Shown: piece by piece, positions 1-64,000 of the stretch | Numbering within the stretch: position 1 is the first letter of the stretch | Layout: each line of letters opens with the position of its first letter | Position numbers and translations under genes: made by a program | The notes under the pieces: model-generated | The model's input: only the letters and a program-made list of their open reading frames with translations | The model's database searches: none | Told to the model about the DNA's origin: nothing | NCBI RefSeq assembly: GCF_025642155.1 | Contig: NZ_CP106798.1 | Coordinates: forward strand, 7,936,001 to 8,000,000 | Direction: 5' to 3' | Source: Streptomyces sp. HUAS 15-9 | Lineage (GTDB): Bacteria > Actinomycetota > Actinomycetes > Streptomycetales > Streptomycetaceae | DNA length: 64,000 nt

Positions 1-315
1 TCGGTCGTAGGCCTCGCTGAGGTAGCGGATGCCGAGGACGGGGTCGCGGCCGTCCGGGTCGAGGGTGAAGCGCCAGCTGCGGTCGTCCTGGATCGGGTCG
101 GCGATCGCCAGCGACAGCGCGTCCTCCAGGCCGAGCAGCCGTCGCGAGATCACGGCCCGGCTCGCCCACGGACAGGCGCGGCTGACCACCAGTCGGTAAC
201 GCCCGGCGGCCACCGGCCAGCCGTCCGCGCCGTCCGCCGTGATCCGGTCCGCGAAGTGGCTCTTGGACCGCTTGAAGGGCCGGTGCCCATAGGCGGGGTT
301 GCCCTCACCGCTCAT
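1..315 (-). CDS. Glutathionyl-hydroquinone reductase-like protein (partial, C-terminus outside window)
   Basis: Only the N-terminal 105 codons are present, because the gene runs off the left edge. The fragment shows the thioredoxin-fold start of the ECM4/YqjG class of glutathione S-transferases. Its catalytic segment reads ACPWAS, with the nucleophilic cysteine at residue 48, followed by a GLEDALSL stretch like the family pattern. In the family these enzymes reduce glutathionyl- or other thiol-conjugated hydroquinones in the cytoplasm. Actinobacteria use mycothiol, so the physiological thiol here may differ; that is inference. The ATG at 315-313 is the only reasonable start. The gene is divergent from the cation transporter that follows. 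Family assignment is fairly sure; the substrate is not. Confidence 0.75.
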   Translation of the reverse strand, partial: MSGEGNPAYGHRPFKRSKSHFADRITADGADGWPVAAGRYRLVVSRACPWASRAVISRRLLGLEDALSLAIADPIQDDRSWRFTLDPDGRDPVLGIRYLSEAYDR

Positions 316-409
316 GCTGCCTCCTCGTCGCGGATGCCGTGCTGACCACGTTCCCCGATTTCCGCCCCCGGCACGGTGTGAGCGAGGCGGGCCGGGGCAG
401 TCGGCGAAG

Positions 410-1429
410 GTGAGTGGGACACCTTCGGAACGGAACCGGGCGCCCGGTCGTGCGGGTCCGCCGGATGAGACCGGTCACGGCCGGCCCGATGCCAGGACCC
501 GCGTCACCGTGCTGATCGCGCTCGCGGCCAATCTCGTCATCGCCGTCGCCAAGGCCGTCGGCGGCTTCCTCGCCGCGTCGCCCGCGCTGTTGTCGGAGGC
601 CGCGCACTCGGTCGCCGACAGCGTGAACGAGGTCTTCCTGCTGGCGGCGCTGCGCCGCAGCCGGCGCCCGGCCGACGAGCGGCACCCCTTCGGCTACGGC
701 AAGGAGCGGTTCTTCTGGTCGCTCCTCGCGGCCGTCGGGATCTTCGTCATGGGCGGCTGCTTCTCCTTCTTCCAGGGCTTCGAAGCCCTCCGCAACGGCG
801 CGGAGGAGAAGCTCAGCGGTTATGTGGCGGGCCTCGCCGTGCTCGGCGTCGCGCTGGTCGCCGAGGGTGCCTCCCTGCTGCGGGCGCTGCACCAGGTCCA
901 CCGGCACGGCGGCGGCCTCACCGGGCTGCGCGACCCGGCCCTGCGCACCGTCGTGGCCGAGGACACCACCGCGGTGATCGGCGTGCTGCTCGCGGCGGCC
1001 GGCATGGCGCTGCACATGGTCACCGGGCAGGTCGTCTGGGAGGCCTCGGCCTCGCTCGGCATCGGCCTGCTGCTCGTGTACGTCGCGTACCGCCTGGGAC
1101 GGGACGCGCGCGACCAGCTCATCGGGGAGGCCGTCGCCCCCGAACTGAGCGGCCGGATCCGGACACTGCTGGAGGAACAGCCGGAGATCGACAGCGTGGA
1201 GGCCCTGTTCACCATGAAGACGGGGCTCGACTCCGCCCTGGTGGCGGCCCGGGTCGACCTGGTGCCGGGCGTGGACAGCGAGCGGGTCGAGGAGGCGGCC
1301 GTACGAATCAAGCGCTTCCTCGCCCGTACGGTCCCCGAGGCCGACCGGATCTTCCTCGACGTGACGGACCGCCCGGCGGGCGAGGCAAGCGAAAGCCCCG
1401 CCGCGACGGGGGAACGCGGCGGGGCCTGA
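410..1429 (+). CDS. Cation diffusion facilitator (CDF) family transporter
   Basis: This is a 339-residue membrane protein of the CDF family, which exchanges divalent metal cations (Zn, Mn, Fe, Co) for protons. The first TM segment runs into AAHSVADSVNE, the metal-site-like HSxxDxxN signature. It is followed by HPFGYGKERFFWSLLAAVG, the conserved loop and TM3 of this family, and by a hydrophilic C-terminal domain. The start is uncertain. The frame is open back to an ATG at 299 that overlaps the divergent gene, but the GTG at 410 gives a family-like length. The last codons and the stop lie inside a perfect 11-bp hairpin. The transported metal cannot be inferred from the sequence. Confidence 0.85.
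   Translation: MSGTPSERNRAPGRAGPPDETGHGRPDARTRVTVLIALAANLVIAVAKAVGGFLAASPALLSEAAHSVADSVNEVFLLAALRRSRRPADERHPFGYGKERFFWSLLAAVGIFVMGGCFSFFQGFEALRNGAEEKLSGYVAGLAVLGVALVAEGASLLRALHQVHRHGGGLTGLRDPALRTVVAEDTTAVIGVLLAAAGMALHMVTGQVVWEASASLGIGLLLVYVAYRLGRDARDQLIGEAVAPELSGRIRTLLEEQPEIDSVEALFTMKTGLDSALVAARVDLVPGVDSERVEEAAVRIKRFLARTVPEADRIFLDVTDRPAGEASESPAATGERGGA
1395..1425 (+). terminator. Hairpin at the 3' end of the CDF gene
   Basis: An 11-bp perfect GC stem (1395-1405 with 1415-1425) encloses a 9-nt loop. It sits within the last codons, directly before the TGA at 1427-1429. There is no T-tract, which is usual for Streptomyces terminators. It would end the CDF transcript ahead of the repeat tract. 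Confidence 0.6.
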
Positions 1430-1559
1430 CGCACGCGTGCCCGTGACGAAGCCGATTCATGCCTCCCCAATCCAAATTCTTCCGAAAGCCGACGGGCCCC
1501 GTCCGGAAAGGACGGCGGCCCGCGGGTCGAGGAGAGGAACGCGCACGGCTGGAGAGCCC

Positions 1560-2460
1560 GACGGCCCTCGGCTGAAGGAGGCGGCGGCCCCCGGCCGGAA
1601 GAGGGGGCGGCGCTGGCCGGAAGGTCGGCGGCCCCCGACCGGGATGGATGGCGTCCCTGGCCGGGCGTTTGCGGTGACCGGCCGGGGGAGGGCGGCCGCG
1701 GCCGGGGGATGGCTACTGGCCGGGAGAGGTGGGGTGGCCCTCGGCTGGAGGAGGTGGCGGCCATTGGCCGGGATAGGGCGGCCCTGGCTGGAAGGTCGGC
1801 GGCCCCGACCGGAATGGGTGGCGGCACTCGCCGGGAGAGGGCGTCCCCGGTCGGGGGTCAGCGGCCATGGGGCCGGGAGAGAGAGGGTGTCTACCGGCCG
1901 GAGGAGGCTGCGGACACCAGTCGGGAGAGGAGGTGGCCCGGGCTGGAAGGTTGGCGGCCCCGGCCGGAATGGGTGGCGCCCTGGCCAGGGGTTGGCGGCG
2001 ACCGGCCGGGAGAGAGGGTGGCCACCGGTTGGAGGAGGCGGCGGCCACCAGTCGGGAGAGGAGGTGGCCCGGGCTGGAAGGTTGGCGGCCCCGGCCGGAA
2101 TGGGTGGCGCCCTGGCCAGGGGTTGGCGGCGACCGGCCGGGAGAGAGGGTGGCCACCGGTTGGAGGAGGCGGCGGCCACCAGTCGGAAGAGGAGGTGGCC
2201 CGGGCTGGAAGGTTGGCGGCCCCGGCCGGAATGGGTGGCGCCCGGGCCAGGGGTTGGCGGCGACCGGCCGGGAGAGAGGGTGGCCACCGGTTGGAGGAGG
2301 CTGCGGACACCAGTCGGAAGAGGGGCGTGCTGGCCGGAAAGTCGGCGGGCCCCGACGGGAAAGGGTGGCGGCCCCGGCCCGGGTTGGCGGATCAGCTGGG
2401 AGAGAGGGCGGCCACCCGGAGGGGACGGCGGCCCCGGCCGGAATGGCGGCGGCTCCGGGC
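1560..2460. repeat. G-rich intergenic tandem repeat, 131-bp core period
   Basis: The gene-free stretch 1430-2510 is filled by imperfect direct repeats. The core copies start at about 1940, 2071 and 2202, exactly 131 bp apart, and are nearly identical. Degenerate copies of the same GCTGGAAGGTCGGCGGCC-type block appear near 1612, 1787, 2330 and 2417, with longer or shorter spacing. The + strand is purine/G-rich, with many GGG and GGAGG runs. Reading frames stay open through the repeat in several frames on both strands. Because 131 is not a multiple of three, each copy would be translated in a different frame, so the tract is judged non-coding. Its function is unknown; it could be a VNTR or G-quadruplex-prone tract between convergent genes. 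Confidence 0.85.
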
Positions 2461-2510
2461 CCCATGACCGTGGCCCGGGGCCGGAGGTGGTCGCTGGCCG
2501 TGGTAGGGGA

Positions 2511-2960
2511 TCAGGTGGCGTCGGACGGTTCCAGGAGGAAGACCGGGATCGTGCGGGAGGTCTTCTTCTGGTACTCCGCGTACGGCGGATACGCGGCCAC
2601 CGCCCGGTCCCACCACACGGTCTTCTCGTCGCCGGTCAGCTCACGTGCCGTCATGTCCCGCTTGACCGGGCCGTCCTGCAGCTCCACATGGGGTTCGGAC
2701 TTGACGTTGAAGTACCAGACCGGATGCTTCGGCGCGCCGCCCTGCGAGGCGACCACCGCGTACCGGCCGTCGTGCTCCACCCGCATCAGCGGCGTCTTGC
2801 GGATCTTGCCACTCCTGGCTCCCAGGGTCGTCAGCAGGATCACGGGCAGCCCCGTGTCCATGAGCGTCGTCCCCTTGGTGCCACCGGAGCTCTCGTACAA
2901 CTCGACCTGCTCCCGGACCCACTGGGTCGGGCTGGGCTCGTACTCGCCCTCAAGAGGCAT
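2511..2960 (-). CDS. DUF385/DDN-type F420-dependent nitroreductase-like protein
   Basis: This 149-residue protein belongs to the deazaflavin(F420)-dependent nitroreductase family (pfam04075). The family includes mycobacterial Ddn and uses a split-barrel fold to bind F420H2. Visible family features are [18 protein letters not shown] (residues about 42-60), the [16 protein letters not shown] segment (about 71-86) and a conserved aromatic C-terminus. A good ribosome site (AGAGGGGA) lies about 10 nt upstream of the ATG at 2960. It is expected to be cytoplasmic or membrane-associated. It converges on the tandem repeat and has no obvious operon partner. The substrate is unknown. Confidence 0.85.
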
Positions 2961-3051
2961 GAGGTTCGTCCCCTCTGCGGTAACGCGTCCTACTGGCAGC
3001 CTGCTTCAACACCGGCGGACGCCCGGATCATCCGTACCGCGGTCCCGTCCG

Positions 3052-3684
3052 TCACACCGGTGATACCGCCATCCGTATCGCGAGCACCAACATCACGCCA
3101 CTCGACAGCAACGCCGTCACCAGCCGTCCGCGCAGACCGGTCAGGGCCCGGCCGAGCAGTGCGCCGCTGCCGGCGAGCAGGAGCTGCCAGCTCGCCGAGC
3201 CCGCGAAGGCAGCCAGCACGAACACCCCCTGCTCCAGGGCCGGCACGGCGTGCGCGGTGCGGGTACCGAGGACCAGCGCGGCGAAGTAGATCACGGTGGT
3301 GGGGTTCAGCAGGGTGATCCCTAGAAGGCCGAGATACGCGCGCCCCGGGCCGGGTACCGGCCGTTCGGGCCGGGAGGTGAGCCGGCGCTCGCGGTGGTGC
3401 CGCAGCGCGATGACCGCGCCCCGCACGGCCAGCGCGGCCAGCACCACGGCGGAGACCCAGCGCAGCGGCCCGAGCACCGACCGCAGCGCCGCCGCGAGGG
3501 CCGTGCCCCCGACCGTGGCCGTCAGCGCGTACAGGCCGTCGGCGCTGGCCACACCCAGCGCGGCGCAGGCGCCGGTCCGCAGTGACGTACGAGCCGTGAG
3601 GGACACTAGATATGTCGCTACCGCTCCGACCGGTACGGCGATGCCGTACCCGGCGAGCAGGCCCGCGACCAGCGCCGCCGTCAC
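3052..3684 (-). CDS. LysE/RhtB family exporter
   Basis: This is a membrane protein of about 210 residues with five to six hydrophobic segments, typical of LysE-family amino-acid or metabolite exporters. The N-terminal AGLLAGYGIAVPVGAVATYLV and the internal GITLLNPTTVIYF segment (family pattern NP near TM4) support the family. The GTG at 3684 gives the normal length; the frame is open further up to an ATG at 3816 without a ribosome site. On the same strand a short frame (3785 to 3681, starting MTTTDAFL) ends in a TGA that overlaps this GTG as GTGA. It could be a coupling leader, but it also lacks a clear Shine-Dalgarno sequence. The substrate is unknown. Confidence 0.75.
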   Translation of the reverse strand: MTAALVAGLLAGYGIAVPVGAVATYLVSLTARTSLRTGACAALGVASADGLYALTATVGGTALAAALRSVLGPLRWVSAVVLAALAVRGAVIALRHHRERRLTSRPERPVPGPGRAYLGLLGITLLNPTTVIYFAALVLGTRTAHAVPALEQGVFVLAAFAGSASWQLLLAGSGALLGRALTGLRGRLVTALLSSGVMLVLAIRMAVSPV

Positions 3685-3911
3685 GGGCGTACGGAATCGG
3701 GCCGCCGCGGACGGCCGGGCTGCCGCTGTACCGGCACCGCGGGGACGGCGGAGGTCGGCGGCAGAAAGGCGTCCGTGGTGGTCATGGGCAGATGCTGCGG
3801 TCGGTGAACCGGCCATGGCAAGCGAATTTCGGCGCGGAATCGACGGTCGGACACCAGGTGTTCGGTCAGATCGCGCCGGTCACCGATCTGGCCGAACTTG
3901 TCGTCGTTCTA

Positions 3912-3930
3912 TAGATGCCTGGGGCATCTA
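3912..3930. promoter_or_regulatory. Perfect palindrome upstream of the P450 operon
   Basis: TAGATGCC-TGG-GGCATCTA is an 8-bp inverted repeat with a 3-nt spacer, 43 bp upstream of the P450 ATG. It lies in a locally AT-rich stretch. A dyad at this distance is a likely operator for a dimeric repressor, but no regulator gene is adjacent. Confidence 0.5.
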
Positions 3931-3972
3931 ATAAAGATCGGCACGACGCACTCAACGTCTGCGAGGTGTTCC

Positions 3973-5202
3973 ATGACGGAACTGAGGCAACGCACGGAAC
4001 CGACCGGTCCGGCCACACCCGTCGCCTTCCCCCAGGACCGCACCTGCCCCTACCACCCGCCCACCGGCTACGACCCGCTGCGCGAGGGGCGCCCCCTGGC
4101 CCGGGTCACCCTCTACGACGGCCGTCCGGCCTGGATGGTCACCGGCCACGGCGCCGCCCGGGCGCTGCTGTCCGACCCCCGGCTGTCCACCGACCGCACC
4201 CGCCCCGGCTTTCCCATGCTCACGGCACGCTTCGCCGCCACCCGTGTCGTCCGGGTCGCCCTGCTGGGCGTCGACGATCCCGAGCACCGTACCCAGCGGC
4301 GGCTGATGATCCCCTCCTTCACCGTGAAACGCGCCGCGGGACTGCGGCCCGACATCCAGCGGATCGTCGACGAGCTGATCGACGCGATGATCGCGCACGG
4401 ACCGGGCGCCGAGCTGGTGAGCGCGTTCGCGCTGCCCGTCCCGTCGATGGTGATCTGCTCGCTGCTCGGCGTCCCGTACGCCGACCACGAGTTCTTCGAG
4501 GGGCAGTCGCGCCGCCTGCTGCGCGGACCGGAGGCCGCCGACACCCTGGACGCGCGGGGGCGGCTGGAGAGGTATCTGCTCGCGTTGATCGAGCGCAAGC
4601 GGCAGGACCCGGAGCCCGGCGACGGCATTCTCGACGAACTCGTCCACCAGCAGCTGCGCGACGGCGACATGGACCGCGAGGAACTCGTCGCACTGGCGAT
4701 CATCCTGCTCGTGGCGGGCCATGAGACCACCGCCAACATGATCTCCCTCGGCACCTACACGCTCCTGCGCAACCCCGAGCGGCTGGCCGAGCTCCGCGCC
4801 GACCCCGCGCTCCTGCCCGCCGCGGTGGAGGAGCTGATGCGGATGCTGTCGATCGCGGACGGGCTGCTCCGGATCGCCCTGGAGGACATCGAGGTGGAGG
4901 GGGCGACGATCCGCAAGGGCGAGGGCGTGGTCTTCGCGACCTCCGTCATCAACCGCGACGACTCCGTGTACCCCGAGCCCGACACCCTGGACTGGCACCG
5001 GCCCGCCCGCCATCACGTCGGCTTCGGCTTCGGCATCCATCAGTGCCTCGGCCAGAACCTGGCCCGCGCCGAGATGGCGATCGCTCTGGGCACGCTGTTC
5101 ACGCGGCTGCCGGGACTGCGTCTTGCCGCCCCGCCGGAGGAGATTCCCTTCAAACCCGGCGACACGATCCAGGGGATGCTGGAACTCCCCGTTACCTGGT
5201 AA
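3973..5202 (+). CDS. Cytochrome P450 (CYP105-like)
   Basis: This 409-residue soluble P450 is a haem-thiolate monooxygenase that needs electrons from a ferredoxin. The I-helix motif AGHETT is near residues 248-253, the K-helix ExxR lies within AAVEELMR, and the haem-binding loop is FGFGIHQCLG with the ligand Cys at 358. All key residues are present. The ATG at 3973 is preceded by GCGAGGTG; an upstream ATG at 3898 would add 25 atypical residues. A ferredoxin gene follows after 12 bp, so the pair forms a ready electron-transfer operon. No reductase is in the window. The substrate is unknown; relatives oxidise xenobiotics or secondary metabolites. A palindrome at 3912-3930 probably regulates it. 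Confidence 0.93.
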   Translation: MTELRQRTEPTGPATPVAFPQDRTCPYHPPTGYDPLREGRPLARVTLYDGRPAWMVTGHGAARALLSDPRLSTDRTRPGFPMLTARFAATRVVRVALLGVDDPEHRTQRRLMIPSFTVKRAAGLRPDIQRIVDELIDAMIAHGPGAELVSAFALPVPSMVICSLLGVPYADHEFFEGQSRRLLRGPEAADTLDARGRLERYLLALIERKRQDPEPGDGILDELVHQQLRDGDMDREELVALAIILLVAGHETTANMISLGTYTLLRNPERLAELRADPALLPAAVEELMRMLSIADGLLRIALEDIEVEGATIRKGEGVVFATSVINRDDSVYPEPDTLDWHRPARHHVGFGFGIHQCLGQNLARAEMAIALGTLFTRLPGLRLAAPPEEIPFKPGDTIQGMLELPVTW

Positions 5203-5214
5203 GAGGCTCGTGCC

Positions 5215-5424
5215 ATGCGCATCGACATCGAGATCGACAGGGACGTCTGTATCGGCGCGGGCCAGTGTGCCCTGGCCGCCCCGAACGTCTTCACCCAGGA
5301 CGACGACGGCTACAGCATGCTCGTCCCCCGCAAGGAGGACGGCGCCGGCGACCCGATGGTGCGGGACGCGGCCCGCGCCTGCCCGGTCGGCGCCATCAAG
5401 GTGACCGAAGCCGCCACCGGCTGA
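5215..5424 (+). CDS. [3Fe-4S]-type ferredoxin
   Basis: This 69-residue ferredoxin has the spaced cysteines C12, C18 and a third in ARACPVGAI near residue 56. That is three ligands, with Gly/Ala in place of the fourth, as in the 3Fe-4S ferredoxins that serve Streptomyces P450s. It begins 12 bp after the P450 stop and is certainly co-transcribed with it. Its role is to pass single electrons from a ferredoxin reductase encoded elsewhere to the P450. The start ATG at 5215 follows a weak AAGAGG ribosome site. Confidence 0.93.
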   Translation: MRIDIEIDRDVCIGAGQCALAAPNVFTQDDDGYSMLVPRKEDGAGDPMVRDAARACPVGAIKVTEAATG

Positions 5425-5486
5425 CACCCTGTGCCGCCCCAGGGCGCGGGCGGGAGCCGTGCCCAGCGCCCGAGTAGGGTGCCCGA

Positions 5487-6023
5487 GTGACCGAACAGGC
5501 CGAGAAACCCTTCCTCTACCTCGTCGTCTGCGCCGCCGGGATCGCCGCGGGCGTCAGCAAGCTGATCACCGCCGCGCAGGAGCGGGACTGGGAGGTCGGC
5601 GTCATAGCGACGCCGGTCGCGACGGGCGGGTTCTTCGACCTCGCCGCCGTCGAGGCGCAGACCGGCCGTCCCGTCCGCTCCGCCTGGCGGACCCCGGCCG
5701 ATCCGCGCCCCTTCCCGGCGCCGGACGCCGTGGTGGTCGCGCCGGCCACCTTCAACACGGTCAACAAGTGGGCGGCCGGGATCGCCGACACCCTCGCCCT
5801 GGGCACGCTCTGCGAGGCCTACGGTCTGGGCGTCCCGATCGCCGCCCTGCCGTGCGTGGCGGACGCGCTGGCCGCCCATCCCGCCTACCAGGACAGCCTG
5901 ATACGGCTGCGCGGAATGGGCGTCAGGTTCGGCGAGCCCTACTCCGGTGAGCCCGACGAGTCCGGCAGGCGGCCGGAGTTCCCGTGGGAGGACGCACTGG
6001 AGCTGTTGGAGCGCGGCTGGTGA
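5487..6023 (+). CDS. Flavoprotein, phosphopantothenoylcysteine decarboxylase-like
   Basis: This 178-residue protein has the homo-oligomeric flavin-containing Cys decarboxylase (HFCD) fold. Visible features are an N-terminal VVCAAGIAAGVSKL nucleotide-binding loop, a central VVVAPATFNTVNKWAAGIADTLALG segment (family PAxxNTxxKxAxGIaDnL pattern) and a trailing PCVADAL. Members bind FMN. Close actinobacterial relatives are annotated only as flavoproteins, so a decarboxylase activity is not proven. It starts with GTG at 5487. It lies 62 bp after the ferredoxin gene and may be in the same transcript. Confidence 0.8.
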   Translation: MTEQAEKPFLYLVVCAAGIAAGVSKLITAAQERDWEVGVIATPVATGGFFDLAAVEAQTGRPVRSAWRTPADPRPFPAPDAVVVAPATFNTVNKWAAGIADTLALGTLCEAYGLGVPIAALPCVADALAAHPAYQDSLIRLRGMGVRFGEPYSGEPDESGRRPEFPWEDALELLERGW

Positions 6024-6051
6024 GCGGCACGGCCGGGCAGGCGCGGCCCGG

Positions 6052-6897
6052 TCACGGGCGCACCTTGCGCACATAGCCGGCACTGCCCGGCGTCGACACC
6101 GTCCGGTCCCGGCGCACGATGCTCAGCCTGTCGCCGAAGCCCGCGACGGCCTTGCGCAGGCCCTTGTCCGAGTACTCGACGACGACCACCCGGTCGTCGA
6201 ACGCCTTGGCATAGGTGCCGCACTCGTCGTACTCACCGCACTCCTCGGCCACCGCGAAGTCCAGCCCGGCCTTCTTCCGGACGCCGGCCAACTCCGGTGT
6301 GTTCTTCTGGCCGACGGCCAGGTGCCGGGCGTGCGCGTGCCGGGCGAGCAGGGTGATGAACGCGGTCGCGTCGTCGGCGGTGAGCAGGTCGTGGGAGCGC
6401 GAGTAGCTGTCGTAGTTGTCCGGCTCGACGGCGTCGAAGCCCTTGGTGGCGCACTCGTCGATCCAGCGGTCGACTCGCTCGGCGACGCGCTCGCGCTTGG
6501 CCGGGGTGCGGATGTCGAGCAGCGGCTCGTTCCAGTCCTCGTCGATGACCACCTCGCCGTCGGCGTCGCGCAGCAGCAGGTCGGCGGGCCAGGCGGCGCG
6601 CTCCTCCGGCTGGGCCTGGAACGCGTTGACGTAGCAGATGCTGTAGAGGCCGGGCGCGGGGGACGAGGAGCGGTCGCGGCTGACGATGCGCACGCCCTTC
6701 GGCGGGGGATAGGCACCGCCGATCTGGTAGTCGAAACCGGCGTGCCGCGGTGGGAGCCGAACCTGCGCGGAGGTGCTCCGCGACGGGTGGGGTGAGCCGC
6801 CCGATCCGCATCCCGTCAGCCCCACGGCGACGGCAAGCATGACGGCGCCCGCGGTCGTCGCGGGACCCCCGACGTGGGAAACACCCTTGGCGGGCAT
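6052..6897 (-). CDS. Secreted GH114-type endo-alpha-1,4-polygalactosaminidase-like lipoprotein
   Basis: The N-terminal segment ends in LTGC, a lipobox, so the protein is probably membrane-anchored outside the cell. The rest matches glycoside hydrolase family 114 (TIM barrel). It shows FDYQIGGAYPPP after the linker, YSICYVNAFQ, DEDWNE followed by LLDIR, and the catalytic-face segment GFDAVEPDNYDSY with acidic residues. Characterised GH114 enzymes cut alpha-1,4-polygalactosamine exopolysaccharide. The ATG at 6897 is chosen because GGAG sits 8 nt upstream; the frame is open to 6918. The gene converges with the flavoprotein gene, leaving only 28 bp. The substrate in this organism is inferred only. 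Confidence 0.85.
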   Translation of the reverse strand: MPAKGVSHVGGPATTAGAVMLAVAVGLTGCGSGGSPHPSRSTSAQVRLPPRHAGFDYQIGGAYPPPKGVRIVSRDRSSSPAPGLYSICYVNAFQAQPEERAAWPADLLLRDADGEVVIDEDWNEPLLDIRTPAKRERVAERVDRWIDECATKGFDAVEPDNYDSYSRSHDLLTADDATAFITLLARHAHARHLAVGQKNTPELAGVRKKAGLDFAVAEECGEYDECGTYAKAFDDRVVVVEYSDKGLRKAVAGFGDRLSIVRRDRTVSTPGSAGYVRKVRP

Positions 6898-7138
6898 GTA
6901 CTCCGTACTCCGCTCCATCGATCGCGGGTACGGCCCCGCCTCGGACCGGCGGTCCTGGCGACTCGGGCCGGGCTGAGAACGTGTCCGTCACCGGCTGGGC
7001 GCACCTCTGCGTGCCCGCGCCGAGCGCGGCGACACATGTTTCAGGATCCAACCGTCCGTACACGATGGTCGTCAAGTGGGGGTGGTTCGACGTCGGACGC
7101 TCCCAGTCGATGACGACCCGAAGGCAGGGGCAGCAACG

Positions 7139-8107
7139 ATGCTGTACGTGAAGCTCGGTTCGACGGGCCTGGACGTGTCGCGGATCTGTCTGGGCTGCAT
7201 GACCTACGGCCTGCCCGACCGCGGAGTGCACGAGTGGACCCTCGACGAGGAGGCGTCACGCCCGCTGATCCGGCAGGCGCTGGAGGCGGGCATCAACTTC
7301 TTCGACACGGCCAACGTCTACTCGGATGGCACCAGCGAGGAGATCGTGGGGAAGGCGCTGCGCGACTTCGCGTCCCGCGACGAGGTCGTGCTTGCCACCA
7401 AGGTGCACGGCCGGATGCGCCCGGGACCGAACGGGGGCGGGCTGTCCCGCAAGGCGATCATGTCGGAGATCGACCACAGCCTGCGCCGCCTCGGCACCGA
7501 CTACGTCGACCTCTACCAGATCCACCGCTACGACCACGCCACTCCGGTCGAGGAGACGATGGAGGCGCTGCACGACCTGGTCAAGGCGGGCAAGGTCCGC
7601 TACCTCGGGGCCAGTTCGATGTACGCCTGGGAGTTCTCCAAGGCCCAGTACACCGCCGAGCGGCACGGTTGGACCAGATTCGTGTCCATGCAGAACCACT
7701 ACAACCTGCTCTACCGCGAGGAGGAGCGGGAGATGCTGCCGCTGTGCGCGGACCAAGGCGTCGGTGTGCTGCCCTGGAGCCCGCTGGCCCGTGGCCGTCT
7801 CACCCGCGACTGGGGCACGGTCACCGAGCGCAGCGCGAACGACAACTTCGGCAGCCGGCTGTACCTGGAGGGCGACCACGCGATCGTCGAGGCCGTCACC
7901 CGCATCGCCGGCGACCGGGGCGTCCCGCGCGCCCAGGTCGCCCTCGCCTGGCTGCTGCACCGGGACACGGTGGCCGCGCCGATCGTCGGTGCCGCCAGGC
8001 CGCAGCACATCGAGGACGCGGTGGCCGCCGTTGAGCTCGAACTGAGCGAGAAGGAGATCGAGGAGCTGGAGGCGCCCTACGCCCCGCACGCCATCAGCGG
8101 CCACTGA
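7139..8107 (+). CDS. Aldo/keto reductase
   Basis: This 322-residue (alpha/beta)8 oxidoreductase is NADPH-dependent by family. The catalytic tetrad can be read: Asp and Tyr in FFDTANVYSDG, Lys in VVLATKVHG, and His in DLYQIHRYD. The C-terminal cofactor segment has the PIVGAARPQHI pattern. The N-terminus (LGSTGLDVSRICLGCM) is typical of the Tas/YajO-like subgroup acting on aldehydes and small ketones. ATG 7139 is preceded by AGGGGC. The gene is divergent from the GH114 lipoprotein and stands alone. A palindrome overlaps its stop codon. The substrate is unknown. Confidence 0.92.
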   Translation: MLYVKLGSTGLDVSRICLGCMTYGLPDRGVHEWTLDEEASRPLIRQALEAGINFFDTANVYSDGTSEEIVGKALRDFASRDEVVLATKVHGRMRPGPNGGGLSRKAIMSEIDHSLRRLGTDYVDLYQIHRYDHATPVEETMEALHDLVKAGKVRYLGASSMYAWEFSKAQYTAERHGWTRFVSMQNHYNLLYREEEREMLPLCADQGVGVLPWSPLARGRLTRDWGTVTERSANDNFGSRLYLEGDHAIVEAVTRIAGDRGVPRAQVALAWLLHRDTVAAPIVGAARPQHIEDAVAAVELELSEKEIEELEAPYAPHAISGH

Positions 8108-8120
8108 CGGCCCGTCAGTG
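8102..8120. terminator. Palindromic terminator of the aldo/keto reductase gene
   Basis: CACTGACGG-C-CCGTCAGTG is a perfect 9-bp inverted repeat with a single centre base. The TGA stop (8105-8107) lies inside it. There is no T-tract. It would fold as a compact hairpin and is positioned as a terminator. Confidence 0.6.
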
Positions 8121-8583
8121 AGGTCCGTGCGGTGCGAACCCGGCGCCGCGCGGACCGGCCCCTCACACTCCGGGGGCGGCCCACGTTTTTGAGCCGTTCC
8201 CCTTTCACCGGGTGTTCCGTGAACGCTACGGAGTGCCGCCGGGGCGTATCGATTCCCCAATTACCGGGCGATTCGCCACGGCAAGATCTTGCCCACGTGG
8301 CCTATTGACGATTCGTCAATCCATCCGGACGGCCGGGCAATGTCAAAACGTCTGGATCTCTTGTTCATACAGGCTGGCCTGTGCAAAAGTGTGCGCTGTC
8401 GGCGCGCAGACAATTGTTTTTGCCGCTGTACACGCGAGGCCGCTCCCGTACGCCCCCCACGCTTCAAAAGAGCTGCCGAAGGCGAACGTTCGAGATGCCG
8501 AACTCCGTTCGGGTCATGTCGACGCGGCCGCATGCCCATTGGTATGGACTAAATGCCGTGTTGCGTCTGGGAGGAATGCAGCC
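8121..8583. promoter_or_regulatory. 463-bp untranslated region with several palindromes upstream of the first sigma/ricin gene
   Basis: There is no convincing gene here; short frames lack codon bias. The stretch is less GC-rich than its surroundings. It carries GGCAAGATCTTGCC (8280-8293, perfect 14-bp palindrome), ATTGACGA-T-TCGTCAAT (8304-8320, perfect, 17 bp, contains a TTGACG -35-like hexamer) and ACAGGC-TG-GCCTGT (8369-8382). The three sites lie within about 100 bp and suggest multiple operators or a structured leader for the downstream gene. Confidence 0.5.
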
Positions 8584-9753
8584 GTGAATGACGCAGGCTC
8601 GTCGAATTCGCCGAGCCCGGCCAGACCGTTCGACGTCACGGACGAGCAACTGAGCGCCGAGCTGAAGAAGTGGACGGGGACGATGCCCGCGCTGCATCCC
8701 GTGGGCGAACTCCTCGACCGGCATTGGGAAGCGGCCTTCGCCTACGCCCGGCTGTGCACCCACGGACCACGCGCCGCGGGGATGCTCACCACCGCCGCGT
8801 TCACCAGGCTCTTCGGGGAGTCGCTCCGCCAGGCGGGCCCCACCTCCGCCTGGCGGCCCCATCTGCTGGTCACCGTGCGCCGCATCGCGGCGGAGTGGGA
8901 CAGCGACGGCCGCCAGGAACTGCTGCACCCCGCCCTCCTCACCGGCACCGGCCCCGGGGACCGCGCGGCCGCCCGGCTGCTGCCGCCCGCGAACCGGCGC
9001 CTGCTCTCCAGGGCGTTCCAGCGCCTGCCCCAGTCCTCCCGCGCCATCCTGTGGCACACCGAGGTCGAGGCCGAACCGCTCGCGATGCCGGCGGCCCTGC
9101 TCGGACTGGACGAGGAAGGGGCCCGTGCCGAGCTCCACCGGGCCCGCGTGCGGCTGCGCGAGGAGGCCCTGCAGGTCCACCGTGAACTCGCCACCGAGGA
9201 CGAGTGCCTGCGCTACATCCGGATGCTGGACGTGACCTTCCGGCGCGGCGCGATCACCGTCGACCCGGACCTCCAGCAGCACCTCAACCGCTGCACGCAC
9301 TGCCGCCACACCGCCGACCAACTGGACACGTTCAACGGATTCCTCGGCGCCGCCCTGGCCGAGGCCGTGCTCGGCTGGGGCGCACAGGCCTACGTGGAGT
9401 CCAGGCCCGGACTGACCGGGGAGCCCGCCGCCCCCGAGCCCCCGCAGCCGCAGGGCGTGGCCCCGGCGGGCGGCGAACCGTTCATGTCCGCCGTGGGCGA
9501 GGCCTTCACCGGGACGGTCCCCGGCACCGCCGACGGCGACACATCAGCCCTCACCGGCCATGGGCCGTACGCCCCCGCGGCCTCCGGGCGCCCGGCTCCG
9601 GGACCCCACACCGGCGCCCGCCGCGCGGCCGCCGGACTCCGTGCCGCGGCCCGCCCTTCCGCCCCCGCGGGCGGCGCCCGCTCCCCCGCTCCGCACACCG
9701 GGCGGCCCGGCGCGCCCGGCGGCGGAACCTCGCCGCGGCCGTGGCGACCGTGA
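8584..9753 (+). CDS. ECF-sigma-like protein with zinc-finger (first half of a split sigma/TM/ricin protein)
   Basis: The 389-residue product starts at GTG 8584 behind a strong GGGAGGA. Residues about 45-110 resemble sigma region 2 (RHWEAAFAYARLC, then WRPHLLVTVRRIAAEW). Residues about 145-205 resemble region 4 (LPQSSRAILWHTEVEAEPL, LLGLDEEGA, then RARVRLREE). A zinc-finger-like H233-C237-C240 motif follows, then a Pro/Gly/Ala-rich tail. The intact paralogue at 21096-22742 continues into a TM helix and a ricin lectin. Here that part is present, but in the -1 frame, from 9750 on. Either the protein is split with GTGA coupling, or a base is missing. Its role is inferred as a transcription regulator sensing an extracellular ligand. 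Confidence 0.75.
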   Translation: MNDAGSSNSPSPARPFDVTDEQLSAELKKWTGTMPALHPVGELLDRHWEAAFAYARLCTHGPRAAGMLTTAAFTRLFGESLRQAGPTSAWRPHLLVTVRRIAAEWDSDGRQELLHPALLTGTGPGDRAAARLLPPANRRLLSRAFQRLPQSSRAILWHTEVEAEPLAMPAALLGLDEEGARAELHRARVRLREEALQVHRELATEDECLRYIRMLDVTFRRGAITVDPDLQQHLNRCTHCRHTADQLDTFNGFLGAALAEAVLGWGAQAYVESRPGLTGEPAAPEPPQPQGVAPAGGEPFMSAVGEAFTGTVPGTADGDTSALTGHGPYAPAASGRPAPGPHTGARRAAAGLRAAARPSAPAGGARSPAPHTGRPGAPGGGTSPRPWRP

Positions 9754-10538
9754 GCGGACTCGTGGTCCTGCCGCTGATCCTGTGGTCCGTCCTCTCCTCC
9801 GGCGACGGCTCCGCCGCGGCCCCGGGCGGCAAGTCCGCCGAGTCACCCGGCTCCGGCTCCTCGACACGAGGTCCCTCCTGGGCCGGCGCGAGCGAGACCT
9901 CCCAGGGCACCCTGAGCGGCCGGCTGCACAACGTCGGCTCCGGTCTGTGCGTCGCCGTCGTGGGCAAGAAGGCCGTCGAGGGCGCGGAGACCGAACTCGC
10001 CACGTGCTCCTCGGCCGCGAGCCAGCGATGGACGTACGAGACCGACGGACGGCTGCGCAGCGCCGCCGCCCCCGACCTGTGCCTGGACTCCCACCTCGGC
10101 TACGCGGTCCGGCTCGCCTCGTGCACCGGCGCCGCCCGGCAGAGCGCCAAGAACGTCCGCTACGACTTCACCCTTCAGGGCGCCCTGGTGCCCCGCTGGG
10201 ACCAGGACCTGGCCCTCACCCCGGCCGCCACCGACGGCGGGGGCGCCCTTGTCGTCAAGACCCGCGCGAACACCGCGGACCAGCACTGGGTGATCGACAC
10301 CTCCAAGCCCGACCTCCAGATGGAGGTGGTCAACTGGGGCGCCGACACCCCGCCGTCATCGGCGCCCGCAGCCACCCCCAAGGCCGCGAGGACCCCGTCG
10401 GGGACCGCGTCGACCCCGCGGCCGACGCCGTCGGCCTCCGACTCCGCGGACGTCTGTGCCAACTCGCCGTACGCCTGCTCCTGGGGCGGCCTGGACGGCG
10501 GTTGGCACGACGGCGGCTACGGCCGCCGCGGCCGCTGA
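9750..10538 (+). CDS. Membrane-anchored ricin-type lectin protein (second half of the split gene)
   Basis: The GTG at 9750 overlaps the previous stop (GTGA), and the product begins with a single TM helix (GLVVLPLILWSVL). A Ser/Gly-rich linker follows, then a beta-trefoil ricin-B-like lectin domain. Its repeat features include GLCVAVVGK, SQRWTYETDGRLR, DLCLDSHLG and a terminal QHWVID. The C-terminus is Pro/Thr/Ser-rich and ends in an odd Gly/Trp tail with two Cys. The same order of domains is fused in the paralogue 11 kb downstream. No ribosome site precedes 9750, so translation would depend on coupling, -1 frameshifting, or correction of a sequence error. The topology is probably cytoplasmic N-terminus, extracellular lectin. 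Confidence 0.7.
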   Translation: MSGLVVLPLILWSVLSSGDGSAAAPGGKSAESPGSGSSTRGPSWAGASETSQGTLSGRLHNVGSGLCVAVVGKKAVEGAETELATCSSAASQRWTYETDGRLRSAAAPDLCLDSHLGYAVRLASCTGAARQSAKNVRYDFTLQGALVPRWDQDLALTPAATDGGGALVVKTRANTADQHWVIDTSKPDLQMEVVNWGADTPPSSAPAATPKAARTPSGTASTPRPTPSASDSADVCANSPYACSWGGLDGGWHDGGYGRRGR

Positions 10539-10574
10539 GGAACCGCGCCCCCCGCTCAGGGGTGACGGGGCGGG

Positions 10575-11819
10575 TCACGCGGACGGCGTGCCCACCGCGC
10601 CCAGGAACTCCGCCCAGCCGCCCGTGGGGGACTGACCGGGGTTGAGCGTGCGCAGCTTGCGCAGCACCGCCGGGTCCTGGGCCTCCAGCCAGGCCACGAG
10701 CTGCTTGAAGGAGACGAAGCGCACGTCGTCGTGCTCGGCCATGCGGCCGATGGCCTCCTCCACGGCGTCCATGTAGATGCCGCCGTTCCAGCGCTCGAAG
10801 TGGTTGCCGATGAAGAAGGGCGCCCGGTTGGTGGTGTAGGCGCGCTGGAACCCGGCCAGGTACGTGTCGCGGGCCTGGGTGCGCCAGGCGTCGTACTGGG
10901 AGCGGTCGCCCACCGGGTTGCCGGCGGACTGGTTGAACATCATGTTGTAGTCCATCGACAGCACCTGGAAGGAGTGGCCGGAGAACGGTATGGACTGCAG
11001 CGGGAAGTCCCAGATCCGGCCGCCCTGCACCTTGCCCGGCCAGATCTGCAGCCCGCCCGGGGAGCTGGCGTCGTACTTCCAGCCCAGCGCGGCAGCCGTG
11101 GGCAGCAGCGCGGCCTGGCCCTCCAGGCACGGGGTGCGGCCGCCGATCAGCTCCTTGCGGTAGTCGAACGGGAGCGGCTCGAGGTCGGTGAAGCCGGTGT
11201 TGGTCTTCCACCGGGTCACGAACGAGACGGCCTGGTCGATCTCGCTGCGCCATTCGGCCGACGACCAGTTGCGCACGCCGTCCGCGCCGCAGAAGTGCCC
11301 GTTGAAGTGGGTGCCGATCTCATGCCCCTCGAGCCAGGCCGCGCGCACCTGCTGGAGGGTGGCGTGGATGTGACGGTCGGCGAGGTAGCCGATCGCGGAG
11401 GCGCCGACCGGGTGCTGCGGCGGACGGTAGAGATGCTTCTTGGACTCGGGCAGCGTGTAGATGCCGCTGAGGAAGAAGGTCATCGCGGCACCGTGGTCGG
11501 CGGCTGTCCGGCGGAACCGGGAGAAGAGCTTGTTGCTGATCTCGCCGGCCCCGTCCCAGGAGAACACCACGAACTGGGGCGGCTGCTCCCCGGGCTTCAG
11601 CCGGGTGGCCTTCGGCTGCTTGGGCTGGGCGCCGGTGTCGGCGGTGGAGCCGTCGCCGATCGTCTTCACGGGCCGGGCCTGCTGCTGTGCGCCCTTGCCG
11701 TCGCCGGAGTCCTCGTCACCACTCAGGGACCAGCCCCCGGCCGAACAGGCCGACAGAGCACCCAGCGCGCCCGCCGTCGCCCCCGCGGTCAGCAGACCTC
11801 TGCGTGAGATGCCGCTCAT
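10575..11819 (-). CDS. Secreted polysaccharide deacetylase-like protein (Tat/lipoprotein signal)
   Basis: The 414-residue product starts with ISRRGLLTAGATAGALGALSACS. This combines a twin-arginine motif with a lipobox Cys, so export by Tat and lipid anchoring are likely. The catalytic part resembles the NodB/CE4 fold in altered form: FVVFSWDGAG takes the place of the usual TFDDG motif, and HEIGTHFNGH supplies the metal histidines. CE4 enzymes remove N-acetyl groups from peptidoglycan or other glycans, but motif drift makes the activity uncertain. ATG 11819 is chosen over an upstream start at 11957 because it gives the signal peptide and has GGGGAC just upstream. The gene converges with the ricin gene. 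Confidence 0.8.
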   Translation of the reverse strand: MSGISRRGLLTAGATAGALGALSACSAGGWSLSGDEDSGDGKGAQQQARPVKTIGDGSTADTGAQPKQPKATRLKPGEQPPQFVVFSWDGAGEISNKLFSRFRRTAADHGAAMTFFLSGIYTLPESKKHLYRPPQHPVGASAIGYLADRHIHATLQQVRAAWLEGHEIGTHFNGHFCGADGVRNWSSAEWRSEIDQAVSFVTRWKTNTGFTDLEPLPFDYRKELIGGRTPCLEGQAALLPTAAALGWKYDASSPGGLQIWPGKVQGGRIWDFPLQSIPFSGHSFQVLSMDYNMMFNQSAGNPVGDRSQYDAWRTQARDTYLAGFQRAYTTNRAPFFIGNHFERWNGGIYMDAVEEAIGRMAEHDDVRFVSFKQLVAWLEAQDPAVLRKLRTLNPGQSPTGGWAEFLGAVGTPSA

Positions 11820-11963
11820 GTTCGTCCCCGATTCCTCGTCGCGGCTCCGGACGGAGCCTTCGTGCTGTGCGGTCGACGGGTTTCGATGGGCGGTCACGGC
11901 GGAAAGATCGCGGCGGCCGAGGCCTGTTGCGGTCCTGTGACAGTTGTGGCGGAGCAATGACGA

Positions 11964-11994
11964 ACCCCGCTGCCGGGGGGAGGGGCAGCGGGGT
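11964..11994 (-). terminator. Terminator hairpin of the DUF4232 gene
   Basis: A perfect 11-bp stem (11964-11974 with 11984-11994) encloses a 9-nt loop. It begins 15 bp past the stop of the upstream lipoprotein gene and precedes the deacetylase gene on the same strand. Confidence 0.7.
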
Positions 11995-12008
11995 CCGGGT
12001 CGGGTGGG

Positions 12009-12692
12009 TCAGGCGCCGGTACCGGCGCTGAAGACCGTCAGGAAGACGGAGGAGGCGTTCCCGGAGACGGGCACCTCGCCGGCCGTCCACGTCACTTTGA
12101 GCGAGTCCCGTTCGTCCGGCGGGGTGACGACCAGCGCGGCCGGGGTCGCCGTCTTCGCGCCGCTGATCTCCGGGTTGGAGAAGGACAGCCCCGCCCAGGC
12201 GCTCTGGCCGGGCTTCAGGGCGACCGTGGCGGGCGAACCGGAGGAGCGCTTGGGGTCCGGGCCGAGCTGGGCGCCCGAGGCGCTCACGAACGCGGCGCCG
12301 GGGTAGCCGCGCAGGGTGCAGGTGTGAGCGGACTTGTTGGTGAGCACGATCGGGAAGTTCTCCTGCCCGGCGCCCGGGTTGTTGCGGCCCACCGAGGCAC
12401 TCAGCTCGGAAGTGTGGCAGCGGGCGGTCGTGCCGGTGGTGGTCGTGGCGCCGCTCGTGCCGCCGGTCGCCTTGGCGGAGGACGCCGCCGCCCCGCCGGT
12501 CGCGGCCGACGCGCTGCCGGAGGACGGCGCGGTGGAGCCCGCCGTGTCCTCGGTGGCGGGCCCCGCGGTGCCGGACGCCGTGTGCGAGGGCGTCGTCTGC
12601 GCCGCGGGACTGCCGCAGGCGGTCAGGAGGCCCAGTACGGCGACAGCGCTCACGAGCAGGGTCCCGTGCTGCAAGGAGGGTGTGTGCACCAT
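12009..12692 (-). CDS. DUF4232 lipoprotein
   Basis: This 227-residue exported protein has a hydrophobic leader ending in LLTAC (lipobox) and a long Thr/Ser/Ala-rich linker (residues about 35-95). The DUF4232 domain (pfam14016) follows, with the pattern CHTSELSASVGRNNPGAGQENFPIVLTNKSAHTC and later GYPGAAFV. The two Cys probably form a disulfide outside the cell. The family is widespread and uncharacterised in actinobacteria; a surface or envelope role is inferred from the anchor. The ATG at 12692 is preferred to an upstream ATG at 12725 because the signal peptide then starts normally; AGGAG lies 11 nt upstream. Confidence 0.85.
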   Translation of the reverse strand: MVHTPSLQHGTLLVSAVAVLGLLTACGSPAAQTTPSHTASGTAGPATEDTAGSTAPSSGSASAATGGAAASSAKATGGTSGATTTTGTTARCHTSELSASVGRNNPGAGQENFPIVLTNKSAHTCTLRGYPGAAFVSASGAQLGPDPKRSSGSPATVALKPGQSAWAGLSFSNPEISGAKTATPAALVVTPPDERDSLKVTWTAGEVPVSGNASSVFLTVFSAGTGA

Positions 12693-12829
12693 GTCTCTCA
12701 ACACTCCTGGATCTTCGAGGCACACGGCGGACGCGTGCCCGCGGCGCCGTGTGCGCCGTCATGACTCTGCGATGCACGGGCCACCGGAAAGGTTCGCGGC
12801 CCGCGCGGTTCTTTTACGATCCTTGCCCG

Positions 12830-14365
12830 TCAGGTGACCCGGAGCGAGCGGAGTATGCCCTCGGTCGCGGCGCCGTCCCCGCGCACCTGCACATACACCT
12901 GCGGCTGCGCGGCGCCGTTTGCCGGGGTCAGCGCGGTCTCCGTGAGGGAGCCGCCGTCCGGGCAGTCGCTCCAGGCACGGATACGGCCGTGCCAGTCCGT
13001 ACCGGTGAAGGCGCGGGCGCCGGTGTAGTGGCAGCCGGAGTGGCCGAGGGCGTTCACCCGGGCGGTGACGTCACCGTGCTCGCTCAGGCCGATGAAGACT
13101 CCGTTGACCGCGGCCGTGAGGTCCGGCCACTTCGACAGGTCGTCGGCGACCTCAAGCCCCGGCTCGTGCCCGGACTTCAGCCCCAGCGCCCGCGGGTTCC
13201 AGCCGGAGTCGCGCAGCTCGCGGCCCCAGTCGGCGGGTACCTCGGCCACCACCCGCCCGGTGGAGTCCGCCACCGGCACGTTCCCGTCCGCCGCGGAGTG
13301 CCGCTGCAGCCAGGTGACCGTACCGGCCGCGAGCAGCGCGGCGAGCACCGCGGCCAGGGACAGCGTGAGCGCGTTGAGCCGGCTGCGGACGATGTCGAGC
13401 CTGCGCCGGCGTGGTCCGGCGGGCGCGGGGTGAGGCGACTGCCCGGCCGGGAGCCGGGCGGCGGACGCCGCATGTGAGGATCCGCCGGTCGCCACCACCG
13501 GGGCCTGTGACCCGGGGCGGGCGGCACGCGCGGACCTGGTAGGCCGGCCCTGCGGCGTCGCCGGCGGTGCCGACGCCCGCGCGGCCAGCCGGTCCAGCTC
13601 GTCGGCGAAGGCCCCGGCGCCCGGCCAGCGCCGCTCCCGGTCCGGCTCCAGGGCGCGCATCAGTGCCCGCTGCACGTCGTCGCCGAGATCCGGACGCAGC
13701 CGCTGCGGGCGGACCACCTTCCCCGGCGCTCCCGGCACGGTGCCGGTGACCAGCTCGTAGCCGACCGCGCCCAGGCTGTAGACGTCGGCACGCGCGTCGA
13801 TGCCCGCGCCGGGCTGCGCCTGTTCCGGCGGCTGGTATCCGGCCGACCCGGCGGCCAGGGTCAGCCCCGAGGCCTGCGCCAGGCTCTTGGCGAGGCCCAG
13901 GTCGGCGAGCAGGACGCGGTGGGTGCCGCCCGGCGCGCCGCGCAGCAGGACGTTGCTGGGCTTGATGTCCCGGTGCACGATCCCGGCCTCGTGCAGTGCC
14001 GCCGCGCTCCGGGCGGCCTCGGCCGTCAGCCGCAGCGCCTCGGGCACCGGGAGCGGACCGGCGGCGACCCGGTCGGCGAGGGTCCCGGCGTCGCCGTACT
14101 CCATCACGAAGTACGGCCTGCCGTCCGGCAGTTCCCCGATGTCGTAGACCTGCACCACGCGATTGGAGTCGGCCTTGCGCAGCAGCCGCGCCTCGGACAG
14201 GAACCGGTCGCGGATGTCCAGGCGGTGCGACCAGTTGTCGGCGAGGACCTTCACCGCGACCGGTGCCTGGAGCACATCGTCGTGGGCGAGCCAGACCGTG
14301 CCGAAGGCACCACTGCCCAGGGGTCGTTCGAGGCGGTAGCGGCCGATCCGCTCCGGGGGTTGCAT
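12830..14365 (-). CDS. Transmembrane serine/threonine protein kinase
   Basis: The 511-residue product has an N-terminal Hanks-type kinase domain (about 5-270): glycine loop GSGAFGTVW, VAVKVL with the ATP-binding Lys, catalytic HRDIKPSN, metal-binding DLG in place of DFG, and GSAGYQPPEQ at the end of the activation loop. A Pro/Ala-rich juxtamembrane linker leads to one TM helix (LAAVLAALLAAGTV, around 360). A C-terminal extracellular domain of about 135 residues contains two Cys that could pair. It lacks PASTA repeats. It is transcribed divergently from an ECF sigma gene with only 46 bp between the starts, and no anti-sigma gene is nearby. Phosphorylation of that sigma is a reasonable inference. 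Confidence 0.9.
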   Translation of the reverse strand: MQPPERIGRYRLERPLGSGAFGTVWLAHDDVLQAPVAVKVLADNWSHRLDIRDRFLSEARLLRKADSNRVVQVYDIGELPDGRPYFVMEYGDAGTLADRVAAGPLPVPEALRLTAEAARSAAALHEAGIVHRDIKPSNVLLRGAPGGTHRVLLADLGLAKSLAQASGLTLAAGSAGYQPPEQAQPGAGIDARADVYSLGAVGYELVTGTVPGAPGKVVRPQRLRPDLGDDVQRALMRALEPDRERRWPGAGAFADELDRLAARASAPPATPQGRPTRSARAARPGSQAPVVATGGSSHAASAARLPAGQSPHPAPAGPRRRRLDIVRSRLNALTLSLAAVLAALLAAGTVTWLQRHSAADGNVPVADSTGRVVAEVPADWGRELRDSGWNPRALGLKSGHEPGLEVADDLSKWPDLTAAVNGVFIGLSEHGDVTARVNALGHSGCHYTGARAFTGTDWHGRIRAWSDCPDGGSLTETALTPANGAAQPQVYVQVRGDGAATEGILRSLRVT

Positions 14366-14411
14366 GCGACTATCATGCCTGCCCTGAGATCGACTCCGAG
14401 AGGGACCTTCC

Positions 14412-14960
14412 GTGGACGACGCGGTGCTGACCGAAGACCTCGCCCGGCGGGCCGCCGCGGGTGACCCGGCGGCCCTGGACCGGCTGCTGAGCGAGGTCCG
14501 GCCCGAGGTCGTCCGGCGCTGCGGGCGCTTTCTGCCCTGCCGGGAGGACGCGGAGGAGGCGGCGCAGGACGTGCTGCTCCAGATAGCCCGGAAGATATCC
14601 ACCTTCGAGGGCCGCAGCCGCTTCAGTACCTGGCTCTACACGGTCGTTGCGAACTGCGCCCGCCAGAAGTACCGCGAGCTCAAGCGCCGGGCGGCCGAGC
14701 AGCCCGCCTCGATCGAGCCGTCGCAGTACGTCGACCCGCGCACGACCAGCGTGATCGCGGGTTCCCGGGTGGACCTCCTGGAGGCGCTGGACCGCCTGGA
14801 GCGCGAGCACCCGCACCTGGTCGCGCCGCTGATCTACCGGGACATCTGCCAGCTGGAGTACGCCGAGGTCGCCGAGCGCGTCGGTATCCCGCTGGGCACG
14901 CTCAAGTCGCGGCTGCACGAGGCCCGCAAACAGGTGCGGCCCTGGCTGACGGCCTCCTGA
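14412..14960 (+). CDS. ECF RNA polymerase sigma factor
   Basis: This 182-residue sigma-70 family protein contains only regions 2 and 4. Region 2 runs from about residue 20 to 85, with CREDAEEAAQDVLLQIARKI and FSTWLYTVVANCARQKYRE. Region 4 (about 120-175) has the helix-turn-helix ICQLEYAEVAERVGIPLGTLKSRLHEARKQ. It starts with GTG 14412 after GAGAGGGA. No anti-sigma factor follows; the next gene is a convergent phosphatase 18 bp away. The divergent neighbour is a membrane Ser/Thr kinase, so control may be by phosphorylation rather than by an anti-sigma. Target genes are unknown. Confidence 0.93.
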   Translation: MDDAVLTEDLARRAAAGDPAALDRLLSEVRPEVVRRCGRFLPCREDAEEAAQDVLLQIARKISTFEGRSRFSTWLYTVVANCARQKYRELKRRAAEQPASIEPSQYVDPRTTSVIAGSRVDLLEALDRLEREHPHLVAPLIYRDICQLEYAEVAERVGIPLGTLKSRLHEARKQVRPWLTAS

Positions 14961-14978
14961 CCCGATCGCGGCGGGCGG

Positions 14979-17357
14979 CTACTCGTCCTCCTCCTCGAAC
15001 AGACCGATCTCCGCCCAGATCGTCTTGCCGTCGGCCGTGTGCCGGCTGCCCCAGCGCTCGGTGAGCTGCGCGACCAGGAGCAGACCGCGCCCGCCCTCGT
15101 CCCAGGTCTTGGCGCGGCGCAGGTGGGGTGCGGTGTGGCTGGCGTCGGAGACCTCGCAGATCAGGATGGCCGCGTCGTGGATCAGCCGCAGCCGGACGGG
15201 ATGCGCGCCGTACCGGATGGCGTTGGTGACGAGCTCGCTCACCACCAGTTCCGTGGTGAACGCGGCATGGCTCAGCCGCCAGGTGTCGAGCTGCTCCACG
15301 GCCTGCTTGCGGATCGGCGCGACGAGCGCCGGGTCGGCCGGGATGTCCCAGGTCGCCACCCGGGAGGCGGGCAGCCCCTGGGTGCGCGCGAGCAGCAGGG
15401 CCACGTCGTCCTGGGCGCCGCCCGGCGGCAGCAGGGCCCGCAGGACCCGGTCGCAGGTCTCGTCCAGGGAGTCCGCGTACGACGCCAGCGCCTGGTGCAG
15501 CAGCCGGTGACCGGTGTCGACGTCCCGGTCGAGGGCCTCGATCAGACCGTCGGTGTACAGCGAGAGCACGCTGCCCTCGCGGAGCTCGATCTCGGTGGAC
15601 TCGAACGGCAGCCCGCCGAGGCCCAGCGGGGGACCGGCCGGCATGTCGAGCCGACGGGGCGGCCCGCCGGGCGGGATCAGGACGGGCTGGGGGTGCCCGG
15701 CGCGGGCCAGGGTGCAGCGGCGCGAGACCGGGTCGTACACGGCGTACAGGCAGGTCGCGCCGACCTCGCCGGGGCTGCTGTCCCCGCCCGACTCCTCGGA
15801 CAGCCGCACCACCAGGTCGTCGAGGTGGGTGAGCAGCTCGTCCGGGGCCAGGTCGATGTCCGCGAGGGTGCGTACGGCGGTGCGCAGCCGGCCCATGGTG
15901 GCCGAGGCCTGGATGCCATGGCCGAGGACGTCCCCGACGACCATGGCGACCCGCATCCCGGACAGCGGGATCACGTCGAACCAGTCACCGCCCACCCCGG
16001 CGCTCGCCGCCGGCAGATAGCGCGAGGCGGCCTGCACGGCGGCCGTGCGCGGCAGCGAGCGGGGCAGCAGACTGCGCTGCAGGGCGAGGGCGGTGTCGCG
16101 CTCGCGGGAGTAGCGGCGGGCGTTGTCGACGCACACGGCGGCGCGGGCCGTGATGTCCTCGGCCAGCAGCACGTCGTCCGGGGTGAAGGGGTCCGGGCGG
16201 TGGTGCCGGGCCAGCACGGCGACCCCCAGGGTCAGCCCGCGCGCCCGGATCGGCACGGACATCACGGAGTGGATGCCGAACTCCCGCGCCCGCTCGCCGC
16301 GCGCCGTGTCCGCGGCCAGCCACTGCTCGATGTCGGACGGCACCGATGCCACGATCGTGCGGCCTGCCGTGAGCGAGTCGGCCTGCGGGGACGAGGCGGG
16401 GTAGACCTCGACGTGGCCGGGCCTGATCACCGCCTCGGGGGTGCCCCGGAGCACCGACCGGTGCGCGGCCCGGCGCAGCGGGACCGGCGCGGTGATCCGG
16501 GCCGGGGGCTCGCCGCCGTGCTCCTGCGGATCCAGCAGGTCGACGCGGACGAAGTCGGCGAGCGCCGGTACGCACACGTCCGCCAGCTCCTGGGCCGTGC
16601 GGGTGACGTCGAGGGTGGTGCCGATGCGGGCACTCGCCTCGTTGACCAGTTGCAGCCGTTCCCGGGCCCGGTAGTTGTCGGTGAAGTCGTGGGCGGTCAG
16701 GGACACCCCGCGCACTCGCCCCTCGGCGTCGGTGACCGGGGCCATCCGGGCCAGCCAGGCGTGCGCCCGGTCCTCGCGGCCGGCCCGCATCAAGGTCTCG
16801 GCGTCCTGCGGCCGCCCGGTGCCGAGCACCCGGAGCAGCTGGCTCTCGAGTTCGTCGCTCTCCGGCTTGCCGCCGATCTCGGACATCCGAAGTCCCTGGG
16901 CGTGCTCCAGGGGCAGCCCGATCACCTCGGCCATGGCGGCGTTCATGGTGCGCAGCCGGAGCTGGTCGTCGTACACCGAGACGGCGCACGGGGACTGCAT
17001 CAGCGCGGCGCCGGCCAGCGGGTCGTCCGGTGCGGGCGGGCCGCCAGTGAGCGGGGTGACGACGAGCCAGTCGGCGGGGCGGTCCTCGCGCGGCGGACGG
17101 TGGTGGGCCAGCAGCCACACCGAGACCGTACGGCCGTCGCGGTGGCGCAGGGCGACCGTTCCGTCCCAGCGTGAGCCGGTGGGCAGGGGCGGGACCCCGT
17201 CGCCGGCCAGCAGCTGTGCCGCGGGGTGGCCCACGACGGCGGCGGCCGGGTGGCCGAGCAGCCGGCGGGCGCCCTCGTTCCACTCGACCAGCGTGCCGTC
17301 CTCGCCGATGACAGCCCGGGCCGTAGCCGCATCGTCGAACGGATAGTCCGGGCTCAT
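14979..17357 (-). CDS. PAS-PAS-GAF-SpoIIE phosphatase with C-terminal RsbW-like ATPase domain
   Basis: The 792-residue protein appears to be soluble. Domains in order are: PAS 1 (about 10-110), PAS 2 (about 130-240), GAF (about 255-400), PP2C/SpoIIE phosphatase (about 415-625, with ASAGVGGDWFDVIPL, VVGDVLGHG and LYTDGLIE carrying metal-binding Asp/Gly residues), and HATPase_c (about 665-785, with ELVVSELVTNAIRYG and GRGLLLV). This domain set fits the RsbU/RsbW-type partner-switch proteins that control stress sigma factors in Streptomyces. ATG 17357 follows GGGAG. Signal input through PAS/GAF is inferred. It is convergent with the ECF sigma gene. Confidence 0.92.
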   Translation of the reverse strand: MSPDYPFDDAATARAVIGEDGTLVEWNEGARRLLGHPAAAVVGHPAAQLLAGDGVPPLPTGSRWDGTVALRHRDGRTVSVWLLAHHRPPREDRPADWLVVTPLTGGPPAPDDPLAGAALMQSPCAVSVYDDQLRLRTMNAAMAEVIGLPLEHAQGLRMSEIGGKPESDELESQLLRVLGTGRPQDAETLMRAGREDRAHAWLARMAPVTDAEGRVRGVSLTAHDFTDNYRARERLQLVNEASARIGTTLDVTRTAQELADVCVPALADFVRVDLLDPQEHGGEPPARITAPVPLRRAAHRSVLRGTPEAVIRPGHVEVYPASSPQADSLTAGRTIVASVPSDIEQWLAADTARGERAREFGIHSVMSVPIRARGLTLGVAVLARHHRPDPFTPDDVLLAEDITARAAVCVDNARRYSRERDTALALQRSLLPRSLPRTAAVQAASRYLPAASAGVGGDWFDVIPLSGMRVAMVVGDVLGHGIQASATMGRLRTAVRTLADIDLAPDELLTHLDDLVVRLSEESGGDSSPGEVGATCLYAVYDPVSRRCTLARAGHPQPVLIPPGGPPRRLDMPAGPPLGLGGLPFESTEIELREGSVLSLYTDGLIEALDRDVDTGHRLLHQALASYADSLDETCDRVLRALLPPGGAQDDVALLLARTQGLPASRVATWDIPADPALVAPIRKQAVEQLDTWRLSHAAFTTELVVSELVTNAIRYGAHPVRLRLIHDAAILICEVSDASHTAPHLRRAKTWDEGGRGLLLVAQLTERWGSRHTADGKTIWAEIGLFEEEDE

Positions 17358-17612
17358 CGTCGCCGCTCCCAAGCGCACACTCACAGTGAACAGGTGCGTC
17401 ACTTGTGTTCCAGCCTAGTGCGTCCGCCTCTTCCACGACCGGCAATCCCCCGGTGACCGGGCGTGATGGCCGAGCGGTCGATTCGGCCGATGTGGTGCCC
17501 GGGGCCGCGGTACGGTTCCGCACCCTTGACGGCCCGGTGTGTCACACCGTCAGAATCCGTTCGTTCACGATCAGTTGTGAGTACTTCTGGGCCCTGATGA
17601 GGGAGAGCCGTC

Positions 17613-19244
17613 ATGACGGTCACTCGCAGATCGGTTTTGGTCGCCGGGGCGGCAGCCCCCACGGCCGCAGCGCTCCTGGGCGCCCCGGACGCACGGGCGG
17701 CCGAGGCGTCCGGGCGTGCCGGGGGACGCCGCACCGTCGCGCTCCGGGACGGCTGGCGCTTCGCGCTGGTCAACCCGGGCGGGATCACCGACCCGACCGG
17801 CGCCTACGCGAACGCCGCCGACCCCGGGTACGACGACTCGGGCTGGCGCCAGGTCGCCGTGCCGCACGACTGGAGCATCGAGCAGACCCCCACCACGGAG
17901 AACGGCACCACCAGCGGCACCGGGTTCTTCCCGGGCGGCCTCGGCTGGTACCGGACCGCGTTCACCCTGTCGCCCGGCCGGGCGGGCAGCCGGGTCTCGG
18001 TGGAGTTCGACGGCGTCTACATGGACGCGTACGTCTACTGCAACGGCACCGAGGTCGGCCGCCACCCCCACGGCTACACGGGCTTCGCCTTCGACCTCAC
18101 CGACCTGCTGCACACCGACGGCAGCACCGAGAACGTCATCGCGGTCAAGGTCCGGAACCGGCTGCCCAGCAGTCGCTGGTACTCGGGCAGCGGCATCTAC
18201 CGCGAGGCCAGGCTGGTGGTGACCGAGCCCGTGCACGTGGCCCGCTGGGGCACCCGCGTCACGACACCGGACATCACCGCCGAGCGGGCCCTGGTCCGGG
18301 TGCGGACGGCCGTCGTCAACGCGTCCGGGAACGGCGCGGACGTCCAGATCCACTCGCGGATCGTGGACCCCGACGGGCGCACGGTCGCCCGTACGTCCTC
18401 CACCGTGACCGTCGCCGACGAGGCGGCCGCGACCCATGAACTCACCGTCCCCGAACCCCGGCTGTGGGACTTCGCCGCCCCGCACCGCTACACCCTGGAG
18501 ACCGAACTCCGCGTCGACGGCACGACCACCGACACCCACCGCACCACCTTCGGGATCCGCACCTACCGCTTCGACCCCGACGAGGGCTTCTCCCTCAACG
18601 GCACCCACGCCAAGATCAAGGGCGTCGACCTGCACCACGACCTGGGCGCCCTCGGCGCGGCGATCAGCATCGACGCGGTGCGCAGACAGATGACCGTCAT
18701 GAAGTCGATGGGGGTCAACGCCTTCCGCACCTCCCACAACCCGCCCTCGCCGCAGATGATCCAGGTCTGCGAGGAACTGGGCATCGTGATGATGGTGGAG
18801 GCCTTCGACTGCTGGCGGACCGGCAAGACCACGTACGACTACGGTCGGTTCTTCGACGAGTGGTGCGAGAAGGACGCCACCGAGATGGTCCTGGCGGCCC
18901 GCAACTCGCCCGCCGTCGTGCTGTGGTCCATCGGCAACGAGATCCCCGACTCCACCAGCACGGCCGGGCTCGCGATGGCCGACCGGATCATCGGCGGCCT
19001 TGATGGCGCTGTGGACACGACCCACTCGCTGCCCGCGTCCGTCGAGGTCGCGGTGTGGGACGGGCACACCTACCTTCCGGTGGACGGCGCGACGGTGGAC
19101 TGGGCGGCCTCCTCGGACACCCCGACGGTGATCACCTTCGGCCCGGTGCGCGGCTCCCGGATCCGGCTCACCCTGACCAGCGGCCACCCGGACGAGACAC
19201 GGGGTGCCGTGCGCATCAGCAGGCTGGAGGTGCCCGCGGGCTGA
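17613..19244 (+). CDS. Internally deleted GH2 (beta-galactosidase-like) enzyme
   Basis: The 543-residue product has a Tat-like signal (TRRSVLVAGAAA), a GH2 sugar-binding domain (about 40-205, with VPHDWSIEQ and GSGIYREARLVV), an Ig-like domain (about 210-310) and the start of the TIM barrel (KGVDLHHDLGALG, FRTSHNPPSPQ, and the acid/base Glu in WSIGNEIPD). After GLAMADRIIGGL, near base 19000, it jumps to a C-terminal segment (GAVDTTHSLPASVEVAVWD and onward). Family members of this type are usually 900 residues or more, so several hundred residues, including the nucleophile Glu, are missing in frame. It is probably inactive, or a recently decayed gene. ATG 17613 is the clear start. Confidence 0.8.
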   Translation: MTVTRRSVLVAGAAAPTAAALLGAPDARAAEASGRAGGRRTVALRDGWRFALVNPGGITDPTGAYANAADPGYDDSGWRQVAVPHDWSIEQTPTTENGTTSGTGFFPGGLGWYRTAFTLSPGRAGSRVSVEFDGVYMDAYVYCNGTEVGRHPHGYTGFAFDLTDLLHTDGSTENVIAVKVRNRLPSSRWYSGSGIYREARLVVTEPVHVARWGTRVTTPDITAERALVRVRTAVVNASGNGADVQIHSRIVDPDGRTVARTSSTVTVADEAAATHELTVPEPRLWDFAAPHRYTLETELRVDGTTTDTHRTTFGIRTYRFDPDEGFSLNGTHAKIKGVDLHHDLGALGAAISIDAVRRQMTVMKSMGVNAFRTSHNPPSPQMIQVCEELGIVMMVEAFDCWRTGKTTYDYGRFFDEWCEKDATEMVLAARNSPAVVLWSIGNEIPDSTSTAGLAMADRIIGGLDGAVDTTHSLPASVEVAVWDGHTYLPVDGATVDWAASSDTPTVITFGPVRGSRIRLTLTSGHPDETRGAVRISRLEVPAG

Positions 19245-19273
19245 GCCGCCCGGGAACGGTCACCTCGCCACCT

Positions 19274-19304
19274 CGCCTCGCCGCCTCACCTCGGCGGCGA
19301 GGCG
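19274..19304. terminator. Bidirectional terminator between GH2 and ogt
   Basis: A perfect 12-bp stem (19274-19285 with 19293-19304) encloses a 7-nt loop. It lies between the convergent GH2 and ogt genes. It can terminate both transcripts. Confidence 0.75.
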
Positions 19305-19319
19305 GGTACGCTCCTTGCG

Positions 19320-19823
19320 TCAGACGAGCGTCGGCGGGAGCGCACCCTCGTGCGTGAGCAGCCAGACCTTGCGCTCGACACCGCCCGCGTACCCGCGCAT
19401 CGAACCGTCCGCGCCGATCACGCGATGGCAGGGGCGGACCAGCAGCAGCGGATTGGCGCCCACCGCCGCGCCGAGCGCCCGGATCTCGGCACGCGGCACA
19501 CCCAGGCGCTCGGCGAGGGCGCCGTACGTCGTCGTGGAGCCGTACGGGATGCCGTCCAGCGCCTGCCACACCCGCCGCCGGAACTCGCTTCCCTCGTCGG
19601 CGAGCGGCAGCTCGAACCGGGTGAGCCGGCCCGCGAAGTACGCGTCGAGCCGACGGGTCACCTCGGCGAAGGCGCCGTCGTCGCGGCGCACGCCGGGCCC
19701 GAGGGCGGGGGCGCCCGGCTGCCCCGGCACGGACAGGGAGGCCAGCGTGATGACGCCCGCCGACTCCTCGCCGGTCAGGAGCAGTTCGCCCAGCGGGCTG
19801 TCGTGGACGGTGTACACGGTCAT
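19320..19823 (-). CDS. ogt: Methylated-DNA--[protein]-cysteine S-methyltransferase
   Basis: This 167-residue suicide DNA-repair protein transfers a methyl group from O6-methylguanine to its own cysteine. The active site PCHRVIG places the acceptor Cys at 132. Upstream are the helix-turn-helix-like IPYGSTTTYGALAERLG and the AVGANPLLLVRP Asn hinge. The DNA-binding Arg finger appears in GVPRAEIRALG. ATG 19823 has a near-perfect GAGGAGGAA ribosome site. The enzyme acts alone in the cytoplasm. It has no AdaA-type neighbour in the window. Confidence 0.96.
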   Translation of the reverse strand: MTVYTVHDSPLGELLLTGEESAGVITLASLSVPGQPGAPALGPGVRRDDGAFAEVTRRLDAYFAGRLTRFELPLADEGSEFRRRVWQALDGIPYGSTTTYGALAERLGVPRAEIRALGAAVGANPLLLVRPCHRVIGADGSMRGYAGGVERKVWLLTHEGALPPTLV

Positions 19824-19935
19824 CGGTTCCTCCTCGCTCTCGTGCAGTCCGGCAACTCGTGCGGTCCGGTAACGAGTCTGCCGCGCCGCGCGCCGTGTCA
19901 CCGGCGGGAATCGGACCTGGCGCTCGGTCCCCGTA

Positions 19936-19996
19936 GGTACCGCTGGACATGCCTTGTGACCTGGGGGTATTTACGGTCGAGTACCCAAGCGGTACC
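19936..19996. promoter_or_regulatory. Inverted GGTACCGCT half-sites upstream of the toxin-antitoxin operon
   Basis: GGTACCGCT at 19936-19944 and its reverse complement AGCGGTACC at 19988-19996 flank a 43-bp AT-richer stretch that also holds a GGGTA...TACCC dyad. They end just upstream of the antitoxin start (20005). They are a likely operator for autoregulation by the small DNA-binding antitoxin. Confidence 0.45.
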
Positions 19997-20004
19997 GTGT
20001 GGTC

Positions 20005-20244
20005 ATGCCAGCCCTCAACGTGGAGTTCAGCGAGCGTGAGCTAGAGGACCTGCGCCAGATCGCCAAGGAGCGCGGTACGTCGATGAAGGCACTCGTGCGC
20101 GAGGCGGCCGCGGCCGACATCGCCCGGCACCGTGCGCTGCAGGAGGGCGCGGACGCCTTCCGTCGCTTCTTCGCCGCGCACGCCGACGAGTTCGCGGCCG
20201 CGTTCCCCGACGATGAACCGCCCACGAAGGGCGAGGTCGCCTGA
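20005..20244 (+). CDS. Ribbon-helix-helix-type antitoxin (Fic/Doc-type TA pair)
   Basis: This 79-residue protein starts with a beta-strand-like ALNVEFSERELEDLRQIAKERGTSMKALVREAAAAD, matching ribbon-helix-helix DNA-binding antitoxins. A C-terminal acidic helical region (FFAAHADEFAAAFPDDEPPT) suits toxin binding. ATG 20005 is chosen; a GTG at 19999 is also in frame. The downstream toxin gene begins 3 bp after its stop. Like other antitoxins it probably represses its own operon through the inverted repeats upstream. Actinobacterial genomes carry this pair widely. Confidence 0.8.
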   Translation: MPALNVEFSERELEDLRQIAKERGTSMKALVREAAAADIARHRALQEGADAFRRFFAAHADEFAAAFPDDEPPTKGEVA

Positions 20245-20247
20245 CCG

Positions 20248-20625
20248 ATGCCGCCTGTCATCCACATAGACGTGCCCTGGCTGCTCCAGCGCCATGAGGA
20301 AGTGCTGCCGGACCAGCCCGCCGTCAACGACTTCTCCGCGCTGGTCGCCGCCGTCGCCCGGCACCGGGTCGACCCGCCCCGCCTCGGCGTGAACTCCGAC
20401 GCGGCCTGGCGGGCCGCCGCGCTGCTGCACACCCTCGCCCTGCTCAAACCGCTCCCGGCGGCCAACGCCCGTTTCGCCTGCGCGACCGCCGTCGCCTACA
20501 TGTTCGTCAGCGGCGTCGGCATCGACCCGCCCTACGGTGCCCTCGTGGACCTCGCCCGGGATCTGATCTCCGGCAAGAAGGATGTGTACGGCGCGGCCGA
20601 CCGGCTCCGCTCCTGGCAGATCTGA
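20248..20625 (+). CDS. Fic/Doc family toxin with degenerate active site
   Basis: The 125-residue protein has the compact all-helical Doc-like shape. The Fic loop, normally HxFx(D/E)(G/A)N(K/G)R, reads KPLPAANAR at residues 67-75. The catalytic His is Lys, the Phe is Leu and the acidic residue is Ala, while Asn and Arg remain. AMPylation or phosphorylation by the usual mechanism is therefore unlikely. The protein may act differently or be a retained inactive toxin. It begins 3 bp after the antitoxin stop and is followed by a strong hairpin. The family assignment rests on size, context and the remnant motif. Confidence 0.75.
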   Translation: MPPVIHIDVPWLLQRHEEVLPDQPAVNDFSALVAAVARHRVDPPRLGVNSDAAWRAAALLHTLALLKPLPAANARFACATAVAYMFVSGVGIDPPYGALVDLARDLISGKKDVYGAADRLRSWQI

Positions 20626-20629
20626 CACC

Positions 20630-20672
20630 CCCCGGGCCGGGGCGTGAAGGGGGAAGCCGCCCCGCCCCGGGG
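20630..20672 (+). terminator. Terminator after the toxin-antitoxin operon
   Basis: A 15-bp stem with one mismatch (20630-20644 with 20658-20672) and a 13-nt loop starts 5 bp after the toxin stop. A second 9-bp stem (20671-20679 with 20701-20709) overlaps it. Confidence 0.65.
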
Positions 20673-21095
20673 CCGCCGGCCGAGGGCGGGAGGAACGGGA
20701 CCGGCGGCCGGTTTCGCGCGGGAGAGCCGCCGTCCTGCGCGGGGCCTCCGAGAAGGGCCGAGTCCCAGTGCACTACCCGGTCGCGTGCGCCGGGAGCGTG
20801 CGCGACGGCCCGCCACGTGCGTGTGCTTCACACGGGGCGCATGAAATGTCGAATACGGGTGCGAATGGCGTACGCACAACCGCTTTCTGACTTTCCTTCA
20901 AACCCCGTCGATGTGGGGCGGGCGCCTTGTTGGCCGTGAGGAAGGTGTGCAAGGGTGAAACTCCCGTGCGGGGGGTAAAGTGCCGGGGCTCATTCCACGG
21001 CCGAGGAACCCGGTCCGACGAGAGACCACCGAATTCCCGCTCTCCGCACGCGCACCTAATAGGTACGCACCATACGCAACAAAGGAACCCGCTCC
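20673..21095. promoter_or_regulatory. Leader/promoter region of the second sigma/ricin gene
   Basis: About 420 bp without a credible gene. The right half is less GC-rich. A short dyad ACCTA-A-TAGGT lies at 21054-21064, about 30 bp before the GTG start, overlapping a plausible -10 (TAATAG). AAAGGAA just ahead of the start is the ribosome site. Sequence similarity to the leader of the first paralogue is not obvious by eye. Confidence 0.4.
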
Positions 21096-22742
21096 GTGCC
21101 CACCCCCCACCCCCCGCGTCCTCCCTATCCGCCGCCCGGCGGGGTGACGGAGGAATCCGACGAGGCACTCGCCGCCCCGCTGCGAGCCGGCTCGGACGCC
21201 GTGGCCTCCCGGTCCGTCGCGCTGCTGATGGCGCGGCACTGGCAGCCGGCCCACGAGTACGCGGCCATCTGCCTGGCCACCTCGGGCCCGCTCGCCCACA
21301 TGGTCACCGCCACCGCCTTCCATCACATCCTCGACCGGCTGGTGCTGGGCGAGTCCGCCGAGGCGATCCGGCCCCGGCTGCTGGTCGCCGTCCGGGACAC
21401 GGTCGCCAACTGGTCCGCGGAGGACCGAATATCGGAGGTTCTGCCGGACCTGGGGAAACCCGCCGGGGGCCGCGGTATGCGCGCCGTGAAGTCCATGTCA
21501 CCCGAAAACCGCAAACTCGCCGAGCGGTCATTTCTGAGCCTTCCGGCGCTCGCCCAGTGTCTGCTGTGGCACACCGAGGTCGAGGCGGAGTCGATAAATG
21601 TCCCCGCCGGTCTGCTGGGCATGGACGGCGACACCGCGACGGTCGCACTCGCACAGGCGCGCGAGAAATTCCGTGAAGGCTGTGTACGCGCCCACCGGGA
21701 ACTCGCGCCGAGCAAGGAATGCCGTTTCTACAACCGCCTTCTCGACGTGCCGATCCGGCGCGGCGGCGCGCTGCTGCCGGACGTCCAGCAGCACCTGGCG
21801 CAGTGCCCCTACTGCCGCCACGCGGCCGAGCAACTCGGCCATGTCGAGGCCCGAATGGGAACGCTCCTCGCCGAGGCGATACTCGGCTGGGGAGCCCGCC
21901 GTTACCTCGACTCGCGCCCGGGCCGTGCGCACGTGACGCCGACCGGTATGCGCAGCGCGTCCCGCCGCGGGGGCGGACCCCGGCACGGGGGGACACGGAA
22001 CTGGCTACTGGCGCGGATCCCCGCGCCCGCGCGCCGTGCTCCGGGGGAGACCTGGTCGTCCCGGACCCTGCTCACCGGCGTCGGCATCGCCGGGGCCGGA
22101 CTGCTCGCGACCGTCCTCGCCGTCAGCGTCTGGCCGGACGGCGGTGACGGCACCGATCCGGTCGCCTCCACCGGAGTCTCGGGCGCCCGTGGCACGGTGC
22201 CCGGCGCCGACACCCAGTCCCCACCCGCCGGTTCCGCCACGGCTCTGCCCACCGCCACCCGGCGGACGCGGCTGCGCAACGCCGCGACCGGCCTGTGCCT
22301 CGACATCGACGGCAAGCCGAAGGAGGGTGCGGGCGCGGTGCTGGCGGCGTGTTCCTCGGCGTCGACCCAGCAGTGGACGTACGAGACGGACGGGCAGTTG
22401 CGCAGTGTGGCTGACCCCGCTCTGTGCCTGGACTCGCGCGCGGACGCGGGCGTGGTCATCCTCGGCACCTGCGCGGGCAAGAAGTCCGAGCGGGGCAACG
22501 ACGTGCGCTACGACCTGACCGTCCAGGGCGAGTTGCTGCCCCGCTGGGACGAGACCCTCGCCCTGGCATCCGCCGGTGAGAAACCGGGAGCTGACATCGT
22601 GGTCAAGGTCCGCGACGGCTCCGCCGGCCGGCGCTGGCTGACCGACCCGCCGTCGGCGAGCCCCGGTTCGCTGTCGATCGCCGGGACCGGCGGCCCGTCG
22701 GCACAGCCGGCGCGGCTGTCGGACCAGGTCGCCGGCGGTTAG
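21096..22742 (+). CDS. ECF-sigma-like / zinc-finger / TM / ricin-lectin fusion protein
   Basis: The 548-residue protein starts at GTG 21096 behind AAAGGAA. In order it has: a sigma-region-2-like helix set (about 45-110), a region-4-like segment (about 145-205; SLPALAQCLLWHTEVEAES, GLLGMDGDT, REKFREG), a zinc-finger-like H233-C237-C240, a basic linker, one TM helix (about 324-346; LLTGVGIAGAGLLATVLAV), and a beta-trefoil ricin-type lectin domain (about 388-530; GLCLDIDGK, QQWTYETDGQLRS, LCLDSRADAG, RRWLTD). The layout suggests a cytoplasmic transcription module tied through the membrane to an extracellular sugar-binding domain. Some actinobacterial ECF groups have comparable C-terminal extensions. 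It is a paralogue of 8584-10538. Confidence 0.85.
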   Translation: MPTPHPPRPPYPPPGGVTEESDEALAAPLRAGSDAVASRSVALLMARHWQPAHEYAAICLATSGPLAHMVTATAFHHILDRLVLGESAEAIRPRLLVAVRDTVANWSAEDRISEVLPDLGKPAGGRGMRAVKSMSPENRKLAERSFLSLPALAQCLLWHTEVEAESINVPAGLLGMDGDTATVALAQAREKFREGCVRAHRELAPSKECRFYNRLLDVPIRRGGALLPDVQQHLAQCPYCRHAAEQLGHVEARMGTLLAEAILGWGARRYLDSRPGRAHVTPTGMRSASRRGGGPRHGGTRNWLLARIPAPARRAPGETWSSRTLLTGVGIAGAGLLATVLAVSVWPDGGDGTDPVASTGVSGARGTVPGADTQSPPAGSATALPTATRRTRLRNAATGLCLDIDGKPKEGAGAVLAACSSASTQQWTYETDGQLRSVADPALCLDSRADAGVVILGTCAGKKSERGNDVRYDLTVQGELLPRWDETLALASAGEKPGADIVVKVRDGSAGRRWLTDPPSASPGSLSIAGTGGPSAQPARLSDQVAGG

Positions 22743-22745
22743 GAC

Positions 22746-22789
22746 GGCCGGGCGGGCCCCGGGGCGAAGACGCCGGGGCCCGCCCGGCC
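22746..22789. terminator. Very strong bidirectional terminator
   Basis: A perfect 17-bp GC stem (22746-22762 with 22773-22789) encloses a 10-nt loop. It fills the gap between the convergent sigma/ricin gene and the FMN oxidase gene. Confidence 0.8.
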
Positions 22790-22790
22790 C

Positions 22791-23960
22791 TCACACGACG
22801 TCCTCGACGAGGTCGGCGGTGCCGATCGTCGCGGGGCCGGCGTGGCCGGACAGGGCGAAAGTGAGGTCGAACTCCGCGAGCAGACAGCGGATCACGTGCT
22901 CGACGCCCGCCTGGCCGTCGAGGCCCAGCCCGTAGACGTACGGCCGCCCCAGCAGGACCGCCCGTGCGCCGAGGGCGAGGGCCTTGAAGACGTCGTCGCC
23001 GGTGCGGATCCCGCTGTCGAACAGCACGGTCAGCCGGTCGCCGACCGCCGCCACGACCCGCGGCAGCGCATCGGCCGCCGCGATCGATCCGGCCACCTGC
23101 CGGCCCCCGTGGTTGGACACCACCACCCCGTCCACGCCGGCGTCGGCGGCCAGCCGGGCGTCGTCCGGGTGCAGGACGCCCTTGAGGACGATCGGCCCGC
23201 CCCAGTGCTCACGCAGGAACGCCAGGTCGGGCCAGGTGTGGCTCGCGTCCCCGAACAGTCCGAGGAAGTGCCGTACGGCCGCGTCGGGATCCTCGTGCAC
23301 CGGCTTGGCCAGCCCTGCCTGGAAGGCCGGGTCGGAGAAGTAGTTGGCGGTTCCCACCCCGTGCAGGAACGGCAGATAGGCCTGGTCGAGGTCGCGCGGC
23401 CGCCAGGCCAGGATCGGCGTGTCCAGCGTGACGACCAGCACGGTGAACCCGGCGGACCTCGCCCGGCCGAGGAAACTCCGGGTCACCTCGCGGTCCTTGC
23501 CCCAGTACAGCTGGAACCACCGCTCGGCGTCCCCCATCGCCTCCGCGACCTGCTCCATCGGCGTGCTGGAGGCGGACGACAGGATGTACGGCACGCCCTG
23601 TGCGGCGGCCGCCCGCGCGGCGGCGGTCTCCGCCTCCGGATGCATGATCGACAGCACGCCGACGGGCGCGAGCGCCAGCGGCGCGGGCAGTGCGCGGCCA
23701 AGGACCTCGACCGAAAGGTCCCGCTCGTGCACGTCCCGCAGCAGGCGCGGGACGATCCGCCGCCGGTCCAGCGCGGCCCGGTTGGCGCGCACCGTACCGC
23801 CGTTGCCCGCGCCGCCCGCCACATAGCCGACCGGGCCGGGCCCGAGCCGGTGCTCGGCCAGCTCCTCCAGCCGGGACAGATCAGTGGGGAGCCGGGGCAC
23901 GGTCCCCGACATCCCGTTCAGATAGATCTCGTACTGGAAGTCGGCCCAGTGCTTCGCCAT
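22791..23960 (-). CDS. FMN-dependent alpha-hydroxy-acid oxidase, lactate 2-monooxygenase-like
   Basis: The 389-residue TIM-barrel flavoenzyme belongs to the family that oxidises L-2-hydroxy acids such as lactate. Recognisable parts are APVGVLSIMHPEAE, the ILSSASSTPME and WFQLYWGKDREV segments around the FMN site, and VVSNHGGRQ carrying the catalytic His with the partner Arg. The C-terminal FMN-phosphate loop is DSGIRTGDDVFKALALGA, then VLLGRPYVYGL. The N-terminal WADFQYEIYLNG is characteristic of the actinobacterial lactate-monooxygenase-like branch. ATG 23960 is chosen, with GGCGGGAC upstream; ATG 23990 is also open. Substrate by similarity only. Confidence 0.87.
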   Translation of the reverse strand: MAKHWADFQYEIYLNGMSGTVPRLPTDLSRLEELAEHRLGPGPVGYVAGGAGNGGTVRANRAALDRRRIVPRLLRDVHERDLSVEVLGRALPAPLALAPVGVLSIMHPEAETAAARAAAAQGVPYILSSASSTPMEQVAEAMGDAERWFQLYWGKDREVTRSFLGRARSAGFTVLVVTLDTPILAWRPRDLDQAYLPFLHGVGTANYFSDPAFQAGLAKPVHEDPDAAVRHFLGLFGDASHTWPDLAFLREHWGGPIVLKGVLHPDDARLAADAGVDGVVVSNHGGRQVAGSIAAADALPRVVAAVGDRLTVLFDSGIRTGDDVFKALALGARAVLLGRPYVYGLGLDGQAGVEHVIRCLLAEFDLTFALSGHAGPATIGTADLVEDVV

Positions 23961-24045
23961 CTGTACGTCCCGCCTCTCCTCGTCGAGCATGCGTCGCGCC
24001 GACGATACTCGCGGGTAGTAGCGGGTCCGTCCAGCGGGGATTCCG

Positions 24046-24633
24046 TCAGTCGGCCAGGCCGTTCTGCGCGCCGGTATCTTCTCCGTCTTCGCCGGATGAA
24101 TCGGTCACCTCCTCGACGTCCGGTCCCTGGGCCCTTACCCGCTGGACGCGCTCGAGGGAGGCGCTCAATTCGCCGAGCCAGTCGTCGGCGTGACGCTGGA
24201 CCAGACGCACGCACCAGGCGAGGGCGTCGCTGCGGCTGCGGGCGACTCCTCCGGCGATCAGTGTGTCGAGCACCTGGCGCTCGGGCTGGCGCAGCCGGGT
24301 CATCACGGGCGCGGCCACATGTGTGAACAGGCCTCGCCGGCCCTCGCACTCCACGCCCCAGGAGACCTTCCTGCGGAAACGGTGCTCGGCCTCGCGGGCC
24401 ACCAGGATCCGGGCCTCCCGGGTGCGCTCCCGGAACTCCTCGATCCGGCCCTGGACGGCCGCGTCCCGCTCGGCCTCCGAGACGTCGTCGGCGAGCCGGG
24501 GGCCGGAGATGCGGCCGATCACGGTGATCTCCTCGCGGTCGGCGGTCACCTCGACCAGTTCCTCGAAGAGATCGTCGGGCAGACGGCCGGCGAACCAGCC
24601 TCGTATCTTCTCTCGCTGCTCTGCGGTAATCAT
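24046..24633 (-). CDS. Conserved actinobacterial hypothetical protein
   Basis: I do not recognise the family. The 195-residue protein is soluble. An N-terminal half ([41 protein letters not shown]) precedes a charged helical region rich in Glu and Arg (about 60-95). Then comes a segment that could be a helix-turn-helix or ribbon-helix fold ([34 protein letters not shown]). The tail is acidic and Ser/Glu/Asp-rich. The start at 24633 sits directly against a 14-bp palindrome with no Shine-Dalgarno sequence, suggesting leaderless translation or an operator over the start. It may be a DNA-binding or stress protein; that is conjecture. Confidence 0.7.
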
Positions 24634-24647
24634 GTAATCACGATTAC
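24634..24647. promoter_or_regulatory. Palindrome abutting the start codon
   Basis: On the + strand GTAATC-AC-GATTAC is a perfect 6-bp inverted repeat that ends right next to the ATG of the gene at 24633. It occupies the place where a ribosome site would be. It may be an operator over a leaderless start, or an RNA hairpin controlling translation. Confidence 0.45.
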
Positions 24648-24957
24648 TCCGTCCGAACATGAACACAAGGGGTCGCGGAGGGGTCAGCCGAGAGCTGAAG
24701 CGGAATGTTTCAGGACTATTAACGAGGGGGTGAAAACCAGCCACTTGGCCGCTTCGTGCGATCAAGAGCCGCCAAGTTTCGGGGTTGTAACGTTCGAACT
24801 CCGTAACTTCACGCCACTGATTCAATACGCAATGTTACTGAAATCCATGGGTGCGATGTGTGTTTCGGCGACGGACTCGGCAGAGTGTGGCCCGCCGCTC
24901 CGGCACCCACCGGGTCGAGGGCGGCACCCTGTCGAATCAAGCGGAAGGATGCACACA
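24648..24957. promoter_or_regulatory. AT-richer divergent promoter region upstream of the SSI gene
   Basis: About 310 bp without a credible gene, noticeably richer in A/T than the rest of the window. It contains a GTTCGAAC palindrome and a TGGCCGCTTC (24746-24755) that matches the AdpA consensus TGGCSNGWWY at all but one position. SSI genes are known AdpA targets in some Streptomyces. No clear -10/-35 pair was fixed. Confidence 0.35.
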
Positions 24958-25392
24958 ATGCGGAACACCGCGCGCTGGGCAGCGACCCTCGGCCTCTCGG
25001 CCGCCGCCGTCTGCGGACCCCTGACCGGGGCCTCCGTCGCTTCCCCGGGCAGCGCCCCGGCTTCGCTCTACGCGCCCTCGGCCCTCGTGCTCACCATCGG
25101 CCACGGTGACAACGTGGCCACCGTGACCCCGGAGCGTGCCGTCACTTTGACCTGCGCCCCCAAGGCCTCCGGAACTCATCCGGCCGCGGCCCTGGCCTGC
25201 GCCGAACTACGGGGCGTCGACGGCGATTTCGATGCCCTTGCGGGCAGAGACGACGTGCCCTGTACGAGGGAGTACAACCCGGTGCTGGTCACGGCCCAGG
25301 GTGTCTGGCAGGGCAAGCGCGTCTCCTATGAGCGCACCTTCGGCAACGAATGCGTGAAGAACGCCAACGGCTCCAGCGTCTTCGCGTTCTAG
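24958..25392 (+). CDS. Subtilisin inhibitor-like (SSI family) protease inhibitor with Arg at P1
   Basis: The 144-residue precursor has a signal peptide (to about residue 31) and the classic mature start [16 protein letters not shown]. Cysteines 66, 81, 102 and 132 match SSI Cys 35, 50, 71 and 101 with a constant offset of 31, giving the expected 113-residue mature protein. The reactive site aligns CTREYNP with SSI CPMVYDP, so P1 is Arg104 rather than Met. This points to trypsin-like targets. The ending NGSSVFAF is the family signature. ATG 24958 fits GGAAGG nine bases upstream better than ATG 24949. The protein is secreted. Confidence 0.95.
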
Positions 25393-25393
25393 G

Positions 25394-25409
25394 ACCGGGA
25401 TCGCCCGGT
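25394..25409 (+). terminator. Short terminator hairpin after the SSI gene
   Basis: ACCGGG-ATCG-CCCGGT is a 6-bp stem with a 4-nt loop, starting 1 bp after the stop codon and followed by a T. It is small but well placed. Confidence 0.5.
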
Positions 25410-25526
25410 TCCCGGACATGCCGGAACAGGCCCGCAAATGGGGAGTGCGAGCCCCTGTCGCGGGGACCGGCGATCTCGCACCGGGGGTCGGACGGGCGGA
25501 GTGGGGCCGCCCGCCGACCCCCGGCA

Positions 25527-25934
25527 TCATGGCCGCTCACCGGGAATCCGGGGGAGCGGCCGAAAGCGTTCCAGCAGCCCCGACCCGCGCAACAGCCGCT
25601 CCAGGCCGGCTCCGACGCCCACCAGGCGCAGCCGGCCTCCGCGCTGTCTGGCCCTCGTCTCGGCCCGGCACAGCACACGCAGCCCGGAGCAGTCGAAGAA
25701 GTCCACGGATCGCAGATCGACCAGCACGTCCGGCTCGGGCCCGGCGGTCGCGGCGTCCAGATGTTCGCCCAGGAGACCCGCAGTCGCGATGTCGATCTCT
25801 CCGTACGCCTCGATCACGACGACCGGGCCGAGGGCCCGGGTGCGGGCGCAGGAGTTGGGTGCGGGCGGCTGCGCAAGGGGGCACTCGGCACCGGCAAGCC
25901 GGCGCGTGCCTGGGTCGTCGGTTTCCGGTGTCAT
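25527..25934 (-). CDS. STAS-domain anti-sigma factor antagonist
   Basis: The 135-residue protein has a STAS fold like RsbV/SpoIIAA. VVVIEAYGEIDIATAGLLGEHL and VLVDLRSVDFFDCSGLRVL carry the phosphorylatable Ser in the conserved DCSGL motif. An N-terminal extension of about 30 residues is low-complexity. In the partner-switch scheme it binds an anti-sigma kinase when unphosphorylated and is dephosphorylated by SpoIIE-type phosphatases, three of which lie in this window. ATG 25934 follows GAGGTGAG. No kinase gene is next to it. Confidence 0.88.
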   Translation of the reverse strand: MTPETDDPGTRRLAGAECPLAQPPAPNSCARTRALGPVVVIEAYGEIDIATAGLLGEHLDAATAGPEPDVLVDLRSVDFFDCSGLRVLCRAETRARQRGGRLRLVGVGAGLERLLRGSGLLERFRPLPRIPGERP

Positions 25935-26131
25935 GACTGTCTCACCTCGCCCCGGGCATGGGTCCGGGTAGCTACCCCGGTGGGGGCATGGCCATCCCTG
26001 CGACACGGCCCGCAAGATCAGCTGCACTCGAAAGAGTGAATTCCCCGTCGCTGTTCTTGACTTCGCTCGTACGAAGAGGGGCCGCTGTCTCCCTGTGGAC
26101 GGCGGCCCCTCGGCTGTGCGGCTCCGGTCGG

Positions 26132-26147
26132 CGGCTCCGCGGAGCCG
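26132..26147 (-). terminator. Terminator hairpin after the MFS gene
   Basis: CGGCTCCG-CGGAGCCG is a perfect 16-bp palindrome, 26 bp beyond the MFS stop. A second hairpin (26076-26085 with 26102-26111, 10-bp stem) follows. Together they isolate the MFS gene from the STAS gene. Confidence 0.6.
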
Positions 26148-26173
26148 GTGCGGTGGTCACATATGTGCGCCCG

Positions 26174-27688
26174 TCACATATGGACGACCGGTGCGGCAGC
26201 GACGTCCTGCCGCGGCACCCCGCGGCGGTGGAGCAGGAACGTGATCGGCGCGCCCCCGGCGAAGAAGCCGGCCGACCACCAGAAGGCGGTGGTGTAGCTC
26301 TCGATGGTCGCCTGCGCCCGGACCAGCTTGCTGGTCGCGTCACGGCCGGCCAGGTAGTCGGTCGCGGCGCTCGCGGCGAGCGTGTTCAGCAGGGCCGTAC
26401 CGATCGAACCGCCCACCTGCTGCGTCGCGTTGACGGTCGCCGAGGCGACACCCGCGTCCTCCGCGGCGACCCCGCCGGTGGCCGGCTGCATGGCGGTCGG
26501 CATGACCAGGCCCAGGCCCACGCCGATGACGACCAGCTGCGGCAGCACCGCGCTCATGTAGTGGGAGCCGACGCCGACGCCGATGCCGGTCAGCCAGGCC
26601 ATGCCGCCCGTGGCCACGGCGAAGCCCAGCGGGATGACCACCTTCGGGCCGATCCGGGGCAGCGGCACGGTGGTGCCGAGCTGCGCGGCCACCATCAGCG
26701 CGCCGACCATCGGCAGGAACCCCACGCCCGTCTTCGTCGGGCTGAAGCCGAGGTTGAGCTGCAGGTAGTAGGTGAGGAAGAGGAACACGCCGAACATGCC
26801 CGCGCCGGTGATCAGCACCGCGATGAACGAGGCCGCCCGGTCACTGTCGAGCAGGATCCGCAGCGGCAGCAGCGGGTGCTCGGCCCGCGTCTGCCACCAG
26901 GCGAAGGCCGCCAGGAGCAGACCGCCCGCGATCAGAAAGCCCCAGGTCAGCGGCGAACCCCAGTCATGGGTCTCGGCGTTGGAGAACCCGTGGACCAGGG
27001 CGAACAGACCGGTGGCGACCAGGATCGTGCCCGGCACGTCCAGCTTGGCGCCGGCGGCGTCACGGTGGTTGCTCAGCAGGATCCAGCCGCCCGCGAAGGC
27101 GACGAAGGCGATGGCCACGTTCACATAGAGCGTCCAGCGCCAGTCGAACGCGTCCGTCAGGACGCCGCCGAGCAGCAGACCGACCGCTCCACCGGCGCCG
27201 GCGATGGCGCCGTACACGCTGAACGCCCGCGCCCGTTGCCGGGCGTCGGTGAAGGTCGTGTTGAGCAGCGACAGCGCGGCGGGCGCGAGGAGCGCGCCGA
27301 AGGCACCCTGCAGGGCACGTGCGGCGACCAGCATGCCGAAGCCGGTCGCGGCACCGCCGAGTGCGGAGGCCACGGCGAAGCCGACGACGCCGACGAGGAA
27401 GGCCGGCTTGCGGCCGAAGAGGTCTGCTGTCCGCCCGCCGAGCAGCAGCAGGGAGGCGAAGGCCAGGGCGTACGCGGTGACGATCCACTGCCGGTTGCCG
27501 TCCGAGAAGCCGAGGTCGGCCTGGGCGGAGGGCAGGGCGATGTTCACGATCGTGGCGTCGAGCACCACCATCAGCTGCGCGACGGAGATGATCGCGAGGA
27601 TCCACCACCGCTTCGGGGAGGCGGCGGGCGCCGCCTCGATGGCTTCGGCACCCGCGTGGGTGCTGTCGGTCAGGGTCTTCTCGGGCAT
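26174..27688 (-). CDS. DHA2-family MFS drug exporter (14 TM)
   Basis: The 504-residue membrane protein has 14 predicted hydrophobic segments. Family motifs include MVVLDATIVNIALPSAQADLGFS in TM1, LLGGRTADLFGRKPAFL (motif A loop), and GAIAGAGGAVGLLLGG (motif C, antiporter type). DHA2 exporters expel drugs or own metabolites in exchange for protons. ATG 27688 has GGAG 11 nt upstream. Two palindromes with CGAAAC half-sites lie 46-104 bp upstream and suggest TetR-type repression, although no TetR gene is adjacent. It is divergent from the ArsR operon. The substrate is unknown. Confidence 0.92.
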   Translation of the reverse strand: MPEKTLTDSTHAGAEAIEAAPAASPKRWWILAIISVAQLMVVLDATIVNIALPSAQADLGFSDGNRQWIVTAYALAFASLLLLGGRTADLFGRKPAFLVGVVGFAVASALGGAATGFGMLVAARALQGAFGALLAPAALSLLNTTFTDARQRARAFSVYGAIAGAGGAVGLLLGGVLTDAFDWRWTLYVNVAIAFVAFAGGWILLSNHRDAAGAKLDVPGTILVATGLFALVHGFSNAETHDWGSPLTWGFLIAGGLLLAAFAWWQTRAEHPLLPLRILLDSDRAASFIAVLITGAGMFGVFLFLTYYLQLNLGFSPTKTGVGFLPMVGALMVAAQLGTTVPLPRIGPKVVIPLGFAVATGGMAWLTGIGVGVGSHYMSAVLPQLVVIGVGLGLVMPTAMQPATGGVAAEDAGVASATVNATQQVGGSIGTALLNTLAASAATDYLAGRDATSKLVRAQATIESYTTAFWWSAGFFAGGAPITFLLHRRGVPRQDVAAAPVVHM

Positions 27689-27733
27689 CGGGAACCCACT
27701 CCAGGGAAGTCGTCCGGGCTGCGCCGAACCTAA

Positions 27734-27748
27734 ACGAAACGGTTTCGT
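27734..27748. promoter_or_regulatory. Operator-like palindrome 1 of the MFS gene
   Basis: ACGAAAC-G-GTTTCGT is a perfect 7-bp inverted repeat, 46 bp upstream of the MFS start. It shares the CGAAAC half-site with a second palindrome at 27775-27792. Confidence 0.55.
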
Positions 27749-27774
27749 GCACATCGAGGCCAGAGCACTTTCAG

Positions 27775-27792
27775 CGAAACGGCAACGTTTCG
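27775..27792. promoter_or_regulatory. Operator-like palindrome 2 of the MFS gene
   Basis: CGAAACG-GCAA-CGTTTCG has 7-bp arms with a 4-nt spacer and the same half-site as palindrome 1, centred about 42 bp away, which is close to four DNA turns. Paired sites of this kind are common for TetR-family repressors. Confidence 0.55.
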
Positions 27793-27819
27793 TTCGGGGG
27801 TGTTGCCGGACCCGTCTTG

Positions 27820-27855
27820 TATGCCTTGACTGGCATATAACTGCCGAGGCATATT
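27820..27855 (+). promoter_or_regulatory. ArsR promoter with overlapping operator
   Basis: TATGCC-TTGACT-GGCATA (27820-27837) is an inverted repeat whose spacer is a TTGACT -35 box. A third GGCATA at 27848-27853 overlaps the -10-like CATATT (27850-27855). Transcription would begin within a few bases of the ATG at 27863, so the mRNA is probably leaderless. The layout suits autorepression by ArsR. Confidence 0.55.
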
Positions 27856-27862
27856 GAGTCTC

Positions 27863-28207
27863 ATGTCCGACTCCGCGCTCTGGACCGCCCTCGCCGACCC
27901 CCACCGGCGGGCCATCGTCGCGCTCCTCCTGGAGCGGCCCCGGTCCGTCGGGGAGATCGTGGAGGCATGCGGTCTGAGCCAGCCGAGCACCTCCAAGCAC
28001 CTGAAGGTGCTGCGTGAGGCCGGGCTGGTGCGCGTACGACAGGACGCCCAGCGCCGCGTCTACGCCCTCGACCCGGTACCGATCGCGGCCCTCGACGCGT
28101 GGCTGGCCCCCTACCGCAGGCTCTGGAACAGCAGCCTGGACGCACTGGGCCGGCGGCTCGACGAGACGTCGGACGACAGCGGCCAACCCCACCCCCCGAA
28201 GGACTGA
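27863..28207 (+). CDS. ArsR-family transcriptional regulator
   Basis: The 114-residue winged-helix protein begins ALWTALADPHRRAIVALLLERPRSVGEIVEACGLSQPSTSKHLKVLREAGLVRVRQD, a textbook ArsR DNA-binding domain. Metal-binding cysteines of the ArsR/SmtB type (ELCVCDL) are absent. It therefore belongs to the non-metal branch found with AHSA1/SRPBCC genes. The next gene, 6 bp downstream, is such a protein, so the two form an operon. The start at 27863 has no Shine-Dalgarno sequence and lies at the predicted transcription start. It probably represses its own promoter, and might also influence the divergent MFS gene. Confidence 0.9.
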   Translation: MSDSALWTALADPHRRAIVALLLERPRSVGEIVEACGLSQPSTSKHLKVLREAGLVRVRQDAQRRVYALDPVPIAALDAWLAPYRRLWNSSLDALGRRLDETSDDSGQPHPPKD

Positions 28208-28213
28208 TCCACC

Positions 28214-28741
28214 ATGTCCGCCGAACCCACCGGCACCTTTGTGACCCTGGACGACGGCCGCCCGGCCGTCCGCTTCACCCGTGTGTACGACCACCCGCTC
28301 GACCGTGTCTGGCACTTCGTCACCAACCCCGGCGAACTCGTCCAGTGGTTCCCCTCCCGCGCCGACATGGAGCTGCGCCCCGGCGGCACCATCCGGTTCA
28401 GCGGCGATCCGAACATGCCCGAGTCGACCGGCCGCGTGCTCGCCGTGAACCCGCCGCGGCACCTGTCCTTCGAGTGGGGCGGCGACGAACTCCGCTTCGA
28501 CCTGGAGGAGGCCGAGGGCGGGCGCACCCGCTTCACCCTCACCAATGTGCTCGGCGCCGAGAACACCGCCGCCCGCAACGGCGCGGGCTGGGAGGTGTGC
28601 CTCGCCGCCCTGGACGCCAAGGCACGCGGCGAGCGGTTCGAGGGACCGCACGGCGGGGCGAGCGCGCCCTGGAAGGAGTTCTACGCGGGCTACATCGAGG
28701 CCGGGGTGCCCTCCGGCGCACCGGTTCCCGGCCTCGGCTGA
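28214..28741 (+). CDS. SRPBCC/AHSA1-domain protein
   Basis: The 175-residue protein has the START-like AHSA1 fold: VRFTRVYDHPLDRVWHFVTNPGELVQWFP at the N-terminus, then LRPGGTIRFSG, and ending with the helix WEVCLAALDAKARGE. The fold forms a hydrophobic ligand pocket. The ArsR-AHSA1 pair is a recurring two-gene operon in bacteria, with ligand and function unknown. It is only 6 bp after arsR and ends 4 bp before the convergent transporter gene. Confidence 0.88.
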   Translation: MSAEPTGTFVTLDDGRPAVRFTRVYDHPLDRVWHFVTNPGELVQWFPSRADMELRPGGTIRFSGDPNMPESTGRVLAVNPPRHLSFEWGGDELRFDLEEAEGGRTRFTLTNVLGAENTAARNGAGWEVCLAALDAKARGERFEGPHGGASAPWKEFYAGYIEAGVPSGAPVPGLG

Positions 28742-28745
28742 CCGG

Positions 28746-31595
28746 TCAGGCCAGCTGCCGTCGCACCAGCTCGTGCAGCCGGCCGCCGGTGTCCGCGAGG
28801 AGTTCGGCGGGCGTGCCCTGCTGAGCGACCTTGCCGTCCTCCATCACGATGACCCGGTCGGCGTCCAGCACTGTCGACAGCCGGTGGGCGATGACGATCC
28901 GCGTGGCGTTGAGCTTGCGTGTGCTGTCGATGACGATGCGCTGGGTGTCGTTGTCCAGGGCACTGGTCGCCTCGTCGAAGAAGAGGATGCGCGGGCGGCG
29001 GATCAGGGCCTGGGCGATCATCAGACGCTGGCGCTGGCCGCCCGAGACCGCCCCGCCGCCCGAGACGATCGTGTGCAGGCCCATCGGCATCCGCTTGATG
29101 TCCTCCGCCAGCCCGGCCATCTCGGCAGCCGCCATCGCCTCCTCCGGCGTGCAGGGCTCGGTGCCGCAGATGACGTCCAGGATCGAGCCGGTGAACGGCT
29201 GCGCGTGCTGGAGCACCACCCCGCACTGGCGGCGCACGGCCGACCGGTCCAGCGCCGCGAGGTCCTGCCCGTCGTACAGCACACTGCCCGAGACCGGCCT
29301 GTCGAAGCCGATGAGCAGCCGCAGCAGGGTGGACTTGCCGCAGCCGCTGGGCCCGACGACCGCGACGAACTCGCCCGGCCGCACCTCGAAGGTGACATCG
29401 TCCAGGACGAGCGGGCCGTCGTCCGCGTACCGGAACGACAGCCGGCGGGCCTCGATCGCGCCAGACAGCGGGCTCGGCCGGGTACTGGCCGTGCGCACCT
29501 CGGGCGTCGCGTCCAGCACCGGCCGGATCTCCTCGAACAGCGGCAGCGCGGCCACGGCCGAGACGAACGCGCCGGTGAGCTGGGTGACCGAGGTCAGCAG
29601 CATCGTCACCGACGTGTTGAAGGTGAGGAACGCCGCCGCCGACATCGCCCCCCTCGCCGGGCCCGCCAGCAGCATGAACATCAGCAGGGTGCAGACCGGC
29701 AGGTACACCGCGCCCAGCACCGTCGTCAGGTTCTTGATACGGCCCACCTTCTGCTGGAGCTCACGGCTGCGCGCGAACTCGCCCGCCCAGGCGGCGTACG
29801 CATAGTTCTCGGCCGCCGCCACCCGCAGCTTCGGCAGCCCGCGCAGCGTCTGGAAGGCCTGGTTGTTCAGCTTGTTGCCGAGCACCACGAGCCGTCGCTG
29901 CCAACGGACCTGCCACAGCCCGAGCCCCAGGAACACGGCGGCGATGACCGTGAGCATGCCGATCGCGGCGAGCGCCATGGGCACGCTGTACCAGAACAGC
30001 AGGGCCAGGTTCATCGCGCCGACGGTCACCGACTGGGCGACCACCGGGCCGACTCCCGCAAGCAGTCGCCGTATCGCGCTGATCCCCATGGCCGCGCTCG
30101 CCAGCTCGCCCGTGGACCGCTGGGTGAAGAACTTCGTCGGCAGACGCAACAGCCGGTCCCATACCGCCGGTTGGAGCGTCGCCTCGATACGGCCCTCCAG
30201 ACGCAGGATGGTCAGGTTCTCCAGCAGCATGAACGCGGCCGCCACCGCGCCGCTGACCATCACGGCCAGACAGGCCTGCACGATCAGCCCCTGCTGAGCC
30301 TTCGGTACGTACTCGCCGAGCACCTTGCCGGTGGCGATCGGCACCAGCGCACCGATCGCCACCGTCACCAGACCGGCGAGCAGCAGACGCAGCACGTCAC
30401 CGCGCGTGCCCCGCATGCTGAACCGCAGCAGCCCGAGCGGACCGAGCCTCCGCTCGGGCAGCGGGCGGTAGAACATCACCGCGCGCGGTTCGAACTCCTC
30501 CGCGTTGGCCTTCTCGACAGGGGTCTCGCGACCGGTCGCCGGATGGACGGCCACATAGCCGCCCCGCCGCCACAGCAGCGCGACCGGCGCCCCGGACAGG
30601 GCCCGGTGCCCGACCAGCGGGCCGATGTCGTCCCGCCACCAGCGGCCGTCCAGGCGTACGGCCCTGGTGCGCACCCGGGATGCGAGCGCCACCCGCTCGA
30701 CCGGGTCGAGCCGGTCGCTCTCGGTGCCGCTCTGCGCGGGTTCGGCGAGCGTGATCCCGGCGGCCCGGGCGACCAGCTTGCAGACGGTGTACGTGGCGTC
30801 GGCGTCGGCGGCCGTCGTGCGTCTCCCAGGCGCCTTGCCGATCGACGCGAGCAGCGTGCGGTCGGCCTGGGCGCGGACCGCCTCACCCGCCTTGATCCCG
30901 GCCGCCGTGCGCGTCTCGTGGGTGTGCTCCAGCTGCTCGATCCACCGGTCCAGGGTGGTGAGCAGCCGGTACTGCTGGTCGACCATGCTCTGCCACACGG
31001 CCGGGTCCATCAGCAGGTCGGCTGCGGCCTCCGCACCGTACAGCGACCCGTACTGGACGCTGCCCGGCGGCACCTGCATCCAGAACACGTCGTCGTCCCC
31101 CACGCTCGAATGAACTCGCGCGGGGGCGCCCCCATCGTCGGCCGCGCGTTCGGTCGTCATCGGTGCCTGGAAGAGGATGGACAGGCCGCGGCCGACGCCC
31201 AGCGCGAGGGCGTACTCCAGCGGGCTCGACGTCGGGGGCACGTACTGGGGGTTGCCGTACTCGTCGTACGACCAGGTCTGGGTGGGCGCGGGCTGGTACA
31301 GCTCGCGCAGCCCGATGCGGTGCACCACGCAGTCGCGCAACGGGCGTGCGACCAGGGTGTGCTGCGGACCGGCGACCGGGCCGAGCAGCAGCGAGCCCGC
31401 CTCCAGACGGCCCAGGTGGTGCCAGTGGCCCTGCTGTCCGGCGTCCACCGCGAACAGGTCCAGGGCGCCCGCCGCGACCAGCCACAGCACCTGCGGGCCC
31501 TCGAGGTCGAGGCGGTTGAAGCCGCTGCGGTCGAGGGGCGTGCCCAGCGAGCCGAGCGCGCCCAGGACGAGGTCGCCTTCGTGCACGGAGGTCAT
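28746..31595 (-). CDS. NHLP-type bacteriocin export ABC transporter, permease/ATPase (second component)
   Basis: The 949-residue protein has a long N-terminal cytoplasmic region (about 1-395) without a C39 peptidase. The start of this region resembles a cyclic-nucleotide-binding-like fold, as in NHLM transporters. An ABC exporter membrane domain of six helices (about 410-690) follows, then an ATPase domain (about 715-945) with Walker A AVVGPSGCGKSTLLRL, signature SGGQRQRLMIAQAL and Walker B RILFFDEATSALD. In NHLP clusters it pairs with a peptidase-containing ABC protein and an HlyD-like protein to export leader peptides. ATG 31595 has GGGAGCGGTGAG upstream and starts 1 bp after the upstream gene's stop. 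It is the last gene of the operon. Confidence 0.93.
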   Translation of the reverse strand: MTSVHEGDLVLGALGSLGTPLDRSGFNRLDLEGPQVLWLVAAGALDLFAVDAGQQGHWHHLGRLEAGSLLLGPVAGPQHTLVARPLRDCVVHRIGLRELYQPAPTQTWSYDEYGNPQYVPPTSSPLEYALALGVGRGLSILFQAPMTTERAADDGGAPARVHSSVGDDDVFWMQVPPGSVQYGSLYGAEAAADLLMDPAVWQSMVDQQYRLLTTLDRWIEQLEHTHETRTAAGIKAGEAVRAQADRTLLASIGKAPGRRTTAADADATYTVCKLVARAAGITLAEPAQSGTESDRLDPVERVALASRVRTRAVRLDGRWWRDDIGPLVGHRALSGAPVALLWRRGGYVAVHPATGRETPVEKANAEEFEPRAVMFYRPLPERRLGPLGLLRFSMRGTRGDVLRLLLAGLVTVAIGALVPIATGKVLGEYVPKAQQGLIVQACLAVMVSGAVAAAFMLLENLTILRLEGRIEATLQPAVWDRLLRLPTKFFTQRSTGELASAAMGISAIRRLLAGVGPVVAQSVTVGAMNLALLFWYSVPMALAAIGMLTVIAAVFLGLGLWQVRWQRRLVVLGNKLNNQAFQTLRGLPKLRVAAAENYAYAAWAGEFARSRELQQKVGRIKNLTTVLGAVYLPVCTLLMFMLLAGPARGAMSAAAFLTFNTSVTMLLTSVTQLTGAFVSAVAALPLFEEIRPVLDATPEVRTASTRPSPLSGAIEARRLSFRYADDGPLVLDDVTFEVRPGEFVAVVGPSGCGKSTLLRLLIGFDRPVSGSVLYDGQDLAALDRSAVRRQCGVVLQHAQPFTGSILDVICGTEPCTPEEAMAAAEMAGLAEDIKRMPMGLHTIVSGGGAVSGGQRQRLMIAQALIRRPRILFFDEATSALDNDTQRIVIDSTRKLNATRIVIAHRLSTVLDADRVIVMEDGKVAQQGTPAELLADTGGRLHELVRRQLA

Positions 31596-31596
31596 C

Positions 31597-33819
31597 TCAC
31601 CGCTCCCTGACCAGCGCGGCATATGCTCCGCCGCGCGCCACCAGCTCGTCGTGCCGGCCGCGTTCCACGATCGTGCCGTGCTGGAGGACGACGATCTCGT
31701 CGCTGTCGCGCACGGTGCTCAGCCGGTGGGCGATCACCACACAGGCACAGCCGCGCCGGCGCAGATTGTCCATGACGACCAGCTCGGTCTCCGCGTCCAG
31801 CGCGCTGGTCACCTCGTCCAGCACCAGGATGCTGGGCCGGCGGACCAACGCCCGTGCGATCTCCAGACGTTGACGCTGACCGCCGGAGAAGTTCCGGCCG
31901 TCCTGCTCGACCTTGCTGTGGATACCGCCGGGCCGCCGCACGACGACGTCGTACAGGGCCGCGTCCCGCAGCGCCTCCACCACCGCGTCGTCCGGGATCG
32001 ACGGGTCCCACAGCGCCACGTTGTCGCGGACCGAGCCCTCGAAGAGGAACACGTCCTGGTCGACGAAGGACACCGAGGACGCGAGCGCGCCCCGCGGAAT
32101 GTCCTCCAGCCGCTGCCCGTCGATGCGGATCACCCCCTCCCAGGGCGCGTACAGGCCCGAGATCAGCCGGGAGACCGTCGACTTGCCGCTGCCCGAGCCG
32201 CCGACCAGCGCCACCTGCTGCCCGGGTCCGACGGTCAGGTCGAAGCCGGTGAGCAGGGGCTTGTCCAGGGGGCTGTAGCCGAAGGAGATGTTCTCCAGCT
32301 CGACATGGCCGTGCAGCCGACGCGTGGAGTCACCGCCGCCGGGGCGGGCGTAGAGCGGGTCCGCCTGGAAGTTCTCCACGTCCTTCAGACGGGCCACGTC
32401 GGCCGCGAAGTCCTGGATGCGGCCCGCCACGCCGTTCAGCCGGGTGAGCGGCGCCGTGAAGCGGGTGACAAGTGCCTGGAAGGCGACCAGCAGACCGACC
32501 GAGATATGGCCCTCCACCGCCCGCATACCGCCGATCCAGAGGATCAGCGCGCTGTTCAGGGTGGCCAGCGTGGGCGCGACCACGCCGAGCCAGGCGCTGG
32601 GCGCCCCGAGCCGCTGCTGCTCCTCCAGGGTGGTGGCGTGCTGTCCCGCCCACTTGCGGAAATAGCCGTCCTCGCCGCCTGTCGCCTTCATCGTCTCGAT
32701 CAACTGGAGCCCGGTGTAGGCCGTGTTGGTGAGCCGTGCGGTGTCCGCCCGCAGCTTCGCCGTACGGGTCGCGCGCAGCCGTACGACGAGGCGCATCGCC
32801 ACGACGTTGAGCAGCGCCACACCGATGCCGACGAGAGTGAGCTGCGGGTCGTAGGCGTAGAGCAGCACCGCGTAGAGCACGACCACGATCGCGTCCACAC
32901 CCGCCGCCGCGAGGTCACGGGCCAGGGTCTCGGCCACCTGGTCGTTGGACTGGAGCCGCTGCACCAGGTCGGCGGGGCTGCGCTGGGCGAAGAACGTCAC
33001 CGGCAGCCGCAGCAGATGCCGCAGGAAGCGGGCGCTGGAGAGGGTGGAGGAGATGATGCGGCCGTGCAGCAGGTTGGCCTGCTGGAGCCAGGTCAGCACC
33101 AGCGTGAGCAGCACGCAGGTGCCCATCGACGCGAACAGCACACCCAGCAGCGAGGTCTGGCCGCCGATCAGGAACATGTCGATATAGGTACGGCTGAGCG
33201 CCGGCACCGCCGCGCCGACCGCGACCAGCAGCAGGCTCGCCAGCACCGCGGCGGGCATGGTGCCCGCAGTGCCGCGCAGCCGGGCCGGCATCGCGCCGAG
33301 GACGCCAGGCCTGCGCCCGCCCTTCGCGAAGCCTTCCCCCGGCTCCATGACCAGGACGACCCCGGTGAAGCTCCCGTCGAACTCCTCGAAGGGCACGAAA
33401 CGGCGGCCCTTGGCGGGGTCGTTGATATGGACGCCGCGCCGTCCGAAGCGGCGCCCCATGCCGTCGTAGACGACGTAGTGGTTGAACTCCCAGAAGAGGA
33501 TGGCCGGTGCCGTCACCTCCGCGAGGGCGGCCAGGTCCATCTGCATGCCCTTGGCGGTCAGGCCGTAACCGCGCGCCGCCTTCAGCAGATTGCTGGCGCG
33601 CGAGCCGTCACGGGAGACACCGCAGGCGATGCGCAGCTCCTCCAGCGGGACATGGCGGCCGTGGTGCCCGAGCACCATGGCGAGGGAGGCGGCACCGCAC
33701 TCCACCGCCTCCATCTGGAGCACGGTGGGCGTACGGACGGTCCGCCCGCGGCCCTTGGGGACCGGGCGCCCGGCCGGTGCGGCGCGCCGGCGGCCGCGGG
33801 TCTGCTGAGCGGTCGTCAC
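31597..33819 (-). CDS. NHLP-type peptidase/permease/ATPase ABC exporter (C39 domain)
   Basis: The 740-residue protein has an N-terminal C39 peptidase (about 28-165): Cys41 in EAVECGAASLAM, His114 in FNHYVVYDG, and the Asp in HINDPAKG. These domains cut precursor peptides after a Gly-Gly motif. A six-helix permease (about 185-470) and an ATPase domain follow, with Walker A ALVGGSGSGKSTVSRL, FSGGQRQRLEIARAL and Walker B SILVLDEVTSALD. The GTG start at 33819 overlaps the HlyD stop (GTGA), so translation is coupled. It is the expected maturation protease for the GG-leader precursor encoded at 34730-34945. Confidence 0.94.
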   Translation of the reverse strand: MTTAQQTRGRRRAAPAGRPVPKGRGRTVRTPTVLQMEAVECGAASLAMVLGHHGRHVPLEELRIACGVSRDGSRASNLLKAARGYGLTAKGMQMDLAALAEVTAPAILFWEFNHYVVYDGMGRRFGRRGVHINDPAKGRRFVPFEEFDGSFTGVVLVMEPGEGFAKGGRRPGVLGAMPARLRGTAGTMPAAVLASLLLVAVGAAVPALSRTYIDMFLIGGQTSLLGVLFASMGTCVLLTLVLTWLQQANLLHGRIISSTLSSARFLRHLLRLPVTFFAQRSPADLVQRLQSNDQVAETLARDLAAAGVDAIVVVLYAVLLYAYDPQLTLVGIGVALLNVVAMRLVVRLRATRTAKLRADTARLTNTAYTGLQLIETMKATGGEDGYFRKWAGQHATTLEEQQRLGAPSAWLGVVAPTLATLNSALILWIGGMRAVEGHISVGLLVAFQALVTRFTAPLTRLNGVAGRIQDFAADVARLKDVENFQADPLYARPGGGDSTRRLHGHVELENISFGYSPLDKPLLTGFDLTVGPGQQVALVGGSGSGKSTVSRLISGLYAPWEGVIRIDGQRLEDIPRGALASSVSFVDQDVFLFEGSVRDNVALWDPSIPDDAVVEALRDAALYDVVVRRPGGIHSKVEQDGRNFSGGQRQRLEIARALVRRPSILVLDEVTSALDAETELVVMDNLRRRGCACVVIAHRLSTVRDSDEIVVLQHGTIVERGRHDELVARGGAYAALVRER

Positions 33820-34622
33820 GGGAGCAGCCAATCGACGGGTCGCTGGTCGGCCAGCCGGATCGAGGCCGTGGCCAGGGTCATGGAGTCGAGCCGGTACGGC
33901 GGGCCGCTCGCGGACGACCACCGGTAGCCGCTCCTCGTCGAGGGCGACCGGTCCAGCCTCACCAGGACGGCCACCGGGCGGCCCTTCCCGGTGAACTGCT
34001 CGCCCAGCTGGCTGTCCCCGAGGAACGCGGCGATCGACTGGGCGGACTGGGCGGTGCGGTCCACCGACTTCACATGGCCGCGCAGCACGCCGTACCGCTG
34101 CGCGGACACCGAGGACACGGTGAGGTCGACCGTGGCGTCGGCGGGGACGGAGGCCGCGTTCTCGGCGGGGACGTACACCGTCGCGTACAGCGGGTCCGAG
34201 GAATGGGCGACCTTCTCCACCGCGGCCACGTTCGCGCCGGTCCTGATGATCTGCCCGATGGTGGCGGCGAGTGCGGTGACGCGGCCCGCGGCGACCGTGC
34301 GGACGACCGAGTCGCCCTGGCTCGTACGGACCTTCAGGACGGGCGAGCCTGCGGGCAGCCGCTCACCCTGCCGGGCGAGGACGGCGGTGACCTGGCCGGC
34401 GACGGGGCTCTGCAGGATGTAACTGCCCTGCCCGTGCGTGAGGATGGCCTGCGCGCTCACCGTGGAGGCGACCGAGCCGGTCACCGCCCAGACGGAGGCG
34501 GCCGCCATCACGACGACGGCGACGCAGAGCGCCAGCCAGCCCTGCGGGCGGGCGAGACGCACCGGAAGGTCGAGCTCCTCCGGCGACTGGAGCTTGGCGA
34601 GGGCCTGTTGACGGAACTGCAC
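33816..34622 (-). CDS. HlyD-family NHLP secretion protein
   Basis: The 268-residue periplasm-adaptor-like protein has one N-terminal TM helix (LALCVAVVVMAAASVWAV, about 30-47) and then a beta-barrel/lipoyl region (ILQSPVAGQVTAVLARQGERLPAGSPVLKV and GRVTALAATIGQIIRTGANVAAV). This is typical for the third component of NHLP bacteriocin systems. It is shorter than Gram-negative HlyD, as expected for a monoderm. It is first of the three export genes and is separated from the precursor gene by a strong hairpin. Its stop overlaps the next start by four bases. Confidence 0.9.
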   Translation of the reverse strand: MQFRQQALAKLQSPEELDLPVRLARPQGWLALCVAVVVMAAASVWAVTGSVASTVSAQAILTHGQGSYILQSPVAGQVTAVLARQGERLPAGSPVLKVRTSQGDSVVRTVAAGRVTALAATIGQIIRTGANVAAVEKVAHSSDPLYATVYVPAENAASVPADATVDLTVSSVSAQRYGVLRGHVKSVDRTAQSAQSIAAFLGDSQLGEQFTGKGRPVAVLVRLDRSPSTRSGYRWSSASGPPYRLDSMTLATASIRLADQRPVDWLLP

Positions 34623-34678
34623 GGAACTTCCCTCACCTGTGGGAGAGGCTGCGCCACGACATGGTTCTGGGCATCCGA

Positions 34679-34711
34679 GAGTCCCGGAGCCGGGATACGG
34701 CTCCGGGACTC
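34679..34711 (-). terminator. Attenuator-like hairpin between precursor and export genes
   Basis: A perfect 14-bp stem (34679-34692 with 34698-34711) encloses a 5-nt loop. It lies 18 bp past the precursor stop and 57 bp before the HlyD start. In bacteriocin operons such a partial terminator gives high precursor mRNA with limited read-through into the exporter. Confidence 0.75.
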
Positions 34712-34729
34712 AACGGCAGCGAGGTGCGA

Positions 34730-34945
34730 TCAGAGACCGGCGACCAGGCCGGCGACCGGGGCGGTGTTCAGACCGGTGACACCCTCGACGGTGCCGACGG
34801 CCGTGTCCGCCAGGCCGGAAACCGGGGCAATGCCGTTCACGGCACCGGTGACGGTGTTGAGGGCGTTCACGGAAAGGCCGCCGGAGACGTTGTCCAGCTC
34901 GGCGTCCGAGATCTCGACGGTCTCGACCTGGGGGGTGGAGTTCAT
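34730..34945 (-). CDS. GG-leader precursor peptide with Cys-less core
   Basis: This 71-residue product has a 23-residue leader, MNSTPQVETVEISDAELDNV then SGG, matching the ELDNVSGG double-Gly leader of actinobacterial type A2 lantipeptide-like precursors. The predicted 48-residue core begins LSVNALNTVTG and ends APVAGLVAGL. It has no Cys, Trp or Lys, and is rich in Gly, Ala, Val, Thr and Leu with recurring V-x-G-(L/I/V) motifs. Without Cys no lanthionine can form, and no modifying enzyme gene is in the window. ATG 34945 has AAGGGAAG seven bases upstream; an ATG at 34963 would add six residues. It is the expected cargo of the downstream NHLP exporter. Possibly an unmodified membrane-active or self-assembling peptide (inference). 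Confidence 0.82.
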   Translation of the reverse strand: MNSTPQVETVEISDAELDNVSGGLSVNALNTVTGAVNGIAPVSGLADTAVGTVEGVTGLNTAPVAGLVAGL

Positions 34946-35453
34946 GATGGAACTTCCCTTCATACGAATATTTCACAAGGGGGAGAGCGGCCCCCTCCGA
35001 GAACAGATGGACGGCCGCGACCGCGGGCGCCGGGCACCCTTTCGGGAAGCCCTTCGCGGCTCCCGCGACGCGATGGATCAAAGCACGCACGCGGCTCGCG
35101 CAGCCAATCAACCAGGCGTCTCACCTGGGAACTTGACCTTCGCAGGGACCCATCGGTGAGGGCGCGCGCACGGCTTGTCGGCGACTCCTTCACATGGCGC
35201 ACGGCATCGGCGCAGACAAACGCTTGCCCCGGGGCGGGCAATCCGGCACTCCGCGCCGAAGGCGCGAGGAGGGGCACGCGATTGTGCAGAACCGCCGGAC
35301 CCGGTGACTTGGTTGAGTATTCAATGTGCAGATTCCCTGAAGCAGGGATTCCGGTCCGGGTCCGGAACGGACCGTGTCCGGACGGTTGCCGACCGTGTCG
35401 ATTCGGAGGTCCCAGAGGTCGCCGACCGTGTCAGCGCGGCAGCGCAGGCCGTG
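34946..35453. promoter_or_regulatory. 508-bp promoter/leader region of the peptide-export operon
   Basis: No credible gene was seen on either strand. Reading toward the precursor, a GGGGGCCGC...CTCCCCC hairpin (about 34979-34998) lies just ahead of the AT-rich leader TGTGAAATATTCGT, which may be an attenuator or operator. At the far end GCCGACCGTGTC occurs twice (near 35388 and 35421) with a partial third copy near 35450, a short direct repeat. A -35/-10 pair could not be fixed. Confidence 0.4.
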
Positions 35454-35867
35454 TCAGTCCAGCAGTGCGTAGACCGTGCTCGCCCGCGCGGCGATCTGCC
35501 CGGAGCCCTCGTCGGTCATCGTGATGTCCGCGAACGCCATCCGCCGGCCCAGCTTGCTCAGCACCGCTTCGATCAGGACATCCGAACCGGCCACCGCCCG
35601 CTGGAACGACGTCGACTGCTGCACCGTCGTCATCGGGACGAAGCCACCGCGCGCGGCCGACACGGCGATCACCGTCGCGGTGTCGGCGGCGGCCATCAGG
35701 GCCTGTCCCGACATCCCTCCGCCCTCCCGGGAAAGCCGATCCGACCAGGGCAGACGCAGCACCGCACGCCTCTCGTCCAATGCTTGGACCGACAGCCCGA
35801 GTTCAAGGACCCACGGGGCGAAGTTGGCGGAGAGGATCTTGTCGGCTTCGGCGGTCGTCATCGTCAT
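35454..35867 (-). CDS. Hotdog-fold thioesterase (PaaI-like)
   Basis: The 137-residue protein has the hotdog core: VLRLPWSDRLSREGGGMSGQALMAAADTATVIAVSA, matching the family GGxxxG/AxxDxA pattern, and then ITMTDEGSGQIAARASTVYALL. PaaI-type enzymes hydrolyse acyl-CoA thioesters. The start is taken as ATG 35867; an ATG six bases further in is equally possible. It stands alone, divergent from the S1 protease gene, and is probably not part of the peptide-export operon. Confidence 0.8.
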   Translation of the reverse strand: MTMTTAEADKILSANFAPWVLELGLSVQALDERRAVLRLPWSDRLSREGGGMSGQALMAAADTATVIAVSAARGGFVPMTTVQQSTSFQRAVAGSDVLIEAVLSKLGRRMAFADITMTDEGSGQIAARASTVYALLD

Positions 35868-36052
35868 ATGGGCGATTGTTCCCGACCGTGCCCCGCGACA
35901 CGCGCGGCGTGGCCGATTCACCGTCACGCAAAGCAAGTTGGCAAACGGAATTGAACGCCGCGCTCGACCCGTCCGTACCTACAGCCATCCAGGCGCCCCC
36001 CGATCAACTGCCGGACATCGGCAGAGACCCCGTCCCTTGGAGGTCGAGAAGT

Positions 36053-37531
36053 TTGAGTCACAAGCGAATGCCGAAGCGCAAGGCCGCGATAGCGGTGGGC
36101 GGTGTCGCGGCGCTCGGAGCGGCGGCCCTTCTGCTGCCGAACGCGATGGCGTCCCAGGACGGCGGCTCGGCGGATGCCGCCGGCGCTCCCAGGACCATGA
36201 AGGCCAATGACGCCTCGGACCTGGCCGCGCAGCTCCAGAAGGCGCTCGGTGACGCCTTCGCCGGCTCCTACTACGACTCCGGCAAGCAGCAGCTCGTCGT
36301 CAACGTGGTCAGCGGCGACAACAATCTCATCGTCCAGGCCAAGAAGGCGGGCGCGGTCGTCCGCCAGGTGGAGAACAGCACCTCCGAACTCAAGGCCGCC
36401 GCCCAGACCCTGAAGACCAAGGCGACCATCCCGGGCACCTCCTGGGCCGTCGACCCCAGGACCAACAAGGTCCTGGTCACCGCCGACAGCACCGTCACGG
36501 GCGCAAAGTGGAACAGACTGGAGTCGACGGTCCAGGGCCTCGGCTCGGGCATGGCGACCATCAAGAAGTCCGCCGGCACGTTCAAGACCTTCGTGTCGGG
36601 CGGCGACGCCATCTTCTCCCAGGTGCAGGGCGGCAACGTCCGCTGCTCCCTCGGCTTCAACGTCAAGGCGTCCGACGGCAGCCCCGCCTTCCTGACGGCC
36701 GGTCACTGCGGTGTCGCGGCCAAGGACTGGTCCGACTCCCAGAACGGGCAGCCCATCGCCACCGTGGACCAGGCCACCTTCCCCGGCCAGGGCGACTTCT
36801 CGCTCGTCAAGTACAACGACGCCACCACCCAGGCGCCGAGCGAGGTCAACGTCGGCAACGGCCAGGCACCCGTCCAGATCAAGCAGGCCGTGGACGCCAC
36901 CGTCGGCACGACGGTCTTCCGGATGGGCTCCACCACCGGTCTGCACGACGGCCAGGTGACCGGCCTCGACGCCACCGTCAACTTCCAGAGCGAGACCGAC
37001 CCCAACGGCGTCGACACGGTCACCGGACTCATCCAGACCAACGTCTGCGCCGAGGCCGGCGACAGCGGCGGCTCCCTGTTCACCCAGGACGGCGGCGCGG
37101 TCGGCCTGACCTCCGGTGGCAGCGGCGACTGCACCAGCGGCGGCGAGACCTTCTTCCAGCCGGTGACCGCCGCCCTGCAGGCGACCGGCGCGACGCTCGG
37201 CGACGCCGGTGCGGGTGCCGGTGCGGGTGCCGGGGACCAGTCCGGTGCCGGCGGTGACGCGGTGGGCGGCGGCGACCAGTCCGGCGCCACGGCCGACCCG
37301 TCCGCCACGGCTGACCCGTCCGCCACGGCCGACCCGTCCGCGACGGCGACCAACCCGGCGGGTACGGGCGACCAGTCCGGTGCGGGTGCGGGCGACCAGT
37401 CCGGTGCGGGTGCGGGCGACCAGTCCGGTGCGGGTGCGGGCGACCAGTCCGGCACCGGTGACGCGACCGGTACGGGCCACCAGCCGGGTACCGGCGCGGG
37501 CGACGGCTCGGCCGTCAACCAGGGCCACTGA
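36053..37531 (+). CDS. Secreted S1E (streptogrisin/alpha-lytic-like) serine protease with repetitive C-terminal tail
   Basis: The TTG start at 36053 follows GGAGG by nine bases and gives SHKRMPKRKAAIAVGG, a standard signal peptide; the ATG at 36068 lacks such a site. The 492-residue precursor has a propeptide (about 45-175) that in the family acts as a folding chaperone. The mature chymotrypsin-fold protease has His218 (TAGHC), Asp248 (GDFSLV) and Ser338 (GDSGGS), and Cys residues placed for disulfides. The last 110 residues are low-complexity: three ADPSAT repeats, then four GDQSGAGA repeats. This tail may be a flexible spacer to the wall, but no LPXTG or lectin domain follows. Confidence 0.92.
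   Translation: MSHKRMPKRKAAIAVGGVAALGAAALLLPNAMASQDGGSADAAGAPRTMKANDASDLAAQLQKALGDAFAGSYYDSGKQQLVVNVVSGDNNLIVQAKKAGAVVRQVENSTSELKAAAQTLKTKATIPGTSWAVDPRTNKVLVTADSTVTGAKWNRLESTVQGLGSGMATIKKSAGTFKTFVSGGDAIFSQVQGGNVRCSLGFNVKASDGSPAFLTAGHCGVAAKDWSDSQNGQPIATVDQATFPGQGDFSLVKYNDATTQAPSEVNVGNGQAPVQIKQAVDATVGTTVFRMGSTTGLHDGQVTGLDATVNFQSETDPNGVDTVTGLIQTNVCAEAGDSGGSLFTQDGGAVGLTSGGSGDCTSGGETFFQPVTAALQATGATLGDAGAGAGAGAGDQSGAGGDAVGGGDQSGATADPSATADPSATADPSATATNPAGTGDQSGAGAGDQSGAGAGDQSGAGAGDQSGTGDATGTGHQPGTGAGDGSAVNQGH
37292..37460 (+). repeat. In-frame 18-bp and 24-bp tandem repeats in the protease gene
   Basis: A GCCACGGCCGACCCGTCC-type 18-bp unit occurs three times, followed by a 24-bp unit (GACCAGTCC at 37370, 37394, 37418 and 37442) four times. 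Both periods are multiples of three, so copy-number change keeps the frame and only alters the length of the Ala/Gly/Asp/Ser tail. Confidence 0.85.
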
Positions 37532-37688
37532 ACCAGGGCCGGTCGAGCCTGGACCGGCTGAAGACGCAGATCGGCTGAACCCAGACCCACTGATCGGCCT
37601 CACCAGCGGTTCCGGCCGGCGGTGGACGGTCCGGCTCTCCGGCGGGAGGGCCGGACCGCGTCGTCGTACGAGGCGGGTCCGCCGCGGC

Positions 37689-39830
37689 TCAGGCGGGCCC
37701 CAGCGCCCGCAGCAGCAGCACCGCCACGTCGTCGGCCCGCTCCCGTGCCGCCACGCTGTGCGCGACGAGTTCGTCGGCCAGTTGCTCCAGCGGCCGTTCC
37801 CCGATCGTGTTCAGCAGGTCACCCATGTCGGCCAGGGCGTCCTCGATGTCCACGCCGGGCGATTCGACGAGGCCGTCGGTGTACAGGACGAGGACCGAGC
37901 CCGTGGCGAGGTCGACCTCCGTCGTCGGGTACGTCGCCTCCGCGTCGATACCGAGCAGCGGCCCCCCGGCCAGGTCCAGGACGCGCACCCGCCCGTCCGG
38001 CCGTCTCAGCAGCGGTGGCGGATGCCCCGCACGGGCCATCACGGCACGCTCGTTGACCGGATCGAGCCGCAGATACAGACAGCTCGCGAACAGATCGGCG
38101 CCGAGGTCGACGAGCAGCCGGTTGGTGCTGGCCATCACCTCCTGCGGCGCCTGGCCGCCGGTGGCGAACGCGCGTACCCCGGTGCGGATCTGCCCCATCA
38201 GCCCGGCCGCCGTCACGTTGTGTCCCTGGACGTCCCCGATCACCGCCGCCGCGAACGGCCGGGTCGGCACCACGTCGTAGAAGTCGCCGCCGATCTCCAT
38301 GCCCTGAGTGGCCGGCAGATAGCGCGCGGCCGCCTCGATGCCCGGCGGCGGCATCAAGGAGCGCGGCAGCAGGGCCTCCTGCAGACCGTGCGCCAACTGG
38401 TTCTTGGCGTCGTACAGCAGTGCCCGCGCCAGGGCCTGCGCGATCAGCCCGCCCAGGCTTGTCAGAACGGCCCGCTCGTCCGCTGGGAAGACATGCGGCT
38501 CCGTGTAGGCGAGCACACAGGTCCCCACCGGCCGCCCTGACGCGATCAGCGGCAGATAGGCCCAGGCCGCGAAGCCGCCCGGCAGCCCGGTCAGCCCCGG
38601 ATACAGGCGGTCCAGCTGCTGCCGGGTGTCGAAGAACGCCGGCACCCCCGTGGTCAGGACGTGGGTGCCCGGCATCCGCTCGGACAGCGCAATACCGTCG
38701 AACCGCTCGACATGGTGCGGGTTCGCATACCCGCGGTGCCCCAGCACGTGCAGCCGCCCGCCCTGCGACCCGAGCAGCACCACGGCCTGACTACCCACGG
38801 ACGGGACGATCTCGTCCGCGACCAGCTGCACCACGTCCTGCACGCCCACCGCCTCGGTCAGCGCTCCGGCCAGGCTCAGCACCTGGGAGATGGTGACCAG
38901 ACGGGACCGTCCCGCACCGGTCTGCGGAGCGGCCCGCCCCATCTCCGCCACCGCCCGTGCCCTGCTGATGCGCACGCTCAGCCCGGTCGTGCTCGGGTAG
39001 AGCCGGAACGACAGCCAGTCGCCCGGCGGGCGCAGCGCCACGAACGACGTCACGTGCTGGCTGATCAGGGCGGCCCGGTACCGGTCCTCGTACATCGGGT
39101 CGTTCAGCCAGGGCACCGAGGCCCACAGATGGGTGCCGAGGAGCTCACCGGCGGGTGTGTCGAGCAGCTCGGCCGCCGCCGCGTTGGCGAACCCGACCTG
39201 GCCGTGCAGATCGAGCGACACCAGCCCGTACGGCAGCCGTGCCACCATCCGCGCGGCCTCGACCGTGCCCAGGGTGCCCGCGACCCCCGTCACGGTCGAC
39301 GCCAGCAGATCGGGCTCGCGCGGGATCGGCCGGTTGTCCTGCGCCGCCCGCTCCAGGCGCACCGCGAGCCGGTCACAGGCCGCGGTCAGATGCTCACGCT
39401 CCCGGTCGGACAGTTCCGGCGGATGCGAACCGGGCCAGGTCACGAAGACCGCGCCGTACGCCTTGGCCGCGGTGGCCACGGGCAGGGCGGCCAGCGCGAA
39501 GGGATAGGGCAGGACCACCGCGATACGGGGGTAGCGCCGGGCCATGTCGTCCTCGCCGCCCACCCAGACCAGCCGCCGGCCGCGGACCGCCTCCGCGACC
39601 GGGATCGGCGCGCTCAGCCCCACCCGCTCCCACGGCGCCGCGAACGCCCGGGGCAGCCCAGCCACCACCGCCATCTCCAGTACCGGCTCGTCGTTCGCCA
39701 GCAGGTACACCGCCCCGGAGTGGGCGTGGACCTCGTCCATCATCGTGGCCAGCGACAAGGAGAGCAGCGGTCGGCCGACCCGCGTACCGGTGGCCTCCGG
39801 CGCCTGCGCGGGCTTCTGCCCGTCGGACAC
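37689..39830 (-). CDS. GAF-PAS-GAF-SpoIIE phosphatase
   Basis: The protein has about 713 residues and no TM helix. Domains are: GAF 1 (about 20-165), PAS (about 195-300, GLVSLDLHGQVGFANAAAAELL), GAF 2 (about 320-480) and PP2C/SpoIIE (about 490-705). The last includes EIGGDFYDVVPTRPFAAAVIGDVQGHN, MARAGHPPPLL, LVLYTDGLVESPG and a terminal ADDVAVLLLR. The metal-binding Asp residues are intact. Unlike its divergent neighbour it has no C-terminal ATPase domain. It probably dephosphorylates STAS antagonists. GTG 39830 has GGAGG eight bases upstream; GTG 39839 is too close to it. Target protein unknown. Confidence 0.92.
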   Translation of the reverse strand: MSDGQKPAQAPEATGTRVGRPLLSLSLATMMDEVHAHSGAVYLLANDEPVLEMAVVAGLPRAFAAPWERVGLSAPIPVAEAVRGRRLVWVGGEDDMARRYPRIAVVLPYPFALAALPVATAAKAYGAVFVTWPGSHPPELSDREREHLTAACDRLAVRLERAAQDNRPIPREPDLLASTVTGVAGTLGTVEAARMVARLPYGLVSLDLHGQVGFANAAAAELLDTPAGELLGTHLWASVPWLNDPMYEDRYRAALISQHVTSFVALRPPGDWLSFRLYPSTTGLSVRISRARAVAEMGRAAPQTGAGRSRLVTISQVLSLAGALTEAVGVQDVVQLVADEIVPSVGSQAVVLLGSQGGRLHVLGHRGYANPHHVERFDGIALSERMPGTHVLTTGVPAFFDTRQQLDRLYPGLTGLPGGFAAWAYLPLIASGRPVGTCVLAYTEPHVFPADERAVLTSLGGLIAQALARALLYDAKNQLAHGLQEALLPRSLMPPPGIEAAARYLPATQGMEIGGDFYDVVPTRPFAAAVIGDVQGHNVTAAGLMGQIRTGVRAFATGGQAPQEVMASTNRLLVDLGADLFASCLYLRLDPVNERAVMARAGHPPPLLRRPDGRVRVLDLAGGPLLGIDAEATYPTTEVDLATGSVLVLYTDGLVESPGVDIEDALADMGDLLNTIGERPLEQLADELVAHSVAARERADDVAVLLLRALGPA

Positions 39831-39985
39831 GCCGACCACCTCCTCGTACGGCCGCGCGTCTCACCCCCCAGGGGTCAAGGCTCTCTCCTGGCGGCGCGCG
39901 GCGCACGGCGAGCGGGCCGCGCCGGACCCCCGTGAGCTCCACGGAACGGTCGCAGGGGCTGCGCGGACGGCCCATAAGCGCTGTA

Positions 39986-42436
39986 ATGGCGGACGTGGTC
40001 AGTGAGGGCGCTGCGGTACGCAGAACGAGGAGGGAGCGTGCCGAAGTTGCCCTTGAAACGGTCATGACCGGCCCCGACGCGCCCGATCGACTGCACCGCG
40101 TCATCGAACAGGCACTCGTTTTCGCCGGGGCGTCCTTTGTCGGCGTGTACACGCCGAGCGAGGACGGTGCCGTGCTCCGCCTCGCGGAGTCCGCGGGGCT
40201 GCCGCGCACGCTGTACGGGCTGCGCGACGGCTATCCCGCCTCCGCGCAGTCCCCGCTCGCCGAGGCCCACCGCACCGGGCAGCCGATGTGGCTCGGCCCC
40301 GAGGAACTGGCGGCCTGCCCCGAGGCGCGCCGCACACCGTCCCGGGAGTTCTTCGTGGCGGCCCTGCCGGTGCGGGCGGGCGACGGCTGTCTCCTCGCCG
40401 TGAGCGAGCGCGTCGGCGGCTTCGACTCCGAGGACCGCCGGTGCCTGGAACTGATCGCCGACTCGGTCGCCCTGCCCGCCCCGCCCGGGGCCACCGCCAC
40501 CGGTGAGCTGCCCGCCGACGCCTTCAGCCTGGCCATGGACACCGGCCGCGTGGATGTCGGCGACGAGATCCTGGAGCTGTTCGGGATCGGCCGCGACGAG
40601 TTCGACGGCAAGGTCGAGACCCTGCTCGGGATGACCGTGCCCGAGGACCTGCCCGCGCTGATGTCCGTCGTCGAGGCCGACCACATGTCCATCGGCGACC
40701 GCGAGCTGGAGTTCCGCGTCCTGCAGCCCTCCGGGCCGCCCAAGTGGCTCCGGCTGCGCGGACGGATGGTCCCGGGCGGCGAGGGCCGGCCCGCGCTCCT
40801 GGTCGGCACCGTGACGGACACCTCCAAGCTGCGCTCCGACGTCACCGACGTGGCCCGCGTCCAGCGCCTGGCCGCGGCGCTCGCCACCGCCGGCACCGTC
40901 AAGGACGTCGGTCAGGCCGTCGTCAACGCCCTGCGCAAGCCGCTCCAGGCCGACCGGCTCGCCCTCGCCGAGCTGGAGAACGACCGTCTCGTGGTCACCG
41001 TCCTCGACCCGCCAGAACCCGACGTCTGGCCCGAGGTGTGGCGCTCCGAGTGGCGCACGGAGTGGCCCGACGCCCCCGTCCGGGCCATGCCCACCCTCGC
41101 CGCCGCCCTGCGCGAGGGCCGCGCCCAGATCTGGGCCGCCGGCACCACCCTGGAACCCGCCCTCGCCGAGGTCGGTCCCGGTGGCCTCGCGGTGCTGCCG
41201 CTGCCCGCCGGCGGCCGCATGGCCGGCGCCTGCCTGATCGGCTGGGACAGCCCGCACGAGTTCGGCCCCGACGAACGCGCCCTGCTCACCGCCTCCGCCG
41301 GACTGGCCGGCCAGGCCCTGATGCGCGCCCACGCCTTCGACGCCGAGCACGAGCTCGTCGGCATGCTCCAGCGCACCCTCCTGCCACGCCGCCTGCCCAA
41401 GCTGGCCGGCGCGGTCGCCGTGGCCCGCTATCTGCCCACCACCGCCGGGCTGGAGGTGGGCGGCGACTGGTACGACGTGATCCCGCTGCCCGACAACCAC
41501 GTCGCCCTCGTCATCGGCGACGTCCAGGGCCACAGCGCGGCCGCCGCCACCCTCATGGGCCAGATGCGCACCGCCCTGCGTGCCTACGCCGCCGAGGGCC
41601 ACACCCCGGACGTGGTGGTCTCGCACGCCAACCGGCTCCTCATGGACATGGAGTCTGACCTCTTCGCCACCTGCTGCTACGTCGACGTGGACATGGAGGA
41701 GGGCACAGCCTGGTGCGTGCGCGCCGGACACCTGCCCCCGGTGCTGCGTCACCCGGACGGCGTAACGGAGGTCGTCGAGACCGAGGGCGGCCCGCCGCTC
41801 GGCGTGGTCGACCGGGCCGACTTCCCCATGGCCCCGCTGCATCTCATGCCCGGCACCGTGCTCGCGCTGACCACCGACGGCCTGGTGGAGTCAGCCGACG
41901 CCGACATCGACGTCGGCATGGACCGGTTCGCCCACGACCTGGCCGCGTCCGACCCCGCCCACCTCGGTCTGGTCGCCGACGCCCTGCTCGGCAACGCCCA
42001 CCGCAGCGACGACGTCGCCCTGCTCCTGATGCGCTACGACGGCATGGCCGTGCGCCCGCTCAGGGAGAGCTGGACGGTGTGGCGGGTGCCGGAGGCCGCC
42101 CGGCACGCCCGCCGCTTCACCAAGCGCACCCTGCGCGCCTGGGGCGTACCCGCGGACGACCTGGACACCGTGCTGCTCGTGGTCTCCGAGCTCGTCACCA
42201 ACGCCCTCGTGCACACCGACGGCCAGGTCCGCCTCGACCTCACCCTGGTCAACCACCGGCTCCGGGTCGCCGTCGCCGACGCCTCGCCGCGCACCCCGAT
42301 GAAACCCACCAACATCGGCTGGGAGGCCACCGGCGGCCGCGGCATCCTGCTCGTGGAGGCCGTGTCGGTCGCCTGGGGGACGCTGCCGGTGAGCGGCGGC
42401 AAGCAGGTGTGGGCCGACATCGCGCTCGAGGACTGA
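39986..42436 (+). CDS. GAF-PAS-GAF-SpoIIE-HATPase regulator
   Basis: The protein has about 816 residues. Domains are: GAF (about 35-155), PAS-like (about 170-285, MDTGRVDVGDEILELFGIG), GAF (about 295-440), SpoIIE phosphatase (about 455-660; LEVGGDWYDVIPL, VIGDVQGHSA, ALTTDGLVES, DDVALLLMRYD) and an RsbW-like ATPase (about 690-812; VVSELVTNALVHTDGQ, TGGRGILLVEAV). Having both phosphatase and kinase-type domains, it could switch a STAS protein in both directions. The start is uncertain: ATG 39986 has no good ribosome site and the frame is open upstream. It is divergent from the other SpoIIE gene across about 155 bp, a likely shared control region. Confidence 0.9.
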   Translation: MADVVSEGAAVRRTRRERAEVALETVMTGPDAPDRLHRVIEQALVFAGASFVGVYTPSEDGAVLRLAESAGLPRTLYGLRDGYPASAQSPLAEAHRTGQPMWLGPEELAACPEARRTPSREFFVAALPVRAGDGCLLAVSERVGGFDSEDRRCLELIADSVALPAPPGATATGELPADAFSLAMDTGRVDVGDEILELFGIGRDEFDGKVETLLGMTVPEDLPALMSVVEADHMSIGDRELEFRVLQPSGPPKWLRLRGRMVPGGEGRPALLVGTVTDTSKLRSDVTDVARVQRLAAALATAGTVKDVGQAVVNALRKPLQADRLALAELENDRLVVTVLDPPEPDVWPEVWRSEWRTEWPDAPVRAMPTLAAALREGRAQIWAAGTTLEPALAEVGPGGLAVLPLPAGGRMAGACLIGWDSPHEFGPDERALLTASAGLAGQALMRAHAFDAEHELVGMLQRTLLPRRLPKLAGAVAVARYLPTTAGLEVGGDWYDVIPLPDNHVALVIGDVQGHSAAAATLMGQMRTALRAYAAEGHTPDVVVSHANRLLMDMESDLFATCCYVDVDMEEGTAWCVRAGHLPPVLRHPDGVTEVVETEGGPPLGVVDRADFPMAPLHLMPGTVLALTTDGLVESADADIDVGMDRFAHDLAASDPAHLGLVADALLGNAHRSDDVALLLMRYDGMAVRPLRESWTVWRVPEAARHARRFTKRTLRAWGVPADDLDTVLLVVSELVTNALVHTDGQVRLDLTLVNHRLRVAVADASPRTPMKPTNIGWEATGGRGILLVEAVSVAWGTLPVSGGKQVWADIALED

Positions 42437-42516
42437 CCGCCACACGGGTGTGGGTGCGAAAGCCGCACGGCAGGTCGTGAGGGCTCCGGGCCGCCGCCGT
42501 GCCTAGGGTCCTTGCC

Positions 42517-42792
42517 GTGGCACACACCTTCGAAGAGCTCGTGGCGAAGCAGCGCGCGTCGGACATGGCCCACGCGCAGGTCCTGGAACTGCGGGATGCC
42601 TACGGCCCGCCCGCCGAGGCGCAACTGACCGGTGCCCAGAAGGAGACCTACGAGACCGCCCTGCGGGCCTGGCGCGACCTGGCCCGGGAGGTGCAGACCG
42701 CGCTGAGCGAGTACGCGAAGGAAGCGGGCCGGCCGCGGGGTGACGTCGAGGCGGAGGTGGAGCGAGCGGCGGAGACCCCGGAGAGCACGTGA
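42517..42792 (+). CDS. Small helical hypothetical protein upstream of qcrB
   Basis: The 91-residue, highly charged, probably all-helical protein (FEELVAKQRASDMAHAQVLELRD, then KETYETALRAWRDLAREVQTALSEYAKEAG) could form a coiled coil. No known domain is recognised. It starts at GTG 42517, and its stop overlaps the qcrB-like GTG as GTGA, so the two are translationally coupled. It might be an assembly factor or small regulator for the cytochrome b, but this is guesswork from position. Confidence 0.7.
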   Translation: MAHTFEELVAKQRASDMAHAQVLELRDAYGPPAEAQLTGAQKETYETALRAWRDLAREVQTALSEYAKEAGRPRGDVEAEVERAAETPEST

Positions 42793-44336
42793 CCCGCCCC
42801 GACTCCGAACCCGCCCCCGGCACCGATTCCGCCACCGGTACCGCGCGCCGCTCCGCACACCCCGCCGAGCGGCTGGTCGAGGCGGCGGACGCGCGGTTGC
42901 CGGTGCTGGAGGGCGGGGCGCTGCTGCGCAAGGCGTTCCCCGACCACTGGTCTTTCCTGCTGGGCGAGTTGGCGCTGTACAGCCTGCTCGCCCTGGTGCT
43001 GACCGGGGTGTGGCTGACCTTCTTCTTCAAGCCGGAGATGCGGGAGGTCGTCTACACGGGCCCGTACGTCCCGCTGCAGGGGGTGCGCATGTCGGCCGCC
43101 TTCGACTCCACACTGCACATCAGCTTCGACGTGCGCGGCGGTCTGCTGATGCGGCAGGCGCACCACTGGGCGGCGCTCGTCTTCGTCGCCGCGATCGGCG
43201 TGCACATGCTCCGGATCTTCTTCACCGGCGCCTTCCGCAGGCCCCGCGAGCTGAACTGGGTCATCGGGCTCACGCTGTTCGTGCTCGCCCTCGCCGAGGG
43301 GTTCGCCGGCTACTCGCTCCCCGACGACCTGCTCTCCGGCACGGGCCTGAGGATCGCCCAGGGCATCATGCTGTCCATCCCGGTGGTCGGAACGTACGTG
43401 GCCTTCTTCGCCTTCGGCGGGCCGTACCCCAGCCACGAGATCGTCACCCGCCTGTACTCGATGCACATCCTGCTGCTGCCCGGCGCGCTGATCGCCCTGG
43501 TCACCGTGCACCTGATCCTGGTGTTCCACCTCAAGCACACGCAGTGGCGCGGACCGGGCCGCTCGAACCGCAACGTCATCGGCAGGCCGCTCTTCCCCCG
43601 GTTCACGGCCGCGTCCGGCGGGCTGTCCTTCGCCGTCTTCGGCGTGCTCGTCCTGATGTCCGCCGTCGCCCAGATCAACCCGGTCTGGGTGTACGGCCCC
43701 TACCGCCCCGACCAGGACTCGACCGGATCCCAGCCCGACTGGTACGTCGGCTTCCTGGAGGGCGCGCTGCGCCTCGTACCGCCGTGGGAGACCAACCTCG
43801 CCGGTCACACCCTCATGTGGAACGTGCTGCTGCCGGCCGTAGTCCTGCCCGGACTGCTGTTCGGCGTCCTGTACGCATACCCCTTCGTGGAGCAGCGCCT
43901 GACGGGGGAGTGGGACCACGAACGGCATCTGTGCGACCGGCCCCGCGAGCGTCCCGTGCGCACCGGCCTGGGCGTCGCCGGCACCGTCTTCTTCGCCGTG
44001 CTGCTCCTCGCCGGCGCCAACGACGTCATCGCCCAGTCCTTCCGGATCTCCGTCAACGCCCTGACCTGGGTACTGCGCGTCTCCCTGGTGGTGGCCCCGG
44101 TCGTCGCGTTCCTGGTCGCCCGGTGGCTGTGTCTGGCCCTGGTGGAGGCGGAACGGGAGCGGCTGACGAAGGGTGTGCCGACGGGCGACGTACGGCAGAC
44201 CCTCGCGGGTGGCTACGAGAGCGACCACCGCCCGGCCGGCGACTTCCGCCCCGGTGCGCCCAGGCGGCCGATCACCGGTGCACGTACTGGAAGACCATCC
44301 CGAGGACACCGCGCGCCAGCACGCCGAAACCGATGA
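42789..44336 (+). CDS. qcrB: Cytochrome b subunit of a bc1-type complex (orphan QcrB paralogue)
   Basis: The 515-residue membrane protein has the actinobacterial QcrB plan. Paired haem-b histidines are in MRQAHHWAALVF...GVHMLR (helix B) and RLYSMHILLLPG...VTVHLILVFH (helix D). The Qo-site loop carries PDWYVGF. Eight or nine TM helices can be traced. It oxidises quinol and passes electrons to c-type cytochromes. The usual qcrC and qcrA genes are not beside it, so this is probably a second copy outside the main qcrCAB operon. Its 3' end overlaps the convergent ctaF gene by 65 bp. A Gly/Arg/Pro-rich C-terminal tail is encoded in that overlap. Confidence 0.9.
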   Translation: MTRPDSEPAPGTDSATGTARRSAHPAERLVEAADARLPVLEGGALLRKAFPDHWSFLLGELALYSLLALVLTGVWLTFFFKPEMREVVYTGPYVPLQGVRMSAAFDSTLHISFDVRGGLLMRQAHHWAALVFVAAIGVHMLRIFFTGAFRRPRELNWVIGLTLFVLALAEGFAGYSLPDDLLSGTGLRIAQGIMLSIPVVGTYVAFFAFGGPYPSHEIVTRLYSMHILLLPGALIALVTVHLILVFHLKHTQWRGPGRSNRNVIGRPLFPRFTAASGGLSFAVFGVLVLMSAVAQINPVWVYGPYRPDQDSTGSQPDWYVGFLEGALRLVPPWETNLAGHTLMWNVLLPAVVLPGLLFGVLYAYPFVEQRLTGEWDHERHLCDRPRERPVRTGLGVAGTVFFAVLLLAGANDVIAQSFRISVNALTWVLRVSLVVAPVVAFLVARWLCLALVEAERERLTKGVPTGDVRQTLAGGYESDHRPAGDFRPGAPRRPITGARTGRPSRGHRAPARRNR

Positions 44337-44655
44337 GGAACAGCCACAGCCCGAACACCACCCCGGTCGCCGCGAGCGCGAAGCCCAACGCGGTGACCAG
44401 CGGCCAGATGCTCTCGGCGGGGAAGAACTCCAGGGGCCCCGCGCCGTCGGCCACTTCGGCGTCGGTGCGGTCCTGGGGGCGCCGTCCCTTGCGCACGTAC
44501 TGCACCGCGCAGAAGAACGCGATGACCGCGGCCATCCCGCCCGCGACGATCAGCGCCGCCGTGCCCGCCGATTCGTGCGACCACACGCCGTACAGGGCGG
44601 CGACACCCGCGAAGAACAGGGCGACACCGCCGAACAGCAACGCCTCGACCTTCAT
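44272..44655 (-). CDS. ctaF: Cytochrome c oxidase subunit 4 (CtaF-type)
   Basis: The 127-residue membrane protein has four hydrophobic segments ([75 protein letters not shown]) and the [10 protein letters not shown] motif typical of the actinobacterial oxidase subunit IV. It supports the aa3 oxidase inside the bcc-aa3 supercomplex. Its ATG overlaps the ctaD stop (ATGA), so both are coupled. It runs into the tail of qcrB on the opposite strand. Confidence 0.9.
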
Positions 44656-46334
44656 CGCGTTCCCTCCTCCACCGTCTGCTTGGCGAACTCGGGGTGGTGC
44701 AGGTCGAAGGCGGGCGATTCCGACCGCACCCGGGGCAGGGCGACGAAGTTGTGCCGGGGCGGCGGGCAGGACGTCGCCCACTCCAGGGCCCGGCCGTAGC
44801 CCCAGGGGTCGTTCTCGGTGACCATCGGCGCCCGGTGCGCGGTGCGCCAGACGTTGTACAGGAAGGGCAGTGTGGAGGCGCCGAGCAGGAACGCGCCCGC
44901 GGAGGACAGGGAGTTGAGCAGGGCGAAGCCGTCCTGGGGCAGATAGTCGGCGTACCGGCGGGGCATGCCGGCCTCGCCGAGCCAGTGCTGGACGAGGAAC
45001 GTGAGCTGGAACCCCGGGAAGAGCAGCCAGAAGTGCAGCTTGCCGAGGCGTTCGTCGAGCATCTTGCCGGTGAACTTGGGCCACCAGAAGTAGAAGCCGG
45101 CGAACATCGCGAACACCACCGTTCCGAACAGCACATAGTGCAGGTGCGCCACGATGAAGTACGAGTCGGTCAGATGGAAGTCGAGCGGCGGCGAGGCGAT
45201 CAGCACCCCGCTGAGCCCGCCCAGCAGGAACGACACCAGAAAGCCGAGCGACCACAGCATCGGCGTCTCGAACGAGACCGACCCGTGCCACATCGTCCCG
45301 ATCCAGGCGAAGAACTTGATCCCGGTGGGCACCGCGATCAGGAACGACATGATCGAGAAGAACGGCAGCAGCACCGCGCCGGTGGCGAACATGTGGTGCG
45401 CCCACACCACCGCGGACAGCATGGTGATCGTGATCGTCGCGCCGATCATCGGCAGATACCCGAACAGCGGCTTGCGCGAGAACACCGGGATGATCTCGGA
45501 GACGATGCCGAAGAACGGCAGCGCCACGATGTAGACCTCGGGGTGCCCGAAGAACCAGAACAGGTGCTGCCACAGCAGCGCGCCGCCGTTCGCCGATTCG
45601 AAGACGAGCGAGCCGAACTTCCGGTCCGACTCCAGGACCAGCAGCGTCGCGGTGAGCACCGGGAACGCGGGCAGCACCAGGATCGACGTGAACAGCACGT
45701 TCCACGTGAACATCGGCATCCGGAACATGGTCATGCCCGGGGCGCGCAGACACAGGATCGTGCTGATGAAGTTGACGGCACCCAGCGTCGTCGACACACC
45801 GGTCACCACGAGCCCCATCACCCACAGGTCGCCGCCCGCGCCGGGGGAGTAGAAGGCGCTGTTGAGCGGCGCGTAGGCGAACCACCCGAACGCGGCCGCG
45901 CCGCCGGGCACCACGAAGCCCGAGACCACCATCAGCCCGCCGAACAGATACATCCAGTACGACAGCGCGTTCAGACGGGGGAAGGCCACATCGGGGGAAC
46001 CGATCTGCAACGGCATCACGGCGTTCGCGAACCCGGCGAACATCGGGGTGGCGAACAGCAGCATCATGATCGTGCCATGGATCGTGAAGAACTGGTCGTA
46101 GCCCTGCGCGCTCAGGAACTGCAGCCCGGGGCGGGCGAGTTCGCCGCGCATGCCCAGGGCGAGCAGCCCGGCCAGGAGGAAGAAGCAGAACGCCGTGACC
46201 ATGTAGAGGCGGCCGATCACCTTGTGGTCGGTCGTCGAGGCCCAGCGCAGCAGGGCCCGGCCGGGCCGCGGCGCGGTGGCGGCGTACCGCTCGGCGATCT
46301 CGTACTTTTCCGAAATTTCTGGTAGTTCCGTCAT
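44652..46334 (-). CDS. ctaD: Cytochrome c oxidase subunit I (aa3 type)
   Basis: The 560-residue protein has 12 TM helices. All ligand motifs are present: haem a His in [13 protein letters not shown], CuB His and the cross-linked Tyr in [10 protein letters not shown], CuB HH in WAHHMF, and haem a3/a ligands in [14 protein letters not shown]. It reduces O2 to water and pumps protons. Subunits II (ctaC) and III (ctaE) are absent from the locus, so they must be supplied by the main cluster if this is a functional second copy. ATG 46334 lacks a strong ribosome site. Confidence 0.95.
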
Positions 46335-46499
46335 CGCCGGGGACGCTACCCCGGCGCCACCACGGCCTGCCCGCGCCACGCCCTGGTCACCGGGCCGCGT
46401 ACCCGGAAGCCGCTCGCGGGACAGGGGACGTACTGCCATGAACGACCCAGCAGAGCAAACATAGGTCCGATCCTGACGATCGCCGATAGGGTGTGGCAG

Positions 46500-47567
46500 A
46501 TGAAGGCTCTGGTCCTGTCCGGCGGTGCCGGAACCCGGCTGCGTCCGATCACACACACGTCGGCGAAACAGCTCGTGCCGGTGGCCAACAAGCCCGTCCT
46601 CTTCTACGGCCTGGAGTCGATAGCCGCGGCCGGGATCACCGAGGTGGGAGTGGTCGTGGGCGACACCGCGGCCGAGATAGAGGAGGCGGTCGGCGACGGT
46701 TCGAAGTTCGGCCTGGAGATCACCTACATACCCCAGGACAGACCCCTGGGCCTCGCCCACGCGGTGCTGATCGCACGGGACTTCCTCGGCGACGACGACT
46801 TCGTGATGTACCTCGGGGACAACTTCATCGTCGGCGGCATCAGCACCCTCGTCGACGAGTTCCGCGCCAGCCGACCCGACGCCCAGATCCTGCTCACCCA
46901 TGTCCCCGACCCGCGCTCCTTCGGCGTCGCCGAACTCGACGCGTCGGGGCAGGTGATCGGCCTGGAGGAGAAGCCGGAGCAGCCCAAGAGCGACCTCGCG
47001 CTGGTCGGCGTCTACCTCCTCACCCCGCTGATCCACGACGCGGTGCGCGCCATCAGGCCGTCCTGGCGGGGCGAACTGGAGATCACCCACGCCCTCCAGC
47101 ACCTCATCGACATCCGCGCCGACGTGCGCTCCACGGTCATCCAGGGCTACTGGAAGGACACCGGCAACGTCGACGACATGCTGGAGGTCAACCGCACCGT
47201 CCTGGAAGGGATGCAGCGGCGGATCGACGGCGAGGTGGACGAGCGGACCGAGACCGTGGGCCGGGTGGTCGTCGAGGAAGGGGCGCGGGTCGCGAACTCG
47301 CGCATCGTCGGCCCCGTCGTCATCGGCGCGGGGACCGTGGTCAGCGACTCGTACGTCGGCCCCTACACCTCCATCGCCGAGAACTGCCGGATCACGGACA
47401 GCGAGCTGGAGTTCTCCATCGTGCTGCGGGACTCCTCCATCGACGGAGTGGGCAGGATCGAGTCCTCGCTGATCGGCCGGCATGTGGAGGTGACCCCGGC
47501 AGCCGGCGTGCCCAGTGCCCACCGCCTCGTCCTCGGAGACCACAGCAAGGTGCAGATCCGTTCATGA
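46500..47567 (+). CDS. rfbA: Glucose-1-phosphate thymidylyltransferase (long form)
   Basis: The 355-residue enzyme makes dTDP-glucose from glucose-1-phosphate and dTTP, the first step to dTDP-L-rhamnose. It shows the nucleotide-binding [47 protein letters not shown] and [13 protein letters not shown]. After about residue 250 it has an extra left-handed beta-helix tail ([20 protein letters not shown]), as in the StrD/RmlA-long actinobacterial type. ATG 46500 opens the protein at MKALVLSGG. It is first of the rfbABD operon and overlaps rfbB by four bases. Confidence 0.95.
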
Positions 47568-48535
47568 ATCTCCTCGTCACCGGCGCCGCCGGGTTCATCG
47601 GTTCCACGTACGTCCGTACGCTCCTCGCCGAGGACACCCCGGACGCGCCGCACATCACCGTGCTGGACAAGCTCACCTACGCAGGCACGCTCACCAACCT
47701 CCCCACCGGGCATCCCCGCCTGGAGTTCGTCCAGGGCGACATCTGTGATGCCGATCTGGTCGACAAGCTCATGGCCCAGGCCGACCAGGTCGTGCACTTC
47801 GCCGCCGAGTCCCATGTCGACCGGTCGATCGACGGGGCGGGCGAGTTCGTCCTCACCAATGTGCTGGGCACCCAGACGCTCCTGGACGCCGCGCTGCGCC
47901 ACGGCATCGGCCCGTTCGTGCACATCTCCACCGACGAGGTCTACGGCTCCATCGATTCCGGCTCCTGGCCCGAGACCCATCCGCTCGCCCCCAACTCCCC
48001 CTACTCCGCCTCCAAGGCCTCCTCCGACCTGCTCGCCCTCGCCCATCACCGCACCCACGGCCTGGACGTCCGGGTCACCCGCTGCTCCAACAACTACGGC
48101 CCGCACCAGTTCCCCGAGAAGGTCGTCCCGCTGTTCGTGACCAACCTGCTCGACGGCGCGAAGGTCCCGCTGTACGGCGACGGGCGCAACGTGCGCGACT
48201 GGCTGCACGTCGAGGACCACTGCCAGGGCGTGGAACTGGTCCGCACAAAAGGCCGACCCGGCGAGGTCTACAACATCGGCGGCGGCACCGAGTTGAGCAA
48301 CAAGGAGCTCACCGGTCTGCTTCTGCGGGCCTGCGGGGCGGACTGGGACCGGGTCGAGTACGTCACCGACCGCAAGGGCCACGACCTGCGCTACTCCGTC
48401 GACTGGAGCAAGGCCCGCGACGAACTGGGCTACCGCCCGCGCCACGACTTCGCCACCGGGCTGGCCGAGACGGTCGCCTGGTACCGGGACAACCGGGCCT
48501 GGTGGGAGCCGCTGAAGCAGCGGGAGTCCCGATGA
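47564..48535 (+). CDS. rfbB: dTDP-glucose 4,6-dehydratase
   Basis: The 323-residue extended short-chain dehydrogenase uses bound NAD+ to convert dTDP-glucose to dTDP-4-keto-6-deoxyglucose. It shows the nucleotide-binding VTGAAGFIGS, FAAESHVDRSI, the catalytic Thr-Asp-Glu in HISTDEVYGS, the YSASKASSD Tyr/Lys pair, and TRCSNNYGPHQFPEKVVPLFV. The ATG overlaps the rfbA stop (ATGA) and its own stop overlaps rfbD, so translation of all three is coupled. Confidence 0.96.
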   Translation: MNLLVTGAAGFIGSTYVRTLLAEDTPDAPHITVLDKLTYAGTLTNLPTGHPRLEFVQGDICDADLVDKLMAQADQVVHFAAESHVDRSIDGAGEFVLTNVLGTQTLLDAALRHGIGPFVHISTDEVYGSIDSGSWPETHPLAPNSPYSASKASSDLLALAHHRTHGLDVRVTRCSNNYGPHQFPEKVVPLFVTNLLDGAKVPLYGDGRNVRDWLHVEDHCQGVELVRTKGRPGEVYNIGGGTELSNKELTGLLLRACGADWDRVEYVTDRKGHDLRYSVDWSKARDELGYRPRHDFATGLAETVAWYRDNRAWWEPLKQRESR

Positions 48536-49413
48536 GGTGGCTGGTCACCGGCGCCGCCGGCATGCTCGGCCTCGACACGGTCGCGGAGCTGCTCCGGCGC
48601 GGTGCGCAGGTGACGGGCCTGGACCGCGCCGCGCTGGAAATCACCGAACCCGACGCCGTACGGCGGGTGTTCGACGAGCACCGCCCCGATGTCGTCGTCA
48701 ACTGTGCCGCGTACACGGCCGTCGACGACGCCGAGACCGACGAGGCGCGGGCGCTGCGGATCAACGGTGACGGCCCCCGGCTGCTCGCCCGCGCCTGCGC
48801 GGAGCGGGGCGCCCGCCTGGTCCATGTCTCCACCGACTACGTCTTCGACGGCGAGGCCCGAGGCACCCCGTACCCGGAGAACCACCCGCCCGCCCCGCGC
48901 ACCGCCTACGGCCGCACCAAACTGGCCGGCGAGCGCGCGGTCCTGGAGGAACTCCCCGGCGCGGCCGCCGTCGTCCGCACGGCCTGGCTGTACGGCGCCC
49001 ACGGCCGCAGTTTCGTGCGCACGATGCTCGAACTGGAGGCCCGCCGGGACTCCCTGGACGTCGTCGACGACCAGCGCGGCCAGCCCACCTGGAGCGCGGA
49101 CGTCGCCGCCCGGATCGCGGACCTCGGTACCGCGCTCGGCCGCAACGAGGGCGCGCGCGGCATCTTCCACGCCACCAGTTCCGGCGAGGCCAGCTGGTAC
49201 GAACTGGCCCGGGAGGTGTTCCTGCTCATCGGCGCCGATCCGGCCCGGGTACGGCCCACCAGCAGCGCGGCCTTCCCCCGCCCCGCGCCGCGCCCCGCCT
49301 ACAGCGCCCTCGGGCACGCCCGATGGCGGGAGATCGGCCTGCAACCACCGCGCAACTGGCGCTCCGCCCTGCACGAAGCACTGCCCCATATCCGCAAGGA
49401 GATGTCTCAGTGA
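48532..49413 (+). CDS. rfbD: dTDP-4-dehydrorhamnose reductase
   Basis: The 293-residue short-chain dehydrogenase performs the last reduction to dTDP-L-rhamnose using NADPH. It shows the N-terminal VTGAAGMLGLD, VVNCAAYTAVDDAE, HVSTDYVFDGEARG, AYGRTKLAGERAV (Tyr/Lys pair) and RTAWLYG. ATG 48532 overlaps the rfbB stop. The rfbC epimerase that acts just before it lies nearby on the opposite strand, so the whole pathway is in this 4.5-kb block. Confidence 0.95.
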   Translation: MRWLVTGAAGMLGLDTVAELLRRGAQVTGLDRAALEITEPDAVRRVFDEHRPDVVVNCAAYTAVDDAETDEARALRINGDGPRLLARACAERGARLVHVSTDYVFDGEARGTPYPENHPPAPRTAYGRTKLAGERAVLEELPGAAAVVRTAWLYGAHGRSFVRTMLELEARRDSLDVVDDQRGQPTWSADVAARIADLGTALGRNEGARGIFHATSSGEASWYELAREVFLLIGADPARVRPTSSAAFPRPAPRPAYSALGHARWREIGLQPPRNWRSALHEALPHIRKEMSQ

Positions 49414-49487
49414 AACCGGCGGACCCCGTCCGGCTTCGTCACTACGATGCTGCACCCTGGTAGGCCGCATGGAAGGAATATCTCGTG

Positions 49488-50300
49488 ATGTCGATTCGAG
49501 CAGCCGTGAAGTCCGTATTGGGCGAGGAGAAAGTGCGGGTCCTGCGCCGGCTGAAGCGGCGCCTCTCCGCCAATTGGACCAAGTCGGCCAAGCCGAGCGG
49601 ACTTGACGCGATCTCCAACGATCTCAACAAACTTGCCGTTCATTTCAAGACGGACAAATGGGGAACGCACCGTTACACCCAGCACTACCAGCGTCATCTG
49701 CAGCATTTGAAGAAGGAGCAGTTCAACCTTCTGGAGATCGGGATCGGTGGTTACAGCCGGCCTGGCCAGGGTGGTGCGTCGCTGCGCATGTGGAAGCAGT
49801 TCTTCCCGAAGGCGCAGATCTTCGGAATGGACATCCAGGACAAGTCATTTGTCGACGAGGACCGCATCACGACCTTCATCGGCGACCAGTCCGACCCCTC
49901 GTCCCTGAATGCCGTCGCCGACAAGATCGGCGAGCTCGACGTCATCATCGACGACGGCAGTCACCGCAGCCCGCATGTGCTCACGACGTTCGCCACACTC
50001 TTCCCCCGGCTCAAGGACGGTGGCATCTACGCCGTCGAGGACACCCAGTCGTCGTACTGGCCCGAATGGATGGGCAGCGAGGACCGCGACGCCCCGAACA
50101 CCAGCATGGCGATGCTGAAGCGACTGGCGGACGGGCTGAATTACGAGGAATTCGTGGACGAGAACTATCAGCCGTCCTATACGGACCTCAACGTCGTCGC
50201 CGTGCACTTCTACCACAATCTGGTGATCATCGAAAAAGGCAGGAACGCCGAAGGCACCAACAAGCGCAAGGCGCTGAAGCAGCGCTACGCCAAGTCCTGA
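49488..50300 (+). CDS. TylF/macrocin-type class I methyltransferase-like protein
   Basis: The 270-residue protein has an SAM-binding core: FNLLEIGIGGYSRPGQGGASLRMWKQFFP, FGMDIQDKS, and DVIIDDGSHRSPHVLTTF, with the DDGSH metal/catalytic motif known from macrocin O-methyltransferase and cephalosporin-hydroxylase-like proteins. Such enzymes methylate sugars in macrolides or cell-surface glycans. ATG 49488 follows GGAAGGA; GTG 49485 is also possible. The codon third positions are less GC-rich than in the flanking rfb genes, hinting at transfer. Its position between rfbD and rfbC suggests it methylates a rhamnose-containing glycan. Its 3' end overlaps rfbC by 16 bp, tail to tail. Confidence 0.82.
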   Translation: MSIRAAVKSVLGEEKVRVLRRLKRRLSANWTKSAKPSGLDAISNDLNKLAVHFKTDKWGTHRYTQHYQRHLQHLKKEQFNLLEIGIGGYSRPGQGGASLRMWKQFFPKAQIFGMDIQDKSFVDEDRITTFIGDQSDPSSLNAVADKIGELDVIIDDGSHRSPHVLTTFATLFPRLKDGGIYAVEDTQSSYWPEWMGSEDRDAPNTSMAMLKRLADGLNYEEFVDENYQPSYTDLNVVAVHFYHNLVIIEKGRNAEGTNKRKALKQRYAKS

Positions 50301-50923
50301 CCCCGGCCGGCCGAGGGCTGGTCGAACGGGCCCGAGCGCAGCCGCTCGTAGTGGGCGGAGCAGTCCGTGTATGCGGGAAGCAGACCGGATCGCTCCGCCT
50401 CGGCCAGGGTGGGCGCGGCGGCGTCCTTCTCGGAGAGCACCGGCTCGATGCCCTGGGGCCAGGCGATGCCGAGGTCGGGGTCGAGCGGGTGCACCCCGTG
50501 CTCGCGTCCCGGCGCGTAGCCCGTGGAGCACAGGTAGACCACCGTGGCGTCGTCGGTCAGCGCCATGAAGGCGTGCCCGAGCCCCTCCGCGAGGAAGATG
50601 GCGTGGTGCGTCTCGTCGTCCAGCCGTACGGCCTCCCACGCGCCGTACGTGGGCGAGCCGACGCGGATGTCCACCACCACGTCGAGCACGGCTCCGCGCA
50701 CACACGTGAGGTACTTGGCCTGACCCGGCGGCACGTCCGCGAAGTGCACCCCGCGCAGGACGCCCCGCCGGGACACCGAGCAGTTGGCCTGGGCCAGGTC
50801 CAGGTCGTACCCGGTGGCCTCGCGGAACTCCTCGCCCCGGAACCACTCGTGGAAGCTTCCCCGGTCGTCCGGGAACACCTTGGGCTCCAGCACCCAGGCG
50901 CCCGCAATGTCCAGTGGTCGCAC
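50285..50923 (-). CDS. rfbC: dTDP-4-dehydrorhamnose 3,5-epimerase
   Basis: The 212-residue cupin-fold enzyme inverts C3 and C5 of dTDP-4-keto-6-deoxyglucose. It shows FPDDRGSFHEWF, QANCSVSRRGVLRGVHF (catalytic His region), KYLTCVRGAVLDVVVDIRVGSPTYG and LAEGLGHAFMALTDDATVVYLCS. The C-terminus is slightly longer than usual. GTG 50923 is preceded by GGAGG. It is transcribed opposite to rfbABD, convergent with the methyltransferase gene, and downstream of the glycosyltransferase on its own strand only in the sense of layout, not operon. Confidence 0.94.
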   Translation of the reverse strand: MRPLDIAGAWVLEPKVFPDDRGSFHEWFRGEEFREATGYDLDLAQANCSVSRRGVLRGVHFADVPPGQAKYLTCVRGAVLDVVVDIRVGSPTYGAWEAVRLDDETHHAIFLAEGLGHAFMALTDDATVVYLCSTGYAPGREHGVHPLDPDLGIAWPQGIEPVLSEKDAAAPTLAEAERSGLLPAYTDCSAHYERLRSGPFDQPSAGRGQDLA

Positions 50924-50951
50924 GCCGTCACGTCCTCCGTGTCATGTTCTG

Positions 50952-52895
50952 CTACGCCTTCCTACCCCGGACCGTGCCCATGACGCGTCGCGCCTTGCGC
51001 GCCAGCCGCAGCAGCAGGCCCGGCGCCGTGGGCCCGGCCACGCGGACCCCGCCGGCGCGGGTCACATGCAGGGCGAGCGGCAGCGTATGGAAGCGAGGTG
51101 CCTCCGCCTCCGGGAGCAGGCACACGTCCGTCCGCCACGACGCTCCCGTCAGCTCGTGCCCCGGCACCGACGCCTCCAGCAGCGAGCCGGCCCCGTCCGC
51201 CGGGGTGAGCGTCCCCGTCCGCCGCAGGGACCGGCCCGTCGTGGGATCGGTCAGCCGCACCTGCACCTCGGCGCGGTCGGGGACGTGCAGGGGCAGCGCG
51301 ACGCTGAGCTGGTGGTCGGCCGAGACCGCCGCGTCCTCGGGGGTGAGCCGGCCCAGGCCGAGGGCCTTGCCCGCGCGGTCGACGTCGAGTGAGAAGTTGT
51401 CGTACTGCTTCGTCCAGTAGGGCAGCACCACACGGCCCGCGACCACACCGGCGGGCGGCACGGGACGGCCCTGCCGCGGTGCCGGACCGAGGCGGCACTC
51501 CTTGGACCAGCCGCCGAGGCCGACGCGGACGTACGCGTCCCACAGGCCGGCGTGCAGCGCGGTACCGCCCGCCGCGGTGCCGGGGTCCACGGTCGCCGTG
51601 CCGCGCAGCACCAGCCGGACCCGCCCGTCGTCGGCCGGGACCCGCTCGCGGGTGACCTCCACCGGCTGGAAGAACGAGGCGGAGGTGGCCCGGTCGCGCA
51701 GGATCAGGTCGACGGTGGCCTTCTCGAAGCCGCCGACGGCGTCCGCGCCCAGCCAGGCCACCGCCTCCTCCAGGTCCCGCGGCGCGGTGTCCGTGACCGG
51801 AGTGCCGGGCCCGTCGGCCGGGAAGGTCAGCGGCTGTCCGCCGGACCTGTACTCGGCGGTGAAGCCGACACGCAGGGTCCCGTCCCGCCATTCGACACCG
51901 GTGGGGTCGGCCTTGGGCCCCACCCCGGACTCCCACTGGGCGTGGGCGACGAGGTCGTCGTAACGGTCGTCCCTGATCAGTGATGCCACGATCCGCTGCC
52001 CGGGCCGCAGTTTGGGCGCTACGCCGGGACCGAAGCGCTCAAGGATCACGGCGCGCATCTCGTGGAACAGCTCACGCCGGTAGTCGTCGGGCATCGCGAG
52101 CAGCCTGCGCCCGCTCATCCGGTCCACCATCTCGACGCGCAGCCAGCGGCGCAGCAGACGGTCGCGCAGCGGGCCCGGCTCGGTGTACCGCTCGACGACG
52201 TCCAGGGCCTCACGGAGGTTCTTGAAGTAGCCGACCGGCTCGAAGCGCTGGAAGCCCGCGTTCGAGGCGTCGTGCCGTTTGACGTGGTAGTAGCAGACGT
52301 AGTCGGAGAGCACCGAGACGTTGTCGGCGCGCAGATACGCCTCGGTGATGAAGACGTGGTCCTCCAGGCGGCGCCGTCCCTCGGGGAAGCGCAGGCCGAC
52401 GCGGTCCAGGAAGGCCCGCCGGACCATCTTGTGCGGGGTGAGGCTGTCGATCAGCGGCGCGTTCTCGACGGTCGCGTGCGGATGGTTGCGGCGGAACAGC
52501 TCCACCGGCACCGGGCGGCCCTTCCCGGCCATCTTGCCGACGATCACATCGGCCTTGTTCTCCACCCCGTACTCGTACATCCGCTCGAGGGCTTCGTCGC
52601 CGAGGTAGTCGTCGTTGTCGACGAACATCACGAACTCGCCCTCGGACGCGGCGATCCCCACGTTCCGCGGCTTGCCCGACCAGCCGGAGTTCTCCTGGTG
52701 GATGACCCGGATGTGCGGGTGCTCGGCGGCGAGCGCGTCCAGTGTGGCCGGGGTCCGGTCGGTGGAGCCGTCGTCGACGAAGACCACTTCGAACTCGTCG
52801 GGAGGCAGCGACTGCCGCAGCATCGAGGCGATGCAGTCCTCGATGTAGGGCCCTGGGTTGTAGACGGGGACGATGACGCTGACCTTGACCGGCAT
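50952..52895 (-). CDS. Family 2 glycosyltransferase with C-terminal polymer-binding-like region
   Basis: The 647-residue protein has an N-terminal GT-A domain (about 1-225): VSVIVPVYNPGPYIEDCI, FVDDGSTDRTP, FVDNDDYLGDEALERMYEYG (DXD-like), and EDHVFITEAYLRAD. This resembles teichoic-acid glycosyltransferases of the TarS/TarP type. A helical linker (about 230-320) leads to a long C-terminal beta-rich region (about 340-630) like the carbohydrate-binding modules of that group. It probably adds a sugar, perhaps rhamnose, to a wall polymer. ATG 52895 is chosen. It begins 28 bp before rfbC in transcription order and may be co-transcribed with it. Confidence 0.85.
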   Translation of the reverse strand: MPVKVSVIVPVYNPGPYIEDCIASMLRQSLPPDEFEVVFVDDGSTDRTPATLDALAAEHPHIRVIHQENSGWSGKPRNVGIAASEGEFVMFVDNDDYLGDEALERMYEYGVENKADVIVGKMAGKGRPVPVELFRRNHPHATVENAPLIDSLTPHKMVRRAFLDRVGLRFPEGRRRLEDHVFITEAYLRADNVSVLSDYVCYYHVKRHDASNAGFQRFEPVGYFKNLREALDVVERYTEPGPLRDRLLRRWLRVEMVDRMSGRRLLAMPDDYRRELFHEMRAVILERFGPGVAPKLRPGQRIVASLIRDDRYDDLVAHAQWESGVGPKADPTGVEWRDGTLRVGFTAEYRSGGQPLTFPADGPGTPVTDTAPRDLEEAVAWLGADAVGGFEKATVDLILRDRATSASFFQPVEVTRERVPADDGRVRLVLRGTATVDPGTAAGGTALHAGLWDAYVRVGLGGWSKECRLGPAPRQGRPVPPAGVVAGRVVLPYWTKQYDNFSLDVDRAGKALGLGRLTPEDAAVSADHQLSVALPLHVPDRAEVQVRLTDPTTGRSLRRTGTLTPADGAGSLLEASVPGHELTGASWRTDVCLLPEAEAPRFHTLPLALHVTRAGGVRVAGPTAPGLLLRLARKARRVMGTVRGRKA

Positions 52896-53019
52896 CCGGC
52901 TTCCAATCCCCCTTGGTTCGCCACCCGTTGCCCAGGCGGCACGTGCGCGTGGCCGAATGCTAACCCGGCCCCTTGCGCGGGCGGAAAAGCTCCGCCCGGC
53001 ACACAGGAGCCGGGGTTCG

Positions 53020-53610
53020 TCACTGTCCGTCGTGAGTTTTGGCCAGGAGGTCGAGGATGTCGGTGGTCGTCCCCGACTCGCCCAGCCGCGGGAAGATGCG
53101 CTCGACGCTGCCCCGGTGCGCCTCCGGGTCGCGGTCGGCCATGGCGTCCGTGGCGAGGGTGACGTGGTAGCCGTGCTCGTACGCGGCGCGGGCGGTGGAC
53201 TCGACGCCGATGCTGGTGGCGATGCCGGTGAGGACGATCTGGGTGATGCCGCGGCGGCGCAGCTGGACATCGAGGTCAGTGCCGTGGAAGGCGTTCCAGT
53301 TACGCTTGGTGACCAGGATGTCGCAGGGGTGCCCGGAAAGTTCATCCACGACGGTGTCCCAGCCCTCGGCGAACGCGAGGCCGCCGGGACCGCGCTCGGT
53401 GCGGCCGGGGACGGCGTCGGCCCCGTCCGGGACGAAGGACACCCGGACCAGGACCACGGGGAGGTTCCGGGCCCGGAAGGTGTCGGCGAGTTCGGCCGTG
53501 CGGGCCACCACGTCGGAGGCGGTGTACGGCTGGGTCGGCATGCCCACGATGCCGTGCTGCAGGTCGATCGCGACGAGGGCGGTGCGCGGGTCGAGGGTGG
53601 TGAGCGACAT
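53020..53610 (-). CDS. Isochorismatase-family hydrolase lacking the catalytic Cys
   Basis: The 196-residue protein has the Rossmann-like fold of this family: LVAIDLQHGIVG (Asp), KRNWNAFHGTDLDVQLRRRGI (Lys), and GIATSIGVESTARAAYEHGYHVTLATDAMAD. In nicotinamidase-type members a Cys sits where this protein has Gly (SIGVE). That resembles true isochorismatases, which hydrolyse a vinyl ether without the Cys. The substrate cannot be assigned. ATG 53610 follows an AAAGG site. It is 7 bp after a decayed MFS gene on the same strand, so the two were probably an operon. Confidence 0.85.
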   Translation of the reverse strand: MSLTTLDPRTALVAIDLQHGIVGMPTQPYTASDVVARTAELADTFRARNLPVVLVRVSFVPDGADAVPGRTERGPGGLAFAEGWDTVVDELSGHPCDILVTKRNWNAFHGTDLDVQLRRRGITQIVLTGIATSIGVESTARAAYEHGYHVTLATDAMADRDPEAHRGSVERIFPRLGESGTTTDILDLLAKTHDGQ

Positions 53611-53617
53611 GGGTCGA

Positions 53618-53952
53618 TCAGGCCTTTCGGGGGGTGAGGTCACCGAGTGAACGGTCGGGGAGGGTGGTCGCCGGCAACCGTGACGAACCGGCGAGCATGA
53701 AAAGTGCCAGGGCGTGCAGCCCGGGCGTGTCGGCGCGGTGCGGGAAGAACGCCGCGGTCGCGGCGGAGGCGCCCAGCGCGCCGAGGTACATGAAGGTCCG
53801 CAGCAGTCCGGCGGCGGAGGCGATGCGCGCGGGGTCGGCCTGCCGGTACAGGACGTCTGGGCGGCGAGGCCGATGAGCCCCTGCGGCACGCCCAGCACGG
53901 CCCCGACGGTGAGCAGCATCCGGACCGGGCTGCCGGAGGCCTGCCGAGCCAC
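53618..53952 (-). pseudogene. Remnant of an MFS transporter (C-terminal part, frameshifted)
   Basis: Reading leftward from 53952, SPVRMLLTVGAVLGVPQGLIGLAAQ matches the late helices of an MFS exporter. The match then continues one base out of frame as DVLYRQADPARIASAAGLLRTFMYLGALGAS and ends LATTLPDRSLG-like. A single missing base near 53855 (CAGACGTC where CAGAACGTC would give Gln-Asn-Val) explains the shift. The N-terminal three quarters of the gene are absent; the next gene starts 28 bp away on the other strand. The remnant is decayed even if the shift were a sequencing error. Confidence 0.75.
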
Positions 53953-53980
53953 GCCCCCCGACCTGCCCTAGCCTGTCCAT

Positions 53981-54481
53981 GTGCGCCTGCTGCTGATGTC
54001 CGACACCCATGTCCCCGCGCGTGCCAAGCGCCTGCCGGAGCAACTGCTCGCCGAACTCCCGCACGTCGACGTGGTGTTCCACGCCGGCGACTGGGTCGAC
54101 ACCGCCACCCTGGACCTGCTGGAGAGCCACAGCCGCCGGCTGATCGGGGTGTACGGCAACAACGACGGCCCGGAGCTGCGCGCCCGGCTGCCCGAGGTGG
54201 CGTACGCCGAACTCGGCGGCCTGCGCTTCGGTGTCGTCCACGAGACCGGCCCCGCCGAGGGCCGGGAAGCCCGCAGCGCGGCCCGCTTCCCCGACCTCGA
54301 CGTGCTGGTCTTCGGGCACAGCCACATCCCCTGGGACACCACCGCCCCGTCCGGACTGCGGCTGGTCAACCCCGGCTCGCCGACCGACCGCCGTCGCCAG
54401 CCCCACTGCACCTATCTGACGGCGACCGTCGCCGACGGTGCGCTCGAGGACGTGACGCTGCACCGTCTGCCGCAGCGGTAG
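53981..54481 (+). CDS. YfcE/MJ0936-type metallophosphoesterase
   Basis: The 166-residue calcineurin-like phosphoesterase has all metal-binding blocks in short form: LLMSDTHVPAR, VVFHAGDWVD, VYGNNDGPE, VVHETG and VFGHSHIPW, with NPGSPTD near the end. Relatives are Mn2+/Ni2+ phosphodiesterases of unknown natural substrate. It starts with GTG 53981 and ends 23 bp before a GNAT gene that may share its transcript. Confidence 0.9.
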   Translation: MRLLLMSDTHVPARAKRLPEQLLAELPHVDVVFHAGDWVDTATLDLLESHSRRLIGVYGNNDGPELRARLPEVAYAELGGLRFGVVHETGPAEGREARSAARFPDLDVLVFGHSHIPWDTTAPSGLRLVNPGSPTDRRRQPHCTYLTATVADGALEDVTLHRLPQR

Positions 54482-54504
54482 GGACCGTGTGGCAGGATGC
54501 CGCG

Positions 54505-55098
54505 ATGATCTCCAGCTCAGGCATCCCGCCGGTCGTCCCCGCAGGCCGTATGGCCCGTGACAACCAGCCAGTTCTGGCGCTGCCCAGCGGCCTGGAGCTG
54601 CGGCCGTGGCGCCCCGACGACGCCGACGCGCTGATGGCCGCCGGGCGAGACCCCGCGATCCGCCGGTGGAACCTCTTCACCGTCGAGAGCCGCGCCGAGG
54701 CCTGCCGCCGGATCGAGCGCATGCATGAGCGCTGGCGGGCCGAGACGGGTGCCGTCTGGGCCGTCGCCCGGCCGGGCGCGGCGGTGACGGGGCTCATCGG
54801 CTGGAACGACATCGATCTCGCGGGCGGCAGTGCCGAGATCGTCTACTGGGTCCTGCCGAAGGCCCGTGGTGGTGGCATCGTCGTCGAGGCGACGCGGCGG
54901 CTCAGCCGCTGGGCGCTGGACGAACTCGGCCTGCACCGACTGCGGCTGTGCCACTCCGTCGCCAACCCGGCGTCCTGCCGGGTGGCCGAGAAGGCGGGCT
55001 ATCCGCTGGAAGGCACCATGCGCGGAGCACTGCTGCACGCGGACGGCTGGCACGACCAGCATCTGCACGCCCTCGTCCGGGGCGACGGCGACATCTGA
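54505..55098 (+). CDS. GNAT-family N-acetyltransferase (RimJ/RimL-like)
   Basis: The 197-residue protein has the GNAT core: LELRPWRPDDADALMAAG at the N-terminus, IVYWVLPKARGGGIVVEATRRLSRWALDELGLHRLRL containing a Q/RxxGxG/A-like acetyl-CoA loop (ARGGGI), and NPASCRVAEKAGYPLEGTMRG, the typical RimJ/RimL ending. It may acetylate the N-terminus of a protein or a small amine. ATG 54505 has AGGA nine bases upstream. It converges with the CoxG-like gene. Confidence 0.9.
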   Translation: MISSSGIPPVVPAGRMARDNQPVLALPSGLELRPWRPDDADALMAAGRDPAIRRWNLFTVESRAEACRRIERMHERWRAETGAVWAVARPGAAVTGLIGWNDIDLAGGSAEIVYWVLPKARGGGIVVEATRRLSRWALDELGLHRLRLCHSVANPASCRVAEKAGYPLEGTMRGALLHADGWHDQHLHALVRGDGDI

Positions 55099-55119
55099 AC
55101 CCGTCGAGGGCGATGGCCG

Positions 55120-55743
55120 TCAGTGCCGCTTACGGCGTCGTACGCATGCCCGGATTCCCGCCACCACCAGCGCCACCGCCGCGGCGATCCCCGCCGCGAT
55201 GCCGGCCCGTTTCGCCACCGGGACGCCGGCCGTGCGGAGCAGGTCCAGTGGCTCGGTCTCGGGCGGGAGCTCATCGGTGACGGTGGCCGTGGCGGTGGCC
55301 GGTTCGGCCAGGCGTTCCGACAGACAGGCCGCGAACTGGCCCACCACCCGGTCGCCCACCTCCGCCATCACCCCGCGGCCGAACTGGGCCGGGCGTCCGG
55401 TCACCGTCAGATCGGTGCGGACCGACACGGCCGTTCCGCCGTTCTGTTCGCTGAGCGTGCCGGTCACCGTGGCGCGGGCCGTGCCCTGGCCGCGGGTCTC
55501 GCGCCCGCTGGCGATCAGGACGATGCGGTGGGCGGACTCGTCCTGTTCCTCGAAGACGGCGGTTCCCTTGTACGTCACCGTGATCGGCCCGACCTTGACC
55601 TTCACCGACCCGGTGATGGTCTTGCCGTCGTAGTCCTCCACGGTCGCCCCGGGCATGCACGGCGCGACGCGCTCGATGTCGAGGAGCGCCCGCCAGGCGT
55701 CCGGGACCGGGACGGGGACGGTGAACTCGTGCTGCAGTTCCAT
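55120..55743 (-). CDS. CoxG-like SRPBCC protein with C-terminal TM anchor
   Basis: The 207-residue protein has the CO dehydrogenase subunit G fold: FTVPVPVPDAWRALLDIERVAPCMPGATV at the start, then GSVKVKVGPITVTYKGTAVF and VRTDLTVTGRPAQFGRGVMAEV. A linker leads to a C-terminal hydrophobic helix (AGIAAGIAAAVALVVAGI) with an Arg-rich end. CoxG proteins recruit molybdenum hydroxylases to the membrane. It is the last gene of the cox-like operon and 31 bp after the XdhC-like gene. Confidence 0.9.
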   Translation of the reverse strand: MELQHEFTVPVPVPDAWRALLDIERVAPCMPGATVEDYDGKTITGSVKVKVGPITVTYKGTAVFEEQDESAHRIVLIASGRETRGQGTARATVTGTLSEQNGGTAVSVRTDLTVTGRPAQFGRGVMAEVGDRVVGQFAACLSERLAEPATATATVTDELPPETEPLDLLRTAGVPVAKRAGIAAGIAAAVALVVAGIRACVRRRKRH

Positions 55744-55774
55744 GACTTACTCCTCGCGTTCGGGCTCCTCGTGG

Positions 55775-56881
55775 TCACGCGGATCCGGCGGGGTGGATCG
55801 CCCCCGCGGTCAGGGTCAGCGGCGCGCCGGTGCCGCCCCAGCGCAGCGCGACGATCTCGGCGGCGACGGAGATCGCGACCTCCTCGGGCGTACGGGCGCC
55901 GAGGTCGAGCCCGACCGGCGAGCGCAGCCGGGCCAGTTCAGCCTCCGTGAGACCGGCGTCGACCAGCCGCTCGCGGCGTTCGTCGTGGGTACGTCGGCTG
56001 CCCATCGCCCCGATGTAGGCGGCCGGCCGGCGCAGCGCCTCCTCCAGCAGCGGCACATCGAACTTCGGGTCGTGGGTCAGCACGCAGATCACCGTCCGCT
56101 CGTCGGTCTCCGTGCCGCTCAGATAGCGGTGCGGCCAGTCCACGACGACCTCCACGCCCTGCGGGAACCGCTTGGGTGTCGCGAAGACCGGCCGGGCGTC
56201 GCACACGGTGACCCGGTAGCCGAGGAAGTCGCCGAGGCGGGCCACCGCGGCCGCGTAGTCGATGGCGCCGAAGACCAGCATCCGCGGGGGCGGCGCGAAG
56301 GAGTGGAGGAACACGGTGACGTCGTCCTCGCGCCGCTCGCCGTGCGCGCCGTAGTGGCGCAGGCCCGTGGCACCGAGGGCGAGTTCACCGCGCGCGTCGG
56401 CGGTGACCGCGACGTCCAGACCACTCGTGCCGAGCGTGCCGGTCACCCTGTCGGGCCAGACGGCCAGCGTGGCCCCGCGCGGCGCGGGCCCGTCGACCAC
56501 CGTGGCCACCGTCACCGGTTCGCCCGCGGCGACCGACGCGGCGACCGCGCCGAAGGCGGGGTCGGACTCGGCCGTGACGGGCCGCACCAGCAGGGTGATC
56601 TCGCCGCCGCAGGTGAGACCGACCGCGAAGGCGTCCTCGTCGCTGTACCCGAAGGTCTCCAGGCGTGGCTCCCCGCTCGCCACCACCTCCTGCGCGAGCT
56701 CGTACACCGCCCCCTCCACACAGCCCCCGGACACGCTGCCCACGACCTCGTCGTCGGGCCCCACCGCCATGGCGGCACCGGGGCCGCGCGGCGCGCTGCG
56801 GCTGACCGCGACGACCGTGGCCAGACCGAACGGGGCCCGCGCCGCGTACCAGCGGTTCAGCGCCGGCAGAATCTCACGCAC
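55775..56881 (-). CDS. XdhC/CoxI-family molybdenum cofactor maturation protein
   Basis: The 368-residue protein has an N-terminal XdhC domain (VSRSAPRGPGAAMAVG, SVSGGCVEGAVYELAQEV with the conserved Cys) and a C-terminal Rossmann-type domain (MLVFGAIDYAAAVARLGDFLGYRV, THDPKFDVPLLEEAL, YIGAMGSRRTHDERRERL). XdhC proteins bind molybdopterin cytosine dinucleotide and help add the equatorial sulfur or protect the cofactor. GTG 56881 is the start. It lies between CoxE-like and CoxG-like genes and serves the CoxLMS-type hydroxylase of the operon. Confidence 0.92.
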   Translation of the reverse strand: MREILPALNRWYAARAPFGLATVVAVSRSAPRGPGAAMAVGPDDEVVGSVSGGCVEGAVYELAQEVVASGEPRLETFGYSDEDAFAVGLTCGGEITLLVRPVTAESDPAFGAVAASVAAGEPVTVATVVDGPAPRGATLAVWPDRVTGTLGTSGLDVAVTADARGELALGATGLRHYGAHGERREDDVTVFLHSFAPPPRMLVFGAIDYAAAVARLGDFLGYRVTVCDARPVFATPKRFPQGVEVVVDWPHRYLSGTETDERTVICVLTHDPKFDVPLLEEALRRPAAYIGAMGSRRTHDERRERLVDAGLTEAELARLRSPVGLDLGARTPEEVAISVAAEIVALRWGGTGAPLTLTAGAIHPAGSA

Positions 56882-56907
56882 GATCCGCTCCTCTCACACC
56901 GTTCCGG

Positions 56908-58088
56908 TCACACCCGTTCCGAGGCCCCCTCCGCATGGGCCAGCTCCGCATACGCCACCTCGACGGAGGCCGCCTCCGCCCCGCGCACCACCGCCGCGAG
57001 CCGTTCCAGCGCCGCCAGGCTGTGCCCCTCGACGAAGGCGTCCACGCTCGGCAGCGCCGCCGCCATCCCGGCGGCCAGGGGCGCATAGCCGGGACGTGCC
57101 TTGCGCGGATTGGCCCAGATCACCCGGTGCGCCAGCCCGTGCAAGCGTCGCATCTGTGCCCCGAGCAGCTCCGGATCGCCACGCTCCCACCCGTCCGACA
57201 GCAGCACCACCACCGCCCCGCGTGCCATGCCCCGCTGCCCCCAGCGGTTCAGGAACTCGCGCAGCAGCTCGCCCAGCCGCGTACCGCCGCGCCAGTCGGG
57301 CACCGCGTCCGCGACCGCGGCCATCGCCAGGTCCGGGTCGCGGTGCGCGAGTTCGCGGGTCACCCGGGTCAGCCGGGTGCCGATCGTGAACACCTCCGTA
57401 CGTCCCCCTCGGGCCGCGGCGTGGGCGAACCGCAGCAGCGCGTCGGCGTACGGCGCCATGGAGCCGCTCACGTCCACCAGCAGCACGACCCGGCGGGGCC
57501 GCTCGACCCGCGCGTGCCGCCGCAGCCGGGCCGGCTCACCACCGCGCCGCAGCAGCTCCCGGACCGTCCGGCGCGGATCGACGTCCCCGCGCCGGGCCGG
57601 CCGCCGCCGCGCGGTGCGCCGTGTCTGCGCGCGCAGCGCGAACGCGGCCAGCAGCCGGTCGAGCTGGGCCCGCTCGGCGGCGTCCAGCCCGGCGACGTCA
57701 CGGTGCCGCAGCACCTCGGCGGAACTGGCCAGCGTGGCGGTGGGCGGACCCTGGGGCCTGCCGTCGCCGGGGGCACGGGCGCCGGCGGGTGCGTCTCGCA
57801 GGCGGGGGCGCAGCCGGGGCGGGGAGCGGCCCGTACCGGCCGGGGCGTGGGCTCGCCGCCCGGCCCGAAGTACGCGGCGAACACCCGGTCGTAGCGCTCC
57901 AGGTCGTCCCGTCCGCCGCACAGTGTCAGCCGGCCCGCCCAGTACACATCCGCCCGCATCCCGGGCCGCAGCGCGTCCAGGGCCCGCAGGAACGCCTGCA
58001 GCCGGTCGGCGCTCGCGTCGATGCCCGCCGCGCGCAGGGCACGGGCGAAACCCAGCAGGACGGCATCCGCGGCAGGCACGCCCCTCAC
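56908..58088 (-). pseudogene. CoxE-like VWA-domain protein, split by a frameshift
   Basis: The N-terminal part (start GTG 58088; VPAADAVLLGFARALRAAGID, then RADVYWAGRLTLC and RVFAAYFGPGGEPTPRP) and the C-terminal part lie in different frames. The C-terminal part reads SSAEVLRHRDVAGLDAAERAQLDRLL, VVLLVDVSGSMAPYADALLRFAH carrying the MIDAS DxSxS, and VVVLLSDGWERGD. The switch falls in a C/G-rich linker at about 57790-57850 and equals one missing base. CoxE acts with the MoxR ATPase (CoxD) in inserting or activating the metal centre. The start overlaps the coxD stop as GTGA. A sequencing error is as likely as a true mutation, since the rest is well conserved. Confidence 0.8.
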
Positions 58089-58960
58089 GCTCCCTTCGCG
58101 GCGAGTACCGCCGCGAGATCGAGCCCCCGGGCCCGCTCGGCGTCCTCCCGGTACTTGAGCACCGACCCCAGAGTCGCCACGGCCAGCTCGGCGTCCACCT
58201 CGCTCGCCCCCAGCGCGTCCAGGGCCTGCGCCCAGTCGATCGTCTCGGCCACCCCCGGCGGCTTGACCAGGTCCGCCGCCCGCAGCGCCTGCACCAGGCC
58301 GGTGACCTGCTCGGCCAGGCGCGCCGACACCTGCGGCAACCGGCTGCGCACGATGGCGAGTTCACGGGCGAACCCGGGGTGGTCGAACCAGTGATACAGG
58401 CACCGGCGCTTGAGCGCGTCGTGCACCTCCCGGGTGCGGTTCGAGGTCAGGACGACGACCGGGGGCACCTCGGCGCGCAGGGTGCCGAGCTCCGGGATCG
58501 TCACCGAGAACTCGGACAGCAGCTCCAGCAGGAACGCCTCGAACTCGTCGTCGGCCCGGTCGATCTCGTCGACCAGCAGCACCGACGGCTGTGTCTGCAG
58601 CGCCCGCAGCAGTGGCCGGGCGATCAGGAAGCGCCGGTCGTACAGCTCGCTCTCCAGCTGTTCCGCGTCCTTCACCCCGGCCGCCTCGGCGGCCCGCAGA
58701 TGCAGCAGCTGACGCGGGAAGTCCCAGTCGTACAGGGCCTGCGAGGCGTCGATGCCCTCGTGGCACTGCAACCGGATCAGCGGCGCGTCGAGCGCCTGGG
58801 CGAGGGCGGACGCGAGCGCGGTCTTGCCCACGCCCGCGTCGCCCTCGCAGAAGAGCGGCCGGTGCAGCCTCACCGCCAGGAAGCAGGCGATGGCCAGACC
58901 GTCGTCGAGGAGGTATCCGGTCTCCTCCAGCCGGGCCCGCACCTGCTCCGGGTCGTCCAT
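58085..58960 (-). CDS. MoxR/CoxD-type AAA+ ATPase
   Basis: The 291-residue AAA+ protein has Walker A EGDAGVGKTALA, Walker B PSVLLVDEIDRADDEFEAFLLELLSEF, sensor 1 VVVLTSNRTREVHDALKRRCLYHW and sensor 2 in the helical lid. In cox operons it is a chaperone that works with CoxE to mature the Cu/Mo active site. ATG 58960. It overlaps the CoxE gene by four bases and is 15 bp after the CoxM-like gene. Confidence 0.94.
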   Translation of the reverse strand: MDDPEQVRARLEETGYLLDDGLAIACFLAVRLHRPLFCEGDAGVGKTALASALAQALDAPLIRLQCHEGIDASQALYDWDFPRQLLHLRAAEAAGVKDAEQLESELYDRRFLIARPLLRALQTQPSVLLVDEIDRADDEFEAFLLELLSEFSVTIPELGTLRAEVPPVVVLTSNRTREVHDALKRRCLYHWFDHPGFARELAIVRSRLPQVSARLAEQVTGLVQALRAADLVKPPGVAETIDWAQALDALGASEVDAELAVATLGSVLKYREDAERARGLDLAAVLAAKGA

Positions 58961-58975
58961 CCGGGTGATCGGCGC

Positions 58976-59830
58976 TCACCCCATTCCGGTGGCGGTCAGC
59001 ACCGCCCGCTTGGTCAGCACCCGTGCGAGGTGCGCGCGGTACTCGGGCGAGGCCGACACGTCCCGCGACGGCTGGGTGCCCTCGGCGGCCGCCTCGGCGG
59101 CCCGCGCCACGGCCTGCGGGTCCCCGGCACCGGCCAGGGCCTGCTCGGCCGCGGTGGCCCGCAGCGGGGTGGCGCCCATGTTGGTCAGCCCGACGCGTGC
59201 CTCGGCGATGTGCCCGTCGTCGCGCCGTACCAGGGCCGCCACACCGACGATCGCGTAGGCCTGGGCGACCCGGTGGAACTTCTCGTAGTGGAAGCTCCAG
59301 CCGACCTTCTTCGGTACCCGCACCTCCACCAGGAGTTCGTCGGGGGCCAGCGCCGACTGGAGGTAGTCGAGGAAGAACTCGCGCGCCGGGATCGTGCGCC
59401 GTCCGCCCGGTCCGACGGCGACCAGTTCGCCGTCCAGGGCCAGTACCACGGCCGGGAGGTCGCCGGCCGGGTCGGCGTGCGCGAGCGAGCCGCCGAGGGT
59501 GCCCCGGTGCCGTACCGCCGGGTCGGCGACCGTGGCTGTGGCGGCCGCCAGCAGACCGGCGTGCCGGCGCACCAGCGGGTCGCGGATCACGTCGTGGTGC
59601 GTGGTCATCGCGCCGATGACGAGCGTGTCGCCGTCCTCGCGGACCCCGCGCAGCTCCGGGATCCGGCCGACGTCCACGACCAGCTCCGGGAAGGCCAGCC
59701 GCAGCCTCAGCAGCGGCAGCAGGCTCTGCCCGCCGGCCAGCACCTTCGCGTCCTCGCCCGCTTCCGCGAGCGTGCGCACCGCCTCGTCGACGCTCGACGG
59801 ACGGGCGTAGTCGAATGCGGGGGGAATCAT
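58976..59830 (-). CDS. FAD-binding medium subunit of a Cox/xanthine-dehydrogenase-type hydroxylase (CoxM-like)
   Basis: The 284-residue subunit has the two FAD-binding loops: AKVLAGGQSLLPLLRLRL and TVADPAVRHRGTLGGSLAHADPAGDLP, as in CoxM. It passes electrons between the Fe-S subunit and the acceptor. ATG 59830 overlaps the large-subunit stop as ATGA. It is in the order S-L-M, then D-E-XdhC-G, all on the minus strand, with gaps of at most about 30 bp. Confidence 0.94.
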   Translation of the reverse strand: MIPPAFDYARPSSVDEAVRTLAEAGEDAKVLAGGQSLLPLLRLRLAFPELVVDVGRIPELRGVREDGDTLVIGAMTTHHDVIRDPLVRRHAGLLAAATATVADPAVRHRGTLGGSLAHADPAGDLPAVVLALDGELVAVGPGGRRTIPAREFFLDYLQSALAPDELLVEVRVPKKVGWSFHYEKFHRVAQAYAIVGVAALVRRDDGHIAEARVGLTNMGATPLRATAAEQALAGAGDPQAVARAAEAAAEGTQPSRDVSASPEYRAHLARVLTKRAVLTATGMG

Positions 59831-62208
59831 GCCGAGGCCTCCTTACCGGAACCCGCTGCCCGCACGGCCTGCCAGACCCGCTCCGGAGTGCATGGCATCC
59901 GTACGTCCTGCACGCCCAGCGGCCTGAGCGCGTCCACCACGGCGTTGACGACGGCCGGGGTCGAGGCGATCGTCCCCGACTCCCCGACTCCCTTGGCCCC
60001 GAGCGGGTTGGAGGTCGCCGGCGTCTCCGTCCGGTCGGTCACGAAGTCCGGCAGGTCAGCGGCCGACGGCACGAGGTAGTCGGCCATGGTGCCGGTGACG
60101 AGGTTGCCCTCGTCGTCGTACACGGCCTCCTCGTACAGCGCCTGGGCGATGCCCTGCGCGATGCCGCCGTGCACCTGTCCCTCGACGATCATCGGGTTGA
60201 TGACCCGGCCGACGTCGTCGACGCAGACGTACGACCGGATGGTCGTCCGCCCGGTCTCGGTGTCGACCTCGACCGCGCACAGGTGGGTGCCGTGCGGGTA
60301 GGAGAAGTTCTCCGGGTCGACCAGGTGCTCGGCGTTGATGGTGGGTTCCATGCCGTCGGGCAGATCGTGCGAGGAGAACGTCTCGAAGGCGACCTCTTGA
60401 ATGGTCCTGCGTGCCTCCGGCGAGCCCTTCACGGAGAACACGCCGCCGCTGAAGTCCAGGTCCTGCTCGCTGGCTTCGAGTAGATGGGCCGCGACCTTCC
60501 GCGCCTTCTCCACCACCTTCTCGGCCGCCCGGTGCACGGCCGCCCCGCCGACGACCAGGGACCGTGAGCCGTAGGTGTCCATGCCCTGCGGGGCCGCCTT
60601 GGTGTCGCCGTGCACCACCTCGACGTCCTCGAACGGGACGCCCAGCACATCGGCGGCGATCTGGCTCCAGCAGGTGACGTGCCCCTGGCCGTGCGGGCTG
60701 GTGCCGGTGACCACCTCGACCTTGCCGGTGGGCAGCATGCGGATGCTGGCCGCCTCCCAGCCGCCGGCCGCGTACCTGAGGTCGCGCAGCACCCGGCTCG
60801 GTGCCAGGCCGCACATCTCGGTGTACGTCGACACGCCGATGCCGAGGCGTACGGGGTCGCCGCGCTCGTTGCGCTTGTGCTGCTCGGCGCGCAGGTCGTC
60901 GTACCCGAACAGGGCGAGCGCCTTCTCGGTGGCCGCCTCGTAGTTGCCGCTGTCGTAGGTCAGTCCGGCGATCGACGTGTGCGGGAACTCCTCGTGCCGG
61001 ATCCAGTTCCGGCGCCGCAGCTCCACCGGGTCCAGGCCGAGTTCGGCCGCCAGCTCGTCCATGATCCGCTCGATGGCGAACGTCGCCTCCGGGCGCCCGG
61101 CGCCGCGGTAGGCGTCGGTGGGGGTGCGGGTGGTGAAGACGCCGGTGCAGTTGAATTCGTAGGCGTCCATCTTGTAGATCCCCGGGTACATGAAGGCACC
61201 GAGGATCGGGATGCCCGGTGTGACGAGCATCAGATACGCGCCCATGTCGGCGATCAGGTCCACCTTCAGGCCGAGCAGCTTGCCGTCACGGGTGGCGGCG
61301 ACCTCGATGTCCTGGATCATGCCGCGTCCGTGATGGGTGGCGAGATAGCCCTCGGAGCGGGACTCGGTCCACTTCACCGGCCGGCCGAGACGCCGGGCGA
61401 CCGCGACCGCGATGGCCTCCTCGCCGTACACCTGGAGTTTGGAGCCGAAGCCGCCGCCCACGTCCGGGGCGATCACCCGGAGCTTGTGCTCGGGGACGCC
61501 GGTGACCATCGCCAGCATGATCCGCAGGATGTGCGGGATCTGCGTGGCCGAGTAGACGGTGTACTCGCCGGAGGCGGCGAGCGGGGTGACGACCACCGCG
61601 CGCGGCTCCATCGCGTTGGGGATGAGCCGCTGCTGGTGGTAGCGGCGCTTCACCGTGACCTCGGCGCGTTCCCGGACCGTGTCGAAGCTCTCGCCGGTGG
61701 CGAGCGGCCAGAGATAGCTGCGGTTGGTGCCCTTGTCGGAGTGGACCAGGGGGGAGCCCTCGGCCAGCGCGGCCTCCAGGTCGAGCACCGGGGGCAGCGG
61801 GTCGTAGTCGACCTCGATGGCCTCGAGCGCGTCGGCGGCCGCGTACCGGTCGCGGGCCACCACGACCGCCACCGGGTCACCGGCGTAGCGCACCTCGTCG
61901 ACGGCGATCGGCGGGTGATCGGGCAGCACGATGTCCTCGGTCACCGGCCAGGCGCACGGCAGCGAACCCATTCCCTCGGCGAGGTCGGCGCCGCTGAACG
62001 CCGCGACGACACCGGGGCGTTCCAGCGCGGGGGAGACGTCGACCCGCGCGATGCGGGCGTGCGCCATCGGGCTGCGCAGAATCGCCAGGTGCAGCAGCCC
62101 GGTGACCTGGATGTTGTCGGTCCAGTTGGTCTGGCCGGTGATCAGCCGGGCGTCCTCCTTGCGCAGCCGGGCGCGTCCGACCTCGCCTTCGACGGCCTGA
62201 TCGGTCAT
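59827..62208 (-). CDS. Molybdopterin-binding large subunit, form II Cox type
   Basis: The 793-residue large subunit of a molybdenum hydroxylase has GGGFGSKLQVYGEEA, the active-site loop AYRGAGRPEATFAIERIMDELA, and GASTHGQGH-like cofactor segments (TSPHGQGHVTCWSQI), then GAKGVGESGTIA near the C-terminus with the catalytic Glu. The loop reads AYRGAGR. That defines form II Cox enzymes. True aerobic CO dehydrogenase (form I) has AYxCSFR with the Cu-binding Cys. The substrate is therefore unlikely to be CO and is unknown. ATG 62208 overlaps the small-subunit stop. Confidence 0.94.
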   Translation of the reverse strand: MTDQAVEGEVGRARLRKEDARLITGQTNWTDNIQVTGLLHLAILRSPMAHARIARVDVSPALERPGVVAAFSGADLAEGMGSLPCAWPVTEDIVLPDHPPIAVDEVRYAGDPVAVVVARDRYAAADALEAIEVDYDPLPPVLDLEAALAEGSPLVHSDKGTNRSYLWPLATGESFDTVRERAEVTVKRRYHQQRLIPNAMEPRAVVVTPLAASGEYTVYSATQIPHILRIMLAMVTGVPEHKLRVIAPDVGGGFGSKLQVYGEEAIAVAVARRLGRPVKWTESRSEGYLATHHGRGMIQDIEVAATRDGKLLGLKVDLIADMGAYLMLVTPGIPILGAFMYPGIYKMDAYEFNCTGVFTTRTPTDAYRGAGRPEATFAIERIMDELAAELGLDPVELRRRNWIRHEEFPHTSIAGLTYDSGNYEAATEKALALFGYDDLRAEQHKRNERGDPVRLGIGVSTYTEMCGLAPSRVLRDLRYAAGGWEAASIRMLPTGKVEVVTGTSPHGQGHVTCWSQIAADVLGVPFEDVEVVHGDTKAAPQGMDTYGSRSLVVGGAAVHRAAEKVVEKARKVAAHLLEASEQDLDFSGGVFSVKGSPEARRTIQEVAFETFSSHDLPDGMEPTINAEHLVDPENFSYPHGTHLCAVEVDTETGRTTIRSYVCVDDVGRVINPMIVEGQVHGGIAQGIAQALYEEAVYDDEGNLVTGTMADYLVPSAADLPDFVTDRTETPATSNPLGAKGVGESGTIASTPAVVNAVVDALRPLGVQDVRMPCTPERVWQAVRAAGSGKEASA

Positions 62209-62687
62209 GCCGTCACCTCCTCGGCCAGCTGTTCCCCGGAGGCGGCGAGCACCGCGCGGACGATGTTCTGGTAACCGGTGCAGCGGCAGAGGTTGCCCTC
62301 CAGGGCCTGGCGCACCTCGTGCGGGCCGGGGTGCGGGTTCTCGTTCAGCAGATCGCGAGCGGCCATGATCATCCCCGGGGTGCAGTAGCCGCACTGCAGG
62401 CCGTGCCGCTCGTGGAACGCGCGCTGCAGCGCCGTCCACTCGCCGTTCTCGGCCAGCCCCTGGACGGTGGTCACCTCGCTCCCGTCCGCCTGTACGGCCA
62501 GCACCGAGCAGCTCTTGACGCTCGCCCCGTCCAGGGCGACCGTGCACGCCCCGCAGTTCGAGGTGTCGCAGCCGATCGTGGTGCCGGTCAGACCGAGGCG
62601 GTCGCGCAGGTAGTGGGCCAGCAGCAGACGGGGTTCCACGTCGTCCTCGTACGTCGTGCCGTCCACCTTCACCTTGATGTGGGTCAT
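62205..62687 (-). CDS. [2Fe-2S] small subunit of the Cox-type hydroxylase (CoxS-like)
   Basis: The 160-residue subunit has two 2Fe-2S clusters: the plant-type motif in GCDTSNCGACTVALDGASVKSC and the C-terminal GYCTPGMIMAARDLL with EGNLCRCTGYQNIV. It is the first gene of the operon, and its ATG at 62687 has a GGAGGGC-type site. A Crp-like sequence lies 50 bp upstream. It transfers electrons from the Mo site to the FAD subunit. Confidence 0.95.
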   Translation of the reverse strand: MTHIKVKVDGTTYEDDVEPRLLLAHYLRDRLGLTGTTIGCDTSNCGACTVALDGASVKSCSVLAVQADGSEVTTVQGLAENGEWTALQRAFHERHGLQCGYCTPGMIMAARDLLNENPHPGPHEVRQALEGNLCRCTGYQNIVRAVLAASGEQLAEEVTA

Positions 62688-62736
62688 GTGCCCTCCAGAC
62701 CGTGCGGGCGTGGGAGAGGGAAATCAGCGACCTAAC

Positions 62737-62750
62737 GTGATGTAGGTCAC
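62737..62750. promoter_or_regulatory. Crp-like site upstream of the cox-type operon
   Basis: GTGATGTAGGTCAC fits the Streptomyces Crp consensus GTG-N6-GNCAC exactly and is also GTGA-N6-TCAC, the general CRP/FNR core. It lies 50 bp upstream of the CoxS-like start and 120 bp before the opposite-strand small ORF, so it could act on either. Confidence 0.5.
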
Positions 62751-63080
62751 TCTATGGCCACCCCTTGGATGCGGCGAGTGCTGTGACCGGGTTTCGTTGA
62801 GCGTTAATCCATCCCCGCTCGGGCCCGGATACTGGTCCACCGCACGGGGCCGGTCGTCACTCGGAGGGGTCATGGGTGCACGCTGCGTGCATGTCCACCC
62901 GGCCGCTCGACTTCCCGCTCGACGGCGTGACCGTCGACCTCGGTCCGGCAGTCCACCCGGGTGGTCGTACTGATGGGCGCGGCCGCGGGACCCGGCTCCA
63001 GCGGTGCCGCTTCGTCCCCGGCCTCGGCCCGGCGAGGTGCGGCCGAAACAGAACTTACTTCGGAGTCAGGAGGGTTGACG
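62751..63080. promoter_or_regulatory. Divergent intergenic region between the cox-type operon and the GH5 gene
   Basis: Apart from the small ORF at 62872-62973 no gene is evident. The palindrome TGCACGC-T-GCGTGCA (62877-62891) lies within the first codons of that ORF. An AT-richer part near 62790-62810 could hold a promoter, and AGGAGG at 63069-63074 is the GH5 ribosome site. Confidence 0.4.
62872..62973 (+). CDS. Possible small leader peptide (33 aa)
   Basis: The frame begins with ATG 62872, just behind a strong GGAGGGG, and encodes a 33-residue Arg/Pro-rich peptide starting MGARCVHVHPAARLPARRR. The spacing of the ribosome site is short. Its first codons form a 15-bp palindrome. Arg/Cys/His-rich short ORFs of this sort act as leader peptides in some Streptomyces operons, but no such function is shown here. 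It lies about 107 bp before the GH5 start. Confidence 0.35.
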   Translation: MGARCVHVHPAARLPARRRDRRPRSGSPPGWSY

Positions 63081-64000
63081 GTGTCCGGAAATCACCGGAC
63101 TGTAATGGACATGGCAAATATCCGGGCGCGTTTGTTCGTTGTCCTGGTTGTCCTCTGTGGATTCCTGGTGGTGGCGGGCACCTCGCCCGCCACCGCCGCC
63201 ACCCCTTCCGACTCCCTCTGGTTCGACGGCACCGCCCTCACGGTGCACAGCGGCCGCTTCGTCGACGGCCAGGGCCGCGAGGTCGTGCTGCGCGGCTACA
63301 ACGTCTCCGGCGAGACCAAGCTGGAGGAGAACGGCGGCCTGCCCTTCGCCTCGGTCGCCGACGCACGGAAGTCGGCCACCGCGCTGCGTGCCCTCGGCGG
63401 CGGCAACGCGGTCCGCTTCCTGCTCTCCTGGGCCCGCGCCGAGCCCGTGCGGGGCCAGGTGGACACCGCGTATCTGGCCGCCGCCACCGACCAGATGCGC
63501 GCCTTCCTCGACGTCGGCATCCGCGTCTACCCCGACTTCCATCAGGACCTCTACTCCCGCCACCTGTTCGACGCGGGCAGCTGGTACACCGGCGACGGCG
63601 CCCCCGAGTGGGCGGTGGACCTCGGCGGTTACCCCACCGAGTCCTGCGGGATCTGCTTCTTCTGGGGCCAGAACATCGCCCAGAACTCGGCCGTGACGAA
63701 GGCGCAGTACGACTTCTGGCACAACAACTACGGCCTCCAGGACGCCTTCCTGGACACGGCGCAGTCGACGATGGCGTACCTCGCCCAGCATCTGACGGAC
63801 ACCGAGTTCACGGGCGTCGTCGGCTTCGACCCGTACAACGAGCCGTACGCGGGCAGCTACGACTCCGGCCAGACCAGCCGTACCTGGGAGCGGGACCTGC
63901 TGTGGCCCTTCTACCAGAGGTTCCGGGCCCGCATGGACGCGGCCGGCTGGCAGGCCAAGCCCGCCTTCGTCGAGCCCAACCTCTTCTGGAACGCCGACAT
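63081..64000 (+). CDS. Secreted GH5 endoglycoceramidase-like glycosidase (partial, 3' end outside window)
   Basis: The first 306 codons are present. The GTG at 63081 has AGGAGG six to seven bases upstream. A signal peptide (ARLFVVLVVLCGFLVVAGTSPATAA) is followed by a GH5 TIM barrel: LRGYNVSGETKLEENGG, VRFLLSWARAEP, YPDFHQDLYSRHLFDAGSWYTGDGAPEW, CGICFFWGQNI, and GFDPYNEPYAGSYD with the acid/base Glu in NEP. This combination is characteristic of endoglycoceramidases, which cut glycosphingolipids between glycan and ceramide. The nucleophile Glu lies beyond the window. Actinobacterial homologues are often annotated simply as cellulase. Confidence 0.88.
   Translation, partial: MSGNHRTVMDMANIRARLFVVLVVLCGFLVVAGTSPATAATPSDSLWFDGTALTVHSGRFVDGQGREVVLRGYNVSGETKLEENGGLPFASVADARKSATALRALGGGNAVRFLLSWARAEPVRGQVDTAYLAAATDQMRAFLDVGIRVYPDFHQDLYSRHLFDAGSWYTGDGAPEWAVDLGGYPTESCGICFFWGQNIAQNSAVTKAQYDFWHNNYGLQDAFLDTAQSTMAYLAQHLTDTEFTGVVGFDPYNEPYAGSYDSGQTSRTWERDLLWPFYQRFRARMDAAGWQAKPAFVEPNLFWNAD

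Follow-up and report, generated by a model that had tools for sequence, protein, structure and literature searches.

A cysteine-free GG-leader peptide with its own NHLP-type exporter in Streptomyces, a possible companion of SapB-type morphogenetic peptides

Organization of the peptide operon

The operon described here occupies the minus strand of a 64,000-nucleotide stretch of the Streptomyces sp. HUAS 15-9 genome (contig NZ_CP106798.1), hereafter the window. It is composed of a gene encoding a 71-residue precursor with a GG leader (34945-34730), followed by genes for a HlyD-type adaptor (33816..34622), a C39 peptidase-permease-ATPase (ABC1, 31597..33819) and a second permease-ATPase (ABC2, 28746..31595). 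This complete export set agrees with the original prediction in its coordinates, order and strand, and its three adjacent genes all score above the cut-offs of the curated NHLP models, namely TIGR03794 for HlyD (160.9 bits, cut-off 156.2; a short product of 268 aa for a model of 421 positions), TIGR03796 for ABC1 (1019 bits, cut-off 853; Peptidase_C39 domain at 3.5e-35) and TIGR03797 for ABC2 (889 bits, cut-off 709). ABC1 probably starts at the GTG at 33819, because this codon overlaps the HlyD stop, and ABC2 probably starts at 31595, just past the ABC1 stop.

The precursor was read as 71 aa from the ATG at 34945. An upstream ATG gives the 77-aa reading used by some annotators, and the ribosome-binding site appears to fall inside its six extra codons. 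The leader (residues 1-23, MNSTPQVETVEISDAELDNVSGG, 34877..34945, minus strand), predicted to be cut after GG, matches the bacteriocin_sig model TIGR01847 (18.6 bits, cut-off 15.7), the sole NCBIfam model over its cut-off for this precursor, and the pairing of a GG leader with a C39 exporter is that of unmodified class II bacteriocins. No nitrile hydratase-like or Nif11-like leader was detected (no Pfam match at E<=0.01). As described in the part of the source drawn on here, the three-gene NHLP/Nif11 systems use the same exporter families, TIGR03794, 03796 and 03797, but the window differs from them by its short bacteriocin-type leader, in place of a nitrile hydratase- or Nif11-type one, and by having no TOMM or lanthionine enzyme alongside (PMC2887384). 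The predicted mature core of 48 residues (34733..34876, minus strand; net charge -2) would form helices broken near P41 and P63. As anticipated, it is Cys-free; it is also devoid of Lys, Arg, His, Met and aromatic residues, and the V-x-G-[LIV] motif noticed earlier recurs six times, a count reached by none of 20,000 shuffles (average 0.47).

Comparison of 71 distinct upstream sequences, window included, revealed conserved blocks at about 35350-35305 and 35090-35065 in the region preceding the precursor (34946..35453, minus strand), the distal one of which may belong to a divergent protease gene. Of the upstream regions, 68 of the 78 close ones and 11 of the 66 divergent ones contain the sequence TTTGATCCATC, for which the remainder of the same loci gave a background of 0. 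An inverted repeat, TCCCTG-N3-CAGGGA, was considered as an operator and rejected, being kept in 6 of 78 close relatives, and Rfam searches gave no match over the gathering score. Two neighbours outside the operon are conserved in the near clade, as counted in the 74 of 81 distinct operons (the window among them) that have 6.5 kb of upstream sequence. The first is the divergent gene for a secreted serine protease with an alpha-lytic prodomain and a trypsin domain (36197..37531, plus strand; 68/74). The second is a SpoIIE-type gene present within 8 kb (69/74), identified in the window by domain scan as a PAS/GAF/SpoIIE phosphatase (37689..39839, minus strand). Downstream, the operon of the window faces a convergent SRPBCC gene, and a P450 gene lies about 30 kb away (3973-5202).

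The adjoining protease gene is in keeping with a peptide pheromone, in which the whole core or a fragment released from it would signal within the species. GG-leader pheromones are known, and the peptide weakly matches a VP1 pheromone model (16.7 bits, cut-off 85). However, no receptor or kinase gene is found among the four conserved genes, and a long, strongly hydrophobic core that stays similar from one species to another is unlike peptide signals, which usually diverge. A pheromone thus appears improbable.

Distribution of the peptide and search for modification enzymes

Among 295 Streptomyces genomes, 208 were found to carry both peptide and exporter, four the peptide only, 13 the exporter only and 70 neither (Fisher 5.6e-49), so that the peptide occurs in 212 genomes and about seven in ten Streptomyces sampled have kept the peptide and its pump. 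All peptide matches in the four peptide-only genomes have E values above 1e-4, and a divergent Cys-less peptide is present in 10 of the 13 exporter-only genomes. The search for homologous cores with the same exporter elsewhere, proposed as a check of the original prediction, showed a Cys-less peptide encoded directly upstream of HlyD in 74 of 80 fetched exporter loci, the other six being truncated (two) or of another exporter type (four); none of the 74 clade loci whose upstream sequence is complete lacks it. A wider survey took in the window together with 160 loci, 161 sequences in all. A first pattern failed to find the peptide in 17 of them; a looser one recovered 11 of these, four belong to the other exporter type and two are contigs cut short (L045, L094). 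Only one locus (L263) showed tandem precursors, and a two-peptide bacteriocin was dropped from consideration. Beyond the four operon genes, no fifth gene was common to the 81 loci compared.

Modification enzymes were searched for with the LANC_like, YcaO and RamC_N profiles, and radical SAM proteins by the CxxxCxxC pattern in called genes; flanking-gene Pfam scans, with 25 of 162 and 25 of 88 families listed, were not used to exclude enzymes. No LanB, LanC, YcaO or radical SAM domain was detected in the 20 window genes scanned or in the flanking genes scanned, in agreement with the original prediction for the flanks. As far as contigs reach, and with coordinates compared by eye, none of 76 genomes has a YcaO gene within 10 kb of the operon, one of them (G035) having YcaO at 11 and 15 kb. 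Likewise, LANC_like gave no match within 9 kb in any of the 76 at E<=1e-5, a threshold at which this profile is partly blind, since it reported class III synthetases in only five of the linked genomes covered; those it missed were recovered with RamC_N. Its nearest matches are to the LANC part of class III synthetases that belong to a different cluster, 9.6-10.4 kb upstream in five of the 76 genomes (three of the five at 9.6-10.0 kb). The CxxxCxxC pattern was not found among genes called in the window, and occurs in two genes directly downstream of the operon in a single locus (L084) of 160. In the genome harbouring the window, two LanC-like genes were found, both at least 230 kb from the operon; searches for YcaO (E<=1e-5) and for RamC_N (E<=1e-30) gave no match. 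Since no LanC-like or YcaO gene lies near the operon in the 76 genomes, the loss of a modifying enzyme from this locus is unlikely; orthologous clusters retaining such an enzyme were looked for and not encountered. The original idea that the NHLP system operates here without RiPP chemistry is thereby supported, and export without known modification chemistry can be regarded as well supported.

These data contradict the database name lantipeptide and weaken the name bacteriocin used in papers (see below). The NCBI designation, 'type A2 lantipeptide', does not suit a family in which none of 128 distinct Streptomyces cores contains Cys (Lys/Arg occur in 12, aromatics in five, Met in one), nor does any of 21 additional cores from 20 other operons in the wider family, and whose clusters hold no lanthionine synthetase (no LANC_like match within 9 kb, 76 genomes). 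A TOMM or azole peptide was rejected on the YcaO counts given above (0/76 within 10 kb). The YcaO/ThcOx-linked exporters of Streptomyces and other Actinomycetes (L047, L049, L054, L056, L258-L260), with an ABC1 about 40-53% identical to that of the window, carry YcaO and/or nitroreductase genes alongside, unlike the window, and those placed in the tree fall outside the 96-member clade.

Modification in trans, in which a distant LanM, or the LanKC of a SapB-type cluster, would dehydrate Ser/Thr before export, has also been considered. Ser and Thr together make up about 19% of the cores, 32 of 79 close relatives have a class III synthetase gene 7-13 kb upstream of the operon, and the two distant LanC-like genes could be candidates. 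Yet the cores offer no Cys for thioethers, the neighbouring class III cluster has its own LLDLQ precursor, and this recognition motif, as given in the part of the source drawn on here (PMC13380574), is absent from the leader of the window peptide. With neither RamC_N gene nor YcaO in its own genome at the thresholds used, we regard such a modification as unlikely.

Predicted helical character of the core

The cores are Val/Thr-rich and hydrophobic, with a mean net charge of -2.2, no Lys/Arg in 112 of 124 distinct cores, glycines 3-4 residues apart and a mean of about three GxxxG motifs. Among core variants of close relatives, none of 68 distinct substitutions leads to K, R, C, W, F, Y, M or H, where one-base changes would give 24%. 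When restricted to 20 cores of <=50% identity, hydrophobic periodicity peaked at 90-112 degrees in 14, versus 3.8 in shuffles, and glycine periodicity was helical in 17, while a beta periodicity (peak >=150 degrees) was seen in one, versus 5.5 expected. This is the stricter version of an earlier test, whose z-scores were inflated because the non-redundant cores were still related; the same helical band is also reached by 26 of 79 segments cut from exporter proteins. AlphaFold2 predicted helices only, with no strand, at low confidence (pLDDT 58). An exported, hydrophobic and Val/Thr-rich product could be a fibril-forming (amyloid or chaplin-like) peptide, as the original prediction envisaged, but the helical rather than beta periodicity argues against this idea, as does the strandless model, and leaves it very improbable. 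The fibril or elastin-like reading of V-x-G-[LIV] was dropped after the periodicity test. Membrane or surface activity of the core, the other property foreseen, is possible, and helical periodicity alone is compatible with a surface peptide as well as with a pore-former.

The latter corresponds to an unmodified class II bacteriocin, whose GxxxG helices would insert into the membranes of competitors. Besides the match of the leader to the bacteriocin model and the GxxxG motifs, the core changes faster than the leader (dN/dS 0.57 in the near clade and 0.23, respectively, the latter from 70 distinct genes), which also fits antagonism. Bacteriocins are, however, usually cationic and tend toward a patchy distribution, whereas this core is acidic, mostly without Lys/Arg, and the peptide is present in 212 of 295 genomes. 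In agreement with the original prediction, no immunity gene is evident, the loci sharing no fifth gene, and a distant one is possible. Taken together, the genus-wide absence of a fifth gene, the charge of the core and its wide distribution make a non-bacteriocin role plausible and a bacteriocin doubtful, if somewhat less so than a pheromone.

Probable counterpart in S. coelicolor and possible relation to SapB-type clusters

An operon of this kind is already described, and unexplained, in the model strain S. coelicolor. As described in the part of the report drawn on here, SCO0753 is a Cys-free hydrophobic peptide, 77 aa as annotated, followed by HlyD and two ABC genes; these four genes, SCO0753-SCO0756, are conserved in many Streptomyces, and the authors doubt that they specify a SapB-like lantibiotic (PMC6629963). 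In the same source, SCO0753 is the most overexpressed gene of a dispersed-growth strain and nearly silent in the null, the dispersed growth possibly stemming from reduced matB according to its authors (PMC6629963). In a regulator mutant, just three of 217 secondary-metabolism genes were up, namely SCO0753 and two genes of the SapB cluster (PMC5733086). The window holds the same elements in the same order (Cys-free hydrophobic peptide, HlyD, ABC, ABC) and fits as the probable counterpart of SCO0753-SCO0756, matched by description, by gene order and by an exopolyphosphatase gene downstream of the operon in relatives (47 of 160 loci, some genomes being counted twice). In S. coelicolor, this gene is SCO0757, the position taken in the window by the SRPBCC gene.

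Of 118 close relatives, 79 were covered, with broken-contig genomes counted as unlinked; 32 of these 79 have a RamC-type (SapB/AmfS) synthetase gene upstream of the operon and in the same orientation, 31 at 9.9-12.7 kb and one, a fragment, at 7.2 kb. The other 47 have no linked gene, and 27 of 59 owners have it elsewhere or on another contig. Among the matches listed for 295 genomes, a genome of a divergent clade (G015) has RamC_N some 15 kb away from the peptide. A positional connection between SCO0753 and SapB was not found in the open-access literature searched, and the linkage of the synthetase to the peptide operon in the near clade is new here. A 202-aa regulator gene is also near the operon in 40 of 74 distinct near-clade operons and in none of 61 from divergent clades; parsimony gave 16 changes in its presence with an ambiguous root, so that gains and losses are not separated. 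With RamC missing from the genome of the window, 47 of 79 relatives unlinked and the regulator confined as above, the SapB link is not general, and gene linkage may reflect inherited order.

Based on the gene neighbourhood of relatives and the published expression of the S. coelicolor counterpart, a role in morphogenesis is suggested. The peptide would be an unmodified, helical, surface-active morphogenetic product exported by its own NHLP pump as a companion of SapB/AmfS, a reading to which we give about even chances. Judging from its domains and from what is known of the family, ABC1 would use its C39 domain to cut the ELDNVSGG leader after GG during export, and ABC1, ABC2 and HlyD would carry the 48-residue core out of the cell. 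Neither lanthionine nor azole chemistry would intervene, as supported by the Cys-free cores and by immediate flanks without LanC-like or YcaO genes. Once outside, the acidic hydrophobic core could adopt alpha-helical segments packing together or on a membrane, as its periodicity suggests, and may act at the hyphal surface beside SapB/AmfS-type peptides. SapB, AmfS and durhapeptin resemble it in being small, hydrophobic and secreted and in their connection with hyphal development, and differ, in the part of the source drawn on here, by their Cys, their LanKC-made thioether rings and their leader and exporter (PMC13380574). More tentatively, the family may represent a widespread, lanthionine-free helical morphogen with glycine-zipper faces that coats hyphae or loosens their adhesion beside SapB/AmfS, and persists where the SapB-type cluster is missing, as in the genome of the window. 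Since 112 of 124 distinct cores offer trypsin no cleavage site and aromatics are usually absent, standard proteomics would tend to miss such a peptide, which may explain why it stayed unstudied.

Organization and distribution of the exporter operon

Four co-directional genes on the minus strand encode a 71-codon peptide precursor (34945-34730), the adaptor HlyD (34622-33816), the C39 peptidase-permease-ATPase ABC1 (ending at 31597), and a second permease-ATPase, ABC2 (ending at 28746). The complete export set of the original prediction was borne out, all three exporter genes passing their NHLP family cut-offs, and the gene order and near-zero gaps between them suggest a single transcript. The leader of the precursor terminates in ELDNVSGG and is followed by a 48-residue core, LSVNALNTVTGAVNGIAPVSGLADTAVGTVEGVTGLNTAPVAGLVAGL.

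A protein search with this peptide returned 686 relatives at E<=1e-3, and many of those among the 120 matches listed are called 'type A2 lantipeptide' in Streptomyces. Across 295 Streptomyces genomes, the peptide was found in 212 and ABC2 in 221, with both in 208, the peptide only in 4, the exporter only in 13, and neither in 70 (Fisher 5.6e-49). The four peptide-only genomes are weak matches, while 10 of the 13 exporter-only genomes have a Cys-less GG peptide 5' of HlyD that the first search had overlooked; of the remaining three, one is a truncated contig and two have a different exporter type. Eighty exporter loci, each spanning at most 20 kb, were picked so as to include divergent ones; the peptide lies immediately 5' of HlyD in 74, two being cut by contig ends and four having another exporter type; HlyD adjoins the peptide in all 80 loci retrieved with the peptide as query. 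Beyond these four genes, no gene family is common genus-wide, the next commonest occurring in 24 of 81 loci. The wider family gave matches in 60 of 121 genomes, representing 8 of the 17 genera, and at class level NHLP ABC2 is scarce (26/246 genomes, 19 of them Streptomyces).

Excerpts of PMC6629963 describe S. coelicolor SCO0753 as a hydrophobic, 77-residue product without Cys, followed by HlyD (SCO0754), ABC genes (SCO0755-0756), and an exopolyphosphatase (SCO0757), and its authors already remark on the Streptomyces conservation and absent Cys; the window locus is therefore not new. The match was made by published description and gene order; in 47 of 160 loci, ABC2 is followed by a co-directional Ppx/GppA gene, which supports orthology. 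In the same excerpts, SCO0753 tops the genes overexpressed in a dispersed-growth strain (>60-fold) and is nearly silent in the null mutant. For SCO0756, further excerpts report an increase in a ppm1 mutant (PMC5882110) and a slight decrease in a copper-homeostasis mutant (PMC6414726).

Modification enzymes and the export substrate

Profile searches mapped LanC-like genes across 76 genomes; for YcaO genes, the window's own genome was included as well. Coordinates were compared by eye. The possibility that an enzyme was lost here but kept in orthologous clusters found no support: as far as contigs reach in the 76 genomes, there was no LANC_like match at E<=1e-5 within 9 kb of the operon and no YcaO within 10 kb. 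The nearest LanC-like matches are class III synthetases, 9.6-10.4 kb away in each of five genomes, and a LanC-like gene at 13.7 kb in another (G290); the nearest YcaO genes, at 11 and 15 kb, belong to G035, the sole genome among the 76 with YcaO that near. At that locus (L057, contig G035:C7), a nitroreductase/ThcOx-like gene and two YcaO genes lie 5-16 kb downstream of the operon. Unlike Cys-less-type exporters, related exporters outside the Cys-less clade adjoin YcaO and/or ThcOx-type nitroreductase genes. The 96 Cys-less-type exporters fall into a single clade on a long branch (support 0.94 with midpoint rooting). What emerges appears to be an exporter lineage committed to an unmodified substrate, rather than enzyme loss in the window's genome. 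That genome has two LanC-like genes, at least 230 kb off, and no YcaO by profile search; a peptide modified in trans is given lower odds. These genomic comparisons give good support to an unmodified peptide exported through its own NHLP pump.

Genomes with several peptide matches bear orphan precursors elsewhere, with the same GG leader and no NHLP exporter nearby in the 15 loci inspected (L265, L266, L267, L273-L275, L278-L283, L285, L287, L292). Several of their cores are glycine-rich, two contain Cys (L279, L280), and these precursors may use the same NHLP exporter in trans. In a relative outside Streptomyces (L263), two tandem precursors (ca. 10622 and 10192, minus strand) precede one exporter.

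Composition and predicted shape of the core

Counts among 128 distinct Streptomyces cores were 0 for Cys, 12 for Lys or Arg, 5 for aromatic residues, and 1 for Met; in another 21 cores linked to operons, almost all of them from the family's other genera, the counts were 0 for Cys, 5 for aromatic residues, and 3 for Lys/Arg. In close relatives, none of 68 distinct core substitutions was to K, R, C, W, F, Y, M, or H, against 24% of one-base changes expected to give these residues (binomial 7e-9, the variants being not fully independent), which argues for selection on core composition despite its faster change (dN/dS 0.57 versus 0.23 in the leader).

The recurring V-x-G-[LIV] motif of the original prediction is present in six copies, a number never attained in 20,000 shuffles. 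Periodicity was assessed in 20 cores, no two more than 50% identical. The hydrophobic signal peaks between 90 and 112 degrees per residue in 14 of them, where shuffles give 3.8 and never more than 9; the glycine signal does so in 17, again against 3.8. Beta-type peaks are fewer than in shuffles (1/20 versus 5.5). A stricter set (40% identity) placed 8 of 11 cores in the helical band for hydrophobic residues and glycine alike; as a yardstick, 26 of 79 segments of the exporter proteins peak there. Based on this helical periodicity and on glycine-glycine spacings with maxima at 3-4, 7, and 11, V-x-G-[LIV] is most readily interpreted as the signature of a putative glycine-faced helix. AlphaFold2 (37 close sequences) predicted helices at 14-38, 43-57, and 62-70 and no strand, with low confidence (mean pLDDT 58). 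Sequence statistics support a helical form of the core.

Linkage with SapB-type clusters

The weak LanC-like matches ca. 10 kb from the operon in five genomes were identified as class III synthetases: one exceeds the class III model cut-off, two carry RamC_N, the domain of SapB/AmfS-type synthetases (Pfam scan), and the other three have in-frame RamC_N matches at the same places. In two loci, L298 (G254) and L299 (G205), a class III lanthipeptide cluster whose precursor is SapB/AmfS-like lies upstream of this operon. The precursor adjoining the class III synthetase, MALLDLQTLES...VSLLSCVSAASILLCL, fits the LLDLQ leader and SXXSXXXC motifs given for the SapB/AmfS-like durhapeptin group in excerpts of PMC13380574.

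Among 79 close relatives, 59 have a RamC_N match. In 32 it shares contig and strand with the peptide and is situated upstream, at a distance of 9.9-12.7 kb in 31 and, as a fragment, of 7.2 kb in one. Of 74 distinct near-clade operons, 40 have, no more than 8 kb away, the gene for a 202-residue regulator that adjoins the RamC_N gene; of 61 divergent operons, none does. Between the peptide operon and the SapB-type cluster are genes for a secreted serine protease (68/74) and a SpoIIE-type protein (69/74), both also found in the window, whose genome gave no RamC_N match by profile search. The window protease (36197-37531, divergent from the operon) has an alpha-lytic prodomain and could process the peptide. 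Published expression agrees with the SapB link: in an S. coelicolor regulator mutant, excerpts of PMC5733086 list only three of 217 secondary-metabolism genes as up, namely SCO0753 and two SapB-cluster genes.

From this gene neighbourhood and the published expression, the best inference would be that the peptide acts on the hyphal surface as a companion to SapB-type peptides, with an about even chance of being correct; an antibacterial peptide and a pheromone both appear less probable.

Three genes in the window (14979-17402, 37689-39839, and 40064-42436) encode SpoIIE phosphatases that contain PAS/GAF domains. Adjacent COX1-type oxidase (44652-46334) and cytochrome b (42897-44336) genes are possibly a second respiratory set.
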